Shown here in pieces: positions 1-64,000 of a DNA stretch of 64,000 bases. The stretch is from Torymus aiolomorphi (lineage: Eukaryota > Arthropoda > Insecta > Hymenoptera > Torymidae), in NCBI GenBank assembly GCA_036365515.1, contig CM070877.1, positions 19,224,701 to 19,288,700 on the forward strand, read 5' to 3'. Under the pieces are notes generated by a model. It worked only from the letters and a program-made list of their open reading frames with translations, ran no database searches and was not told the DNA's origin. Numbering within the stretch: the first letter of the stretch is position 1; each line of letters begins with the position of its first letter. Position numbers and translations under genes: made by a program.

Positions 1-106
1 AATTCATTTATATCTATGTTTACTGTAGCTATTATTTATAGGCTTGCAAATGTATGTGATTTAGTAATCGCATTTTTCTTGAAATAAAATTTTAAAATTA
101 TTGTAG

Positions 107-3100
107 TTGGTGCACAATGCGGTGGAACAACTGATTCTACTAGCCAATCTGGAGGTTTTGGCGGGCTTTATGCTTGTGTACTTGGAGGAGATTCTAGGCA
201 AGGTCGACCTGCTTCCTGGGATGCATTGGTGGTTGCCCTAATTAAGCTTGTTTACAGGCTTGTGCAAACTCCTTTACCAAATGTAAGTAAACTTTTTTTC
301 GTAATAGAAATTTTATCAAAGACAAAACAAAATTAATTAAATAAGCAGAGAGAAATAATCTAATTAAATTATGTCCAAGTTTCTCAGTCCAAACGTTCAG
401 TATTAAATGATATTTTCCTCCCATAGGTTCGAGGTGGACGATCTGATAGTACAACAGAAATGGAACTTGGAGAGCCCTCTCAAAGTTCAATGTCCAGTCA
501 AATTGACAGTCAAGAGAAAATGAACACTTCACAAACTGATGAAAGTAAGGTTGCGGAACAACAAACTTCTGCAAGAGTGCATCAAACATCAAAGCCTAGA
601 GTCCCATGCGTCGCGGATACTGGTAATAAACATAATTATAAGTATACTAAGAATAAAATTATAAATTACAAATTTAATCTGTAATTTTATGAAAATTTTT
701 AGTTTTACAACATGAACCCACAATGATGAGACTTTTGGGTGCACTTGGTCACAGTTCAGGATCGTCTTTAGTTATGCTTTTAGGCGAAGGGTCCAGTACA
801 AATGCTACCACTGAACTGACTGCACCGCCGTCTATACCAGACGCTACTTTCCAATTACTATGTACATTAATGAAGAAAGCCAGTACCCCAACACTTGTCT
901 TGAATCCTGTATATCAATATCTTGCATCCTGTAAGTTACGAGCTCATCTAATAAGAGCATAATTTTCATTATAATTTCTGTTTATAACATAAAATTGCTA
1001 TATTTTATTACAAGAGATGGTTTTAGTTGATGAAGATCAAACTTTTTCAATAGTAATGGATCTTCAATGATAGTGTACTAATGTTAAAAATAAGCCATTT
1101 TCAAGATTATTCATATTTTTAAAAACGATAGCGATAATAATTTCTCTTGTTATATAGCTTGTCGACAAGGAATTTCCGACCGACATATCGACGTAATGCA
1201 ACTGTCTGAGCCTCTGCTGTGGTTTATTCTACGAGTTCTCGACAATGAAGCTTCGTTATCGGTGTTCACATCCATGGGCGGCGTAAAAGTTTTATGCGAA
1301 AATCTTGTCAAGTCCAGCAAGAATTACAGCGGTAATGGATCGAATTCGCCAGGGGTGATTGCGCTTGTTATGCAACACTTATCAAATGCATCAAGCTTAA
1401 CACCGGTAGTGTCGAGTAGTAGCAGTAGCAAAAAGTCTGCAAATGCATTGGAATCATTTGAAGATGGACTTCTGAACTTTGCACCTCTTGGAACTGTATC
1501 CTGGCTTCACCCAACAGCACAGCCAGCTGATGTACTCATTCAAAGCACAACACCACCTAAAAGAGCCAGAACTGCAGCGTGGTCGTACCATTTTTATCCC
1601 GATGAAGCATGCGTCGATTTAACCATCACGTTACCATGTGCAATTTTATTGAAAAAAGTTGAATTACAACCACATATGACATCTTTATCAAGTAAGCTTT
1701 GTAGTTTTAATTTATTGTACCGATTATCTCAATTCATTAAAGATAACTTACGATAATGAAAATATTTTTTTAGCATGCCCATCAGCTGTAGCTTTGGAAA
1801 TTTCTCGAGAGGGAAACACTGCCTTAACTCCGATTTGTCCACCAATGCCAACAGCTGGTCTTGCATTCATTCGTTTAACTCTATCACAACCTGAAGTTGC
1901 AACTGCCGTTCTTGTAAGACTGTACAAACCTCGAGATTCGACAAACATAAGTCTGAGTCATATTCGTTTACTTGGCACAACTGCCTTTGGTGATCCTAAA
2001 TCGAATCACGATATCATAGATGAAGAACAACTCACTAAAACAAGGTAACTACTACTTACATTAGACAAAATATGATCAATGTTTTAAATATACATAAATG
2101 TTGTAATAATTTTTAGTCTGGGTTGGCTGCGACTAGTTCATCAATGTTTGTCAGTTAGTACAGTAAACGGCAACCTAACCGTTGAAGTTCTGAATTCAGC
2201 TGCTTCAGTTGAGGGTTTAGTGGAATCTTGCTGCAATTTGTTATTACTTCCTGCTCCATCTCTCTTCACCCCGAATCTGGAAAGAGTACTTCTGCAGCTT
2301 GGTTTACACTCTTGTGATCTTGGTCTTCGCCTAATCAATCTCTTACTGAACAATAGAACTGCGCCTCTTCTGCAAGGTTCTGTATTGAGTCAGGAAACAA
2401 CAACTATTCAAATGGTAGTAGAATTGTTAGAACAACTCTGTTCTGCTCAAGATTCTAATACCAAAGCTCGCATGTCTGCAATATTAAATTGGCTTTACAC
2501 AATAGCCAAGTCTTCTGTATCTGGTAGTATAAACAGTGATGCATTTGGTGTTTCTAATGTAGCAACTCCACCAGCTGTTTACATTCACTGTATTTCAACA
2601 ATTATTTGGAAAGCAGCTAAACTCGAAAATATTAACTATGATCTGAAGGAACTTTTAACTGAAGAATTATACGAGTAAGTTTATTTTTATGATTTTAATT
2701 AACTATTTTATTATTGGCTACCAAAAGTGATGAAATTTATGTAGCATTTTACGACCAACTAACTGACAAGTAAAATTGATGCTTGTGAATATGTATGGGT
2801 GCTTAAGCTTATTAAAATAAAATATTCTCGACGTTCTTCTTTATTTTTCTAGAGCATTATACCAATGGACTTTAACTCTTGAAACAAACTCAGCATTAAA
2901 ACAGTCAATTGATGCAGTCTTATGCTCCTTCTGCTTTGTTAAACCTGATTTCTTCCAAAGTCTTCTGCAAAAAGTTCAAATAATTGTGCCAAACTTGTCG
3001 AGTGGTCAATCGGGTGCTTCGATATCTGATGATCGAAAGGAAAGTGAAGTTCAGACGGATGATCGCAAGAGCGTCGCTGATCTTAATGAATGGTATCAGC

Positions 3101-6100
3101 GTCTAGCTTACTCAGAATTCAAACATCTATCGCTGACAAAGGGTCAACTATTGTCGATAGCTGCAGCAGCGCGATCGCCTCCGGGTATTTGCCAGTTGAT
3201 CAACTCCGGTGTACCAACTTTATTGACTGCTTGTATAATGGAATTTTCAATTTTGGAAAAGTCAAAACAATCACGCGATATTCAAAAAACACAACAGCAA
3301 CGTTCTGACAGAAAATCGGTTCGCAAATTTTATCACTTAGTTTTATGAAATAAGTTTATAACTGAAATATACTGAAACTAATTTTTCTATTTGTTACAGT
3401 CAAATAATGAAATGGAAACTCCTACATGTTCCAATGTAGCAGATGGAAGTAGTAGTGGTTTAACTGATAGTGATAAGGCTGGGGAAAGTCCAACGCAAGA
3501 AAATAGGACAGATGGTCTAGATATGACAGAGCCAGAGAGCATAGCTATTGTATTAGAATTTTTGTCGCTCATTTGTTCCGAGGGTAAAATGCGAGATTGG
3601 CTTGGCAAAGAAGGCAATGGTTTTTGGTTACCTTTACTCACATTGTTAAGCGATAGACCAATTAAAAATTCTTCAGTTTCTTCTCTAAGGTTGGTAGTCC
3701 CTTTATCTTAAGTATGTTATACTATTGAAGTGATCAAAAAATATTTACAAGTAATTGAGTATAGTTTTGTCTAAAATATGCATTTATATGGAATATTTAA
3801 AACTATTTTTGTGTAGGTGTTCAAATCGTAGTGCATCTTATGCAAAATTAGAAAGTGCCATGATTAAGTTCCTATCAAAATGTTGCTGGTGTCATCCGGC
3901 CAATCAAAAATTATTAGCTGAACTTTTAACAGAAGTCATTATACAACAGAAAACTCCAGCAGGTACTAAAAGAGTATTTACATTAAAATAATTATTCATA
4001 GTAAATTATTGCTATCTAATTTATTACGTCTTTTTCCAGGTCCAAGAGGTTTACATGGTATTTCAGGCTTCACAAGAAGGTTAATTTTGCAGCTTTTGTT
4101 GGAAGGCGAAAAAATCTTGGTCTCTGTAACATCTGAGGTACCTATGAAGCTTTCAACTATTGGTAGCAGTAATGTACCAGTAATGCCTCCACATCCAGCT
4201 TTCCCTTTAGGACATTATCATCATTTGCTCTACATGTCCACACAATCTACTGTAGCAGATATTCTACAACAAGTTTCTGGTATGTTCAATATAATAAATA
4301 CACACGTTAAAAGTGTAGAACCCTTTAACCCAGTGCTTTGTTTTGTATCTAATACGTCATCCATTTGAACTTTAAAGTTTTGTTATAGTAAATTGTATAG
4401 GAATGTTTTGCATGTACACTACTAATACTGTTGTTAGCAGTTCAACATCTTTTGAACTTAATGCATTAGCTATTGATAAAACTGATTTTTTCAGTTTTTA
4501 AACATATTAAAATGATGGAAATTTTATAATCAATTCTATAGTTAAATTACACAAATATTAGTCATTAAAGTGCATGTATTTTGTGAAATGTGATGAAATT
4601 TTTACACTTTAATTTTGTCATATTAAAGCACAACATGAAATGATAAATGTAAGATTTATCTAAGGGATCTACGCTTCTTAAGTTTAGAGTTCCATTATAA
4701 TGGAACGTGTAAAGGGCGCGAATAGCTTGAATCCTTATAAAGATTAACTCCGTGATCCCTGTGACTAATGCAGGCACTTGGCTGCTTATGCTGCTCCCAA
4801 ATAATTATAAAGGAAACGAAGCAGGTACAAGCAGTGCAACGCGCAACCGCGAACTCTGGGAGTCCGGCATGAACATCGTTATGGATACACTTACGGCCGC
4901 GGGTAACACCGCCAAAGACAAACGCGCCAAGGAGGCTTCCAATCGATCGCAGGCGAGAGGGCCGATCATGCGAAAAACGCGACTCAATGCAGGTAAGAAG
5001 CATCAACTCTTTGAGCTTCTATTTTTTTACCTGCATGTGAGTTTCTTATTATACTTTTTTAATAGTGATTACTAAGTTTTATAAAAAAAAAATGTAACAA
5101 CTTTTTGAATGGGGGTGCTTAATCATTCTCACATAGAAATTATAATTATTTGGATATTTATTTTCGAATTTATAAAATTATTTTAATTTATAAATATTGC
5201 TTAAGAAAACATGTTTTGTCTATTTTAGATGGGTCAGTATCGACTAAGAGTTCGAGTAGTAACTCTCAAAGTACAAATAATATGGCTAATCAGAACTATC
5301 TTATTCTATCACAACGTCCTAATACGCCATTACTGCCGGAACTGACTATAGCTGAGTTACTTTTTATTGTTGAAGAAACTGGCGTTTCCTTATCAGAACC
5401 TTGTTTGTATTTGACATTACGACAACGAAGTAAAGATTCCAAAGGTACATTGAATATACTTTTTACGAAAAAATTTTGGCATTTCTAGACAAACTAGCCA
5501 AATCCATGCGCGCTGCGCGCGCTCTATATACTTTTTTTCTTAATAATTTATTCCTTATAAGCCGGAAATCTTTTTCTTTTAATTTTGATGCATCTTTAAT
5601 AATTGATATAATACTGTAGTACATTTACTGGGGGTGCCATAATCGTACCGTTACCGACCGAGAAATTCACATTTTGCAAAAACTTTGAACAAAACAAAAT
5701 TCGGTTTCGTTCAAAGTTTTTGCAAAAACAACTTGATATTTAGACTCCAAACTTTTACTGGATGATAGAACGTTCAAAACCGCAGCGAAGCGTTTTCTTG
5801 ATTTTTTGTGATTCGACGTATTTTATTTTTAATCAGCTTGAAACTGTGTGAATTGCTCGGTCGGTAATGCTAGGACTATGGAATACAAAATTTTGAGGCT
5901 AGAAACTATAAGCTTATTCGAATTTTTTTTTTCGTGAAGTATAAATAAAGAATAAAATCTGAATATAATACTGACATAATTTACACTAATTAATTCTTCT
6001 AAGATTAAAACATTGATTATTGCTTTGAATTTTATCGTGCAATTCAATAACTAATCGTATTGTGTTTTGAAATACTTTTCTACTTCTGGCCATCACTTTA

Positions 6101-9100
6101 ACAAATAATTAAAACATGTTATTTATTTTTTTAAGCTGCAACACACATTAATTTGATTATTATTTATTTAATACTTTTCACTTTAATCATTTTCATTCCA
6201 ATAAATATTCCAATAAATAATACCTAATTATCAAATAAAAATACATATTTAATTTTAAATTCTCGCGCTTTTTATCCAAGAGCCAATCACAGATCAAATC
6301 TATAGAGGCTTCACTTCTTCCGGTCATCACTTTTTTAAGAAGGGAATATAATTTAGATCGTGACCCCTAGTAGTTCTCAATCGATTTATTTGATAGTACA
6401 GGGTACAGGGCTTATGCGATTAGAAATAATAACTGATGTTCAATCTTCATTTACATTTATATATCATATGTAATAACATATATTCACGCATATATGTATT
6501 ACTTAAGTCAATTACTTATGTTTATGATCATGCCGATTATTGTATATTCGTTTTCTTTCTTCATATCGTAAGAATCAATTTTTCGTAAGCAATTAAAATG
6601 TCTATTTTTATTAATCAGCAGAATGATTTGAAATATTACACAATTATGTATACCATTATCCATAGTATATACGCTAAATTTTATAATGGTCGTGAGAATA
6701 CGCGGTTTAGGGATAAACTACCTTAATAAAAACGTCTATTTGGTGTTAAACATAACTTTGCAAAAAGAAACGATTGCAGGTATGATTTACAAAAGAAATA
6801 TTGATTCCTTAGTAAATTGTAGGCAATCAAAAATAGTATATAGAATATAAAAGAAAACATAGACTACATGATCCCTTAAAAGTACATATATTAAAAAACA
6901 AACTTAACCCCAATAAACCAAAAAATAAATACTATTCAACTTTGATATTCAATATTTTGGTTTGATAATCATGGGGCATAATTAAAAATTATCTTAAAAA
7001 CATAATCTAAAAGAATAGACTATATTTTTGATCTTGAAATTTACTTACCGAAGTGAACAGCATCAATATATGAAATATATCTTGAAGATCACTGAATCAC
7101 GAGGTAACACGTGCATGAATAAATCTATTCCAAATATCAGCATCACTATCTTGATATAGAAAATGTTAATATCTATTTACTCCTGAGTACTTGCCTCCGG
7201 AGCGCTCCCGCGCTCCTTGATATTTGAATTAAGATAATTTGGAATATATGTTCTTGAAATTCCTTCGAAATTGTTCTTGAATACTACATACTAGGGTAAG
7301 TGTGCCAGTTACTGTGCCCCCTAAGCAGATGACAAGTTTCAGTTATTGGACATTTGAATGCACGTTAAAATCCAGTAACTGGTGAGGGCACAGTAACTGG
7401 CACACTTACCCTACTCTTAGTATATTCACTCGATTAAAATCGGACTCACTACCTTTCTACCCGGCACTGATAAATATGGCTCATAAATTATTTCAAAATT
7501 TTCCGAATCTTTTTCACTTGTTTACAAGAGTACTAATCTGAAAAGTGACCATATTGGCTACACATGCTAAGTGTACAGTTAAATTCTTCGAATTAACTAC
7601 ACATGACGAAGCAATACTTAGTCAAAACGTTCTTTTTACAATTTGGGCTTCGTATTAAGTCAATATAACAAAAAAAACAGTTCTTAAAATAACAAAAAAA
7701 AATTTTTTCAACGAAATTTAAACATTGCAAAAATAGATTTATTAATAAAAAAAAGTTCAACAATATAAATCTTTTTTATTTTTAATATTGTTAAAACTTA
7801 CCTCAAATAGTAACATATATTTTTTGCATATACGTATTTTATGGAAAAGAAGATTGATTTAGAAAATAATTTCGTACAAGAAACGAAATTTTTATTTTAT
7901 TTTATTTAAAATCCTATTCTATTATTCTACATATTCTAATAACTTGATCAATTCCTTGAAATAACGGAACTCCTTTCCTTTATTTTAGAAGAGCCAGCAA
8001 GACCGAGTAAAGGTAATCTATTGACTTTGTGGAGTTCTATAGATAGCACTTTAGAGGTCTTTAGTGCAAAAGGGGGATTAGCTGTTTTGGCTAAGCATTT
8101 ACCTCTGGTGTATCCAGACTCTAGTAGGCCAATACCATTAGTAGAGAAATCTCCCACACAAGAGCAATCGGATGCGGATTGGGTTAAAATCGAACACAAC
8201 GACAATGTATACGAAGACCTAGAAGACGGCACAAATAATGGACCACCAAGAACCATTCCACCAACTCCACAAGTATATTACTTTCACGTTTTAAATTTTT
8301 CGTATCATAAAAATTAATTGTTTTGATCTTTTACAATTATACTATAAACTTTTATAGGTACCTCCACATTCTTTGGCGGCATTCGGCCTATTTCTACGTC
8401 TGCCTGGATACTCCGAGGTCTTGCTCAGAGAACGCAAGCGAGCCCAGTGTCTGCTCAGGTTAGCACTCGGCGTGACCGATGACGGCGAGGGTGGGGATGT
8501 TCTCACTTCACCTTTAGCTGCTTCACTACCCACCTTGCCATTTCAAGTTTTGAAACAACTACTTGATGATACGCCACCCACAACCGACGATGGTTTTCTA
8601 CTGCGTCGCACGTCTATCGAAGTCGGCGCTGTTCTGCTGCTTCTCAATTGCTTGGCTATTTTTACGCACCAAACTGGACATGCAGAAGGTATTTATATTT
8701 ATGGTATTTTTATTTCCATTCAACGTAATCTGTTACTTTTTCAATAATGTTTAACTCCTTAAATTTTTAGGATCAGAACAGCGTCCAACTCAAGCCGGCA
8801 GTCGAAGCGACGACAAGTCACATCTTTATTGGGCCAAGGGAACAGGATTCGGTACCGGCTCCACGCAACAGTCCTGGAACGTAGAACAAGCCCTGATGCG
8901 ACAGCGCTCCGAAGAGGAACACGTCACCGTTCTTCTCCAGGTCCTCGCCAGTTACATCGGCACCGGTGATCAACCGCAAAAGGAACTTCCTGCAGCTTTC
9001 ACAGAGCTTCTGTCGCGATCCTGCCTTCTTCCCGCTCTCTCCTCGTACCTGCGCAACGACTCAGTTCTAGATATGGCTCGTCACATACCGCTTTACCGGG

Positions 9101-11245
9101 CAGTTCTTCAGCTGCTCCGAGCGATGGCCAATTCGAGTCAGCTGGCACCGTTGCTTTTACCGCGTAGTGGAAAATCTGGTGATCCCTCTATCGTCTCGCT
9201 GCTATCGAGCATGAAAGTGTGCGTCGACACGTATGTGCATAAAATCAATAGGACCAAGAACAGCAAATGCAAATCGAGCTCCAAGTATCCGGAAGACAAT
9301 GAGCAGGACGAGGGGCTGGCTACATTGATTCCCGATATTCAAGAGAGCGCGGCAATTGTACAGAACGCAACTGCAAGATTAGTCGAGGCAAACGAAGAAA
9401 TTGCAGGCCCCAGTCCATCAGGGACAGAAATCCCGTTGCGCACGATAGAGCAGCGGTATCTGGAAGTTATGAAGAGTCTTCAATTCGGTAAGAGTCTTAT
9501 GTATTCATTTTTTTTAATACATTGCGTATTTTGAAGGATACATTTAACGAGTTAATATCATTTGAAAAATGTAAAATTTCAAAATATTGATTAATTGAGT
9601 AAATAAATTTGAAATAGTCGAAACATTGAACAGTGCCAGTTGTTACAGTGCCTTCTTAAATACTTTAACCTTTAGAGGACGGGATGGCCCCTATACGGGC
9701 CATGCCCATGATCGACCCTTTACATGTGTTAGTTTTGAGATGTGAGACATCACAAAAACTCGATTTCTATAGAAAAGTGAGAGAAAACAGTAAACCCAAA
9801 TCCCCGTCCTCTAAAGGTTAAGAAATCGAAGTTTCACATTTTAATACACAATTTCGACTTTATAGACACGTTTGAGATGATAGTAGAAAATCCCGAGGGC
9901 GGCTTCAAGTTCGCCGTGTCGTATCATTTTGAGTCGAACATGCGTGCGGCCGGCGAGAGAAATCATCCGACGCGCGTCAAGAGGCTCGCTCAAGAGGCGG
10001 TCACTCTGTCCACTGCGCTCCCATTGTCTTACAGTAGCAGTGTATTCGTACGCTGCGACACTGATCGACTCGATGTAATGAAGGTCCTCATAACGGGACC
10101 GGCCGAGACCCCCTATGCAAATGGCTGCTTCGAATTCGACGTTTACTTCCCCTCGGACTACCCCAACAATCCAATGATGATTAATCTGGAGACAACGGGT
10201 AGGCGCTCAGTGCGCTTCAATCCTAATTTGTACAACGACGGTAAGGTTTGCCTCAGTGTACTCAATACATGGCATGGCAGGCCCGAAGAGAAATGGAACG
10301 CCCATACTAGTAGTTTCCTACAGGTATTTATTTTTCTCATTTCAAATTGTATAAGTTACACGTTTTTTATGATACAATTTTATGGAATATTTTTCATTGT
10401 TTACAGGTTTTGGTATCTATTCAATCTTTAATTTTGGTCTCAGAACCATATTTCAACGAACCAGGTTATGAGCGATCGCGTGGAACATCTAGTGGAGCTC
10501 AGTCTAGTCAAGAGTACAACGCCAATGTTTGTCAAGCTACGGCTAAATGGGCAATGCTTGATCAAATTCGAAATCCTTGTCCATGTTTCAAAGACGTATG
10601 AACAATACATTTTTTTCAATGGTTCACTTTAATTGTTTGAAAGTAATATTTAATTATATTTAATTGTTTGTTGGTTTATTGATAGGTTATACATACTCAC
10701 TTCTGGCTTAAGAGACACGAAATTGTTTCACAAATAGAGGGATGGATCAGGGATATGGAAATGCAGGGAGCAGACCGACGGTCCACTAGAACGGTATCAT
10801 TAAGCGCTTTAGCCCTAAAGGTAATATGTGGTGCATTACAATCTTATAATTAATATTCAAAATATAACAACTCAAGTTGATTGTGAATGGAGATTTGTAT
10901 ATTAATTATTGCTATACAATATTATAAAATACATTATAAAATAATATATTCATATAATATCGTTAATTACAGAGACATTACAAACTATTAAGAGAAGAAT
11001 TGAGTAAACTGCCAACACCGGAAGGCTTGGAAGAGCTTGCCGAGCCCCTGCGCTCGCCGAGTTCGCCTCTGGAGATGTCAGGCACACCCGGGACCCCGAG
11101 TACGCCGCCGACTTCAACGGTCACCGGCAACTTCGCCAACCACACACCGACGAGTAATAGTACCGCTGAGACGAGTAATCACGTACACCACGACATCGAC
11201 ACAGACGTCGAGATGGAGAAGATGGTCTCGAAAGTCTGTGAATGA
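107..11245 (+). CDS. BIRC6: BIRC6/BRUCE, C-terminal exons (partial, 5' end outside window)
   Basis: BIRC6 is a giant inhibitor-of-apoptosis protein with E2/E3 ubiquitin-ligase activity that acts on caspases and autophagy factors. Nineteen exons are visible, all with GT-AG borders and compatible phases: 107-282, 427-622, 703-930, 1158-1691, 1774-2044, 2117-2674, 2853-~3318, 3400-3689, 3817-3962, 4040-4279, 4774-4992, 5229-5444, 7989-8272, 8358-8688, 8771-9487, 9866-10323, 10407-10595, 10686-10820 and 10973-11245 (TGA). Together they encode about 1,974 residues. Recognition rests on the block [12 protein letters not shown] followed by [15 protein letters not shown] in the 8771 exon and on the C-terminal UBC domain. 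The N-terminal BIR domain is not in the window. The 3' border of the seventh exon is uncertain (3318 or 3339, both in phase). One intron is long (5445-7988) and holds MITEs. No frameshift or stop is seen, so the gene looks functional. Confidence 0.95.
5637..5881. repeat. MITE-like inverted repeat in BIRC6 intron
   Basis: Imperfect inverted repeats of about 34 bp (5637-5670 and 5848-5881), with the shared core TTACCGACCGAG, bound a 245-bp segment. An internal palindrome built on TTTGCAAAAACTTTGAAC and its complement lies just inside the left end. No clear target duplication was found. It sits in the long BIRC6 intron and has no coding capacity. The rest of that intron (5882-7293 and 7412-7988) is AT-rich sequence in which I see no gene. 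Confidence 0.7.
7294..7411. mobile_element. 118-bp MITE with perfect 26-bp TIRs, TA-flanked
   Basis: A perfect 26-bp terminal inverted repeat beginning GGGTAAGTGTGCCAGTTACT (7294-7319, complement at 7386-7411) encloses only 66 bp. Both ends abut TA (7292-7293 and 7412-7413), which fits a TA target duplication of the Tc1/mariner type. The perfect arms imply a recent insertion into the BIRC6 intron. The superfamily assignment is inference from the TA alone. Confidence 0.85.
9669..9817. mobile_element. 149-bp TTAA-flanked MITE in BIRC6 intron
   Basis: TTAA occurs immediately outside both ends (9665-9668 and 9818-9821). The terminal inverted repeats are CCTTTAGAGGACGGG and its exact complement. 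TTAA duplication is the hallmark of piggyBac-type transposition; the element has no ORF and would be non-autonomous. It lies between the exons ending at 9487 and starting at 9866. Confidence 0.85.
9866..10820 (+). other. BIRC6: BIRC6 ubiquitin-conjugating (UBC) domain
   Basis: This is the catalytic core of BIRC6, read from exons 9866-10323, 10407-10595 and 10686-10820. The E2 fold is recognisable from [19 protein letters not shown] followed by YPNNPMM, the [14 protein letters not shown] active-site strand and [12 protein letters not shown]. The catalytic cysteine is the TGC at 10249-10251 in KVCLS, preceded by the NPNLY..GKVC layout typical of class BIRC6/UBE2O E2 enzymes. The downstream part, with [10 protein letters not shown] and the NEPGYE segment, matches the extended C-terminal UBC helices. 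All expected catalytic features are present. Confidence 0.93.
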
Positions 11246-13600
11246 GGAGAGTTCATTTTAAACAAATTGTTGGACATTTTTAAAAGTCTATTGTTAGTGT
11301 TATTGTGAATAAAAACAGCGTGTTTGCTCGCTTATTAATGAGCGAGTGCATGCTGAAGACGAGAAAATAAGAAACATTGACTGATTAAAAAAAATACAGA
11401 GCCAGAGCCGCCCTTTAATTGTGTGCAAGCAGGAAAAACTGAAAACAAGGATGTGCATCTTCAAAAGCAGCAGCTCAAAGCGACTCTCTTTACCGAGAAT
11501 GAAATGTCAAAATCTCATTTCGTTAAAGAGAACGGAGGCGAGCGCGCTTCATTGTGTATGTGGTGTGAGTGTACACAGTGAGAAAAAATATTAAAAAAAA
11601 GGATAAAGATTTAATTAAAATGATGTTAACAAGAGCCGTTCATAGTGCGCGCATACTGAGGCTGCTATAATATATGTGCACTGCGTTCGTTCTACTACTG
11701 TGTGTAATTGAATAGGAGTAACGGTCGTTACCTTTGCTATTTATTATAGATGTTCCTCGTTTGTAAAGCCGACAGAAGTGACATCGGCATGCAATACGAT
11801 TGCAGGATTTCAAGTGATTCGTCTCTTTCACAAAATAAAAATATGCGGATGTCTTTGCAAAATATACGACTAATCTTGTAATTGATTATGCAATCGATTA
11901 TTGTACAGAGAAACGCAAACATCCGATTCGGCCGCGCTGCTTTTAGATTTATCTTTTGTATCAAACATTTTTTCGTTTAAACTGTAGAAATGCAATGGTT
12001 TTAAAAAATAGATGCGTTATCCGTGAAACGACTTTGATCGTACCAAGGATAGACGTAAGTAACTTTGAACCTGAACTACTAGAACTACTAGAAATGAGAA
12101 AAAAGAAGTTAATACATTGTATTGAAACCGTGCGTTTGAATTTTCGTATTTCGTAAACCTCAGCGTCGACCCGAAGAACGTACAGTGCAACCGCTTTTTT
12201 CTTTGTCTTTTTTTTTATTTTATATCTTCATTGAGTAAATTATTTACTTTGTTATTTATATCTTTCTTCTCACTGCAAAACGTTGACTTTGATACTTAAA
12301 ATAAAATTGAAAATGAGAGTGTTTGATGTAGATAGCGTTATGTTTATATAAGAAGCGATAATGTGATCAGAAGCGATCGCGGTGGCAAACCTTTACTGGT
12401 AAATCGATCAATGTAAATAATCTTCAATAAGTAATCTTGCACACACGTATATATGTTTGTAATTCTAAAAAAAATGAGAAGTATCGAGAGAGTGCTCGGC
12501 GGAGTGCGTGTCTTCGAAACTAATAAATAATACCTATATAGAGAACAACAAGAAACCTATGCATAGAGTCCCAACCTAAGTGCGACGAATGGTATGCGAG
12601 TCGCTTTTCTGATGACATGATGATTGTAAAGTGATGTATGGAACAGAAAACATGTTAATAGTTATTTATAATAAACAATTATTACCACTCGCACTTGTCT
12701 CTGTTTCATTCAGTCCTTTTCATTACAGAAACCACTTTAAATATAGTTATTATAAAGTCAAGATTCTTAAGTATTGCGATAATATAAATAATAATTTTAG
12801 TAAGATGTTAATTTTCAATGAATACAAGTCATTTTTTATTTTCTTAATAATAAAAGGTATACAAATTTTTTACAAGTTACTAAACTAATAAGCTTTTTAT
12901 TACTCAACATACATAGTAAACTTACAGTGTGAAATCTTTAATTTTAACATCTTTTCTTGGCTCAGGTAGTAAAAATCGATATGTCGATTTAGACTTTCAC
13001 CACTATGAAAAAAGTATTACTTCTAAATAACCATTGTAAAAATTCTATTTCAAAAACCCATTATTAGAAGCCAATTATTATTATTATTCAAGTAATTTAA
13101 TTGTCTTAATTTTTTAAAAATTCCCCAACTTTATTGCAGACAAAACTATTTACAGTCCTGGCGCTCATGGATACACCAAGAGATTGGTCCACGGGTACAC
13201 CAATCTTTCCTTATATATTTTGGCACGCTGAACATAAATTTCGAGCGTGATAAGTCGGTAAATGGATCTTCTGTGTCTGATATAAGTTTTCAGTATCGTA
13301 TATAATTTCAGTAGTCTTGTAGGGGTAGGAGAGAGGGAGACTGAATTTTTTAATTAATTTGCTTTTTTGGAAAAATAGTTTTATGTAGGACTTGAATAAC
13401 GGAAAAATTGCACTTAAGGGGATGTGCAACTCTGATTTCAATATTTTTTTAAATCAACATTCAAACATTTACTTGGAAAAAGACGGCTGTCAAGCGCTCC
13501 GTACACGCAAACACTATATGCAGATTTTTTTCTGGATAATTCTATTGATATTTGCGTGAGTTATGCTCGTTTGAAAAATAACGTCGGTACTCACATCCCC
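11246..13600 (+). other. BIRC6 3' UTR and intergenic DNA
   Basis: After the BIRC6 stop there is a first AATAAA at 11308-11313 and another at about 12523. The sequence between is AT-rich without a credible coding frame. Where transcription really ends cannot be told from sequence. Beyond 12.9 kb I see only low-complexity AT-rich DNA. Confidence 0.5.
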
Positions 13601-13613
13601 TGTTTATCTTTAC

Positions 13614-14060
13614 TTATTTGATAGAGATCGCAGAGTAAATTTGATAGTGCGTCTGATTCGATATAAGTTTTATGGCGTATTTATCGGCGAGGAAATTAGT
13701 TCTTATTTGTAGAGGCGGTTCTTTGGCTTCAGCTTGCATAACATTTATGGGTGTGGAGTTTCTATACCCCAAAGCCAACCGCAATGCTTTGTATTGCAGT
13801 TTATCTATTTTGTTTTTTAATGAAACAATTATAATCTGATATGCTTCAGATAAGTCCTCTGTATACATTCAATAAAGTTTGGGGGTGTCCTCCCCACCAA
13901 GTTGCCCATAATACTTTAATAATGTCTAATGATTTCTGCATTTTTTGTATTATGTATTGTGCATAGGTGTTCCATTCGAGTTTAATTGTGTCAATCTATA
14001 CTCCAAAGTATTTCACAACCTTTTCATTTTTTATGAAATTCCCTGTTATTGAGATACCGA
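13614..14060 (-). pseudogene. LINE reverse-transcriptase fragment (C-terminal part)
   Basis: Read on the minus strand, this encodes a decayed piece of a non-LTR reverse transcriptase C-terminus: KYFGV, then a stretch ending WATWWGGHPQTLLN, then after a stop KLQYKALRLALGYRNSTP and NVMQAEAKEPPL. The order and spacing match the end of RT domains of I/Jockey/R1-type elements. Stops and frame changes make it inactive. It is a different copy from the large LINE at 48-54 kb, although both share the TWWG.HP..L motif. The flanking DNA (14061-14700) shows nothing recognisable. Confidence 0.75.
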
Positions 14061-14707
14061 GATTTGGGCTGATATTTTTTGTTTTTATAAAAATAATTAA
14101 TTGGGATATATATTAATTAATATATATACATTGATGTATATATATTAAGTATGGATCGCTAAGTTTTGACGAGAGAATCTTATTCTCTGAATTTATTTGA
14201 CCACTATGTGATCGACTAATTTTTATTAGTTTATGTTTATGATCTAAAGAGGCTGAGAACCATATCAGCGAAACGTTATCTAATTTATATGAAGTTGTTT
14301 TAATTCTTAGTAATTTTTGGGTTAACTCTGTCAACTTTGAAAAATTTTCCTTTATTAAAAGTGAGATGGTTACTGTACCGCGCCGGAAAAGAGAGTGAGA
14401 GTAGGTACAGTACCGATACATTAGATTTAACGTGGATTGTTATATAATCACGTACTACGTAGATCAATGACTTGTATATTATGCGCGCGAATATTTAAAT
14501 AATTAAATTGATTAATTGCCTAAGAACTGAAATTCATCACGCATCCTCAATTAAACAATTTAATTTTTATCTAATACATTGCATTTTCTATTCAGTACGT
14601 ACGTTTACATATAAATATATTACATTGTTATAAAAGAAAAAATAAAAATTTGGTAAAAATAATATTTGAAGTATCACTATAAACTAATGCCCTAATAAAT
14701 GTCTTGG

Positions 14708-17700
14708 TCACTTTCGCTCGATTGCCTTCAGGCCTACCGCCTCGATGAACTCTTGCAGCTTACGCTGGTTAGTGGCTTTAGTAAGCGCATCAGCCAGCAT
14801 GTGTGATGACTGTAAGAATTCAACCTCGATCTCGTTCTTCTCTACACACCCTTTCACAAAATGATGGCGAAGGTTTATATGTTTCGTTCTTGCACTGAAC
14901 TTTGAGTTCTTACTCAAATCAATCGCTCCTTTATTGTCGCAACAAATTAGCAGTGGCTTTACAGGCGGAACAATCAGCAACTCTTATGGGCAAGTCGATT
15001 AAGCCATAAAGCTTCCTGGGTGGCTGCCGAAAGCGACAAATGCTCTGCTTCTGTACTGGATAAGGCAACTGTAGCTTGTCTGCGGCTATTCCAACTTATG
15101 GTGCTTCCTTGCAAAATAAAAATATAACCAGTGGTAAAACGAGGATCCTCGGGATTCGTTGCCCAGCTAGCGTCGCAGTAACCAAGGATGCTACTATTAC
15201 TGTACCTTAAACACAGGTGCTTGGTCCCTTGGATGTACCGAAAAATTCTCTTCACTGCATTCCACTGTGACTCACTGAAGGACTGATTAAATCTACTGAC
15301 GTCACTCACGGCATGGGCTAAGTCTGTCTGGTAGCCTGTACTAAGTACAATAGAGAGCCAACTGCATTCTGGTATGGTACATCAGATGGATTAAAGTTTG
15401 ACTGCGGTAACGATGCCAAATTGCAGCTCCCATTGTCCATGAGTGTACTAGTGCTCCTGCACTCTTTCATACCAAACGCATCCAAAAGTGATGTAATGTA
15501 GTCAGCCTGGTCAAGCTCTATAGTTCCACTTACTTTGTCCCGACGAATATTAATACAAAGACACCTTTTAATCGGTCCCAAATCCTTGATGGTACCGATT
15601 TTTTGCAGGCCTTCTTTGAGTATTCGAAAAAAATCGATGCTATTTGTGAGGACAAAGAGATCGTCGACGAACACACCTATAATGATACATTTATTAGTAG
15701 TGAAGTAAAAATATATACACGCATCTAATTTAGACTGAACAATATTCATAGATTTGAGAGCGTTATCAAGTTTCTCGTTCCATTTTCTGCTCCCTTTCTT
15801 GAGTCCATAAATACCTTTCTTTAATAAGCAAACTTTATTTTCCTGACCCTTGGATACAAAGCCTTGTCGTTGCTGGAGGTATACTTTTTCAGTCCTATTT
15901 CCATGAAGAAATGCAGTTTCGACATCTAAATGAAAAATATCCAGATCCTTTTTTACAGCATAGGCGAAAAGTAGTCTGAAAGAAGTGAAGCGGACCACTG
16001 GGGAATAAGTCTCTTCATAATTCACTCCTTTTACCTGTGAAAAACCCTGAACTACCAATCTTACTTTGTAACGAGTGTTTCCATCTTGTAAAACTTTCTT
16101 CTTATACACCCATCTGCTTCCAACAACTGACTCCCAAGTACTCTTTTTGATAATAGATTGATACTCGCTCCGCATCGCCTGCTTCCATTGAGCTGCTTCA
16201 GAATCTGTAATAGCTTGGTGATAATTCTTTGGTTCACCTGGCATGGTAATAGCAGAGTATGTCACGTAATCGTCCATGTGTTTGGGTTTAAACTTCCTTC
16301 TCTGTGATTTTCGTACTGGACTTGTGATCTCCTCTTCTGAGCTTGTGTCTTCTGCTGGTTGCATTTGCTTCGACTGAGACCTTGTCAAAGGCCGAGAAGC
16401 ACCTTCACTAGGCTGTTTGACTGATAACCTCGAGTGGGCAATAAAATTTTTATCTGTCTTCTTTCTTGTATTCTCATTGTTTTCCTTTTCTTCAGCTAAA
16501 TCTTCCAGATTACTCTTGTTTGCAGCTTCAGCGATGATATCATCTTGTGCAGGTAAGCATTCTTCATTATCTATAATCTCCTTTTGAGGTTGTACATCCG
16601 TCGTTTCATCCAATTCAGTGGCTTGGGCAGATTCCAGTGGCAAAAGGGCTTGCTTCAGTGGAGTGAATAGTGCCTCATCGTCAAAAAATTCAACATTGCT
16701 GGCGCAAAATACTTTCTGGTCCTGTTCACTCCATAAGCGATACCCCTTTTGACTTTCACTGTAACCTAACATGATAGCTGGTCTAGATGTTGGTTCTATT
16801 TTTGACCTATGATTGCTGGGTATATAGGCTCTAGCCTTGCAACCAAAAAAACGCAAGTTACTCACGTCAGGTTTCTTGCCTGTCCAAGCTTCTTCTGGAG
16901 TGATGCCTCCCAGACATCTTTTAGGACTTCTGTTCGACAAATAGCAGGCTGTCGATATAGCTTCAGCCCAGCATTTCAGCGGTAGCTTGGACTCAGCCAG
17001 CATACACCGAGTCTTCTCAAGCAAGATCCTATTGACACGCTCTGCCCTTCCATTTTGCTGAGGCTGATAAGGTATAGAGGTGTCGTGCTTGACACCCAGT
17101 GATTCAAGTGTGCTTGTAAGAGTGGAGTTGACATACTCAAGACCATTGTCGGTTCTAAGCACCTTCAGTTTATGCCCTGACTGATTCTCAACAAACATGA
17201 TAAACTTCTTGACTATATCTGGAACTCTTCTGCTTGATAAAGTAAACAAAGATTTTCCTTGAATAGTCGTCAAGAAAAATGACAAAATACCTAGCTTGCC
17301 CTATGGATGGCTCGCTTACTTGGCATACGTCACTGTGCACCAGGCTGAGCTGAGCTGGAGCACGATGGTCTGTTTTTACAAAAGGTTTACTGACTAATTT
17401 GCCTGCTACACACACTTCACATTTATTCAGCTGACCTTCACTGATCTGAATACCTGTAGCTACATGGCTCAGCTGCTTGAGGTGCGCAATGTTTAAATGT
17501 GCTAGCCTTCTGTGCCATAAGCCTATACTCTGGTCCGCTGTGGCTTTAAAGGCAACATTGGCACTAAACCTGGAAGTTTTGGTTTCACATGGTTGAAGGT
17601 TCAGTTTATAAACACTATTCTTACTGAGTGTTCCTTCCAGCATCACTGCATCACTGGGATTCACTATCAAACATTTATTGTCAATAAAAGTCACTTTAAA

Positions 17701-17904
17701 TCCTCTTTTAATAATGGCACTGACCGACACTAAATTGCAGGTTATGTCTGGTACATACAGTACGTTTTGTAGCAACACTTTTCTTTTTTTCTGAGGTCCC
17801 TGTTGACAGAGTAAAATATCACCTTCTGCTTGGACGGATAATCTTGCCTTGTTGGCGGCGGTAACTTCACTCCCTCTGGGCTTACGTATATTTGTCATGT
17901 GCAC
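14708..17904 (-). mobile_element. Ty1/copia retrotransposon, pol only, broken
   Basis: The minus strand encodes copia pol in the expected order. The protease tail (HMTN) is followed by the GAG-pre-integrase finger (LWHRRLAHLN and CEVC), the integrase core (LVHSDVC, FLDDYSRK), reverse transcriptase (EETYSPVVRF, LDVETAFLHG, and VFVDDLFVLTN as the YVDD box) and RNase H (GYCDASWA, STEAEHLSLS, ADALTKA). The frames are 17188-17904, 15318-17285, 14974-15309 and 14708-14980, so at least three frameshifts separate them. Gag and most of protease are missing at the 5' end near 17.9 kb. I found no convincing LTR pair. It is a dead, truncated copy. Confidence 0.93.
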
Positions 17905-18094
17905 CTGGCTTCAATAAGTGCAATAACTGACAGTGTAAATTGCTAAGCGGCGCTACGGAATTGTAACATGCGGGTAAACCGGAACCGTCTGGATATATAG
18001 GAAAGTGCACGTCGTAAGAGTGGGCGGGCGAGCTTCATCCAGCCACACTGAATTAACGTACTGTGTCGTTACAATATGTACATAATAAATAACG

Positions 18095-18640
18095 TAGCAA
18101 TTTAGGTGAAAAATTAGATGAAAAATTAGGTGAAAAATTAGGTGAATTTAACCTAAAACTTACGTGATTTTCACCCGACATTCAGGTGAACATCACCAGA
18201 AATAAATTATAGCTTCGTTCTCCTGTTACCCTCTTCCAGCTTTATTTCACGTGGATTTCAGGTTCATTTCACCTACGTCTCACGTTGTTTTCATATGCAT
18301 TGATTCTAAAATTCACATGATTATCACCAGAAATCTACATGAAGTTCACAACAAAATTTCCCAAAAACCACGTGAAAGTCAACAGGATAAAGGATAACAC
18401 GATAAGAAAGCTATAATTTATTCCTGGTGAAGTTCACGTGAATATCGGGTGAAACGACGTGAATTTCACATAAAATTCATGTGGCATTTTTGGAATTTTG
18501 ACGTGGAATCCACTAGAACATCACATAAAATTTGGGTAGATCTCACATGGGTTTCACCTGAATTTTACGTGAGTTTTAGGTGAAAATTCAGGTGATAATT
18601 CAGGTGGAAATACAGGTGAAAACCAGCTGAATGTTTGCAA
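18095..18640. repeat. Foldback element rich in AGGTGAA/CACGTGAA words
   Basis: A 0.55-kb palindrome-like block is centred near 18340. Segments such as AAATTATAGCTTCGTTCTCC in the left half reappear inverted in the right half (AAGCTATAATTTATTCCTGG). The arms are saturated with the words AGGTGAA, CACCTGAA and CACGTGAA. There is no coding frame. The outer ends are imperfect and no target duplication was identified. Confidence 0.65.
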
Positions 18641-18647
18641 TCGGGAT

Positions 18648-18879
18648 AGTATTAACTTCAAAACGGTGTTTTTAATTAAATATAAATATTCAGTTAAGTG
18701 GTTTTTCCGGGCACAGGTACAGTTAAGTGGTTATACATTTAGCTGATATTTGCTCTTTGAACGCGTTTCAGATTTCCGGACCAAGTCTACATGAAAAAGG
18801 GTAGTTAAAAGGTATAAATTCTGGTGCTAACTCAATTTTGACAGAAAGTCAGTTAAGTCGTTATTCCTGGAAGCCACAG
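18648..18879. repeat. Truncated copy of the TIR element seen at 34.4-35.8 kb
   Basis: This segment is the reverse complement of the flanks of the element at 34379-35818, including the terminus GTTAAGTCGTTATTCCTGG followed by AAGCCACAG at its right end. It lacks the second terminus and the internal part. It abuts the foldback block at 18095-18640, which may have broken it. Confidence 0.75.
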
Positions 18880-18899
18880 TATTCTATTGAGGCAACATA

Positions 18900-20457
18900 A
18901 ATCCTTTTAATTGCTATATCAATAATATTCATAATGTACATCTCGTGGATTTCTCTACACTAAGACCTGATTTCCGCTTCATCTCAAATAGCCGATTCAA
19001 TCGTTAACACCGCGGAGATGCAGCTCAATGAACAATCGAACTCTGACCTTCCGAGTGCTTCCGCCCCCTAGGGACAAAGAGTAGAGCTGCGAGCACACCG
19101 GACGAGCAATAAGAGAGCGACAGCTCTATATATATATATATCGCATATATGTATACCTTATATACCGGATAGAATAAGCACACAGCTCCGATCTGCAGCG
19201 ACAATAACCGCGTTGAGCGACCGCCACAAAGAGACGGGAGGCAGCTGTGTGCGTTCTCGCGCGATGACATTTGCATTGCAGGACCCTTGCAGAAATTGAT
19301 TCTCAAATCCCCTCGCGCGCGCGCAGCTCCACAGCACTGTCGGAAGAAGTGAAACGGTGGAAGAGCGGACAAAGGTGAAAGAGAAGAGGGATGGAATGCG
19401 GGAGGGTTTGTACGCGCGCAAGATTTAATTGCATCGAGTGGTCTAATCTCGGCCACGGGCTGCGGTGTGTATAATAGGTACGCGCTGTATATAGCGTAAT
19501 GAGAGTTCGATGCGTCCTTTGTTGCGGAAAATAAGATCGGAATTCTGGTGGTTCGGTACAGGTGCCTTTGCAGACATTTTTAGCGTTTCGAAACATTGTA
19601 CTGATGAGCTATTATTTGTACAGGTGTCACTAGAACTGGATATTTTCATTTGAATTTATTACACTTGAAATTCGCTTAGCAATCATTTTTATTCTTCTTT
19701 CGGTTGGCGCTCCCTTTAAATAGTGTTCCATTATCGAATTAAAGCATATATGCTCGCGCTAATCAGTTTGTGGCCTTATTCTAATTAATATTATTATTAT
19801 TTATCACTGAATAGCCATTTGGTACGGCTCATTACAAATTTACAAATAGTGAAAATAGCAATATGAGTACAGGTAAAATAACATTACCCTTTACTCAAAA
19901 TTTGTACGGGTGATACTGACGAATTTTTCGTTATATGACATTATAAGAAGAAAGTTTAATACATAAACATAAACATATAGATATAAAAATAAAACGATAT
20001 AACAATTACATTTTTTTAATCGCTCAGACAAAATTACACTATTCCAGTATGTGTTAACGTTTCGCAATACACATACCTATATAAATATTATTTAATAAGT
20101 ATATATTTGAATTATAATTACAATTTTTTTCAATACAGTAATTCCTTTTATAAAAAAAGTGTTGACTTAAGTTAGTTAATAAATCAAATTTGTATTGCTA
20201 CGTAATCACGCCATTAGGAGCAGTCAAATCTGTATATATAGTCACTTGTTTGAATGTATAATTTAAGATAATATTTCTATATATGAATATGAATTTCTAG
20301 TTTATCTTGTGCATGAGATATTTTTTAACTCAAAAAATTTTATGATTAATTTTTTCACCAGATGTTGAAGGTTTTCTAGTGATTGGTACTGTAATAATAA
20401 CATATAAAATTTCATTCTTTTTTATAAGATGTTCCTTTTCTATTTTAATTAATAATA
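18900..20457. other. No gene seen; GC-rich island in AT-rich flanks
   Basis: Positions about 19000-19560 are clearly richer in GC and CpG than the surroundings and contain a TA repeat near 19125-19142. Several long open frames here overlap on the same strand and show no family motif, so I do not call a protein. It could be a promoter or 5' exon of an unseen gene, but nothing proves it. The remainder to 20.46 kb is AT-rich. Confidence 0.4.
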
Positions 20458-20540
20458 TACACTGTCAGAAAACTTCCATATGTATATATAGGCATACAAT
20501 GTGTACATTTGGAAACGCAAAATCGCTACGATCGGGCTCT
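20458..20540. repeat. Fragment of a small palindromic repeat
   Basis: The piece starting CTGTCAGAAAACTTCCATAT and continuing through GGCATACAATGTGTACATTTGG is repeated, inverted, at about 25440-25530, and its first 18 bp recur at 22886-22906. It lies just upstream of the truncated DUF4803 gene and could mark the break point. Confidence 0.6.
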
Positions 20541-20608
20541 AACTTTATACCGTGCAAAAAAGTGCTACTTAGGTCACACGTATCGTAATGTACTATTTCA
20601 CGTTTCAG

Positions 20609-21707
20609 GATCCCAATAAGAGTCGTAGATATGAATACATTGAGTATGGAAATAGCTAACGTTACGATCTACCAGGCACTTGTTCGAAGTCTTCGATAAA
20701 AGTATCTAGCTGGACTCGTGGAACTGTATCGTGCAGTTACTGCATGAGCACGTGTGACGACTATGGTTATAGCAATTCCGATCGATACGTCAACTTAAGA
20801 CTCGTAGCAGCAACTAAGATTGGAAATTAGTAAGTTGACAATGTTCATAAAGTACCTATTATTATTATTATATGACGTAATGGTTTCATCCCAATTATAG
20901 CGTTGTAACTGGAGTGAGATTCCGAAAGGTCAACCACATTATTCACGTTCTGATACAGAAAGGCAAGTTATTGCCCGGCGGCGAAATTGATGCGAGCTTT
21001 GTGCAGGGGAAGCCGATTGAGAGTTACAAGGTAGGCGAGCCAATGCCTGATACTGTGGGAATGCAGCGCGAGTACATTCCGTGCGAAGATGTTGATTATC
21101 TCGCACTCGAGTGGAAAGTTAACAGAGCGAATAGTATGGATGATAAGTCGCTAATTCGCAAAGCCGCGGTTAATTTGGATGACGTCGATTTTGGAGAGCA
21201 CTCGAACGGCGGTGATTATGTGGTCACTGGAGTGAAGTTTTATATGAACGTGGTCGAAGGCTTCGGGATACATTTGAATTTTGAAGTTCGTATGTCACCT
21301 TTCGATATTAATACGGGAAGAGTTAATTATCAAAATACTCCGTATGCTGCTAATAAACCTTTCACCAGTGGTCTGGAATTAACATTTTTAAAGATAGATA
21401 AGTAAGTGTAACTTTTATAGATGTAAATTTGCAACTTTCTTTTATACACTGAGGAGTGAAGTAAAACTCGACAACCTCGATGTGCCAACTAACTCAGGAG
21501 CGCGGGCAGTACCGACATTGCAAACGAATCAATATCTTTATTTTGCGACATCCTCATGGAAAACCGATGCAGAATAACATTCGTAGATTTACAATCCGTT
21601 GAAATAAGAGTAGTCCGGGATCTGGTGGGTTCTTATCACTAAAAGTCTTTACTTACAATTACGAACCTCAGCTGCAAGCAGAAGTAGATGAAAAAGCTGT
21701 TTCATAA
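20609..21707 (+). pseudogene. DUF4803-family protein, decayed and 5'-truncated
   Basis: DUF4803 proteins are secreted arthropod proteins of unknown function. Three exons are readable: 20609-20829, 20901-21401 and 21454-21707. Family signatures in order are SRRYEYIEYG, CSYCMSTCDDYG, SDRYVNLR, then YVVTGVRFRKVNHIIHV, NLDDV, GDYVVTGVKF, HLNFEVRMSPF and, at the end, ITFVDLQSVEI and GSGGFLSLKVFTYNYEP. Splice phases agree across both introns. The gene is broken: an in-frame TAA follows YEYIEYGNS in the first exon, and the last exon needs two frame changes (after TSSWKTDAE and before GSGGF). The signal peptide and N-terminal half are missing upstream. A polyadenylation-like AATAAA follows near 21736. 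Sequencing error could explain one lesion but hardly three. Confidence 0.85.
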
Positions 21708-21946
21708 CGTTGCGAAACATATTCTGTGTAATCTGTAAATAAACCAATCATAATTTTAATAATGCTTAATATAACACAGCTGCGTAAATGTACATATAGG
21801 GTCGTTAATTATAAAAGATGGTTACTAAGAGGGGGAAATGTTTGCTCTTCGGCTACTGTTGCGTAAAAATTGACATTACATTAAAGAGATAGTAAGAATA
21901 AATAATAAGATTTTTCCCATCCGGTAACAAAAATGGAGTAGCTTAA

Positions 21947-22384
21947 GGTAGTTCTCTTCATATTGCAAAAACTGAAAAAGCTTTTCAAAAAAATATACAA
22001 ATATTCTTCAAAGTCAGAGAAATGATACCATATGTTTGTTTGTATACATTGCGGAACAAATTTTTGAGAAAAAAAATTTTTGAAAATGGTTATTTTTACA
22101 TGAGAGTAAATGAGTACTATATCAACTGTGACAGAAAGTAATAGTATTACTCAACAAAAAAACTGGACTTCAAAAAGAAAAACGTAGCTTAAGAAATATG
22201 AAATTCTTCTCTTTCTGTTAAGTTTATCAAATATGTGTCAAGCCAATCTTTTTAAAAAGATATTAATGATTATAAACACAAATAGCAGACGACGTGCACG
22301 AGAGCGAGAGAGACAGAATGACGCCCATGACATAGTTTGTGCTCTCGCTGAGCGCACAAACTGTAGTGCCCGAAGAGAACCACC
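21947..22384. mobile_element. 438-bp TTAA-flanked MITE
   Basis: TTAA lies outside both ends (21943-21946 and 22385-22388). The 13-bp termini GGTAGTTCTCTTC and GAAGAGAACCACC are inverted repeats with one mismatch. There is no transposase. The first eight bases match the terminus of the foldback element at 34536-35221, so the two may be mobilised by the same enzyme. The DNA from 22390 to 22880 shows no supported gene. Confidence 0.75.
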
Positions 22385-22907
22385 TTAAGGATATAATTTT
22401 GACTTTCTTTGAGTATAATTTTAATAACAAGCGATGCAACGAAATATATAGGTATGCCGTGAAGTGAAGCCAATTCCACTGACTGAGATTTCACATCGAT
22501 GAACACGCAGAGATTCGCTCTGGCTTTTGATCCGCACGACCGACATAATCGATACTCCAAGTGAACTGTATGTACATTATAATTGACGCGTGACAAATAT
22601 GATTTTCTTCATCCCCTAGCCGAAAGTACGGCCTTCCCGGCTCGATTTCGCGCTGGGAAGAGCGACTTTTGTGGCCGCTCTTTGTTGATCGTTGCATGGC
22701 AACGTCCGCGACAGCGCACGTGTTGTAACCTAAACTATGCTAACCCTTCCAAATGTGATGACAAGAAAATCATTTGTAAAATCGGAAAATTGAAAAGATA
22801 TAGGTGTATTAAATTAATTTTATGTTATTATTAATATATTAAACAATATATTTATAACTCTAATAATCAATTATGTTCTTATATTGCATACATACTGTCA
22901 GAAAGCT

Positions 22908-22908
<1 letters not shown>

Positions 22909-22966
<58 letters not shown>
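22909..22966. repeat. (CA)n microsatellite
   Basis: About 29 CA units. They replace the 3' end of the DUF4371 transposase frame, and they abut an 18-bp word (22886-22906) shared with the small palindromic repeats at 20.46 and 25.5 kb. Confidence 0.95.
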
Positions 22967-25900
22967 GTTTCCCATTTTAATTTCCATAGCTGTAATTCAG
23001 CTATTATAATTTTTTCCAGCATGTTTGCTGGTTTATTTAAAATCACAACAAACTTTTCGGCAATTTTACGAGCAGCACTTTTGACTAAATGTTCATCTTT
23101 CAAAATTGCCGAGTCTGGGAATAAGATATTTAAATTATATAAGTCTAAAGTCTTCTCCGAGAAGCGGCACTTCAGATCCTCTATAACATGTTCTATAATA
23201 GGTATGTACATTGACTGTCTGTAATATTCAATAGGACTGTTTGAAGTGTAGTTTTCACGGTATGTCTGTCGACTAGTTTTTCGAGAAAGTTTTATTTCTA
23301 TTTCTAATTCCTCTGCTACACCGCAAGCTTCTTCATAAAGCGAGGAAAATACTTTATCGCAATTATCACGTTTAGATTTTAAAATCTTTAATGTATCTAC
23401 AACGATATCATTAGCTGTTTTAAGGTCGATCTGAGTCTTTTGAAAGAAACGACTTAATTGTACAGTACAACTAAGCAAATCAGAAAGACAAATAACTGCC
23501 ATGAGAAAATCACAATCACAAAGAGCGAGACGCAATATTTTAGCTTTTGATGCTGTTTGAATGTCTTTCCACATAGATATGAATTCAAGCGATTCAATAA
23601 TTTTCGGGAGCAGTAATCTGAACTGTAAAACACCGTCATGTCGTTCTACCCATCGTGTTTCACAGAGACCAGAAAGTTGATGCCCCATGACGGATTTAAG
23701 TGCGTGAGATCGTTTCGATGATGCATTAAAAAACGCTATAGTTTCTTTCATCGTTCCTACAGCATTTCTCACTGATTGAACAGATGAAGACTTTGATATT
23801 GAAAGATTAAGCATATGGTTATAACATGGGCAATAAACTGCATTAACAAGTTCTTTTTGAATAGTCGTAACTGCTCTACAAGATTCAGACGTCATAACTG
23901 AACACCCATCTGTTGTTATACCTACACAATTTTCAAAATTCAAATTTAAGCCTTTTAAAGTTTCAATAACTACTTGTCCTATATTAGAGCCTGTTAATCT
24001 TGTTTCTAAACAGGCTTGCCCAATATCATTTATTTTATTTATTTCGTCATGAAGATTTAAAAATTTAATAAAGTCTTTATAGATTAAATTATTATAAACG
24101 TATCTAATTACAAGGGTCATTTGTGATATATGTGCAATATCTGTAGTTTCGTCAATCATAACACTGTAGAATTTTGCTTTTTGAATACGGTTAACAATCA
24201 CTTGTAAAATTTCTTCAGCACAGCAACTTATAATTTCGTTTTGCGTAGTTTTACTGATATAAGTTGCTCGAACGGAAGTTTGTTTTAAGTGTTCTCGCAA
24301 TGTAGAATCTCCACACTTAATTCGAAATCTTAACAGCTCCCTAAAATTTCCTTCATTGACAGGACTTTCAGATTGCAGTGGTCCATCATCACGGTGGCCC
24401 CGAAAAGCTATATTTTGATGACCGAGAAAAATTACAGATTCAACGATAGGTTTTAGTCGAAGGCGATTTTCTCTAATTTGCTCCAATCTTTGAGAATGAA
24501 CTTGATTTTGTACATCTAATTTTGGATTTTCATTTACTTTTAGAAATGATTTTGCAGCTTGTACAGCGGCGATATGATACTCTCTTGTACTGTGAGTACT
24601 TAGCGCACCATCTTTTCCAAAAAGTTTCGCAAAACTTGTCAGTGGCTGTAATACTAACTTATTTAATACAACATTTTTTCTATAACCCCCTACTCCAGCG
24701 TTTACAAAAAAAGGGCAATATTTACAGTAAAATCCTTTTTTAATGTCACTAAACACAAGCCAATCGAAACCATCTAAATGTTTATGACTAGCATATCTTT
24801 TTTCATCTTTATTATTTTTATGGTGTACAGAGTAAGGAAAGTTATAATTTTTTGGCGGGATCCAAGGGTTTAACAGTAGCTGCTTTTTTATTAAATCATT
24901 AACTGATGTTCCGACAAAATTTCCAATATCTAAAGTTGCACCAGTATCCACAATTTGATTTTTGTTTTCATTCAACGAAATATTATTCACTTCTGTTTCA
25001 GTAGAAAAATTATTTTCAAAAGATGCTTGCATATCACAAGAAGTAACTGTTGATGATTTTGGAACAGATTTATCTTTTGGAATTGTAAAGAAAAAATTTG
25101 TAATTGTATTCTTTTTCTTTTCACTACTATTTAAGTCATTCGAAACGTTTAGCTGAGGTACATCATTTATTACTTTATCTAGAAAATAAAAAATTGATCT
25201 GTTACTTGTAGTTCAGAGCAATTACGTCAATGCATAGAAAAAAGAATTAAAAACTTTACAATAAAAATAGTTTTATTTTAATTGTTGTAAAAAGACAAAT
25301 GTCTACAAAAAATCTAACTTTTATTTCTACGGTGAAATACGATGTTTTTTCAGACCTATTGCAATTTGCAAAATACGCTTATTATTACGGGTGGTAGCTT
25401 CGCATAAATAGTTGAAGCGCGAGAACGAAGCTCGGAAACTTCCATATATATAGTCATATTGTGTTTCCATTTTGCGATTCCAAATGTACACATTGTATAC
25501 CTATATATGGAAGTTTTCTGACAGTATGACAGTATGTAGCTAAAGAGAGAGAGAGAGACCGAAGCTACGACCGACGCTGTACGAGAGGAAGCCATGACGA
25601 CCAGCAAGCTAGCAATCATCACGTCGACCTGCCGAGACGACTGACAACTACCCGTTCACCTATAGCAACCAAGTCCCCGTGTCAGATTGTTCGTGTTCGG
25701 TGATTCGGTCTCCGTGACTATTTCACGCCTCGCTTATAGTGGCTGAGTTGTAGTTATCGCCGCTTCGTTCATACGCTTCAACGATGTATGCGAAGCTATC
25801 CACCCGTAACACTTATTGTAGAGAAAAAATTTATTATTTATGTGAAAATATTACCTGAATTAACATCATGTCGTAAAAGATTAGCCTTATCAACACTGTT

Positions 25901-26071
25901 TACATTTACGTTCAATGTTTCATCTTAGGTTTGATTCAAAATCGCAACTTCTTTCTGGCTTGCCTGCGCATCTTGATTTACTCGGGTTAAATTCAAAAAT
26001 TGTTGCAATTTCGGGTATTTGACTTGAGATGACTTTTCTTTTTCTTCAATGACTTTTCGTTTTCCTGTCAT
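22909..26071 (-). CDS. hAT-like DUF4371 transposase (TTF zinc finger), probably inactive
   Basis: A two-exon gene on the minus strand: exon 1 is 26071-25855 (start MTGKRKVIEEKE) and exon 2 is 25178 down to about 22909, joined in phase across a 676-bp intron. Exon 2 encodes about 755 residues. A TTF-type zinc finger (FYCKYC, later H) comes first, then the DUF4371 core with YSVMIDETTDI, CVGITTDGCSVM, CPCYNHMLNL and GLCETRWVERHDGV, as in zinc finger MYM-type 1-like and THAP0-like proteins derived from hAT transposases. The expected C-terminal dimerisation domain is cut off: the frame runs into a CA microsatellite and codes Val-Cys repeats. Exon 1 also has one in-frame TAA (25925-25927). The long open frame suggests a young copy that has just lost function; a shorter working protein starting at 25032 is possible. 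Confidence 0.85.
25385..25809. mobile_element. MITE with TTACGGGTGG termini in the transposase intron
   Basis: Terminal inverted repeats TTACGGGTGG(A)TAGCTTCGCATA (25385-25406 and 25787-25809, one indel) bound a 425-bp non-coding element. The flanks CGCTTATT (25376-25383) and CACTTATT (25810-25817) match in 7 of 8 positions, as expected for an 8-bp hAT-type target duplication. A further small palindrome (about 25438-25530) is nested inside. It lies wholly inside the intron of the DUF4371 gene. Confidence 0.75.
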
Positions 26072-26079
26072 TTTAATTA

Positions 26080-26740
26080 ATCAAGTACAATACCAAATAC
26101 TTTTACTTTCGATTCACAATATCACTTCAAACTATTTTAATAAACATAACTTTCATCGATGAGACCTTTCTTCTTGACAGTCTAGGCATCAACTGAGAAA
26201 AATAAGAAGTATAATCTCAGAGCTCTTATTTTTCCGCGAATCTGTATCAAAACAACGCACCAACGCGAGCCGCACCTCCGCGCGACGCGCAGCGCCGAGC
26301 CACCGGCCGCCCGCCAGTAATTTCCCGCGAATCTGCATCAATAGTCCTGGTTTGCTGTAGCGGTTGCCGTGGCCGATTATGATCCACGAATGAACCCAAA
26401 CATTTCTAACGTATTTTGACTCCCTGAATACGAATATATTGGATAATTTTGCGAAAAACTTAACCATAAATTGTTATTAATAATTTTTAATAATAAAATT
26501 AAAGTTGAAGTTTTTCGTTCTAAAAAATTATTTGTTCATATTCTTTGAACAATTTCAAACCAAAAGTATAATTTGAGTTTTTTCGTATAATCGTATAACG
26601 GCTGTAGCAAACTCGGACTACAAAACAATCCACTAGGTATGAACGTGCGACGCCGCGCCTCCAGCTCCACGCGTCGCGCAACGCCGAGCCCCCGCACGTA
26701 AGTAAAACATCGTTTGCAATCTATAGTGCACGTTTACACG
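26080..26740. other. No gene seen; two related GC-rich blocks
   Basis: Two GC-rich blocks (about 26260-26330 and 26645-26700) share GCGCCGAGCC-type words and are separated by AT-rich DNA. The phrase CCGCGAATCTG also occurs twice (26234 and 26326). The open frame on the minus strand at 26189-26467 has no recognisable motif. I regard this as dispersed repeat sequence. Confidence 0.45.
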
Positions 26741-26744
26741 ATAT

Positions 26745-27832
26745 CTCAAATTATATTCCTAATTATATTCCTAACCCCAAGTAGGCGGGGGATGCGGGTT
26801 CCACGCGTATACGGGAGCGCGTCATTCGTGCAAACAAGGGAAAATAATTATTTATATAATTCCTAACCCCAAGTAGGCGGGGGATGCGAGTTCCACGCGT
26901 ATACGGGAGTGCGTTAGACGTGTATACATGGCAAAATAATTATTTATATAATTCTTATCCCCGAGTAGGCGGGGGATGCGAGCTCCACGCGTATTCGGAA
27001 ACGCGTCAGACGTGAATACATGGCAAAATAATTATTTAAATAATTGTTAACCCGACGTAAGCGGGGGATACGAGTTTCACGCGTATACGGGAGCGCATCA
27101 GACTTGTATACAAGGGAAAATAATTATTTATATAATTCCTAACCCCAAGTAGGTGGGGGATGCGAGTTTCACTCGTATACGGGAGCGCGTTAGACGTGTA
27201 TACATACGTGGAAAAATTAAAATAATTCTTAACCTCATGTAGGAGGGGGGTGCTCCCGTATTCGCGTGGAATGCGCACCTTGGAGTTTAGAATTATTTAA
27301 ATAATTATTTTGCCTTGTATACACGTCTGACGCGCTCCCGTATACGCGTGGAACTCGCATCCCCCGCTTACGTGGGGTTAAAAATTATTTAAATAATTAT
27401 TTAGCCATGTATTCACGTCTGACGCGTTCCCGTATACGCGTGGAACTCGCATCCCCCGTCTACTTGGGGTTAGGAATTATATAAATAATTATTTTCGCTT
27501 GTATGCACGTCTAACGCGCTCCCGTATACGCGTGGATCTCACATCCCCCGCCTACTTGGGGTTAGGAATTATATAAATAATTATTTTGCCTTGTATACAC
27601 GTCGGGCGCGCTCCCGTATACGCGTGGAACTCGCATCCCCCGCCTACATGGGGTTAAGAATTATATAAATAATTATTTTGGCATGTATACACGTCTAACG
27701 CGCTCCCGTATACGCGTGGAACTCGCATCCCCCGTCTACTTGGGGTTAGGAATTATATAAATAATTATTTTCCCTTGTTTGCACGTCTGACGCGCTTCCG
27801 TATACGCGTGGAACTCGCATTCCCCGCCTAGA
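26745..27832. repeat. 92-bp satellite array that inverts in the middle
   Basis: Six units in one orientation are anchored at 26775, 26867, 26959, 27051, 27143 and 27233. They are followed by six units in the opposite orientation anchored at 27361, 27453, 27545, 27637, 27729 and about 27821. Spacing is 92 bp in each half. Each unit contains TAACCCCAAGTAGGCGGGGG, CCACGCGTATACGGGAG and an AT palindrome TAATTATTTATATAATT. The switch point is at about 27245-27300. The array has no coding potential. Confidence 0.95.
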
Positions 27833-27841
27833 AAAGAAATT

Positions 27842-28065
27842 TTGAAGCAACTAATTCAATTTTACTCCCTCAATCGTTGGACATGCAAAACTCATTTTTT
27901 CATGTTTCAATTTTTTTCTCAAAAACTAGCCAAAGGAATGGATTCAAATTTTTACAGATTACAGCTGTTTATATTCGACATTATCGCGATTTTTTTCAGA
28001 AAAATTGACCGCTTAGTTTGTGGATTATAAGCTTTTACAAAAAAACTCGTTTTTGTTAATAACAA
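27842..28065. repeat. Dispersed repeat, also at 43.56-43.76 kb inverted
   Basis: The segment from CAATCGTTGGACAT through ATTGACCGCTTAGTTTG to ACTCGTTTTTGTTAATAAC is a diverged reverse-complement copy of the DNA beside the GT microsatellite at 43.24 kb. The open frame here on the plus strand follows from its low complexity and is not called a gene. Confidence 0.75.
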
Positions 28066-28199
28066 CAATATAGGTTTTTTATGCTCTTTTGAATGCTATA
28101 CCTATCTGATTCAGAAATTTAAATCCCATTATTGAAACACACACATTTCGTATATAATAAATCGATAATAACCGAATAACTCACGGTCATGTGACTTAT

Positions 28200-28535
28200 T
28201 TACCCCCAAAAGTGTAAAAGTCTTATAGAATAGTCCGAAGGAGTGTAAATCGATGAAATCAGTCTTTTGAAAGGTTAGCAATAACAATTTACACTTTATA
28301 AAGTAGAAAACATAGATTTTAATTTTTTCCAAAAGTGTAAATATATCGAATTAATCCTTTGAACAAACAGTCCAATGTTTTACACTTTATAAAGTTGAAA
28401 ACGTAGACTTTAATCTTTTGCAAAAGTGTAAAATCATCAAATTAATCTTTATAAAGTGTAAAATCATCAAATTAATCCATATAAAGTGTAAAATTCTTAA
28501 ATTTATCGCTAAAACTGATAAAACGTGCATTTTAC
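28200..28535. repeat. Degenerate short repeats with TTTACACTTTATAAAGT
   Basis: The words TTTACACTTTATAAAGT, AAAAGTGTAAA and ATCAAATTAATC recur many times in both orientations over about 330 bp. It is a decayed repeat cluster interrupting the 92-bp satellite territory. Confidence 0.6.
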
Positions 28536-28564
28536 TCTTTAGTAAAGTAGAAAATAGACGTTTT

Positions 28565-28825
28565 TAACGTTATTGTTGCACGTCTACGTAATTTCCTAAT
28601 ATGCGTGATGGGCCTCATATCCCCCGCCTACTTGGGTTTAAAAATGGTTTTAATAATTGTCATGCTTATTGTTGCACATCTACGTAATTCCCTAATATGC
28701 GTGGACCTTGCCTCCTCCGGCTACTTAGGTTTAAAAATTATTTAAATAATCGTTTTGCTTATTTTTTCATGTCTACATGACTCCCTTATATGCGAGGACC
28801 TCTTAGCCCCCGCCTACTCCCCCCC
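28565..28825. repeat. Diverged outlying units of the 92-bp satellite
   Basis: Three degenerate units keep the words CCCCCGCCTACTTGGG and AATATGCGTG in the same orientation as the second half of the main array. The anchors at about 28621, 28713 and 28806 are again 92 bp apart. The next stretch (28826-29050) holds poly-C, poly-G and CT microsatellites and no gene. Confidence 0.85.
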
Positions 28826-29279
28826 CCCTCTCTGCACTCATTTCATTTTAAATATTTTATTGTTATATTTTACTCTTGGGGGGGGGGATCGCCCCCTGGA
28901 TCCGCCCCTGTGAAGATTCTCCCACTGTCGTCCATGCTCTCTCTCTCTCTCTCTGCTCTCTTCCTCAGCCTGTGTGATCTCTTGTTCGGCCAATGTACTC
29001 TCTCCTTGGGCCCCCGTACTCTGTCTTTCAGCCGTATTTAAGGGCATTATCGTGCTATATTAAGGTGACTCGCTATTTAATTTTGATGTCATAAATTATT
29101 AAAATATAATAATGTAAGTACACACGGATATGAAAGGTGAATATATAACCCATTCACTAATGAAATAGTGAATATTCACTAATTCTTAGTGGAAATATTC
29201 ACTATTAATGTTTAGTGGTTTATTTACTAATTCAACTTTAGAGGGTGTAGCCTAATTAATATTAGACATGAAAATGAAG

Positions 29280-29910
29280 ATTACAGAATTTTCTTTTAAA
29301 TCGAGGGAACGTTAATGGGCTTCGTGCGTCAGTAAAAGTTGATCAATTGCCTAAACGGACAATTTTCTTCTAAACCGAAAGAACGTTTGCAAACTTATGC
29401 GCACGGCCGTATAAGTCCTTCAGTCACAGTATGATTTGTAGCTTTTGTAATTTACTTCCAAGTCACGAGAACGTTAACACGCACTGCACTCCTGCATAAA
29501 TAGTTTACTAGCCTCACGATTAAGAGCTCCGATAATTTTATTTCCAGTAATAAGAACGTCGTGCTTCCCGCACATGCATCCGCCGGTTAGTTACCTCACG
29601 ATTAAAAGATTTGATTATTGTCTTTCTAGACACAACAAAGCTAGCGCTCTTCAAGCGCATGTGTAAGTCCATCGCCCGCCTGAAGACTTATAGCTTGGAT
29701 AATTTTGTTTTAAATAGACGGAAAGTGAAGTACTTACGCAGGCGTGCGAGGCTTACAAACTATCTTTCGGTTTACAAGACAATTATTGAAGCTGTCAGTC
29801 TTTAGGTATTGATCAACTTTCATTGACACATGCAGATTTTCTTTCAAGTCACAAGACCGTTGGTGCATTTGGCGCTCATGTGTAAGCCGTTTTCTCTCGT
29901 AAGGAATCAT
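29280..29910. repeat. Old degenerate tandem repeat, period about 85 bp
   Basis: A loose consensus (AATTTTCTTT, AAGAACGTT, GCGCATGTGTAAGTC, CACGATTAAAAG) recurs with anchors near 29308, 29381, 29469, 29554, 29637, 29721 and 29853. Most intervals are 83-88 bp. The units are strongly diverged. No protein is supported. Confidence 0.55.
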
Positions 29911-30970
29911 TGTTTAAATAATTAAACTGAACTGATGTAAAATAGTTAGATTAGAAGATTGTAACAAATTCATCTGATCACCCAAATTGAACCAGTTGCA
30001 TGCAAAACAATAATTAATAATAAACAAGTAACTATCTGCAATATCTACCTTAGAAACCGTTATAACTCAACACCTGGTCTTTAGACAACTTAATAAAACA
30101 ACTCCCAAAACTATTCATATTACTAGGCAATGTTAACAGCCACAATACTTTATGGGGTTCATACAAGATAGATAAAAGGGGCAGAATAATAGAGGAAATT
30201 GTCACCAATAATAACTTACAAGAAGAGTGCACGTTTCTAGAATCTTTTTTGCTCGTCTTCACATCATAAATATTTGCAAAGTGATGGCCAAGAGACATAA
30301 TTTTTTTTAATGAAATCGAGCATATTTGAGATTCAATTACCTATATCTTAAGAAAAAGGGATCATTTGATGAAAAATAAATCGATTTTCAAAGCCTTGTT
30401 AAATCCGTTTCCTAGAGGGTGTGCATTCTCCTTATTAGTAATATACTGAATGACCTATCTCCGATATATCTTAATGTAAGCAATAACAAAACCAGCGTCA
30501 CGGATTACTATATACTTACTATGTGCAGTAACTGTATTTATACTGTGTTTGACTAGCATTCCCTGGATTACCCTTATGGCAGTGATTACCACTGGACAAA
30601 CCATTATTTCACAACCGCATATATCGAGGTTTAAGTTGTGTAAAGTAGATTGGATTAACTATAAGGAAACCATATCTGAAAACAAAAGAATTTAGTAAAG
30701 CTCTCTACAAAATCACAATCACAAATCACAGAAAAAATTGATATCTATACATGGCAAGATATGCGTCATGTGTGTCCATGGCGTCGGAGTCAATATTGGC
30801 CATTTCTTTACACGTTATTTCCCATATAAATGGAAATTTAAACCTGGAAAGGTGTAACGAGCAGAGCTTTAGTAGTCTATTTTATTAATTAAATGTAGTC
30901 ATTAGAAAAATTACATTCTAGTCAAAATAAAGGTAGATAGTTTGCAACGTCATATCAAGATTCTCAAGCA
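29911..30970. other. Intergenic AT-rich DNA, nothing recognised
   Basis: No exon-like frame, RNA gene or inverted repeat stood out on either strand in this kilobase. Confidence 0.4.
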
Positions 30971-31650
30971 AGAAAGTGGACAGAGATTGTTTCTGTTATT
31001 ATCAGTAACGATAAGCACTATTTTAGCGTGAGCATACATTCGAACTTACAAAAAATAAGCGACTATTATTAATTGCAAAAAGATGCCCTATCAAATAAAC
31101 CAAAAAATTTAATTTCAACATGATTTTGAAACAATCTTTCATGTTTAAGTTCTGTTTTTCAAACAGCAAACTTTGTTAACACGTCCCGTACACCATTTTT
31201 TAAGGCATTATTAACAAGTAAATAGAGACAACTTTAAACACTTGCTCCGTGATTAAATGATGAGCGTAACAAGGAATTACGGTTAGCATGTTAACTGATA
31301 GTGAGAGGCAAGAAAGTGGACAGAGATTGTTTCTGTTATTATCAGTAACGATAAGCACTATTTTAGCGTGAGCATACATTCGAACTTACAAAAAATAAGC
31401 GACTATTATTAATTGCAAAAAGATGCCCTATCAAATAAACCAAAAAATTTAATTTCAACATGATTTTGAAACAATCTTTCATGTTTAAGTTCTGTTTTTC
31501 AAACAGCAAACTTTGTTAACACGTCCCGTACACCATTTTTTAAGGCATTATTAACAAGTAAATAGAGACAACTTTAAACACTTGCTCCGTGATTAAATGA
31601 TGAGCGTAACAAGGAATTACGGTTAGCATGTTAACTGATAGTGAGAGGCA
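30971..31650. repeat. Two apparently identical 340-bp tandem copies
   Basis: Copy one is 30971-31310 and copy two 31311-31650, starting AGAAAGTGGACAGAGATTG and ending GTGAGAGGCA. I saw no difference between the copies. There is no coding content. Identity implies a recent duplication, recent conversion, or an assembly artefact. Confidence 0.95.
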
Positions 31651-31780
31651 GAGGGACTCACTTCACTCATTTCAATAAAGCACCCCAAACAGTGAGAGGC
31701 AAGGGGACTCACTTCAATAAAGTACCCCAAACAGTGAGAGACAAGGGGACTCACTTTAATCAAGCACCCCAAAGGAAACA
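31640..31780. repeat. Minisatellite with GTGAGAGGCAAGGGGACTCA units
   Basis: Three imperfect units of about 40-50 bp run directly on from the 340-bp duplication. Each has GTGAGAG.CA.GGGACTCACTT and then CACCCCAAA. The predicted 68-residue frame is a by-product of the repeat. Confidence 0.8.
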
Positions 31781-32049
31781 GTCCTTGCTACGTCCACGTC
31801 GTTGTTTCTGGGTAACGCTAAAAGCAAGATTAGCAGAAAACGAATAACACTTTGGACACAAGATTCTACGTTGTTTTTTCGATTTCAATATTAAAAAGTT
31901 TTTTTAAAGCAATGCTATGACCTGGAATTGGCCTTGAAAATTGATCCCAAGGTGAAGGTATTCTGTTTAATAAGACCTATCTGTAAAAGATACCTTTAAA
32001 ACGTAGATTCTATCAAAAAAGTAAAATGAACAGATAGTAAAAAAATTTT

Positions 32050-32460
32050 TATCATTTGACCTTGACGTGTCCTTCGAAAGGTCAGATCAACAAGAACAAC
32101 TGAAATATTAACTATAACGTCAAAATTTTCGCTTCTTTTTGAATCGGGTATCATAAACGAAATTTTCCGCTAAAAACCCATTTTTGAACTTCAAATTACC
32201 GTGAAAAATTACCTCAAGGTCAATATTTTCAAGGACGTTTTCATACTTGGATTCGGTATTTATCACAAAGATGCCTTTGCCATGATTTGTCCGTCAGAAA
32301 ATTTAAAAAAATATCACTTAGCTTTTTTAGCTTTCCACCTTAAAATGACCTTCTCAAGGTCACGGCTCTTTTCGAATCCAGAGTAAAAAATAGGGGTTCC
32401 CATTAAAGAAAAACACTCTGACCTTGAAATGACCTTGAAAATGAAGTTCAAGGTCAAAAC
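32050..32460. promoter_or_regulatory. Cluster of TCAAGGTCA words (possible nuclear-receptor half-sites)
   Basis: Six perfect copies of TCAAGGTCA, on either strand, occur at 32057, 32214, 32354, 32419, 32430 and 32448. This is the extended half-site bound by monomeric receptors such as FTZ-F1 and ERR. The same word occurs at 36139, 36269 and 36289 inside a MITE, so it may simply belong to a dispersed repeat family. Binding is inference. The adjoining 31780-32050 and 32460-32875 hold no recognised gene. Confidence 0.4.
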
Positions 32461-32875
32461 TAATTGCACAGATAGATGATCCTATTTGTCCTGAACAACT
32501 TTTGTATGAACCATTTTCTTTGTATTACCTCTTAGAAACCGAGAAATTCGGGTACATCGATTAAAATGGCCCACCGTGTATATACTAAGGGGGCTTCGCC
32601 CCCTGCTCATTCCGCTCGCCAACCCCCATTTTTAGAGATAAATATTAATAATAATGAATAAGAATAATCTTGTATTAAATAATATCATGAAACATTTATT
32701 TTTTCTTTTAAATTTTCTGTAATGTTTTTTAAAAACATTATTCTTAACATTTATTAATTTTTAAAATAGTGAGTATATTTATATTTAACAAAATAATGCA
32801 TAATATATATGTAGTTCATTACGACAGCTTTGATTTTATTTGTTATTTATTGGTTATAAACTAATTTTTCAGCAA

Positions 32876-33125
32876 AATCCAGTAATATTTCAATTGTTGT
32901 CCGCCATTTTGAATTTTCAAAATCTGAGTTCAGATTCGTAATCAGCGAATCCAGAAATCCTAATATGCGAATCCAGAAATCCCCCATATACAATTGCAAA
33001 ATTCAGTAATATTTCAATATTTGGCCGCCATTTTAAATTGACAAAATATGAGTTCAGATTCATAATCAGCGAATCCAGATACTCCCTATGTACAATTTTC
33101 AGTAAAATCCAGTAATATTTCAATT
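32876..33125. repeat. Three imperfect tandem units of about 105-125 bp
   Basis: CCAGTAATATTTCAATT, then CCGCCATT, then AGCGAATCCAGA recur three times, anchored near 32881, 33006 and 33110. The DNA from 33170 to 34378 that follows is AT-rich and shows no gene. Confidence 0.7.
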
Positions 33126-34378
33126 CTTGTCCGCCATTATGCATTTTCAAATAAATCGGTTATTAGTAGCTTGAAAAAATAATAAAGAAAACTTGTCAAA
33201 AAATTGACAAAATTAAAGCCAGAAACCAGTGGCTGTTAGGGACTTGTTCATAAGAATAGGAAAGTCTAAAATGGTCAAATTGTTGATTTTTGAGTGTTTT
33301 TTTAGAAGAGAAAGTTATTTTCATACGTATACATAAGAAGTAATATTGGTCTAATTATAAGTTAATTTAAATAATTTATTGACTCGGAAGAGTACAATAA
33401 TAGCTGATTTTGGAGTTTTTTGGTAATAAAATGGATTTTTACATGGAAATCATTTCTTGCAACATTCTGACACCAGTACGGCTTCATTCTGGCATATTTG
33501 ACATTAGCTGTGATCGAAACCTTAGAAAAGCTCATTTTAAGTCTTAAAATGGCCAAAATGACCTTCAAACTTTTTCCAATGACTTTGGAATGATGTTTTT
33601 CTGAAAATTGAGAAAATTTGCAAGTAAAAATGTATGTATCACTTTTTCTAAAAATTGCATCGTTTTGGAGTTATTTAGGCTTGAATATAGGCAAGAAAGA
33701 AAACTTTGATGTTCTGAAAATGGTTGAAACCGTACAGAGTCAAATATCCAAATACTAATGAATATGTATCGCATATTTTCCTACAAATTTACAAGTTAGT
33801 TTATTATTACATTTTTTTCTATATATATTTACTATTTCTATTCTATTTATATTTCATTGATACTTTTTAGCGCCATTTCGGTCAGTAGGTTGCTGCTCTG
33901 AGGAGTTAATCAATTGTCGATAACTGAAAAATAGTTAAAATCGTGTAGTGTGTGCCATTTCCATAACCCTGATATATTATTAACGCACGTTTACTGAGCG
34001 TTCATTTCCATTCTGCTTTTCTTGCTATATCGTTCTCGCGTTCATGTATGCTGAACTCGCTTCTTCAAGTTGTAATGATTTTTCAATCAACCGGTAAACA
34101 TTATTTTTGATTTTTATACTAATTCTTCTCGTGATTTTCTTTAGAATATACTTGGTTTCTAAAGAAATTATTCGGTATTTTTATGCCACCTGAGACTAGA
34201 TTAAGACTTTGCATTGAATATTTCGGTCCTCTATAGGAGATTTTTCTTAGATTTTACAGACTGATTAGCAATAAAGGCTTTACATTGTTTCCCGGTAACG
34301 CATTTACTTAAGTACACACCTTAAATATTATCATTAGCATAATATTTTTTGACTGTGACTATCAGGAGGTCTATATAT

Positions 34379-35818
34379 CTGTGGCTTTCAGGAATAACGA
34401 CTTAACTGACTTTTTGTCGAAATTGAGTTAGCACCGGAATTTATACCTTCTAACTACCCTTTTTCATTTAGACTTGATCCGGAAATCTGAAACGCGTTCA
34501 AAGAGCAAATATCAGCTAAGTGCATAATCACTTAAGGTAGTTCACCCGGTCGAAACAGCAGTTTTAGTTTTTGTATTTTTTAAATAATGTTTTATTAAGT
34601 TGATAATCCAAGAGTAAGATGTAACAAATATATACTAGAAGGAACATAAGACAATTTTTTTCAGCCAAATTCAGGCAATAGTCACTATGCTATTGTTACA
34701 ATTAAAGACAAAAACTTCAATAAGTTTCTCTAATTTTTTTATTTTTTATCCGATCTTAACGAAGTAAAGCTTATTTTGTTCGTTAAGAAATTTCAGGGGG
34801 AGTATCGGTGGGAAAATTTATGATACGAGGTACCAGTACGGCGCAACATCAATTTGTTCATCTTAAACACTCTAAAACTTGACTTACTTTTCTTAAATAA
34901 ATTGATATTGCGCCGTACTGGTAACTCGTATCATAAATTTTCCCACCGATACTCCCCCTGAAATTTCTTAACGAACAAAATAAGCTTTATTTCGTTAAGA
35001 TCGGATAAAAAATAAAAAAACTAGAGAAACTTATTGAAGTTTTTGTCTTTAATTGTAACAATAGCATAGTGATTATTGCCTGAATTTGTCTGAAAAAAAT
35101 TGTCTTATGTTCCTTCTAGTATATATTTATTACATGTACTTTCTCTTGGATTATCAACTTAATAAAACATTATTTAAAAAATACAAAAACTAAAACTGCT
35201 GTTTCGATCGGGTAAACTACCGTAACTGCAACTGTGCCTGGGAAAACCACTTAACTGAATATTTATATTTAATTAAAAGCACCGTTTTGAAGTTAATACT
35301 ATACAATAAATAGATTATGACATACTTATTTTTGTAGCAAGATCAAAGGCAATACAGCTTTGATTGCCAGGCGATGGGGCGAGTGTGCATAAACAATAAG
35401 CGAGTAACGTTCGGTATTCGTTTTACCGAATTCCGTTGACTTCACGCATATTCCGTTGGGAGGCGCATGCATGGAAATGAATATTTAAAAAAGAATTCGT
35501 ATTCTATGTTTTTAAGTGTAGAAATAATTATGTTATTTATCTTATTTGAACAATTTCCCTAAACCACTTAACTGTACAGTTAGCGGAATAACGACTTAAC
35601 TGTATTGTTCTGTTTGTTTATACAAAAAACAAAAATGCATTCTAGCAGCTGATAGTGGGGTTCGAAAGATATTCGATACCCTTGTAAATGTCTAAATTGT
35701 TATGACTCATCTCGCGCATTTCGATCTTACATATGAAGTGTCATGACAGAAATTTTAAAACGGCGATTTCTCGAAAACACGTACAAGTGGGTTAAGTCGT
35801 TATTCCTAGAAGCCACAG
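34379..35818. mobile_element. 1.4-kb TIR element, host of a nested foldback MITE
   Basis: The ends are inverted repeats: CTGTGGCTTTCAGGAATAAC at 34379 and its near-exact complement ending 35818. A truncated relative lies at 18648-18879. No transposase is encoded. The flanks TATAT and ATATT suggest a short AT target site but no definite duplication. A 686-bp foldback is inserted inside (34536-35221). Confidence 0.8.
34536..35221. mobile_element. Foldback MITE with about 320-bp arms at a TTAA site
   Basis: The left arm (34536-34857) and right arm (about 34899-35221) are nearly perfect inverted copies separated by about 40 bp. Termini are GGTAGTTCACCCGGTCG and its complement. The left flank is TTAA (34532-34535) and the right flank GTAA (35222-35225), a TTAA duplication with one mutation. 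The empty site can be read from the related copy at 18.7 kb, which shows CACTTAACTG uninterrupted. A transcript would fold into one very long hairpin. Confidence 0.9.
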
Positions 35819-35883
35819 ATATTAGGAGTATAATGAAATTAAGAACTCTTTGTAAGATTTTTTCTAAAAAATATTACAATTAA

Positions 35884-36422
35884 CCTTTAGGCTGTGGGGA
35901 AATTTCAGTACAAATTGACCTCTCAGAATATGTAAAATGTATACATAATATCACTGGATATCTCAGATAGAGTCGCTGACCTGACTGCTGGTCCATATAT
36001 CGACCAGCCCCGCAGGCAACGTAAAGTACAATGTAAAAAAATTTGTCTCTTTTGTTATGAAGATTTGAGAGGGTATTTCTATGTAATTTCACGCGTTGAA
36101 TATGAAAAAAATAGTAACAAAATTCTCGCAGACACCCTTGACCTTGAAAATCACCATTTGAAGGTCAAATTTCATTCCTACTATAAGTCAAGTTTTTAGA
36201 CGGTTTTCGTACGTAGTTTGATGTGCTGAATACGTAAAAAATAATAAAAAAATTCCTGTTGATAATCCTGACCTTGAAAATCAGTATTTCAAGGTCAAGA
36301 ATGTTTTGAGAAATTTTAAAACTATTTGTTATGTATTCAGAACATCAAATTTGATCTAAAAACTTCAAATATTCTTTGTCTCTAGAGTGGTCCATATATC
36401 GACCACCCCCGCAGCTAAAAGG
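35884..36422. mobile_element. 539-bp TTAA-flanked MITE
   Basis: TTAA lies at 35880-35883 and 36423-36426. The termini are CCTTTAGGCTGTGGGG and the complement of CCCCCGCAGCTAAAAGG. TCCATATATCGACCA occurs twice inside (about 35992 and 36391), as do TCAAGGTCA words. It has no coding capacity. Confidence 0.8.
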
Positions 36423-36461
36423 TTAAAATAGTTCATAGGAAATAACAAATAAATAAGATTA

Positions 36462-36486
36462 TGTGTGTGTGTGTGTGCGTGCGTGC

Positions 36487-36570
<84 letters not shown>
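36462..36570. repeat. (GT)n microsatellite
   Basis: About 54 dinucleotide units with a few GC interruptions near its left end. The following 36571-37326 is AT-rich; I looked there for a final exon of the transporter gene and found none I could support. Confidence 0.97.
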
Positions 36571-36572
<2 letters not shown>

Positions 36573-37326
36573 TCATTCTGTTATTTAAGTTTTTCATCAA
36601 TTTTTATAAACTCATAAGAGATTAATATAATAATTTATTAATGCTTTATTTATATTTATGTTATACTTAAGAAAATATTCAAATAATTTCTGAATAATTT
36701 ATATTAACGATTATATATTTTCTACAAAAATAAACCTTCAAGCACTTCTTTGAAAACAAACTCTCGTTCAAATCATAGATATAAAAACTTAGGCTTTACT
36801 AATCTTAATTTCATGTCCCAAAGTTACAAATGTTAAGGAAAAATCATAATTGTAATTGTTTAAGTTCAACATTTGTATTCAAATGTATTAAATACAGTTT
36901 GGAGAATATAGATATTTTTGTAGTTATATTTTATAAAATGTTACTTATAAAAAAGCTAGATTGTTGGATGATAATTATTTTTCTGACTTATAGCTTCTGC
37001 TTAGCATGCTTATTAATACAAAATATCTTATCTATTTACATTTTTCGATTTACAATTTAACAGAAAACTTCATTCATCGGTTTAACTCCTAAAATTTACT
37101 TATCTTGTTTACTAGGTTTGAAATGCGTTTCAACTCGATTTCTGTATGTTTAATGTTGGGTAGTTTATGTATCAACGATTATGGTGGTACTATTTATTAT
37201 AAGTATATCCTCATTTTTTTACAGTTTTCACTGGTATTTCATACATTGCAACTTCAACATATTTTTTTTGTGCGTAAAACCTGTTAATAAAAAATGACTG
37301 TTTGTTAATATATTAATAATCATTTG

Positions 37327-40096
37327 TTAATAAAAATGTGTATAATAAAAATACCTTTGAACAAATGGGGAGAGATAATCAGGATTGATTTTCTTCTTGT
37401 TCCACTCTTTCGTTAAATAGCTCGTAATGCAAGCTACAATTATACATATAAATGTTCCAATGAGAACTAAATACATCATAGATATTCGAAAAAAGATCAG
37501 TGGTTCGTCATCTTCGTCTAACAATGGTGGCTCGGGTGCAGTTACATTCACAGTCTGATTTAAAAATTGCGGACAACTTTCAGTTGACATGGGCAGGTGT
37601 GGATACTGTATCCTATTATTCATGACATGCCATTTTGTTCCAGCTACAAGCCAAGTCATGATGATCAAAGAAGTCACACCACCATAAAAGGCGCCTTTTT
37701 CGCCTACCGCTGGGACCATTACACCCAGAATGAAAACTCCCAAAAGTGGACCTTCAACAGCACTGCGAAGGCTTACGGCCATTTCGAAAATCGTTCCTAA
37801 ATGTTCAACAATGAATATAAGACCGATAGTGATCAGTCCTATTAAAACTGAGATTATCTAAAAAATTATTTCATGGGTTATTTTTAAAAAGATGTTACAG
37901 CAATTACTTATTATGTCATTCTTAATATTACAAAATATTACGTATATATACCTTCATTATATTTGCAGATATAGCGTCTTTCTTTGGACTTTCTGGAATC
38001 CATTTGTCAATAAAATCTTCATATATGGTACCAGAAAGTGTGTTAAGACTTGCACTCATTGTAGACAGTGCCGAACTGACGATGCCAGCGAGAAAAATTC
38101 CAGGTAAACCGGGAATTTTTCCTGCAACGTCCATAACATAATAAGGTAAAATTTGATCATACCGCTCGACAATCTTTACAATATAAAGTGCATTAACAAC
38201 TTTTAATAATCAAGAAACAATGGAATAAATTAATTATGACGTTGAATATTACGGTTTACCTTAGCAGATACAAGATCGCAGTCATGATATTTTGCGTACA
38301 TGATGAGTCCTGCAGCTATACATGCCATATTTATAGTGATAGAACCTATTAATATTATTATGAAGGCCCTAAAGTAAAATAATTTTGTATTGAATTACTT
38401 CAATGTTTCAATTTATTTTTCTTCATAAAGTATGTAAAAGTGTATGTAGATTACTTTGTAATGTCCCTTTCTTTTTCTATTGATAAAAATCTTTGAATGA
38501 ACTTCTGACCAACTCCAAAACCACTAAGCCATGTAAATGTCAATCCCACGGTAAATCCCCAAAAACTTGTCCTTACAAACGGATCTGGAGTTAGGCTGAA
38601 AAAATAAAATCAATATTTTGAACTGGTGATCTGGGTAAAAAAGAAAATTAGTAAAAATACTAAATTTCGGTAATCTAACTTTACAACGTCAAGTCTCCCA
38701 CCAGCTTCAGCTATCTTCCAAATTTCAGAAAATCCTCCAGAAGATATTATTCCTAAGGTCAGAACAGTAAATAATCCTCCAATTGTAAAAATAAATTGGA
38801 TAGTATCAGTCCAAATGACGGCTTTCACGCCTCCCTAATAAGTAATTAAAAATATTTAATAAAAAGCATTTCTTAATTTAATCAAGTCTCAAAAATCAAA
38901 TTTTATGATAAATTTTTACTGACCATTGTTGTGTAAGTAATGCAGACAAGGCTTAAAAATGGCGTTATCAAATGGAGGTTGTAACCGGTGACTTGTGCAA
39001 AAGCTATTGCTGGGACGTAAACCACAATTGGGATGTACATCATTAGTGCAATGATGTACATGATTGAGGCAAAACTTCGTATTCGTCGTGAAAATCGCAA
39101 TTCCAAATATTCGTAAGTACTTGCTAGTTGAAGTTTATAAAAAATGGGCATAAAAACGACGGCTGAGATAGTTGTTACGAAAATATTGGTAATTGCTGTT
39201 AGAATGTACTGTGCACCGTGTAAATAAACTTCACTAGGAGTTCCAAGTAACGTAATTCCCGATAGACTGCTGTATAAATGAAAATAAAATTAATTAAAGT
39301 ATGCGTAAATTTTTTAATCAAGTTTTTATATTTATTCTATAAATATATTATATTTTATTGAAAAAAGTATCTGTAATTCGATTAAAGTATATTATATATT
39401 AAAAATAAATTAGGTTTACTTCACAGTTAATAATTTCTTTAGCTAGTTTCATTTTTAGTGTTCAACAGTTGTAAATACATACAGAACATTTTTATAAAAT
39501 TTTTATATATTTTAGTTTTGTATGATGCTCTATATATAATTGTTTATTGCACGAAATACTAAATATATCATTTTCTAGAATAACGATTTATGAGATTCTC
39601 GAAATATATCTCATGTTCGTAAATTGTCGCGAGATATTCTGATTAATCACGAAATAATTGTGTACATTAACACAGACGATGATCAAGATCACATTCGACA
39701 AAGGTCAGACCGAAAAATACATAATAAGTTATACTTCTTACAGCATAACTGCAATTCAAGTAATACGAAGTATCTCAGTAGTAGCGTAGTTTTATTACTT
39801 CTCAGTGCAAGTATTTACATTTGTTTTTCAATAACGATAGACAAATTTTCATTCAGTAGTAATTTTTATAAAAATATTTACCTTGCAATTGTGCTTATTG
39901 CTACAGGTAGATACCCCATATGTTTACCACCGAAGAGATATTCAGCGGCACTATCTTGCTTACTCCAGAATCCGAAGAAAACACCAATCAAGAGACTAAC
40001 TCCAAGCAAGCTGCCAAATAGTAAGTAATCGGACCATCCAAAGAAAAATTGACTAGGAGTACCCATAATACTGGATGTTTCGTTGAAAAGATGCAT
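37327..40096 (-). CDS. SLC5-family sodium/solute (monocarboxylate-type) symporter, copy A
   Basis: A polytopic plasma-membrane symporter that uses the sodium gradient to import a small solute, closest in style to the SMCT/SLC5A8-type and multivitamin transporters. Coding exons in gene order are 40096-39882, 39266-38924, 38834-38680, 38595-38455, 38368-38260, 38173-37952 and 37857-37327. Phases are consistent and give 571 residues, a normal size for SLC5. Signatures are SDYLLFGSLLGVSLLIG in TM1, AAEYLFGGK, STYEYLELRF, GGVKAVIWTDTIQF, FVRTSFWGF and SALSTMSASLNTLSG. The start is the ATG at 40094-40096. The 3' end is either the TAA at 37327-37329 or a splice at 37355, because the paralogue has a donor there. 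No lesion is seen. A substrate cannot be named from sequence. Confidence 0.9.
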
Positions 40097-40666
40097 TTTT
40101 ATTTTAATTGTAATACTGCTAAAGCAAGCACCATGAAAAAATGTAAAAAATTATTAGAAAACAGTAAAATTTAAACAAAACAAAACATTCGCAACCATAG
40201 TTGCCTAAAGACTAGTCTAATTCAAACTCTATCAGAGAAGACCGTGCTCTTTTGGTGACAGGTGCAATGTTTGCGCAAATTCGGAGAAGATAAGAGTATA
40301 AAGTAACTCTTACTTTATATATTTATAAAATTATAATTTTACACAATACATTTTGTTACTAACATTACAACTTATATAATATAATATTTGTTATTTTATT
40401 TTATACAAACTACTACGTGTATTATCAGTTGTTTCATGTAAATAAAATTAATAAATAAATCAGTAAATAAATGAATTATGTGATTTACAATAACATGTAT
40501 CAGTAGTTTATTAAAAAAAATAACATTTTAAAACATAATAATTATTATTATATTTTAAAATTTTATTTATAAAATTAATTATTATTGCTTCTGTTTTACT
40601 TTGTTTGTTTTCTTTAAAAAAATGATTTTAATTAAATACGTTTATAAAATGGAAGACCATACTTAC

Positions 40667-40760
40667 GTTGTTGATGGCTGAAGAAGAATCAGAGTTTTGC
40701 ATGAAATTTATTTTAGGTTTCGTTTTAGCTTAAAATCATTATATCGTCATATTGAAATAT
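40667..40760 (-). other. Probable 5' UTR exon of symporter A with a short upstream ORF
   Basis: A donor (CAAC then GTAAGT) at 40667 on the minus strand can splice to the acceptor at 40115, just before the symporter start. An upstream ATG at 40700-40702 reads 12 codons to the donor and, after splicing, three more before TAA. This would put a 15-codon upstream ORF before the main start. The 5' border of the exon is not determined. Between 40800 and 41864 I see no further feature. Confidence 0.5.
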
Positions 40761-42204
40761 ACTTCGACCATAATTCACTTGACATTTTAAAACCCTTCGA
40801 TACGATTTTTAAAATTTAATGTGTGACTAAGTGGCAGCTTCACCAAACGGTTGTGTGAGCGTCATTCTATGTATATGCCTGAATTAATAGAGAAATGTTT
40901 GAAATCAGTAAATCGTTATACTTACATCGACGTGGAGTATGCGTCATTGTGTAGTCAGCAAATCATTGTCTGCTTTTGTTGAATGGAAACTTATCCATGA
41001 TCAAACATGAATCAATTTTATCAGTTCTAAAGTAAAGCGTATTTCATGATTATTCGAACCTTTGTTATTTTGCAGCATCATTTGTTCTCTTAAAATTTAT
41101 TTCGTTAATTCAATTACTGGTAATGAAATGATACATTTTTACACAGAAATATTTAATTTAATAATATTTTTATTACTATTCTTTTTGTAATTTCAGTCGT
41201 ATAAGCGATCCAATCTTTCAACGGGGCATCTTCGCTTCGCTTGGTTGACAATCATACGAGTTAAAAAAAACACCTCGCGCGTGTTACACATACTATTTTT
41301 TGAAGCAAGCTGTGAGACGTTCAATGTTGTATGGCAGACTGATTCTCTCACGCCATCCTTGCATGAGAAGTCAAACTGCTAACATAATGTTTTACAAAAA
41401 AATTTTAGACAAAAAATGTTCAAAAACATATTTTTAGATATTTGACATAAAAATTCCACAGTTTTAAGAATTTTTTTCGCGCGTCGGTTCAGTAAATACT
41501 AGATAGAAATTTGAATATTCGATAAACTCTTTCAGTTGAATATGACTGTAGGGTATCTTGTTTGTGGGATTTTTAAGTCACCTCTGATTATCAAATTATT
41601 ATATTTCATATACTGAGAAAAAAATTTGATTGACTCAATTAAATCTGTATTTGAATACTGATAATTAAATAATTTTATTCAATTAATTAAATGAATTATT
41701 AAATTAGTGAAATATTTATTAAATTCAATCTAACATTAAAAAAAAAAATTATTTAATTGTCCGATTTCAAATACGGATTTAATTGAGTCAAATAAGTTTA
41801 TTCACGGTATATATTCTGACAAAATGGTCTATGCAAGCAACCTAACAAAAATTTTTCAGAGTTTATTAATATCAGAGATGAATAGGGAAATTGTCAGCGC
41901 GGATCAGCACATGGAGCAGGGTGGGGGAAGCAGAAGACGGGTCGGCGGCTCGGTGCACGTGCACTGAACGTGTGTATGCTCGAGTGGCCCGGCACGCCGC
42001 GCGCTTGCCGGCTCTGTTTACTTTTCCCGACAACCCGACAGTGGCCGAGCGGCTTGACAATCGCCGCTCGGTCGAACTTTTTTTACTAATTAGATGCAAA
42101 TGAACGGAATTTTAAACTGACAACTACAAAACCCAAATTCAAAGCCACAACTCAAGCCCGAAGGGAAAATAAACATAAACGATTTTACTGCAATACACAA
42201 GTAT

Positions 42205-42285
42205 CGTAACGGTAGCCGCGGTGGCTAAGGTGCGCAGCTACTTTTGTTCTATTTTTTGGATCCGAGTTCGATCCTGAATCACAAA
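42205..42285 (+). repeat. tRNA-like Pol III promoter segment in the left arm
   Basis: TGGCTAAGGTG fits the A box and GTTCGATCC the B box of type 2 Pol III promoters, about 40 bp apart. They lie within AGCCGCGGTGGCTAAGG, the same head sequence as the SINE at 59.9-60.4 kb. A cloverleaf does not form well. It is best read as a tRNA-derived SINE head captured in the arm. Confidence 0.6.
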
Positions 42286-43238
42286 TTTATTTTTTCTTTT
42301 TTTTTTCATTTCTAACATACATAAAATTCCTTTTATTATATTATTATACCACACACATTTTTTTTACTTCAATTTTTATTCTCTAGTAGAATTGAAATTT
42401 TAATTATAATTGATATATTTTTTTTAAAAAACATTACCAGTAAAATTGGCGTTTTTCAAAATTATTTTATTGAATGCGCTTTTATTGAAGTACTATGATA
42501 TTTTGGATAACATTTGTTCAGTTATGAATACTATGTATCCTGAATAAATTAATTCACCGAGAGTAAATTAATTATAAATATCGTTATATTTACTTTGTGC
42601 GAAAGAATCCTTATTTTATTTATATGTAAAATGCAATAAAGTACAGTCACAGTTTTTAATTGAAGAATAATTAGAATATCGCTTAACTGTATATAACCGA
42701 AAATGCACAAAGGCGATGCGGAAAAAATGCGCTTGTGCTTTAATTGTTTTATTTAAGCCTCACAGAAACTAAAACGAAAATTCCAAGTCAAAATCCAAAT
42801 GGGCTAGGATTATGACCCTAAACGATTTTGCAGTTTGCATTTATATTTGTGATGTAATGAAACCACCATATCCTCGGAAATATAATCATTTATAGTCATA
42901 ACATAAAAAAATGTTATTATATTATACATATTTTTTACTGATCTAGTAGAGTTGAAATTTTAATAATTCGAAAAATCATATTTTAGTAAATATAACAACT
43001 CTTCTGTAAAATATATAATTATATACATGTTTTTCAACTCAGTTTTTCGTTCATGTTTTTTAAAAATATATACATGTTTTGCTTCCTCCTAGAGGAAGCT
43101 TTATGATAGTAATTTTGCTTCCTCCTAGAGGAAGCTTTGTGATAGTAAATTTTTGAGTTGTTGTAAAAACATGTTATAATTGTGTTCCGAGGTAATTAGG
43201 AATCAAAATACATGGTTTTTGAAAAATGTCTGTATGGA

Positions 43239-43241
<3 letters not shown>

Positions 43242-43329
<88 letters not shown>
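43242..43329. repeat. (GT)n microsatellite
   Basis: About 44 GT units directly followed by CTGGATCTCAGCTTCTACTC, the start of a dispersed repeat family whose distal part also occurs at 27.87 kb. Confidence 0.97.
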
Positions 43330-43331
<2 letters not shown>

Positions 43332-44424
43332 ACGCCTGGATCTCAGCTTCTACTCGGTCGATTTTGACCGGACAGGTCGCATTTTTTTTGTTTTTTTTTT
43401 TTGCGTAATGGCGGGTCAAAAATCCGTTTTTTGTCGATTTTCTCAAAACTGTTTTTTGATTTTTTTTAATGATGGGATCGAGTTATTCGAATCTGATGGG
43501 TACGTTCGAAAGAGAATTAAAATACCTATATTTTCTAAAAAAAAGTTTCTAGCTATCACGGTTCTTTTGTTATTAACAAAAACGTGTTTTTTTTAAAAGC
43601 TTATAACTCCGAAACTAAACGGTCAATTTTTTGAGAAAAATCACGATAATGCAGAATATAAATAGCTATAAGCTCTAAAAATTTGAATCGATTCTTTTGG
43701 TTAGTTTTTAAGAAAAAAATTGAAAAATGAAAACAACGAGTTTTCTATGTCCAACGATTACGGAAGTAAAATTGACTTAATCGCTTTAAAATTCCTTGTA
43801 GAGGTAGATTTTGTATAGTTCTCGGTCGAGTTCTTTGGACAAAATGATTGGTCTAGATATTTCAGAGATATTTGAGGTTAAAGTTTTTTTAACCTTTTTT
43901 TCAAATCGTAATTTCTCGAGAACGGTTCTATGTATCTGGATCGGATGGGTAGCATTCGAAAGAGAATTAAAATATCTATATTTGGAAAAAAAAATTTTAG
44001 GTCTAGCTATCACAGTTCTTTTGTTATGAACAAAAACAAAAACGTGTTTTTTGCAAAAAAGCTTATAACTCCTTAATCCTATCTCCTATCTTCAAAAAAT
44101 GATGGATTAGTTATGACATCAATTTATTAGTGGTTTGGTTGGTGGGTGTAACGGGTCACTAGGTCACAAAAACAAAAGTGGTGTAGTTTCGATAAAATCA
44201 CAGCGCTCACCGCGCGCTTCGAGAATACTAGTGATGTTATATATGTATATATGTATATATTATGTTAAACCTGGAACATTCTTGCCGGTTGATATAAATA
44301 AATAAATGAATGAATAAATTTGAAAATTAATACTTTTTAATCTTGAAAATAAATTTAATTATAATTATGGCATAATTTGTTGCAAAACTTATAAATTTTG
44401 TTATTAAAAATTAATTAAAGGAAT

Positions 44425-44728
44425 TGTGGCAGTTTAAGCTTCACAGCTCTGCCACCAGAGTTCGTGCCAAGTTTCAGCTCTCGCAAGTGGCCGAATCGAG
44501 TCCTTGGTTAGTATATATAGAACTTCCAAGATTAGTACAGACATCCTACTCGAGTCTAAGGCAAGGTTACCATCAGCCTTACTGATGAGTCCACGATGGT
44601 AACCTGGGACGAAACTCAACCTACCTTACCGACCTCTCTCACACCTAACCTCACTTTCTCCATAACCTTTCTGCTCTCCCCACGAGATGCCCTCGTAGAG
44701 TCGCACGGCGGCCTTACGAGCTCGCACA
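44425..44728 (+). repeat. 5' LTR of the retrozyme-like element
   Basis: This 304-bp LTR contains the palindromic end pair GTGGCAG...CTGCCAC, a TATA-like box at 44511-44519 and hammerhead 1. Transcription starting about 25-30 nt after the TATA would begin just upstream of the ribozyme; this is inference. It differs from the 3' LTR by about six substitutions and two single-base indels. Confidence 0.88.
44552..44617 (+). ncRNA. Hammerhead ribozyme 1 (type III)
   Basis: All conserved elements are present in order. Half stem III GAG leads into cleavage site GTC (cut after 44556). Stem I TAAGGC/GCCTTA is a perfect 6 bp. Core CTGATGA is followed by stem II GTCC/GGAC, a perfect 4 bp, then GAAA and closing stem III CTC. 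Stems I and II carry loops and stem III is open, hence type III. Loop 1 contains GGTTACCAT and loop 2 its exact complement ATGGTAACC, a 9-bp loop-loop pairing of the sort that stabilises fast natural hammerheads. Stem III is only 3 bp plus the A-U pair, so cleavage may need dimerisation, as proposed for other short-stem-III hammerheads. Confidence 0.9.
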
Positions 44729-44729
44729 C

Positions 44730-44746
44730 TGGTGACCCCGTCGTGA
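44730..44746 (+). other. Primer-binding-site-like sequence
   Basis: TGGTGACCCCGTCGTGA starts with the TGG expected to pair with tRNA CCA ends, one base after the 5' LTR. I cannot assign the cognate tRNA. Confidence 0.6.
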
Positions 44747-45261
44747 TATGAACACGCAAAAGCAAAAACCTTCTGATACAATCTAATCCGACAAACCACA
44801 AAAGAGACCCCTCAAGGCGTGCGACAGATGACGTCTCGAGCGAGCGGTACAGTGGTAAACCCAATCCTCGAACCGTCGTCACACATGGCAAAAATTGGCT
44901 AGGTGACAAGTAGACGGCATTGCCGGCCGGGATGCCCGGAGCCCGATAAACCCATTCTCTACCTTATCGCCGCAACATGGCAACAAACCGAATGGTAACC
45001 ATGCTCCGGCTCCACTCTTCGACATCCAAACCCGTATCTCCACCAAGCAACGATGGCGGACCTGCTGCAACCGCCACAGCTGTGGAGCTCTTGGGAGCAG
45101 TAAAGCTTAGGATGTAAGCAATCACGCAATCCACACTTCCTGACCTGTAAATTACACATCCTCGCTGTCGGTAACCTCATCCCCACTAACATCAATTAAG
45201 TTTTCGCCTCCGCTCGGGCACTCACTCCATCTTCTCGTTCCTCGCCTACGGCCTCGGCACT

Positions 45262-45269
45262 GGGGAGGG
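45262..45269 (+). other. Polypurine tract
   Basis: GGGGAGGG ends four bases before the 3' LTR, the expected place for the plus-strand primer of an LTR element. Confidence 0.6.
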
Positions 45270-45273
45270 CGCC

Positions 45274-45579
45274 TGTGGCAGTTCAAGCTTCACAGCTCTG
45301 CCACCAGAGTTCGTGCCAAGTTTCAACTCTCGCAAGTGGCCGAATCGAGTCCTTGGTTAGTATATATAGAACTTCCAAGATTAGTATCAGACATCCTACC
45401 CGAGTCTAAGGCAAAGTTACCATCAGCCTTACTGATGAGTCCACGATGGTAACGATGGGACGAAACTCAACCTACCTTACCGACCTCTCTCACACCTAAC
45501 CTTACTTTCTCCATAACCTTTCTGCTCTCCCCACGAGATGCCCTCGTAGAGTCGCACGGCGGCCTTACGAGCTCGCACA
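45274..45579 (+). repeat. 3' LTR of the retrozyme-like element
   Basis: This 306-bp direct repeat of 44425-44728 has the same TG...CA ends and TATA-like box (45361-45369) and contains hammerhead 2. Confidence 0.88.
45402..45468 (+). ncRNA. Hammerhead ribozyme 2 (type III)
   Basis: It has the same fold as hammerhead 1: GAG-GTC with predicted cleavage after 45406, stem I TAAGGC/GCCTTA, CTGATGA, stem II GTCC/GGAC, then GAAA and CTC. Changes from copy 1 fall only in loops and outside the core. Loop 1 now has AGTTACCAT and loop 2 ATGGTAACG, so 8 of the 9 loop-loop pairs remain. Cleavage at both sites would release an RNA of 850 nt. Confidence 0.9.
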
Positions 45580-47934
45580 GAATCACAAAATTAAGTTTGA
45601 GGAAGCAATGGGCCAATGAATTGGCAGCGGTTTTTTTTAGTGACAGCGATTTATCATTTTACTCGCTTTCCCATGCTCTAATTTTTAATCTTTTTAAATA
45701 TAAGAAATCGCCAAGACTTCGTACTTTTGAAAACATTTTTAAAAGTACGTAAATGTAAAACATTTTTATTAAATGGCGTTAATCATATAAGAGAAGGCAA
45801 ACTTTTTAACATTCTTTTGAAAAATCTCTTATATTTACATTTTCGTACTTCTCAAATAATTGTTGCAAATAAGTTAGAACGTCCCGATAATCTCTCAAAT
45901 AAGACAGTGCGAAAAATTTAGTACTTTTTGAAGCTACGTTTGTCATTTTCAAAGCGATATTTTAGTAGAGAGATAATAAGTCCAGCTTCATTGAAAGCTG
46001 GACTCGATCGGCTATTGCGATAAAAACCAACTCGGCATTATTATCCCGACTATATTATATTATATTATTGCTTGTTTTTCTCTGGGCTTTTTGATTGACG
46101 GCGAGTCGACAAGATTTTGAATTTTACATTGTATAACAAAGTTTATGTTTAATACTTTTTAATGTATTCAATCATAAGTTTTCCCTGAGAATAAGTGATA
46201 TTTCAAATTAAAAATTTTAAACGATTTTTTAACAAATTATCATTTACATTTATTAACTTAATGTTTGGCAGGGATGCCTTGAATACCATATGACAGTATT
46301 ATTACTGTCATAAGAGTTTATTAAATGTTATTTCCTAGTATTTATTAATTATTACTATTTTTACATATCATTTTTTTTGCACAGTCTGAAAAAATAACTT
46401 GCTAAATCTTTTTCTGGACTTTAAATGGTCTCTGTATTCATTGGTTGCCTTCTCGTTGGTGCCCTCCGAAAACAAATGCACTTATTGTAATTGATAGATG
46501 CAGTGCAATAAGTTCCTTTGGCCAAACAACCAATTAATTATTTTTAAAAACATCCTGCTCAATATAAAATGTTAATAAAATTTATTATTTATTTTACGTA
46601 CAAAATCTTTTTATATTTAAATTCTGTTTCGCGCAAGCTAGATAAAGAAAGCAACTAAAAATAGCCAAATACTGTAAAGAAGAGGTGGAAAAGAAAAATG
46701 TTATCGGGCTAATATAATATAGTCGGGATAATAATGCGGAGTTGGTTTTTATCGCAATAGCCGATCGAGTCCAGCTTTCAATGAAGCTGGACTTATTACC
46801 TCTCTACTAAAATATTGCTTTAAAAATGACAAACGTAGCTTCAAAAAGTACTAAATTTTTCGCACTGTCTTATTTAAGAGATTATCGGGACGTCCTAAAT
46901 TGTTTGCAACAATTTGAGAGGTACGAAAATGTAAATATAAGAGATTTTTCAAAAGAATGTTAAAAAGTTTGTCTTCTCTTATATGATTAACGCCATTTAA
47001 TAAAAACGTTTTACATTTACGTACTTTTAAAAATTTTTTGAAAATTTTTAAAAGTCTTGGCGATTTGTTATATTTAAATAGATTAAAAATTAGAGCATGG
47101 GAAATCGAGTAAAATGATAAGTCGCTGTCACTAAAAAACATGTATATATTTTTAAAAAACATGAACGAAAAACTGAATTGAAAAACATGTATATAATTAT
47201 ATATTTTACAGAAGAGTTATTATATTTACTAAAATATGATTTTTCGAATTATTAAAATTTCAACTCTACTAGATCAGTAAAAAATATGTATAACATAATA
47301 ATATTTTTTTATGTTATGACTATAAATGATTATATTTCCGAGTATATGGTGGTTTCATTACATCACAAATATAAATGCAAACTGTAAAATCGTTTAGGGT
47401 CATAATCCTAGCCCATTTGGATTTTGACTTGGAATTTTCGTTTTAGTTTCTGTGAGGCTTAACTAAAACAATTAAAGCACAAGCGCATTTTTTCCGCATC
47501 GCCTTTGGGCACTTTCGGTTATACAGTTAAGCGATATTCTAATTATTCTTCAATTAAAAACTGTGACTGTACTTTATTGCATTTTACATATAAATAAAAT
47601 AAGGATTCTTTCGCACAAAGTAAATATAACGATATTTATAATTAATTTACTCTCGGTGAATTAATTTATTCAGGATACAAAATATTCATAACTGAACAAA
47701 TGTTATCCAAAATATCATAGTACTTTAATAAAATTAGCGCATTCAATAAAATAATTTTCAAAAAAAGCTAATTTTATTGGTAATGTTTTCTAAAAGAAAA
47801 AATATATCAATTATAATTAAAATTTCAATTCTACTAGAGAATAAAAATTGAAGTAAAAAAAAGTGTGTTGTATAATAATATAATAAAAAATTTTACGTAT
47901 GTTAGAAATGAAAAAAAAAAAGAAAAAAATTTGT

Positions 47935-48008
47935 GAGTCAGGATCGAACTCGGATCCAAAAAAATAGAAAAAAATGTAGTTGCGCGTCTTAGCCACTGCG
48001 GCTACCGT
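47935..48008 (-). repeat. tRNA-like Pol III promoter segment in the right arm
   Basis: This is the inverted counterpart of the segment at 42205-42285, with B box GTTCGATCC read on the minus strand and the AGCCGCAGTGGCTAAG head. Its presence in both arms shows that it belonged to the element before the arms diverged. Confidence 0.6.
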
Positions 48009-48770
48009 TACGATACTCATGTATTATAGTAAAATCGTTTATGGTTATTTTCCCCCCTTCGGGTTTGAGTTGTGGCTTTGAATTTGGGTTTTGTAGTTGT
48101 CAGTTTAAAATTCCGTTCATTTGCATCTAATTAGTAAAAAAGTTCGACCGAGCGGCGATTGTCAGGCCGCTCGGCTATTGTCGGGTTGTCGGGAGAAGTA
48201 AACATAGCCGACAAGCGCGCGGCGTGCCGAGTCGCTGGAGCATACACACGTTCTTCTTCTTCTTCTTCTTCTCTCTGTTTTGGCTTCCGGGTGAGGGCGC
48301 TGTGCGTTCTCTTTTCCGTACAGCCATCAACGGGCTTGAGCGGGGCGCATGCGCAACACCGCTGAGTGTAGCTGGCGGTTGTTTTGAATTGGAAAAATTC
48401 TGAAACAGACAGGGGGGTCAGCGGGGTCATTCACAATCCTTAAAGGAGGGTGGTTGGCCCCACTGACTCCACCCCGGAGTTGCTGTGCGAGGGAACCAGG
48501 AGGTTCGAAGATATTAGAGAGATAGTTGAGGTTGCTGAAAGGTTAATAGAAGGTAAGACGTGTAAGAGGGGAATTGAAAATGTTCGAGTTAGAGTTGGAG
48601 GTTGCAGTGTTTAAGAAAGCAGGTGATTGCTTCAATAACTCGGAGCTGAGGTTTGCTGAGGAGGGGAGTAATGGAGTAGGGGGGGGATGTCGATTTTCTT
48701 TAGCTTGGAAGTGAGGGCTATTCTGGAGGGGGCGTACTTAGGGCATTCCCATAGCATGTGGTCTAGGTCT

Positions 48771-49664
48771 TCAATAGCGCCACAAGTGCAGTATGGCAAG
48801 TCGGTGAGATTTTTTTCTGAATAGACTGTGATTTAAGCTATAGTGGTTTGAGCGCATGCGGGAAAAGGTGGAAATTTGAAATTTTGAAAGGTTGTTAAAG
48901 CGGAAGAACCAGGAAGTGCTGGACTCAGGAGAGCTATTTTCGAAATAGAATACGCCTTTTGAGAGATCGGTGGTTGCGAGAAAGTCATTGAATATGGAAA
49001 GAGCTCGTGATTTATTGAAGTGTCTGAGGTCGGAGTGGGGGATCAAATATTTGATGAGACGGCCTTCGTGAGAAGCTTTTTTGGCTAGAGAGTCGGCGAT
49101 TTCGTTGCCAGGGATACCGCGGTGTCCTGAAATCCAAACAATTACGTTATTGAGGTCTAGTGAGGATAGTTCGAAAAGGAGTTGCTTAATTCTGAATATG
49201 GTGATATGTTGGGAGGGGATTAAAAAGGTGGTGTTATTAAGGGCGTTGATGGTGCTAAGAGAGTCTGTAAAGATGATTGACTTTTTAATGTTGTTTTGTA
49301 GAATGTATTCTAGGGTGATTTGAATTGCGAGTGCTTCGGCTGAGAATATGGTGGAGTGGGAGGAGATTTTTGCTTGGAATTTTAAATTTAGTGGGGGAGG
49401 GCAAAACACGGCTAAGCCTACGTAGTTACCGTCCTCGGACTTTGAGCCATCGATGTAGAATGGGGTGTGAGTAGAAAGGGTGCTGGAGAATAGTTTGAGG
49501 AATTCCATGGGTGGCGAGAGGGCTTTCGAAATAATTTTTCCCATAGAGGTTTCAATGTCGGAAGGGCGCTGTTGTATCTTTGAAGGGAAGAAGTAGCATA
49601 TGGGTATGGGGCAAGAATAGATGGAGGTTTTGAGTGGTTTGAGTTCGCGGTAAGCTTGAATCAA
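48771..49664 (-). pseudogene. LINE ORF2 RNase H domain
   Basis: Catalytic blocks are PFYIDGSKSEDG (Asp), SAEALAIQ (Glu), IIFTDSLSTINAL (Asp) and WISGHRGIPGNEIADSLAKKA. The frame is open from the M at 49664 and ends at 48771 with a truncated cysteine-poor tail. RNase H removes RNA after first-strand synthesis in I-type LINEs. Confidence 0.88.
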
Positions 49665-49743
49665 GGGGAGGCTTTGAAGGTAAAGGGGTTTGCTGGGTGT
49701 AATTAGTTGAGATAAGTCAGAGAGTGAGTTAGCAACTGGGTGG

Positions 49744-51144
49744 TTAGTGATTGAGAAGCATCTGAGAACGAAAATAGAGGAGAGTTGTAGTTATCTTATG
49801 CGGAGAGGAGGGAGCTTCTGCGTAGACGACTCTGTTCGGAGTTGAGGTTTGTAAGCCTATCGCAAGTCTGAGGGCGCGGCGTTGAATAACGCCAAGCTTG
49901 TTGAAGAGCTTATTGCAGGAGGAGGGGATACATGAGAGGCCATAATCTATAGAGCTAGCTATTAAAGTTTTGTAAAGTAGGATGAGGATGCGTGGGTGAG
50001 CGCCCCACCAAGTGGAGCGAAGGAATTTGATGATGTTAATGCAGGAGGCGGTCTTTTTTGTCAGTGCGTTAAGTTGTTCTGCCCACGTTAGTCTTTGGTC
50101 AAGGATGAGGCCTAGAAATTTGGCGGAAGGTGAGGGATGGATGATTGAGTTTTCAAGGGTAATCGCGCAGTCGGGAGGTTCGCGGTTTTTGTGATGGAAA
50201 ATCACGAGCTTAGTTTTCTCTGGAGAAAATGAGAGGCCGAGAGATTTTTGGTAATTGCTGATTTTATTTAGATTCTGTTGGAGGGTTGAGATGCAGTGTG
50301 TGAGATCTGGAGAGGAGACGAATATGGCTATGTCATCAGTGAAACTAAGGCACTGACAGTTAGAGATTACTGATTGGAGCTTGTGAGTGCCTAGGTTATA
50401 CAATGTGGGGCTTGACACGCAGCCTTGAGGGATTCCTTTGCGGGAGAGATAGGGACCTATGAGCTTTCCGTTGACGTTAAAGTAGAGGGAGCGTTCTGAA
50501 ATGAGGTTATGGTAGAAAAGACAAATAGAGCGTGGAAGGCCAAGGTTTTTGAGAGTGTGGATTATGGAGTCTGCGTCAATGTCGTCAAAAGCACTTTTGG
50601 TGTCTAGGAAGAGAGCGGCTGTATAGTAGCCTTTAGCGTAGCTAGAGTAGATTTCCGATGTGAGGATAGATAAGTTATCTTGACACGATCTAGCCTTTCT
50701 GAAGCCGAATTAAGTGGAGGGGAACTTAAAGTTATGTTCAAGCCACCAAGCTAGACGGGAGTGAACTAGTCTTTCGAATACTTTGAGAAGTGATTGGGCG
50801 AGTGAAATAGGTCTGAATTTATTTGAGGAGCCTTTAAGAATAAAATGAATGAGGAACTCTTTCCATGATTTGGGAAAGGTGCCGTTAGTGAAGATGGCAT
50901 TAAAGGAGGTGAGGAATGCTTCGATGAAAGAGTCTGGAAGTTTAGCAATGATTCTATTGTCAATTAGATCTAAGCCTGGGGCGGAGTGAATTTTAGAGCA
51001 GTTTGCTTTGATGGCCGCGTTGAGTTCAAAGAGAGAGAAGGGTTCATTAAAGAAGGATTCTGTATCTTGGGAAGTGTTGAATGTCGAGGGAAAATTGGAG
51101 TTTATGCAGGATGGTGGGCAGAGCGAGGATATGAGTTTAGTCAT
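49744..51144 (-). pseudogene. LINE ORF2 reverse transcriptase domain
   Basis: RT blocks are present in order: SWKEFLIHFILKGS, FRPISLAQSLLKVFERL, FGFRKARSCQDN, AALFLDTKSAFDDID, GIPQGCVSSPTLYNL, LSFTDDIAIF as the catalytic box, and KFLGLILDQRLTW. A single TAA (50710-50712), probably a mutated Gln codon just before FGFRK, interrupts an otherwise continuous frame. Downstream, a frameshift near 49750 separates it from RNase H. Confidence 0.88.
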
Positions 51145-51451
51145 ACTGTCGATGTTGGCTTGATTGTTAGAAGCTGCAGGGGCAGCCAGCGCTCTGTGGT
51201 AGAAGCGTTTTATGGTGTTCCATATTTGTGGGAGGGGGTGAGAGGATTGATAGATTCACAGAAGGTTTTGAAAGACTCACGCTTGGCTTTACGGAAAACG
51301 GATTTTGCGTGCTTTTCCGCTTCGATAAGTTCTGTAAGGAGAGTGGGATTCTTTCTAAAGTTATGGAGTGCAGATTTTCTAGAAAGGTTGGCTTCGTGAC
51401 ATTCATCGTTCCACCATGGTGGTTGAGGGGGAGATTTTGAGGGTTTGACTT

Positions 51452-52390
51452 TCATAGGAGGGGGATGGGGCCAGGGGGAGGGGGATTTTTGTTGTTAGAA
51501 ACTGCGTTGATGTTATGAATAGTGGAGGTTATAGTAGAAGTGATGAGGGTGTATATGTCTTGAGAGTCGTCGGTGGGAGAGAAATTGTCAAGAGAAAAGT
51601 CGTCAAGGTGGTTGTGAAAGGTTGCCCAGTGCGGTTGTTTCCAGGATTTAAGGTTGTGGCGGAGTGCGAGTTTTTGCTGAGGAAGGGTGGGAATGCCTAT
51701 ATTAATGGTGATGGGGAAGTGGTCGCTGACGAAGTTATCTTCTCCAATCGACCACGTACAGATCTGGAAGAGTGTAGAGGAAACAAAAGTTAAGTCGATG
51801 CAGGTGGGGTTGCCGGAGTTGGGTTTATTGATGAAAGTGCGGGAGCCGTCGTTGAGAAGAAGGAGGTTATGATTGAGGAATAGGTTATATAGTGCGTCGC
51901 CGACAGAGTCTTTAATTTTGCTGCTCCAAGCTGCATTGTAGCAGTTGAAGTCGTCGCCTATGAAGAGGGATCTCGAAGGAAGGAAGTTTAGGAGAGATTG
52001 CCAGTGATGTGAGGGAAATGTAGGGGATGGGGATCCCCATCTGTAAACTGCGGCTATACTGAGGGGGTCCTGTCGATTTGCTAGGGAGATGGAAATGGCA
52101 AGGGTTTCGATGACTTCAGGTATGAAGGGAGTGTTGGGAATTATGGAGAAGGTTAGATTGTTTCTTATAGCAATAGCGACTCCGCCGCCTCTGCTGGCAG
52201 GTCTGTTTTTCCTAAGGAGAGTAAAGTCGCGTAGAGATAAGTTTGTTTTGAGATTTGATTTTGTTTCTAGGAGAATGATAATGTCGAAGAGGTGGGAAAT
52301 GGTTTGGAGGTGTGGTTTTCTTTGTGTGAATGAGTTGCAATTCCATTGGAGAATGCGAAGAGAATTACTATTGTGTGGGTGTCTGGCCAT
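51452..52390 (-). pseudogene. LINE ORF2 endonuclease domain (EEP/APE type)
   Basis: This domain nicks target DNA to prime reverse transcription. From the start at 52390 it shows LRILQWNCNS, LLETKSNLK, GGGVAIAIRNNL, SLFIGDDFNCYNAAW and the catalytic SDHFPI. The usual GDFN is followed by CYNAAW where a histidine is often found, so activity may be reduced. The frame is lost after PPPPGPIPLL; the linker continues in another frame at 51210-51455. Confidence 0.85.
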
Positions 52391-54477
52391 TGTTAAGTGA
52401 TTTAAGGGAGTTAAAAGCTTCTAAGAGAGACGAAATTTTGTCAGAAGGAGGAAGGTTGCGGCAGATTAGAGGAATTAGAATGTTGCTGATTAGTTCTAGA
52501 AGGAGGTTGATGGCGTCGGAAGGATTGTTGGGGGTTGCAAAGTATTGGTAGGAGGAAGGGGATTGGTTTGAGTTCGGCGATGATGATGATGCTGCGTTTA
52601 GGGATAGGTCGGTGGGTTCGGGGGAAGGAGAGAGAGGGAGAGGTGTTATTAAGGGGGGTATAGAGTTTGAATAGGAGGATGCGGCAGTGTAGTGACGAGG
52701 AGATACGTTAAGAGAGGGATAGTAGTTGTGGTGAGTCAAGAAGTTTTGGGGGGGGGGGGGCAGAACTGAGGTCTATCTGGGGAACGAGTAGTGGAATTGA
52801 GAGCACCTGTAAAGGAGAGTTGTGAGGGTTGGCTGGAGCGCGAAAGGAAGTATCGAGAGGTTAGGCTATTATAGCCTGAAAAAGGGGGTGGCGGAGATGG
52901 TGAAGGGAGAGAGAAAGAAGGGAAAGTTTCTGTGATTAAGCGGGGGTGGCGGAGATGGTGAAGGGAAGGAGGGAAAGTTGTTGTGATTAAGCAGGGGTGG
53001 CAAGTGAGGAAGTTGGCGTTGAGTGAGCTTTACTCGACACGGGTGCTTCGGAAGATCTGCTTTGGATAGGATTGCATAGGCTTCATGGATGGAGATGTTA
53101 TTTTGGGCTGCATAGGTTTTAGCTTTTTGTTGGTACAGAAATTCGGGGCATGATTTGTCGCTGGGTAGGTGAAGGCCTTTGCAGTTGATGCAGAGTAGGT
53201 TAGAGGAATTGGGGCAAAGGTTGTCTGGATTGCTAGAGTAATGTTGCTTTCTCCCACAGTTGATGCATAGAGTTTTGCTTCTGCATTAGGCTCTGATGTG
53301 CCCGTATCTGAAGCAGGAGAAGCACATTCTCACAGGAAGAGAGATGTCAACGGGGTGGATTACAGGGAAGAGGTGGACGAAGGGGGGAAGGTTTTGGCCT
53401 TCAAAGGTGATCTGGATGGATTTCGTTGGGACGTATACGATTACACCGTCTGGGGATGTCGTCTTGCGGTTTAGTCTTCTGACATTAGTGATCGGGTAAG
53501 GAGAGGAGGCGAGGTTAAGGATGTGATCGTCGGGGATTTCTAGGGGGACATCTCTAATGATTCCTTGTCTGTTCAGACAGTGGGCTGGGATGGAAGCTTT
53601 GTTAGCAGAGGGTCCGAGGTGAGATTGTTTGCAGAAGTGGGGTTAGAAAGCACAACTATTACTTTGTTGGCGCCTGAGGATTTAACTGTTTCAAGGGAGT
53701 TCTTGTACGGGTCGGCAATCAAGCGTCCAACAGTAGTTGGGTTGAGATTACTTTTCTCTTTGGTGGTATCTATTTCGATTGGCTTAATAAATACTATATA
53801 TGGTCTTGTGTTCGCCTGGGAGTATCTTGGGGCGTTGCGAGACTGCGGGGGGGTTATTTTCCTTGGAGGAATCGGTGGAGGGGTTGAAGATGGCGATGGC
53901 GGCAATTGGGCTGCTGCGGCGTCTGCAGTGAGCGATAGGCAAGCCGTTTTGAGTGGTCCGGTAGATTTAGATTCTGAGTCTGAAGAGTTTCCTGAGCGGT
54001 TTCTCTTTGTACCTGTTTGGAGTTGAGAGTTGCTTGCAGGTTGATTGGCCGGGGTAGAAGAATCCGGCGGGCGGAGAGAGTCTGAAAAATCAGTTGAGTT
54101 AGAGTTAGAGTTAGCTGTAGTGGGGGAGGGAGGAGCATGAGTGATTCGGGGGGAAGGGACGGGGGGTATCCAGGATTTGGGGTCGGGGAAGGGTCGGGGT
54201 TGGAAACTAAATCTTCTGTATCCATATGAATCTTCTACGAGGACTCTTCTTCAGCATTCGAGCATGATGAAAGTGGCAGCTTGCTGCCGGGCGGGACGTA
54301 GAATTTGTTAGACGTTAGATTGTTATCTGTAGTTTCTGGGAGGTTTTTAAGTTTAATTTTATTTTTGTTTTTAGTCATAGTGAGAGGATTTAGATTTCCA
54401 CTAGAGTTGAAAGAGTTAGAATGAGTATGCGTGGCCGTCGACCACCGCGAAGAGGTTAGAATTTTAAAAAGCGTCAA
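52368..54477 (-). pseudogene. LINE ORF1 (gag-like, CCHC zinc knuckles), broken
   Basis: The readable gag segments run from about 54477 down to 52368, spread over several frames. A proline-rich N-terminus comes first, then PYIVFIKPIE and VGRLIADPYKNSL, GIIRDVPLEIPDDHI, SPYPITNVRRLNRKT and VRMCFSCFRYGHIRA. Three zinc knuckles follow: the CFSC finger, CINCGRKQHYSS...C and CINCKGLHLPSDKSC. There is a stop inside the first knuckle and frame changes near 53570 and elsewhere. The last segment (52368-52739) overlaps the ORF2 start by 23 bp, a usual arrangement for translational coupling. Confidence 0.8.
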
Positions 54478-54892
54478 TTATATCTGTGAGCAGGTTGTTA
54501 TTGCGGTTATAATCAAAGAAGTGTGAGGAAATTATTAGTTATGATAGTGAGAAGTAAAAAAGGAAGAGATTTAGGTTTAGTAATGAATATTACTGATTCA
54601 AATTGCAATACTTAATTTGGAATTTAGCAGGAGCACGGCTAGACATCCGTTCCGGTCCGTATGCGCGGGGCGAATCCGCATACACACGTTCAGTGCACGT
54701 GCACCGAGCCGCCGACCCGTCTTCTCCTGCTTCCCCCACCCTGCACCATGCGCACGTTCCAACGACCAATCAGGAAATTGTGCGCATGGTTCCATGATTT
54801 GGCCGCGAGGGGCAGCAGCGCGCCGCGTGCAGAAGCTTGCCTCACTTTTTTCCGGGGCGCTGGCAATCTCCCTATTCATCTCTATTAATATC

Positions 54893-55420
54893 TCCAAAAT
54901 CAAATATTCGAGTTTATTAAAATATTTACTCCTCTCATTTATAGTGGCTGAAAAAGTTAACATTTTTACTTTTATTGAACTTAAAATATAAATTGTGACA
55001 CCACCACTAACCTTTCCCAATCTAGCATTTCTAGCTTAATTAGTGACAAGTGAATTTTATTTGGAAATTCCATAACAATACTCGTGGTATATTTTCCTTC
55101 TTTGGGTGGAAAAACATAAGTGCGCTTTATTTCGGGATTTGGTTAATCATTGTTATTGTAACTGGTTTAGAAGGCAGGGATCGAATTTGGCGGAGTATCT
55201 AAATTGTAGGCCTACGTTTGCTTCATCTAGCTATTTACGTATTTCAGTCAATTGCGCTGTCATTGTTCAATACGCACACAGCGCTGTCTTCTGATTTGGA
55301 GATATCCTTTCTACCTAAAGATTTGCCGCTGCTAAGGCAATAGTTTTTACTGGGGTACTCCTTGTGTTTTGGAAAGTTTTGATCTTTTCTGTGCAGCCGG
55401 CAGTCGGAGCAAATGTAGCA
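54893..55420. other. No gene seen
   Basis: AT-rich DNA between the Mutator-like element and the next MITE. The frames here are short and lack motifs. Confidence 0.4.
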
Positions 55421-56211
55421 CTACACTGAAAAAAGTTTCGGGGAGCAGCGCCCTCACAGCTGGGGGCAGCTCCCCAGTTACTTTCGGGGAGCAGCTCCTC
55501 TATATTCGAGGAGCAGGCACTCGAAGGAGATCGGGGAGCAGCCCCTCTCTTTTGTCGAGGAGCGGCACCTCGACTCACGCGGGGAACATAATGACCGCAA
55601 TTGTAAGGTAAACGGCCGTATTGTGAGACACTGTATCCGATAAATGCGACACTTAAGAAAACATTAAATTTGGTAATAATTATTGCATATATTAAAAAAG
55701 AAAAAAATATCATTAAAAGCATAACTTCTTAATGTATAAATGTGTATACTTGTATTTTGTTTAGACACGTTTAATATGAAGCAAAAAATTATTATGCATT
55801 TTCAGTTAGAGGTTATGTTCAACGTATTAGTTATTTGACCGGTCTATTAATAAGGTAGGATATTTCGTGAAAAATTCCTCCATTTTCCTTCTTATGACTT
55901 ATCTTCTTAAAAGTACTTTCGCACTTATTCTCTTTGCACATATAAATCTTATAAATCTGCACGCAAAGGTTATAGTTTCTAATACGCGCCGCGCGCCTCT
56001 TCGCGACTCTCTGCCGTACCGAGTATCAATCACTCGATTGCCGAGGAGCTGCTACTCTTCTGTTTTGAGGGGCAGTCCCTCTATATCGAGGGGCTGCTCC
56101 TCGATAAGAGAGTAGCGGCTCCTCGAAAGACAGTGTAGCAGCTCTGCGGCGCTTCGTGTTGCCTCTCCACGGGCCAGAGGAGCAGCTCCCCGAAACTTTT
56201 TTCAGTGTAGG
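55421..56211. mobile_element. TA-flanked MITE with GGGGAGCAGC hairpin arrays
   Basis: The termini CACTGAAAAAAGTTTCGGGG and its complement are each bordered by TA. Just inside both ends the words GGGGAGCAGCTCC and GAGGAGC repeat many times in both orientations, forming arrays of small hairpins. The middle is AT-rich. CACTGAAAAA termini at TA sites occur in mariner-like MITEs of insects; the assignment is inference. Confidence 0.8.
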
Positions 56212-56219
56212 CGTATATA

Positions 56220-57540
56220 TGTGTGTGTATATACAGGGAATATATCGAGAACGCTTTGATCTGATAAAGCTTATTTGCTTCGTTTTGACGGAAATTTTCA
56301 AGTTCATAACCTATTTTTTTAATTTATATATTTTTTTTTTGTTTTATGATCAAAAGACGATTTTGAATTTTTCATTTCTTCGCTTTCTTTAAGTATATGA
56401 TGGAGATAATATTCTTCAATTTTACAACATTTTACCAAAAGTGCTTTAAATTACTTATATTTTCATTTATAAAACTTTGAGCCTGGTAAAAATTTCGAAA
56501 TTAGTAAATAGTACATTAATACAATAATACATTTTAGTAATTATACCAATATAAAAATTTGTAATAATTATATGACTGAACTAAGCTTTGTAGAATGCAG
56601 AATTAGTTATACTGGCGAATTTTGGTGAGTGTGGGAAGCTCACTGCGATCTATTGTATAGAGAAATGTAATGGCAATTGGCAGCCAAAAAGTAAGAAGAC
56701 AATAAAAGACATAAACCGAACAATTGAATGATGATTTTAACAGTGCCGGAAACATTATATAATTTTTAGGATGAAATGAATTTAATGTCAATTTAATGAG
56801 CAGTACTTCTTGCTATCGAAGAATAAAGTTTACAAAGAAAGTATTTAAACCATTTGCTCTGCAGTTACTGAGAGTCGTGCGGTCATACAGTTGAAGGATT
56901 GGTGCCTTATTCCCGTTTTTCTTTAAACCACATAAATATTTCAATGCAAGCTACAAAAAGGCACCTAAATTAGTAAGAGGTAGAAATTAGAAATATTATT
57001 TAAAAATGTGTAAAATCATGCATATTTCAAAGCGACTTAGATAGTACAAGATATAGTTACAATAAATCAATGGGCATCAATAGAAAATATATAATATCTA
57101 AGTGCCAAATACTTAGCATCAGTTTTTATCATACAATGTGATGTAATAACTTAATATGTCTCGCTCAGTTATAATTGACGCTTTTTAAAATTCCTTCTTT
57201 TCACTCATGCGGCTCAGACATTAGTTTCACCTAAACTCTTTGTATCTGTAAGAGGTGAAATAATTTGATAGATATATTATAAAGTGAAATCTAGATCGTG
57301 TAATAAGTGAGGACCGACCATAATGGGTTAATCAGCAATATGCTTCACTTTATATCGATAAAAGTGGATGCAAATGCAGACGAAAAGGGGCTTTTTCACA
57401 AAACATGTAAGAAATGTATTGTATTCTCATCTGTATTTTTCGTTTACTCTCTACATTTAAATCAATGCGTATGCACTGTACCAAATCAGAAGTATATTTA
57501 TTGCTGATGATCAATGAAAATTCACTGACAGACACTAATT
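56220..57540. other. Intergenic AT-rich DNA, nothing recognised
   Basis: No supported exon, RNA gene or terminal repeat was found on either strand. Confidence 0.4.
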
Positions 57541-57559
57541 GGTGAGATAGCGGAACTGC

Positions 57560-57635
57560 ATCTCCGCCGGTCACTGAAGTTAAGCAAGGCTGGGCGCGAT
57601 TAGTACTTGGATGGATGACCGTGGAAAATCTATGC
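57560..57635 (+). repeat. 5S rRNA-derived fragment (pseudogene or SINE3 head)
   Basis: TCACTGAAGTTAAGCAAGGC, then GGGCGCGATTAGTACTTGG and ATGGATGACCG match the internal control region of animal 5S rRNA (boxes A and C) with a few changes. The 5' third and the 3' stem of 5S rRNA do not match, so it is not a working gene. It could be a lone retropseudogene or the head of a 5S-derived SINE; I found no tail or target duplication. Confidence 0.8.
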
Positions 57636-57639
57636 AATT

Positions 57640-58650
57640 TCGGCGATTGTTTAGGTGATTTTTCGCTCTTAATAAAATGTTGGCTAGGTGACTTGAATAT
57701 TTTTTCGGTGTTCAACCCTTCGAAATTTGAGATAAATATCTAAAACATATTCGAATATTGGGTAATGATGAAGCGAATGCAGCAAAAATCCGCAGTTTCT
57801 CACCGTATCCGCTATACATAGAGATCTGACTAATGGGTCCATTCTGAGTTCTCGCATCATCAAGCAGGTATTAACTGCTAGATAAACCCAAGTACATAGA
57901 CAGTGAAAAATCACTGTTAATTAGTGAATATTCACTGATTATCAGTTATAAGTATACCAATGATTTGGTATGAGTGCATATGTAATATTTATTCGAGTAA
58001 TCAGTGAACTATCGTATATGAACATGTAAGAACAGTCTGCAATTTTATGCAGACATGATTGTTCTCGCATGTTACAGTTAGTACAATAATGTAACAAATG
58101 CAGCTGCAATGCAGATTTTGTACGTAAAAAATGTATAAAATATTAAAGAATCTCAATAAAAGACCAATGATTGATTTTTTGCTTGAAACTTTTTATTACA
58201 TTACTTTAAATTTTAAATACAAATTACAATTTCAACATTTAAAATGCAAAAAAGGAAAATAATATTATAATTGAAAGAAAATATTTTATTGAATATTTTA
58301 ATAAGCATTAAAAGTGCCGGATGCATGTCATGGACCTGAAATGAACAAGACTCCAGTCTTACAAAATTAATTCTTCTTGTGACCTTCATTAATTGGATAT
58401 CGTTAGGGATGTAGTAAATTATGATAGGGTTTAGATTTGGTTTGTTATGCAGATCTTTTTTGAAAACTTTTTCTTTTCTTGAAAAGTTTTACTTCAATGG
58501 TACTTCAGCATATTTAGTTTTTGGCAAAAATCTAAAATATTTTGATATTATTATGTTTTTTTTTAATATGAATTGAAATAAATTTATTTAATAGAACAAA
58601 AAAAATTTAATTTCTACATACTATTTTATTAACATAATTTGGTTGAAGAG
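57640..58650. other. No gene seen; AT-rich with AGTGAATATTCACT words
   Basis: Palindromic AGTGAATATTCACT words near 57922 resemble those at 29.16-29.2 kb. No coding or RNA feature is supported. Confidence 0.4.
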
Positions 58651-58651
58651 T

Positions 58652-59105
58652 GCTCTCTACCCCTAGTGTCGCCACCTATAGTCTCCAAAAACACTTGTTT
58701 ATATTATTTTCCCTATTTAATATGCTTAGAACATTTAAAACGGAGTTTTTGTGCGTATAACAAGCATTCAAGATTATTCTGATTTTTTTTTATTAATTGC
58801 CATAATGAAATAAAAGCGTATTTTGTAGAGAAAAATTGAAAATTCGGTGGTAACTTTTTTGGAGTTCGCTACCGTGATTGGAATTTTTCTCTACAAAATA
58901 CGCTTTTATTTCATTATGGTAGTTAATAAACTTTTTTTACAATAATCTTTGATGCTTGTTACACGTGCGAAAACTTCGTTTTTGCCGTTTTTAGCATATT
59001 AAATAGGTGAAAATAATAATGCCGCTTTAAGCATATATTAAAGAGGTGAATATAACAAAGTGTTGTTGGAGACTAAATGGCGATACCAGAGGTATAGAGC
59101 ATGCT
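58652..59105. mobile_element. Foldback MITE with about 200-bp arms
   Basis: The outer ends (AGAGTGCTCTCTACCCC and the complement of GGTATAGAGCATGCT) and the inner segment TTTTCTCTACAAAATACGC with its inverse form two arms around about 58855. The arms are imperfect outside and nearly perfect inside. There is no coding capacity. It lies downstream of symporter B. Confidence 0.8.
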
Positions 59106-59312
59106 AAATTCATATTATTTAATATGATCGTTAAATAATTTTGTTCAACACGAGTATAAAATGAGCCCTTTTCCATGCCTGCAAGTTCAGTAGGAAATTG
59201 CGGATATCGAGCGTGCTTCGGAAAAGCAAGAGATAATATTAATATTCGAGAATAATATTTATCAACTTTATTGTGCACGACTCTAAATGTACAATAATAT
59301 TAATCTACTCAC

Positions 59313-60899
59313 CTTCGAATTATTGGAGAAACATGATCTGGATTAATCTTCGAGATGTCCGATTCTTTGACTAGAAAACTAGTAATTACTGCGATAACTA
59401 TTGTAATAAATGTTCCCAGCATTGTGTAATATAAAAATGAGATCTGAAACAATATCATTGGCTCGTCCTGGACATCGAGAGGGGCGAAAGTTACATTCTC
59501 GATTTTCGGTTCGTTTAAAGGGTAAGAGCAGTTGTCGACAGACATAGGAAGGTTCGAAAAACGAATTCTATTGTTCAATTTGTGCCATTTAGTGCCGATG
59601 ATGATGTACAGCATAACCAACAAAGAAGTGGACGCGCCCATCATCGCACCCTTTTGTCTAGCCCAAGGGAAGAAGATACCGAGGACAAAAAGACCCAAAA
59701 TCGGTCCATCAACTGCACCACGAACTGTATAAGATATTTCCAGAACTGTTCCGAGCTGCTCAATCACGATGATAAGCCCAATGCTGATCAAGCCAATGGT
59801 AACGGAAATAATCTAAAATATTGACAATAATGTATTGTCCGAGTTGAATTGGAAATAATATTATCCTTTTGATTGACAGAAATAAAATATACATATAATT
59901 TTTTTTTCCATATTCCTACCCGTATACCATTATGCAGGATTTCTACGGGACGCCCCTACCGCCTTGGCGTAGGTGGGTTTTATCCTAACACCCTTCCCTA
60001 TATTCCTGCATTCGCCCAGGGTTCGCGCTTGCACACACCTCCTGTGGTGTGGGAAAACCTCAATGCCAGGAGGGAAAACCCACACCAGAAACAGCGGGCA
60101 GAGGAGTCAAACTTGAGTATGTTAGAGAAAACAAGCTCAGGTTATCTATCCTCCTCTGCCTGCCGGCTTAAACACCATTAATGTTCTCTGTCGGTACGGC
60201 AGAGCGGTTGCCATCCAAGTTTTAAAAACTGCCTATTTTGTTACTTGGATGTTCACTCTGCCATGCGACCAGAAAGTGCATTAATAGGCCGGCTGCGAGC
60301 TGCGGTCTTACCAAGGCACATGATCAATTTTTTCATTCGAAAAAAAAGTCAGAGGTGGCCGGCAGAGAATCGAACCCGAGTCTCCCGGACAGGAGGCCGG
60401 GCTCTTACCCATGAGCCACCGCGGCTCTCCTTTACATATAATATTTATATATTATATATGATGTAATGAATCGAAACTGATTATAATTCTCAAACCTTCA
60501 TGATACTGGTGGCTTTTGCATCTTTGTTTGGATTGTCAGCTATCCATCGGTCAATAAAATCATCATAAATTATGCCAGATAGAGTATTTATAGACGCACT
60601 CATTGTGGACAAAGCGGAACTTACGATCCCAGCCAGAAAAAGTCCAGCCACACCAGGTATATTTTTCGTAATATCCATTACATAGTAAGGAACAATTTGG
60701 TCACTTTGTTCGACAAGCTGTAAGAAAATTCAAATAAACGAAAAGCGCAGAAGCGCTTTGGAAGCAAGTATTTTTATATTCTTTTTTTACTTTTGTACTT
60801 ATAGGATCACAGTTGTAATAATGAGTATACATTATGAGTCCAACGTAAGTGCATCCAATATCTATGAAAATTGTACCGATTGTTTTTAACAATACAGCT
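59313..60899 (-). CDS. SLC5-family symporter, copy B (partial, 5' exons outside window)
   Basis: Three exons of a paralogue of the 37-40 kb symporter are visible in gene order: 60899-60791, 60717-60496 and 59813-59313. They encode KAVLLKTIGTIFIDIGCTYVG, then IVPYYVMDITKNIPG and SALSTMSASINTLSG, then the C-terminal third with IGTKWHKLNNRIRFSNLP and NPDHVSP. Exon borders and phases match copy A one for one, so the two arose by tandem duplication. The last visible exon ends at a donor (GTGAGT), so a further 3' exon is expected but was not found. The 5' exons must lie beyond 64000, because the intron above 60899 is filled with repeats. Confidence 0.88.
59900..60432 (-). mobile_element. tRNA-derived SINE in a symporter B intron
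   Basis: The same 10-mer TACATATAAT flanks the unit (59890-59899 and 60433-60442). The head at the high-coordinate end reads, on the minus strand, AGAGCCGCGGTGGCTCATGG and later GGGTTCGATTC, i.e. A- and B-box-like elements about 50 bp apart. The other end is an A-rich tail. At about 530 bp it is long for a SINE, with a body full of GC-rich segments. The tRNA part lacks good T- and acceptor-stem pairing, so it is not a working tRNA gene. Confidence 0.85.
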
Positions 60900-60949
60900 C
60901 TAAAATAAAATATTTTGAAGTATGTAAAATTTAAATACACTTAAATGTA

Positions 60950-61335
60950 TTGTATATATTGAAGTATATATATGTATTAAAATTTATAATATGTAATCTG
61001 TAGAATAAAATACGAAGAAAATAAGCACAGTGGCGCAACGTATTTTATCGAACTCGTTTGGCTCTCATTTTCGCGAATTTGTTCATTCTAAGCGTTTGTT
61101 TACACGCGACTGGAAAACCGTTTTCGCCATACCCTGGCCAAAAGTGCCACATTTCCGCCCGGCTCAAAAACGGAAATGTGGTGTTTTCGACCCGGGTATA
61201 GCGAAAAATAGTATACGCATCACGAGAGTAAAACTGGCCAGCCCCCAGCTCGTGTTTGCCATCCTCGCCTTCGGCTCGGGTGGCAATTTACACGAGCTGT
61301 GGACTGTCCAAGTTTTTTCCTCTCATGATGCGTAA
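60950..61335. repeat. Palindromic GC-rich repeat
   Basis: Two inverted pairs are visible. One is ATACCC..GCCACATTTCCG with CGGAAATGTGG...GGGTAT (61130-61200). The other is CATCACGAGAG..CCAGCTCGTG with CACGAGCTGTGG..CTCTCATGATG (about 61218-61331). It is probably a degenerate MITE. From 61340 to 61800 nothing further was recognised. Confidence 0.55.
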
Positions 61336-61806
61336 TATGCTATTCCGAAGTACAGCGGACGCGACATCATCCTAGCACTTCCAGGAGCCTCAAACGTCTG
61401 TATAGGTAAGACTGAATGCTAAGGCTTGACCTGACTATTCCGGGTCGCAACCAGAGCAATAAGATCCAACGCATGGAGCGGATAAGCGAGCCAGCAATGA
61501 GAGAAATGCGCGATCTCCGCACGCAAGACTCGATCGCGGTAGGTGTTACATTACAGGCCAAACAGAAAACTATTATTTTCGCGTAACGACGGTGAGATTA
61601 CTTTTGTGTTAAGAATTTGAATGTAATAGACATTGTTATTGTTTTAGTGTAACCGAAGTTATTCATTATTTCAGAATCTATTCCTAATCTTTTCCCGAAT
61701 ATGCGACTCGCAACTAGCTAGTGTGATTATTGTACGACTCCGACATACGGAAAAGTGGAGTTGCACCATGAACTCGATATTTGTTAACGGTTTTACAGGT
61801 TGTATC

Positions 61807-62927
61807 ATCTCCGCCCGTGTAAAAAAAAAGTCTGGGCGAAGTCTTGCAGAAGTCTGGCTTGAAAAGTCTGGCCAAAGTCTTGCATGCCGGACGATCTTAG
61901 ACTTTTTTCCAAACTTTTTATATTTTCTATTAAAAGTCTTGGAAAAAATTCGCAGACTTTATCCAAGACTTTTCACTAGGCTTAGCATACTGCATAATAA
62001 GTCTGGGAAAAAATACCCAGACCTCATCCAAGACTTTTTACCAGACTTAGCATACAGCGCCAAAAAGTCTTGGAAAAGTGCCCAGACTTTTTGCCAGACT
62101 TTACCCCAGATTTTTCGCCAGACTTTATGGTCCGCGCATGGAGTTTATACTCGCCCGGCACTTCCTACATGAAATCGATGCTCACACTCTTCCGCTGCAA
62201 TCTCATGGTCACTGCTATCATCATGTTCACATTATTCACACGATTTTCGTTCAATTCATGTTGTTTGGACTTCAAAATATTTTTATCTTGCTATACACGT
62301 TTAGATTACAAAATTTGTCCGGAATCCCGAGTAATGACAATTATTTTTTACGAGGAACTGTAATAGACAGCACCGAGATAACATCAGATAAGTTAAAATT
62401 CTCTATAAAATATTTACTTGCTTTGTAGTAGAGATGCTTTGTGAGAAATTCGATTTGTAGGTTGGAGTTTTCAAAGCCCGACTCTTTGTGTCTCCAAAAA
62501 TTATTAGATCTGCAGATTACAGCAACAACGACGATGATGACAGCAGTGACCATGGGATTGAAGCGGAAGAGTGTGAGCATCGATTTCACGTAGGAGGTAT
62601 TAGGTGTATAACCTCCATGCAATGACCATAAAGTCTGGCGAAAAGTCTGAGCACTTTTCCAAGACTTTTTGGCGCTGTATGCTAAGTCTCGTAAAAAGTC
62701 TTGGATGAAGTCTGGACATTTTTTCCCAGATTTTTTATGCAGTATGATAAGTCTAGTGAAAAGTCTTGGATAAAGTCTGGGGATTTTTTCCAAGACTTTA
62801 ATAAAAAATATAGAAAGTCTGGCAAAAAGTCTAGGATCGTCCGACATGCAAGACTTTGGCCAGACTTATCAAGTCAGACTTCTGCAAGACTTCGCCCAGA
62901 CTTTTTTTTTACACGGGCGGAATAGTC
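61807..62927. mobile_element. 1.1-kb foldback element built of AAGTCTTG/AAGTCTGG words
   Basis: The ends CCGCCCGTGTAAAAAAAAAG and its complement start two arms of about 400 bp (61807-62225 and 62535-62927) around a 310-bp centre. The arms consist largely of the words AAGTCTGG and AAGTCTTG and their complements. The inner part of each arm adds GAAATCGATGCTCACACTCT. It is non-coding; the frames seen are arm artefacts. No target duplication was identified. Confidence 0.85.
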
Positions 62928-63163
62928 AGGCTAGGTTGACTGCCGCAGCATTGAGTTCTATAGGGATCGAGAGCACTGAATAAAAAAAACAGATAATTAT
63001 TGTATCCCGTTACAATACAATTATAAAAATGATTCAACAATTTAAAATTTCTAAAAATTAAAGAAGATTATGTAAAAAATTAGATACTAGTATTAAAACC
63101 CAATAATTCAGACTTTTTTAAATTATTTTTTTGTGAAATTTTAAATCACTAAATTTTATTTAA

Positions 63164-63880
63164 GGGACTATTACCGGTTATAATTTTGAAAAAATCGATT
63201 TTTGTTTTTTTACATTTATCGACTCGGGACTTCTTTTATATGGACTAGGGACTGCTGATTAACCAATTGTAAGTGTTGAAACTTGATTTTTTTAAAAATA
63301 TTACATAAATAAATAGTAAAAAAACTTTAAACGCGATATTCTCGAAATGGTGTTTTTTTCAATCGGCCCAGACTTATTTTCCACAACCATTCGATGGATC
63401 ATTTTAATTCTTAGTGAGTTTTGTTCGTTTTGATGTCCTCTACCGTAATTTACCAGAAAATTGCAGAAAAGTTGGAAAAAAAAATTGACAAGGGGAAAAA
63501 GGGCGGAAAAAACGTAATTTTTACAACATTTTTTTTTCACATAATTGCCATTTTGTTTTTAAAATGATTTTTTTTTATAAAAGGTGGTAAATTATGATGT
63601 AAGACACCTTCCTCATTAAAAAACTTTTTGAATTTTTTGTTTCAGAGTTGCCAATTTCGAGATTAACCCTGGGCTATTAGGCAGTGTCATTTTCAGCACT
63701 CAACTTTGACGAGCTCTATAAAATTATGTAAACATTAAAAAGAAAAAAAAATTTTTTTGTAATTTTGAAGAGTAAATTAATAAAATAAAAGAAGTTGTAG
63801 AAAGTTCTGTAATAAAGGAAACGAGAAAAAGAAAATTTAATTATAGGTCATTTTTTGCCTTTGTAACCGGTAATAGTCCC
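63164..63880. mobile_element. 717-bp TTAA-flanked MITE
   Basis: TTAA lies outside both ends (63160-63163 and 63881-63884). The termini GGGACTATTACCGGTTA and its complement match perfectly. The interior is AT-rich and non-coding. A shorter inverted pair (ACCCAATAATT near 63098 and AATTATTGGGTT near 63932) lies outside it and may mark an older element around it. Confidence 0.85.
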
Positions 63881-64000
63881 TTAAACCCATTTACAATTAT
63901 TTTTATTAATTTTTTAAAAATTAAAAGCATGCAATTATTGGGTTATGACATAAGGTTTCTTAACTGTATAATTATACACTATACTTATTAATTTCAGTTT

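Follow-up and report, generated by a model that had tools for sequence, protein, structure and literature searches.

A short, non-coding element at positions 44425–45579 of a 64 000-nucleotide stretch of contig CM070877.1 of the hymenopteran Torymus aiolomorphi (the whole stretch that was analysed is termed the window) carries a type III hammerhead motif in each of its LTRs. We consider it to be an animal LTR retrozyme and place the probability at about three in four that hammerheads generate a circular RNA from it, that tRNA-Trp primes the copying and that enzymes of the CsRn1 clade act on it in trans. An LTR-type retrozyme had already been proposed from the letters of the window (the sequence-only reading). 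That proposal is supported by the architecture, dispersed copies, target-site duplications, an empty site, the primer site and covarying ribozymes.

The features of the element are as follows, with + denoting the forward strand.
44421–44424: 5' target-site duplication GAAT, 4 bp; a single GAAT is present at the empty site in L011
44425–44728, +: 5' LTR, 304 bp, TGTGGC...CGCACA
44512–44519, +: TATA box TATATATA, beginning 45 nt 5' of the predicted cleavage site
44729–45273, +: internal region, non-coding, 545 bp
44730–44747, +: PBS, complementary to the terminal 18 nt at the 3' end of tRNA-Trp, with a mismatch at 44741 in the window copy
44748, +: PBS+19, facing tRNA position 58 (m1A58) and more homoplasic than any other of the 547 internal sites
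45262–45269, +: PPT-like tract GGGGAGGG, short, immediately 5' of the 3' LTR
45274–45579, +: 3' LTR, 306 bp
45580–45583: 3' target-site duplication GAAT, 4 bp; a single GAAT at the empty site

The element is 1155 bp in length, with LTRs that run from TGTGGCAG to CTCGCACA and align with 298 matching columns, six mismatches and two gap columns. The sequence-only reading had described TG...CA direct repeats of about 305 bp, a GAAT target duplication, a PBS-like site, a PPT and an absence of coding capacity, and each of these holds. The PBS and the PPT are both present at the ends of the internal region, and the longest frames that begin with ATG encode 51 amino acids in the sense and 77 in the antisense direction. 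The boundary between the internal region and the 3' LTR, GGGCGCC/TGTGG, is common to the window element and to the related families C and D introduced below. The GC content is 53% across the 850-nt stretch between the predicted cleavage sites compared with 29% in the flanks (1 kb per side).

A reading frame near the element lends support to an insect host. Its best match among solved structures, at 302.8 bits, is a 'BIR repeat containing ubiquitin-conjugating enzyme', which we take to be Drosophila Bruce; chains of BIRC6 follow at 271 bits.

The sequence-only reading had suggested searching the genome for the LTR and for empty sites, and both searches were productive. The genome (1.08 Gb, 21 contigs) contains at least 53 matches to the element, at least 16 of which, counting the window copy, are near full length at 94–100% identity; with 40 of 278 candidates scored, these counts are lower bounds. 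Among 25 copies with paired LTRs an exact 4 bp target duplication, varied in sequence, is found in 17, and four more have a single mismatch (L012, L016, L020 and L026). In the other four no duplication is seen in place: L009 has two mismatches, in L022 it is displaced by five bases, and L017 and L028 have an end missing. L018, L019, L027 and L030, with one LTR each, and L021, which occupies the same place as L005, fall outside these 25. The LTR pair of L003 is identical over 304 bp. An empty paralogous site was located in the repeat L011 (positions 469–307), which aligns with the joined flanks of the window copy at 88% across 163 nt and bears a single GAAT precisely where the two flanks meet. 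L042 likewise crosses the joined junction, at 81% over 80 nt. When 20 joined flanks were compared with 364 kb of sequence, an outside match across the junction was obtained only for the window copy; a match to the joined flanks of L016 was rejected as an empty site, being an inverted repeat in the flank of that copy itself.

The PBS reads TGGTGACCCCGACGTGAT in most of the copies examined, with one change in the window copy. The genome contains 108 occurrences of this 18-mer and none of its reversed control. Complementarity to the T arm of the tRNA runs on to about 44757, except at 44748. In a coding element, L046, the PBS extends into a full tRNA complement that both ARAGORN and Rfam call tRNA-Trp with anticodon CCA, and the identity of the primer is assigned on this basis. 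In exact form, the 37-nt complement of tRNA-Trp lies inside L046 only; a separate tRNA gene was not found. We strongly infer from these matches that tRNA-Trp primes reverse transcription.

The first position beyond the PBS, PBS+19, is unusually variable. In subfamily A (21 copies) it is A in 11, C in nine and G in one, and in subfamily B (seven copies) A in four and C in three, so that the complementary T is present in none of the 28; L021 was left out of this count. Among the first 30 sites PBS+19 alone departs in two or more copies of subfamily A; in subfamily B site 7 varies too (C in four, A in three). At the loci of families C–E, which are outside the count, the base after the PBS likewise differs between loci, being T in L076. 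On a tree of 25 internal regions, built without the columns under test, PBS+19 requires seven parsimony steps and the next highest of the 547 sites three. HIV-1 plus-strand synthesis is described as stopping at or reading through m1A58, a modification said to occur in tRNA-Trp primers (PMC13191261), and yeast Ty3 reportedly does not inherit tRNA sequence (PMC5371799). The recurrent change at PBS+19 is likely to be a scar of tRNA copying, left by misincorporation past m1A58; m1A58 would presumably be present in this species and misread by the copying enzyme. Repeated change at the base that faces tRNA position 58 may mark tRNA-primed copying in LTR elements generally.

Candidates for a helper were sought around the PBS. 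We surveyed 50 loci (L031–L080), the first in coordinate order on contigs C2–C5 outside the known A and B copies and therefore not a random sample, with 1.5–2 kb examined per side. A CX2HX9CX3C Gag motif lies downstream of the PBS in 24 of them (in L066 a stop interrupts it), a hammerhead is present in 14, none has both and 12 have neither. The CHCC motif is thus absent from the 1.5–2 kb 3' of the PBS in all 14 hammerhead loci; a motif further away would be missed, as in L033 and L055, which share the frames of L066. Some of the 12 loci with neither have Gag frames in which the motif has decayed or lies beyond the examined stretch. Two Gag frames contain a DUF7041 domain, and RVT_1 and RNase H domains were identified in one other stretch.

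The one coding element with both ends covered (L046/L081) has LTRs of the form TGTGGC...AACA and AAGT on both sides. Its 5' box has the LTR start TGTGGC in common with the retrozymes, but the purine tract differs. The 3' box (the LTR 3' end plus the PBS) of the retrozymes matches co-resident coding elements, with the same 18-nt PBS, and LTR 3' ends of the CACA and CTAAA types before the PBS each occur in both coding and hammerhead elements. CsRn1-like elements are described as having a tRNA-Trp PBS, 4 bp duplications, TGT...AAA or ATA ends and a CHCC Gag (PMC2582038); features of the clade are also given in PMC3630058, whose own element has a 6 bp duplication. Since the co-resident coding elements share the tRNA-Trp PBS, the 4 bp duplication, the LTR ends and the CHCC Gag, the helper is probably a Ty3/gypsy element of the CsRn1 clade, and the sequences argue strongly for mobilization in trans. 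The window element itself was rejected as an autonomous member of the clade; it is non-coding, lacking the CHCC Gag and Pol.

The sequence-only reading had placed one complete type III hammerhead in each LTR, and both were recovered with the Rfam model RF00008 in a 2-kb search. The match in the 5' LTR covers 44549–44620 (37.4 bits, E 5.8e-6) and that in the 3' LTR 45399–45471 (39.8 bits, E 1.2e-6). Both lie below the Rfam gathering score of 48.5 bits, which is why a default scan of the whole window returned no hammerhead; the proposed covariance-model check therefore succeeded in the 2-kb search and not at default settings. Relative to the Rfam model both hammerhead loops are long insertions. 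The alignment gives the following assignments.
44552–44617, +: type III hammerhead of the 5' LTR, from the RF00008 alignment
44552–44555/44614–44617, +: stem III, GAGU/ACUC
44556, +: C17
44556/44557, +: predicted self-cleavage position, from the hammerhead alignment; the 5' end of the RNA would be 44557
44557–44562/44576–44581, +: stem I, UAAGGC/GCCUUA
44564–44574 AGGUUACCAUC with 44595–44605 GAUGGUAACCU, +: loop–loop pseudoknot, 11 bp
44582–44588, +: CUGAUGA
44589–44592/44607–44610, +: stem II, GUCC/GGAC
44611–44613, +: GAA
45402–45468, +: type III hammerhead of the 3' LTR, with predicted cleavage at 45406/45407
44557–45406, +: 850-nt RNA delimited by the predicted cuts, the proposed circle

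The alignment thus predicts the 850-nt spacing between the junctions 44556 and 45406 that had been anticipated. The hammerhead of the 3' LTR has a shorter pseudoknot of nine continuous pairs. Folded as a circle, the 850-nt RNA has a minimum free energy (MFE) of -236.9 kcal/mol with 57% of bases paired (z -2.3), below the self-pairing of over 70% that is quoted for retrozyme RNAs as a trait although not as a defining one; the circle of subfamily B is 56% paired (z -0.5). Predicted circle lengths are 850 nt for the window element, 774 for subfamily B (L024), 1084 for family C, 1194 for family D and 725 for family E. An inactive fold competes with the hammerhead: the nested hammerhead of the window element alone has -10.0 kcal/mol compared with an MFE of -20.3 for the more stable rival fold, in which the pseudoknot strands form a plain hairpin that excludes stems I and II. 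For family C the corresponding values are -15.4 and -28.3 kcal/mol.

The ribozyme was aligned in 53 LTRs from 28 loci (39 from subfamily A and 14 from subfamily B). As read from the alignment rows, the core is intact in 49, three of these with U at C17, and broken in four. Loci located through the PBS add families C (L041, L053, L060, L073 and L076), D (L039, L063, L077 and L083) and E (L065), the letters A–E being labels coined in this analysis. In the family C copy L041 the spacing from the TATA box to the cleavage site is identical to that of the window element. The core of families C and D has 64 exact occurrences in the genome and its reversed control none, and 14 near-full copies of family C were found at 89–100% identity. 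At E<=1 Rfam misses the long-looped ribozyme of family C, so that related families may have been overlooked in other genomes.

Across families, 33 distinct hammerheads (excluding L039 and one copy of L063, with scores of 40.0 and 36.8 bits) show, for every one of the four helices, a single pair with compensatory change: A–U/U–A/C–G in stem III, U–A/C–G in stem I, A–U/G–C in the pseudoknot and U–A/C–G in stem II. Double-change cells number 22, compared with 4.5 ± 1.9 in shuffles, none of 500 of which reaches this value, and with 0–1 in slid structures. The number of pairs with compensatory change (four; 125 of 500 shuffles) and the number of pair types (13; 146 of 500) are not unusual, and it was the nested model R1, not the pseudoknot, that guided the alignment. 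Within subfamilies A and B alone only a pseudoknot pair varies on both sides; the outermost pair is A–U in the window element and G–C in most subfamily B copies. Judged from these alignments, the ribozyme is conserved through its pairing, beyond mere descent.

Our model for replication is as follows. Transcription by RNA polymerase II would begin close to the TATA box in the 5' LTR and continue across both LTRs; since the TATA box begins 45 nt before the cleavage site, the transcript is predicted to start just 5' of the ribozyme. The hammerhead in each LTR would cut this transcript, with loss of the terminal repeats, to leave an 850-nt RNA with a 5'-OH and a cyclic phosphate. The host tRNA ligase, which in animals is RtcB, would close it into a circle. 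A circle is proposed because a doubly cleaved linear RNA without terminal repeats cannot carry out the first strand transfer, a step for which the circle would substitute. With tRNA-Trp bound at the PBS as the primer, CsRn1-clade Ty3/gypsy enzymes would then reverse transcribe the circle in trans, and integration of the product would generate the 4 bp duplication. Self-cleavage, ligation and the use of the circle as a template are each predicted from the DNA. Plant retrozymes are described as likewise losing their terminal repeats through double cleavage (PMC4918200).

Tandem copies bear on how often a circle might be copied. L083 consists of two 1194-nt units with five mismatches and ACTT on both sides outside, and is consistent both with the copying of a rolling or multimeric circle and with unequal recombination between LTRs. 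The U5 of its last LTR differs from that of the other two, which does not single out circle copying since recombination explains it too. A second tandem, L005, was rejected as a simple rolling-circle product, since 24 of 484 sites distinguish its two internal units and L005b clusters with L013 and L016; from these patterns it is a mosaic. A broader proposal, to which we would give rather less than an even chance, is that animal LTR retrozymes, represented in one genome by five or more families (A–E), form a whole group that parasitizes CsRn1-clade elements and replicates via hammerhead-made circles. The enzyme of the helper could copy a circle repeatedly, and the outcome would be near-identical concatemers bounded by a single outer duplication, such as L083, together with the m1A58 scar in new copies. 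Were this so, the LTR retrozymes of plants and of animals would have arisen by convergence or be connected by transfer.

The alternative that survives best, although we regard it as unlikely, is a TRIM-type, CsRn1-dependent element that propagates through a linear, terminally redundant RNA. The hammerhead would then be a passenger, or would trim or destabilize surplus transcripts, and circles would be by-products. All of the evidence for mobility fits this equally well. A counterpoint to the retrozyme reading is L022, which integrated although both of its LTRs are reduced to 83 bp, the promoter and ribozyme having been lost through a deletion at a GGCC repeat; a deletion common to both LTRs arises in classical strand transfer. 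This copy ends with CTGGT, five bases of the PBS junction, before the duplication GGCT, which fits what would be expected were plus-strand DNA to run into the primer. The deletion, however, also fits a template switch, from a linear or a circular template, during its own reverse transcription, and may date from that event. Conservation is of little help: minor variants are less frequent in the hammerhead than in the rest of the LTR (0.8% compared with 2.6% in subfamily A and 1.7% compared with 4.3% in subfamily B), but U3, the promoter part, is about as conserved as the hammerhead, lower conservation being confined to the 3' part of the LTR. We therefore do not use conservation as proof of ribozyme function. 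Two observations argue against a linear-only element. A cut a few tens of bases 3' of the TATA box, with a second in the 3' LTR, would remove the R ends that are needed for linear reverse transcription, so that an active ribozyme would be harmful, and the ribozyme has nevertheless been retained with compensatory changes between families.

Two other explanations are very improbable. The element might be the DNA copy of an infectious circular RNA, viroid-like or HDV-like, which an LTR element once captured and which persists in circulation as RNA. The longest ATG frame, of 77 amino acids, leaves no long frame for a relative of the delta antigen, the minus strand reaches just 17.5 bits (E 0.028) with the hammerhead model of the family itself and the element has the ends expected of an LTR element. 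Alternatively, an otherwise ordinary LTR element might contain a hammerhead-like sequence by chance or in decay, which would account for Rfam scores under the curated cut-off and for the broken cores; this was rejected on the covariation in four helices, in keeping with the exact copies of a diverged core and an E value of about 1e-6 in the 2-kb search. Least credible is a non-LTR metazoan retrozyme or Penelope-like repeat, which would likewise be an animal repeat bearing a hammerhead, but the type III motif, true LTRs, PBS, purine tract, 4 bp duplications and 53% GC within a 29% GC flank are at odds with the type I hammerhead, lack of LTRs, tandem monomers and GC content below 50% of that class, and it was rejected.

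The retrozyme reading sets the element apart from the animal retrozymes described to date. The sequence-only reading had described these as short tandem units with type I hammerheads, tied to Penelope-like elements, and in the literature they are likewise non-LTR elements, probably linked to Penelope-like ones, with type I hammerheads (PMC7229834, PMC7761336, PMC11722881); the last of these, a review of December 2024, still presents animal retrozymes as non-LTR and type I. As characterized in PMC7229834 they are also non-autonomous animal elements with hammerheads, but of type I, in tandem repeats of 150–450 bp with a GC content below 50%, and with no LTRs, PBS or PPT. No paper recognizable as an account of an animal LTR retrozyme was found among the open-access PMC articles searched. 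The suggestion that a type III LTR version in an insect would be new accordingly stands for the LTR-retrozyme context and not for the hammerhead, since type III hammerheads have already been reported from insects. Those of dipterans and termites, cited partly as 'in preparation' (PMC7936874), and those of HDV-like RNAs (PMC3088659) resemble the present ones in the Watson–Crick pairing of the helix I and II loops and in having insects among the hosts. They differ in that those of PMC7936874 have a longer helix I with an internal-loop GCCR that pairs with a loop 2 YGGC, and the passages on them describe no surrounding LTR element. Insects with type III hammerheads are likewise mentioned as 'in preparation' in PMC7761336, and others may thus hold unpublished related data.

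Short non-coding LTR elements mobilized in trans, some of them in insects, are known as TRIM or SMART elements and include Helenus and Ajax (PMC10886601). The window element shares with TRIMs a short non-coding form with LTRs, PBS and PPT, but at 1155 bp exceeds their limit of 1000 bp. Helenus and Ajax are described as carrying sequence like that of a small-RNA gene and no ribozyme, and retrozymes are named there as a separate group. The CsRn1-clade elements (PMC2582038, PMC3630058) have in common with the present families the tRNA-Trp PBS, the 4 bp duplications and, for family C, the TGT...AAA ends; they differ in being autonomous, with a CHCC Gag and Pol, and no hammerhead was found at the 24 CHCC-bearing PBS loci here.

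The closest likeness is to the plant LTR retrozymes, and the statement that these have the same form is confirmed as regards architecture by the description in PMC4918200: LTRs of 300–400 bp with a type III hammerhead in each, a 4 bp duplication, a PBS and a PPT, a non-coding centre of 300–600 bp, a predicted RNA of 600–1000 nt, the occurrence of tandem units and a 3' box common to co-resident Ty3/gypsy elements. In the open-access literature searched, LTR retrozymes are a plant phenomenon, and the animal version appears to be young and to comprise several families. It offers a tractable system in which to ask whether a ribozyme-made circle can template the reverse transcription of an LTR element, and it bears on the debated origin of hammerhead circular RNAs, viroids and HDV-like agents. 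Plant retrozymes are primed by tRNA-Met and usually have hammerhead loops of 6–8 and 4 nt; here, the primer would be tRNA-Trp, the loops are of 13–16 nt with an 11 bp pseudoknot and the predicted RNA is less self-paired (57%). The host is an animal and the candidate helpers belong to the CsRn1 clade. On sequence grounds the identification as an LTR retrozyme is right in kind, and this animal form differs from those of plants in its primer tRNA, its probable helper clade and its long loop–loop pseudoknot.

The most homoplasic internal position of the retrozyme copies lies beside the primer binding site (PBS), which is complementary to the 3' end of tRNA-Trp. This position, PBS+19 (window 44748), stands opposite tRNA-Trp nucleotide 58, the site of m1A58, and is hypervariable, with A, C or G across copies of A and B, the two subfamilies of the window element. 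The complementary T is found in none of 28 A and B copies compared. By parsimony the site requires seven steps, compared with three or fewer at each of 546 other sites. The site is a candidate relic of a reverse transcriptase having copied past a modified base in the tRNA. In L046, a locus carrying a coding CsRn1-like element of the kind that probably serves as helper, the primer site (1443-1518) is a full-length tRNA-Trp-like complement of 76 nt that includes the CCA.

Several copies elsewhere in the genome depart from the simple arrangement. At L022 (1439-2148) both LTRs, each of 83 bp, have suffered an identical loss of the promoter and ribozyme, and the end of the copy carries five PBS-junction bases followed by a GGCT duplication. 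Two loci hold tandems. That at L005 (1499-3443) belongs to subfamily A, has a GATA duplication at its outer ends and drew its two internal units from different lineages. The other, at L083 (277-3076 of the locus reverse complement), belongs to the related hammerhead-bearing family D and is arranged LTR-INT-LTR-INT-LTR, where INT is the internal region; its 1194-nt units differ from one another at five sites and ACTT flanks both outer ends.

A short repeated sequence at window 26760-28819 was also found beside L026 and within L034, L053 and L079. The window further contains the following features.

1094-10431, plus strand: probably exons encoding a ubiquitin-conjugating enzyme of the BIRC6/Bruce type
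15318-17910, minus strand: pieces of a Ty1/copia-type polyprotein, the larger frame containing RVT_2 and an integrase core
22909-25212, minus strand: DUF4371 frame, continuing into a (Val-Cys)n simple repeat
37327-37857 and 59309-59812, minus strand: a pair of frames that resemble each other, of the sodium-coupled monocarboxylate/multivitamin transporter type
48771-52420, minus strand: non-LTR retrotransposon in which an RT-like frame separates the endonuclease and RNase H domains

The DUF4371 frame is probably a relative of hAT-like transposases. The transporter-type frames, assigned from a search with that at 37327-37857, are probably paralogues. Among the BIRC6/Bruce-type exons the last frame alone (9781-10428) was identified, its top PDB match being 'BIR repeat containing ubiquitin-conjugating enzyme'.
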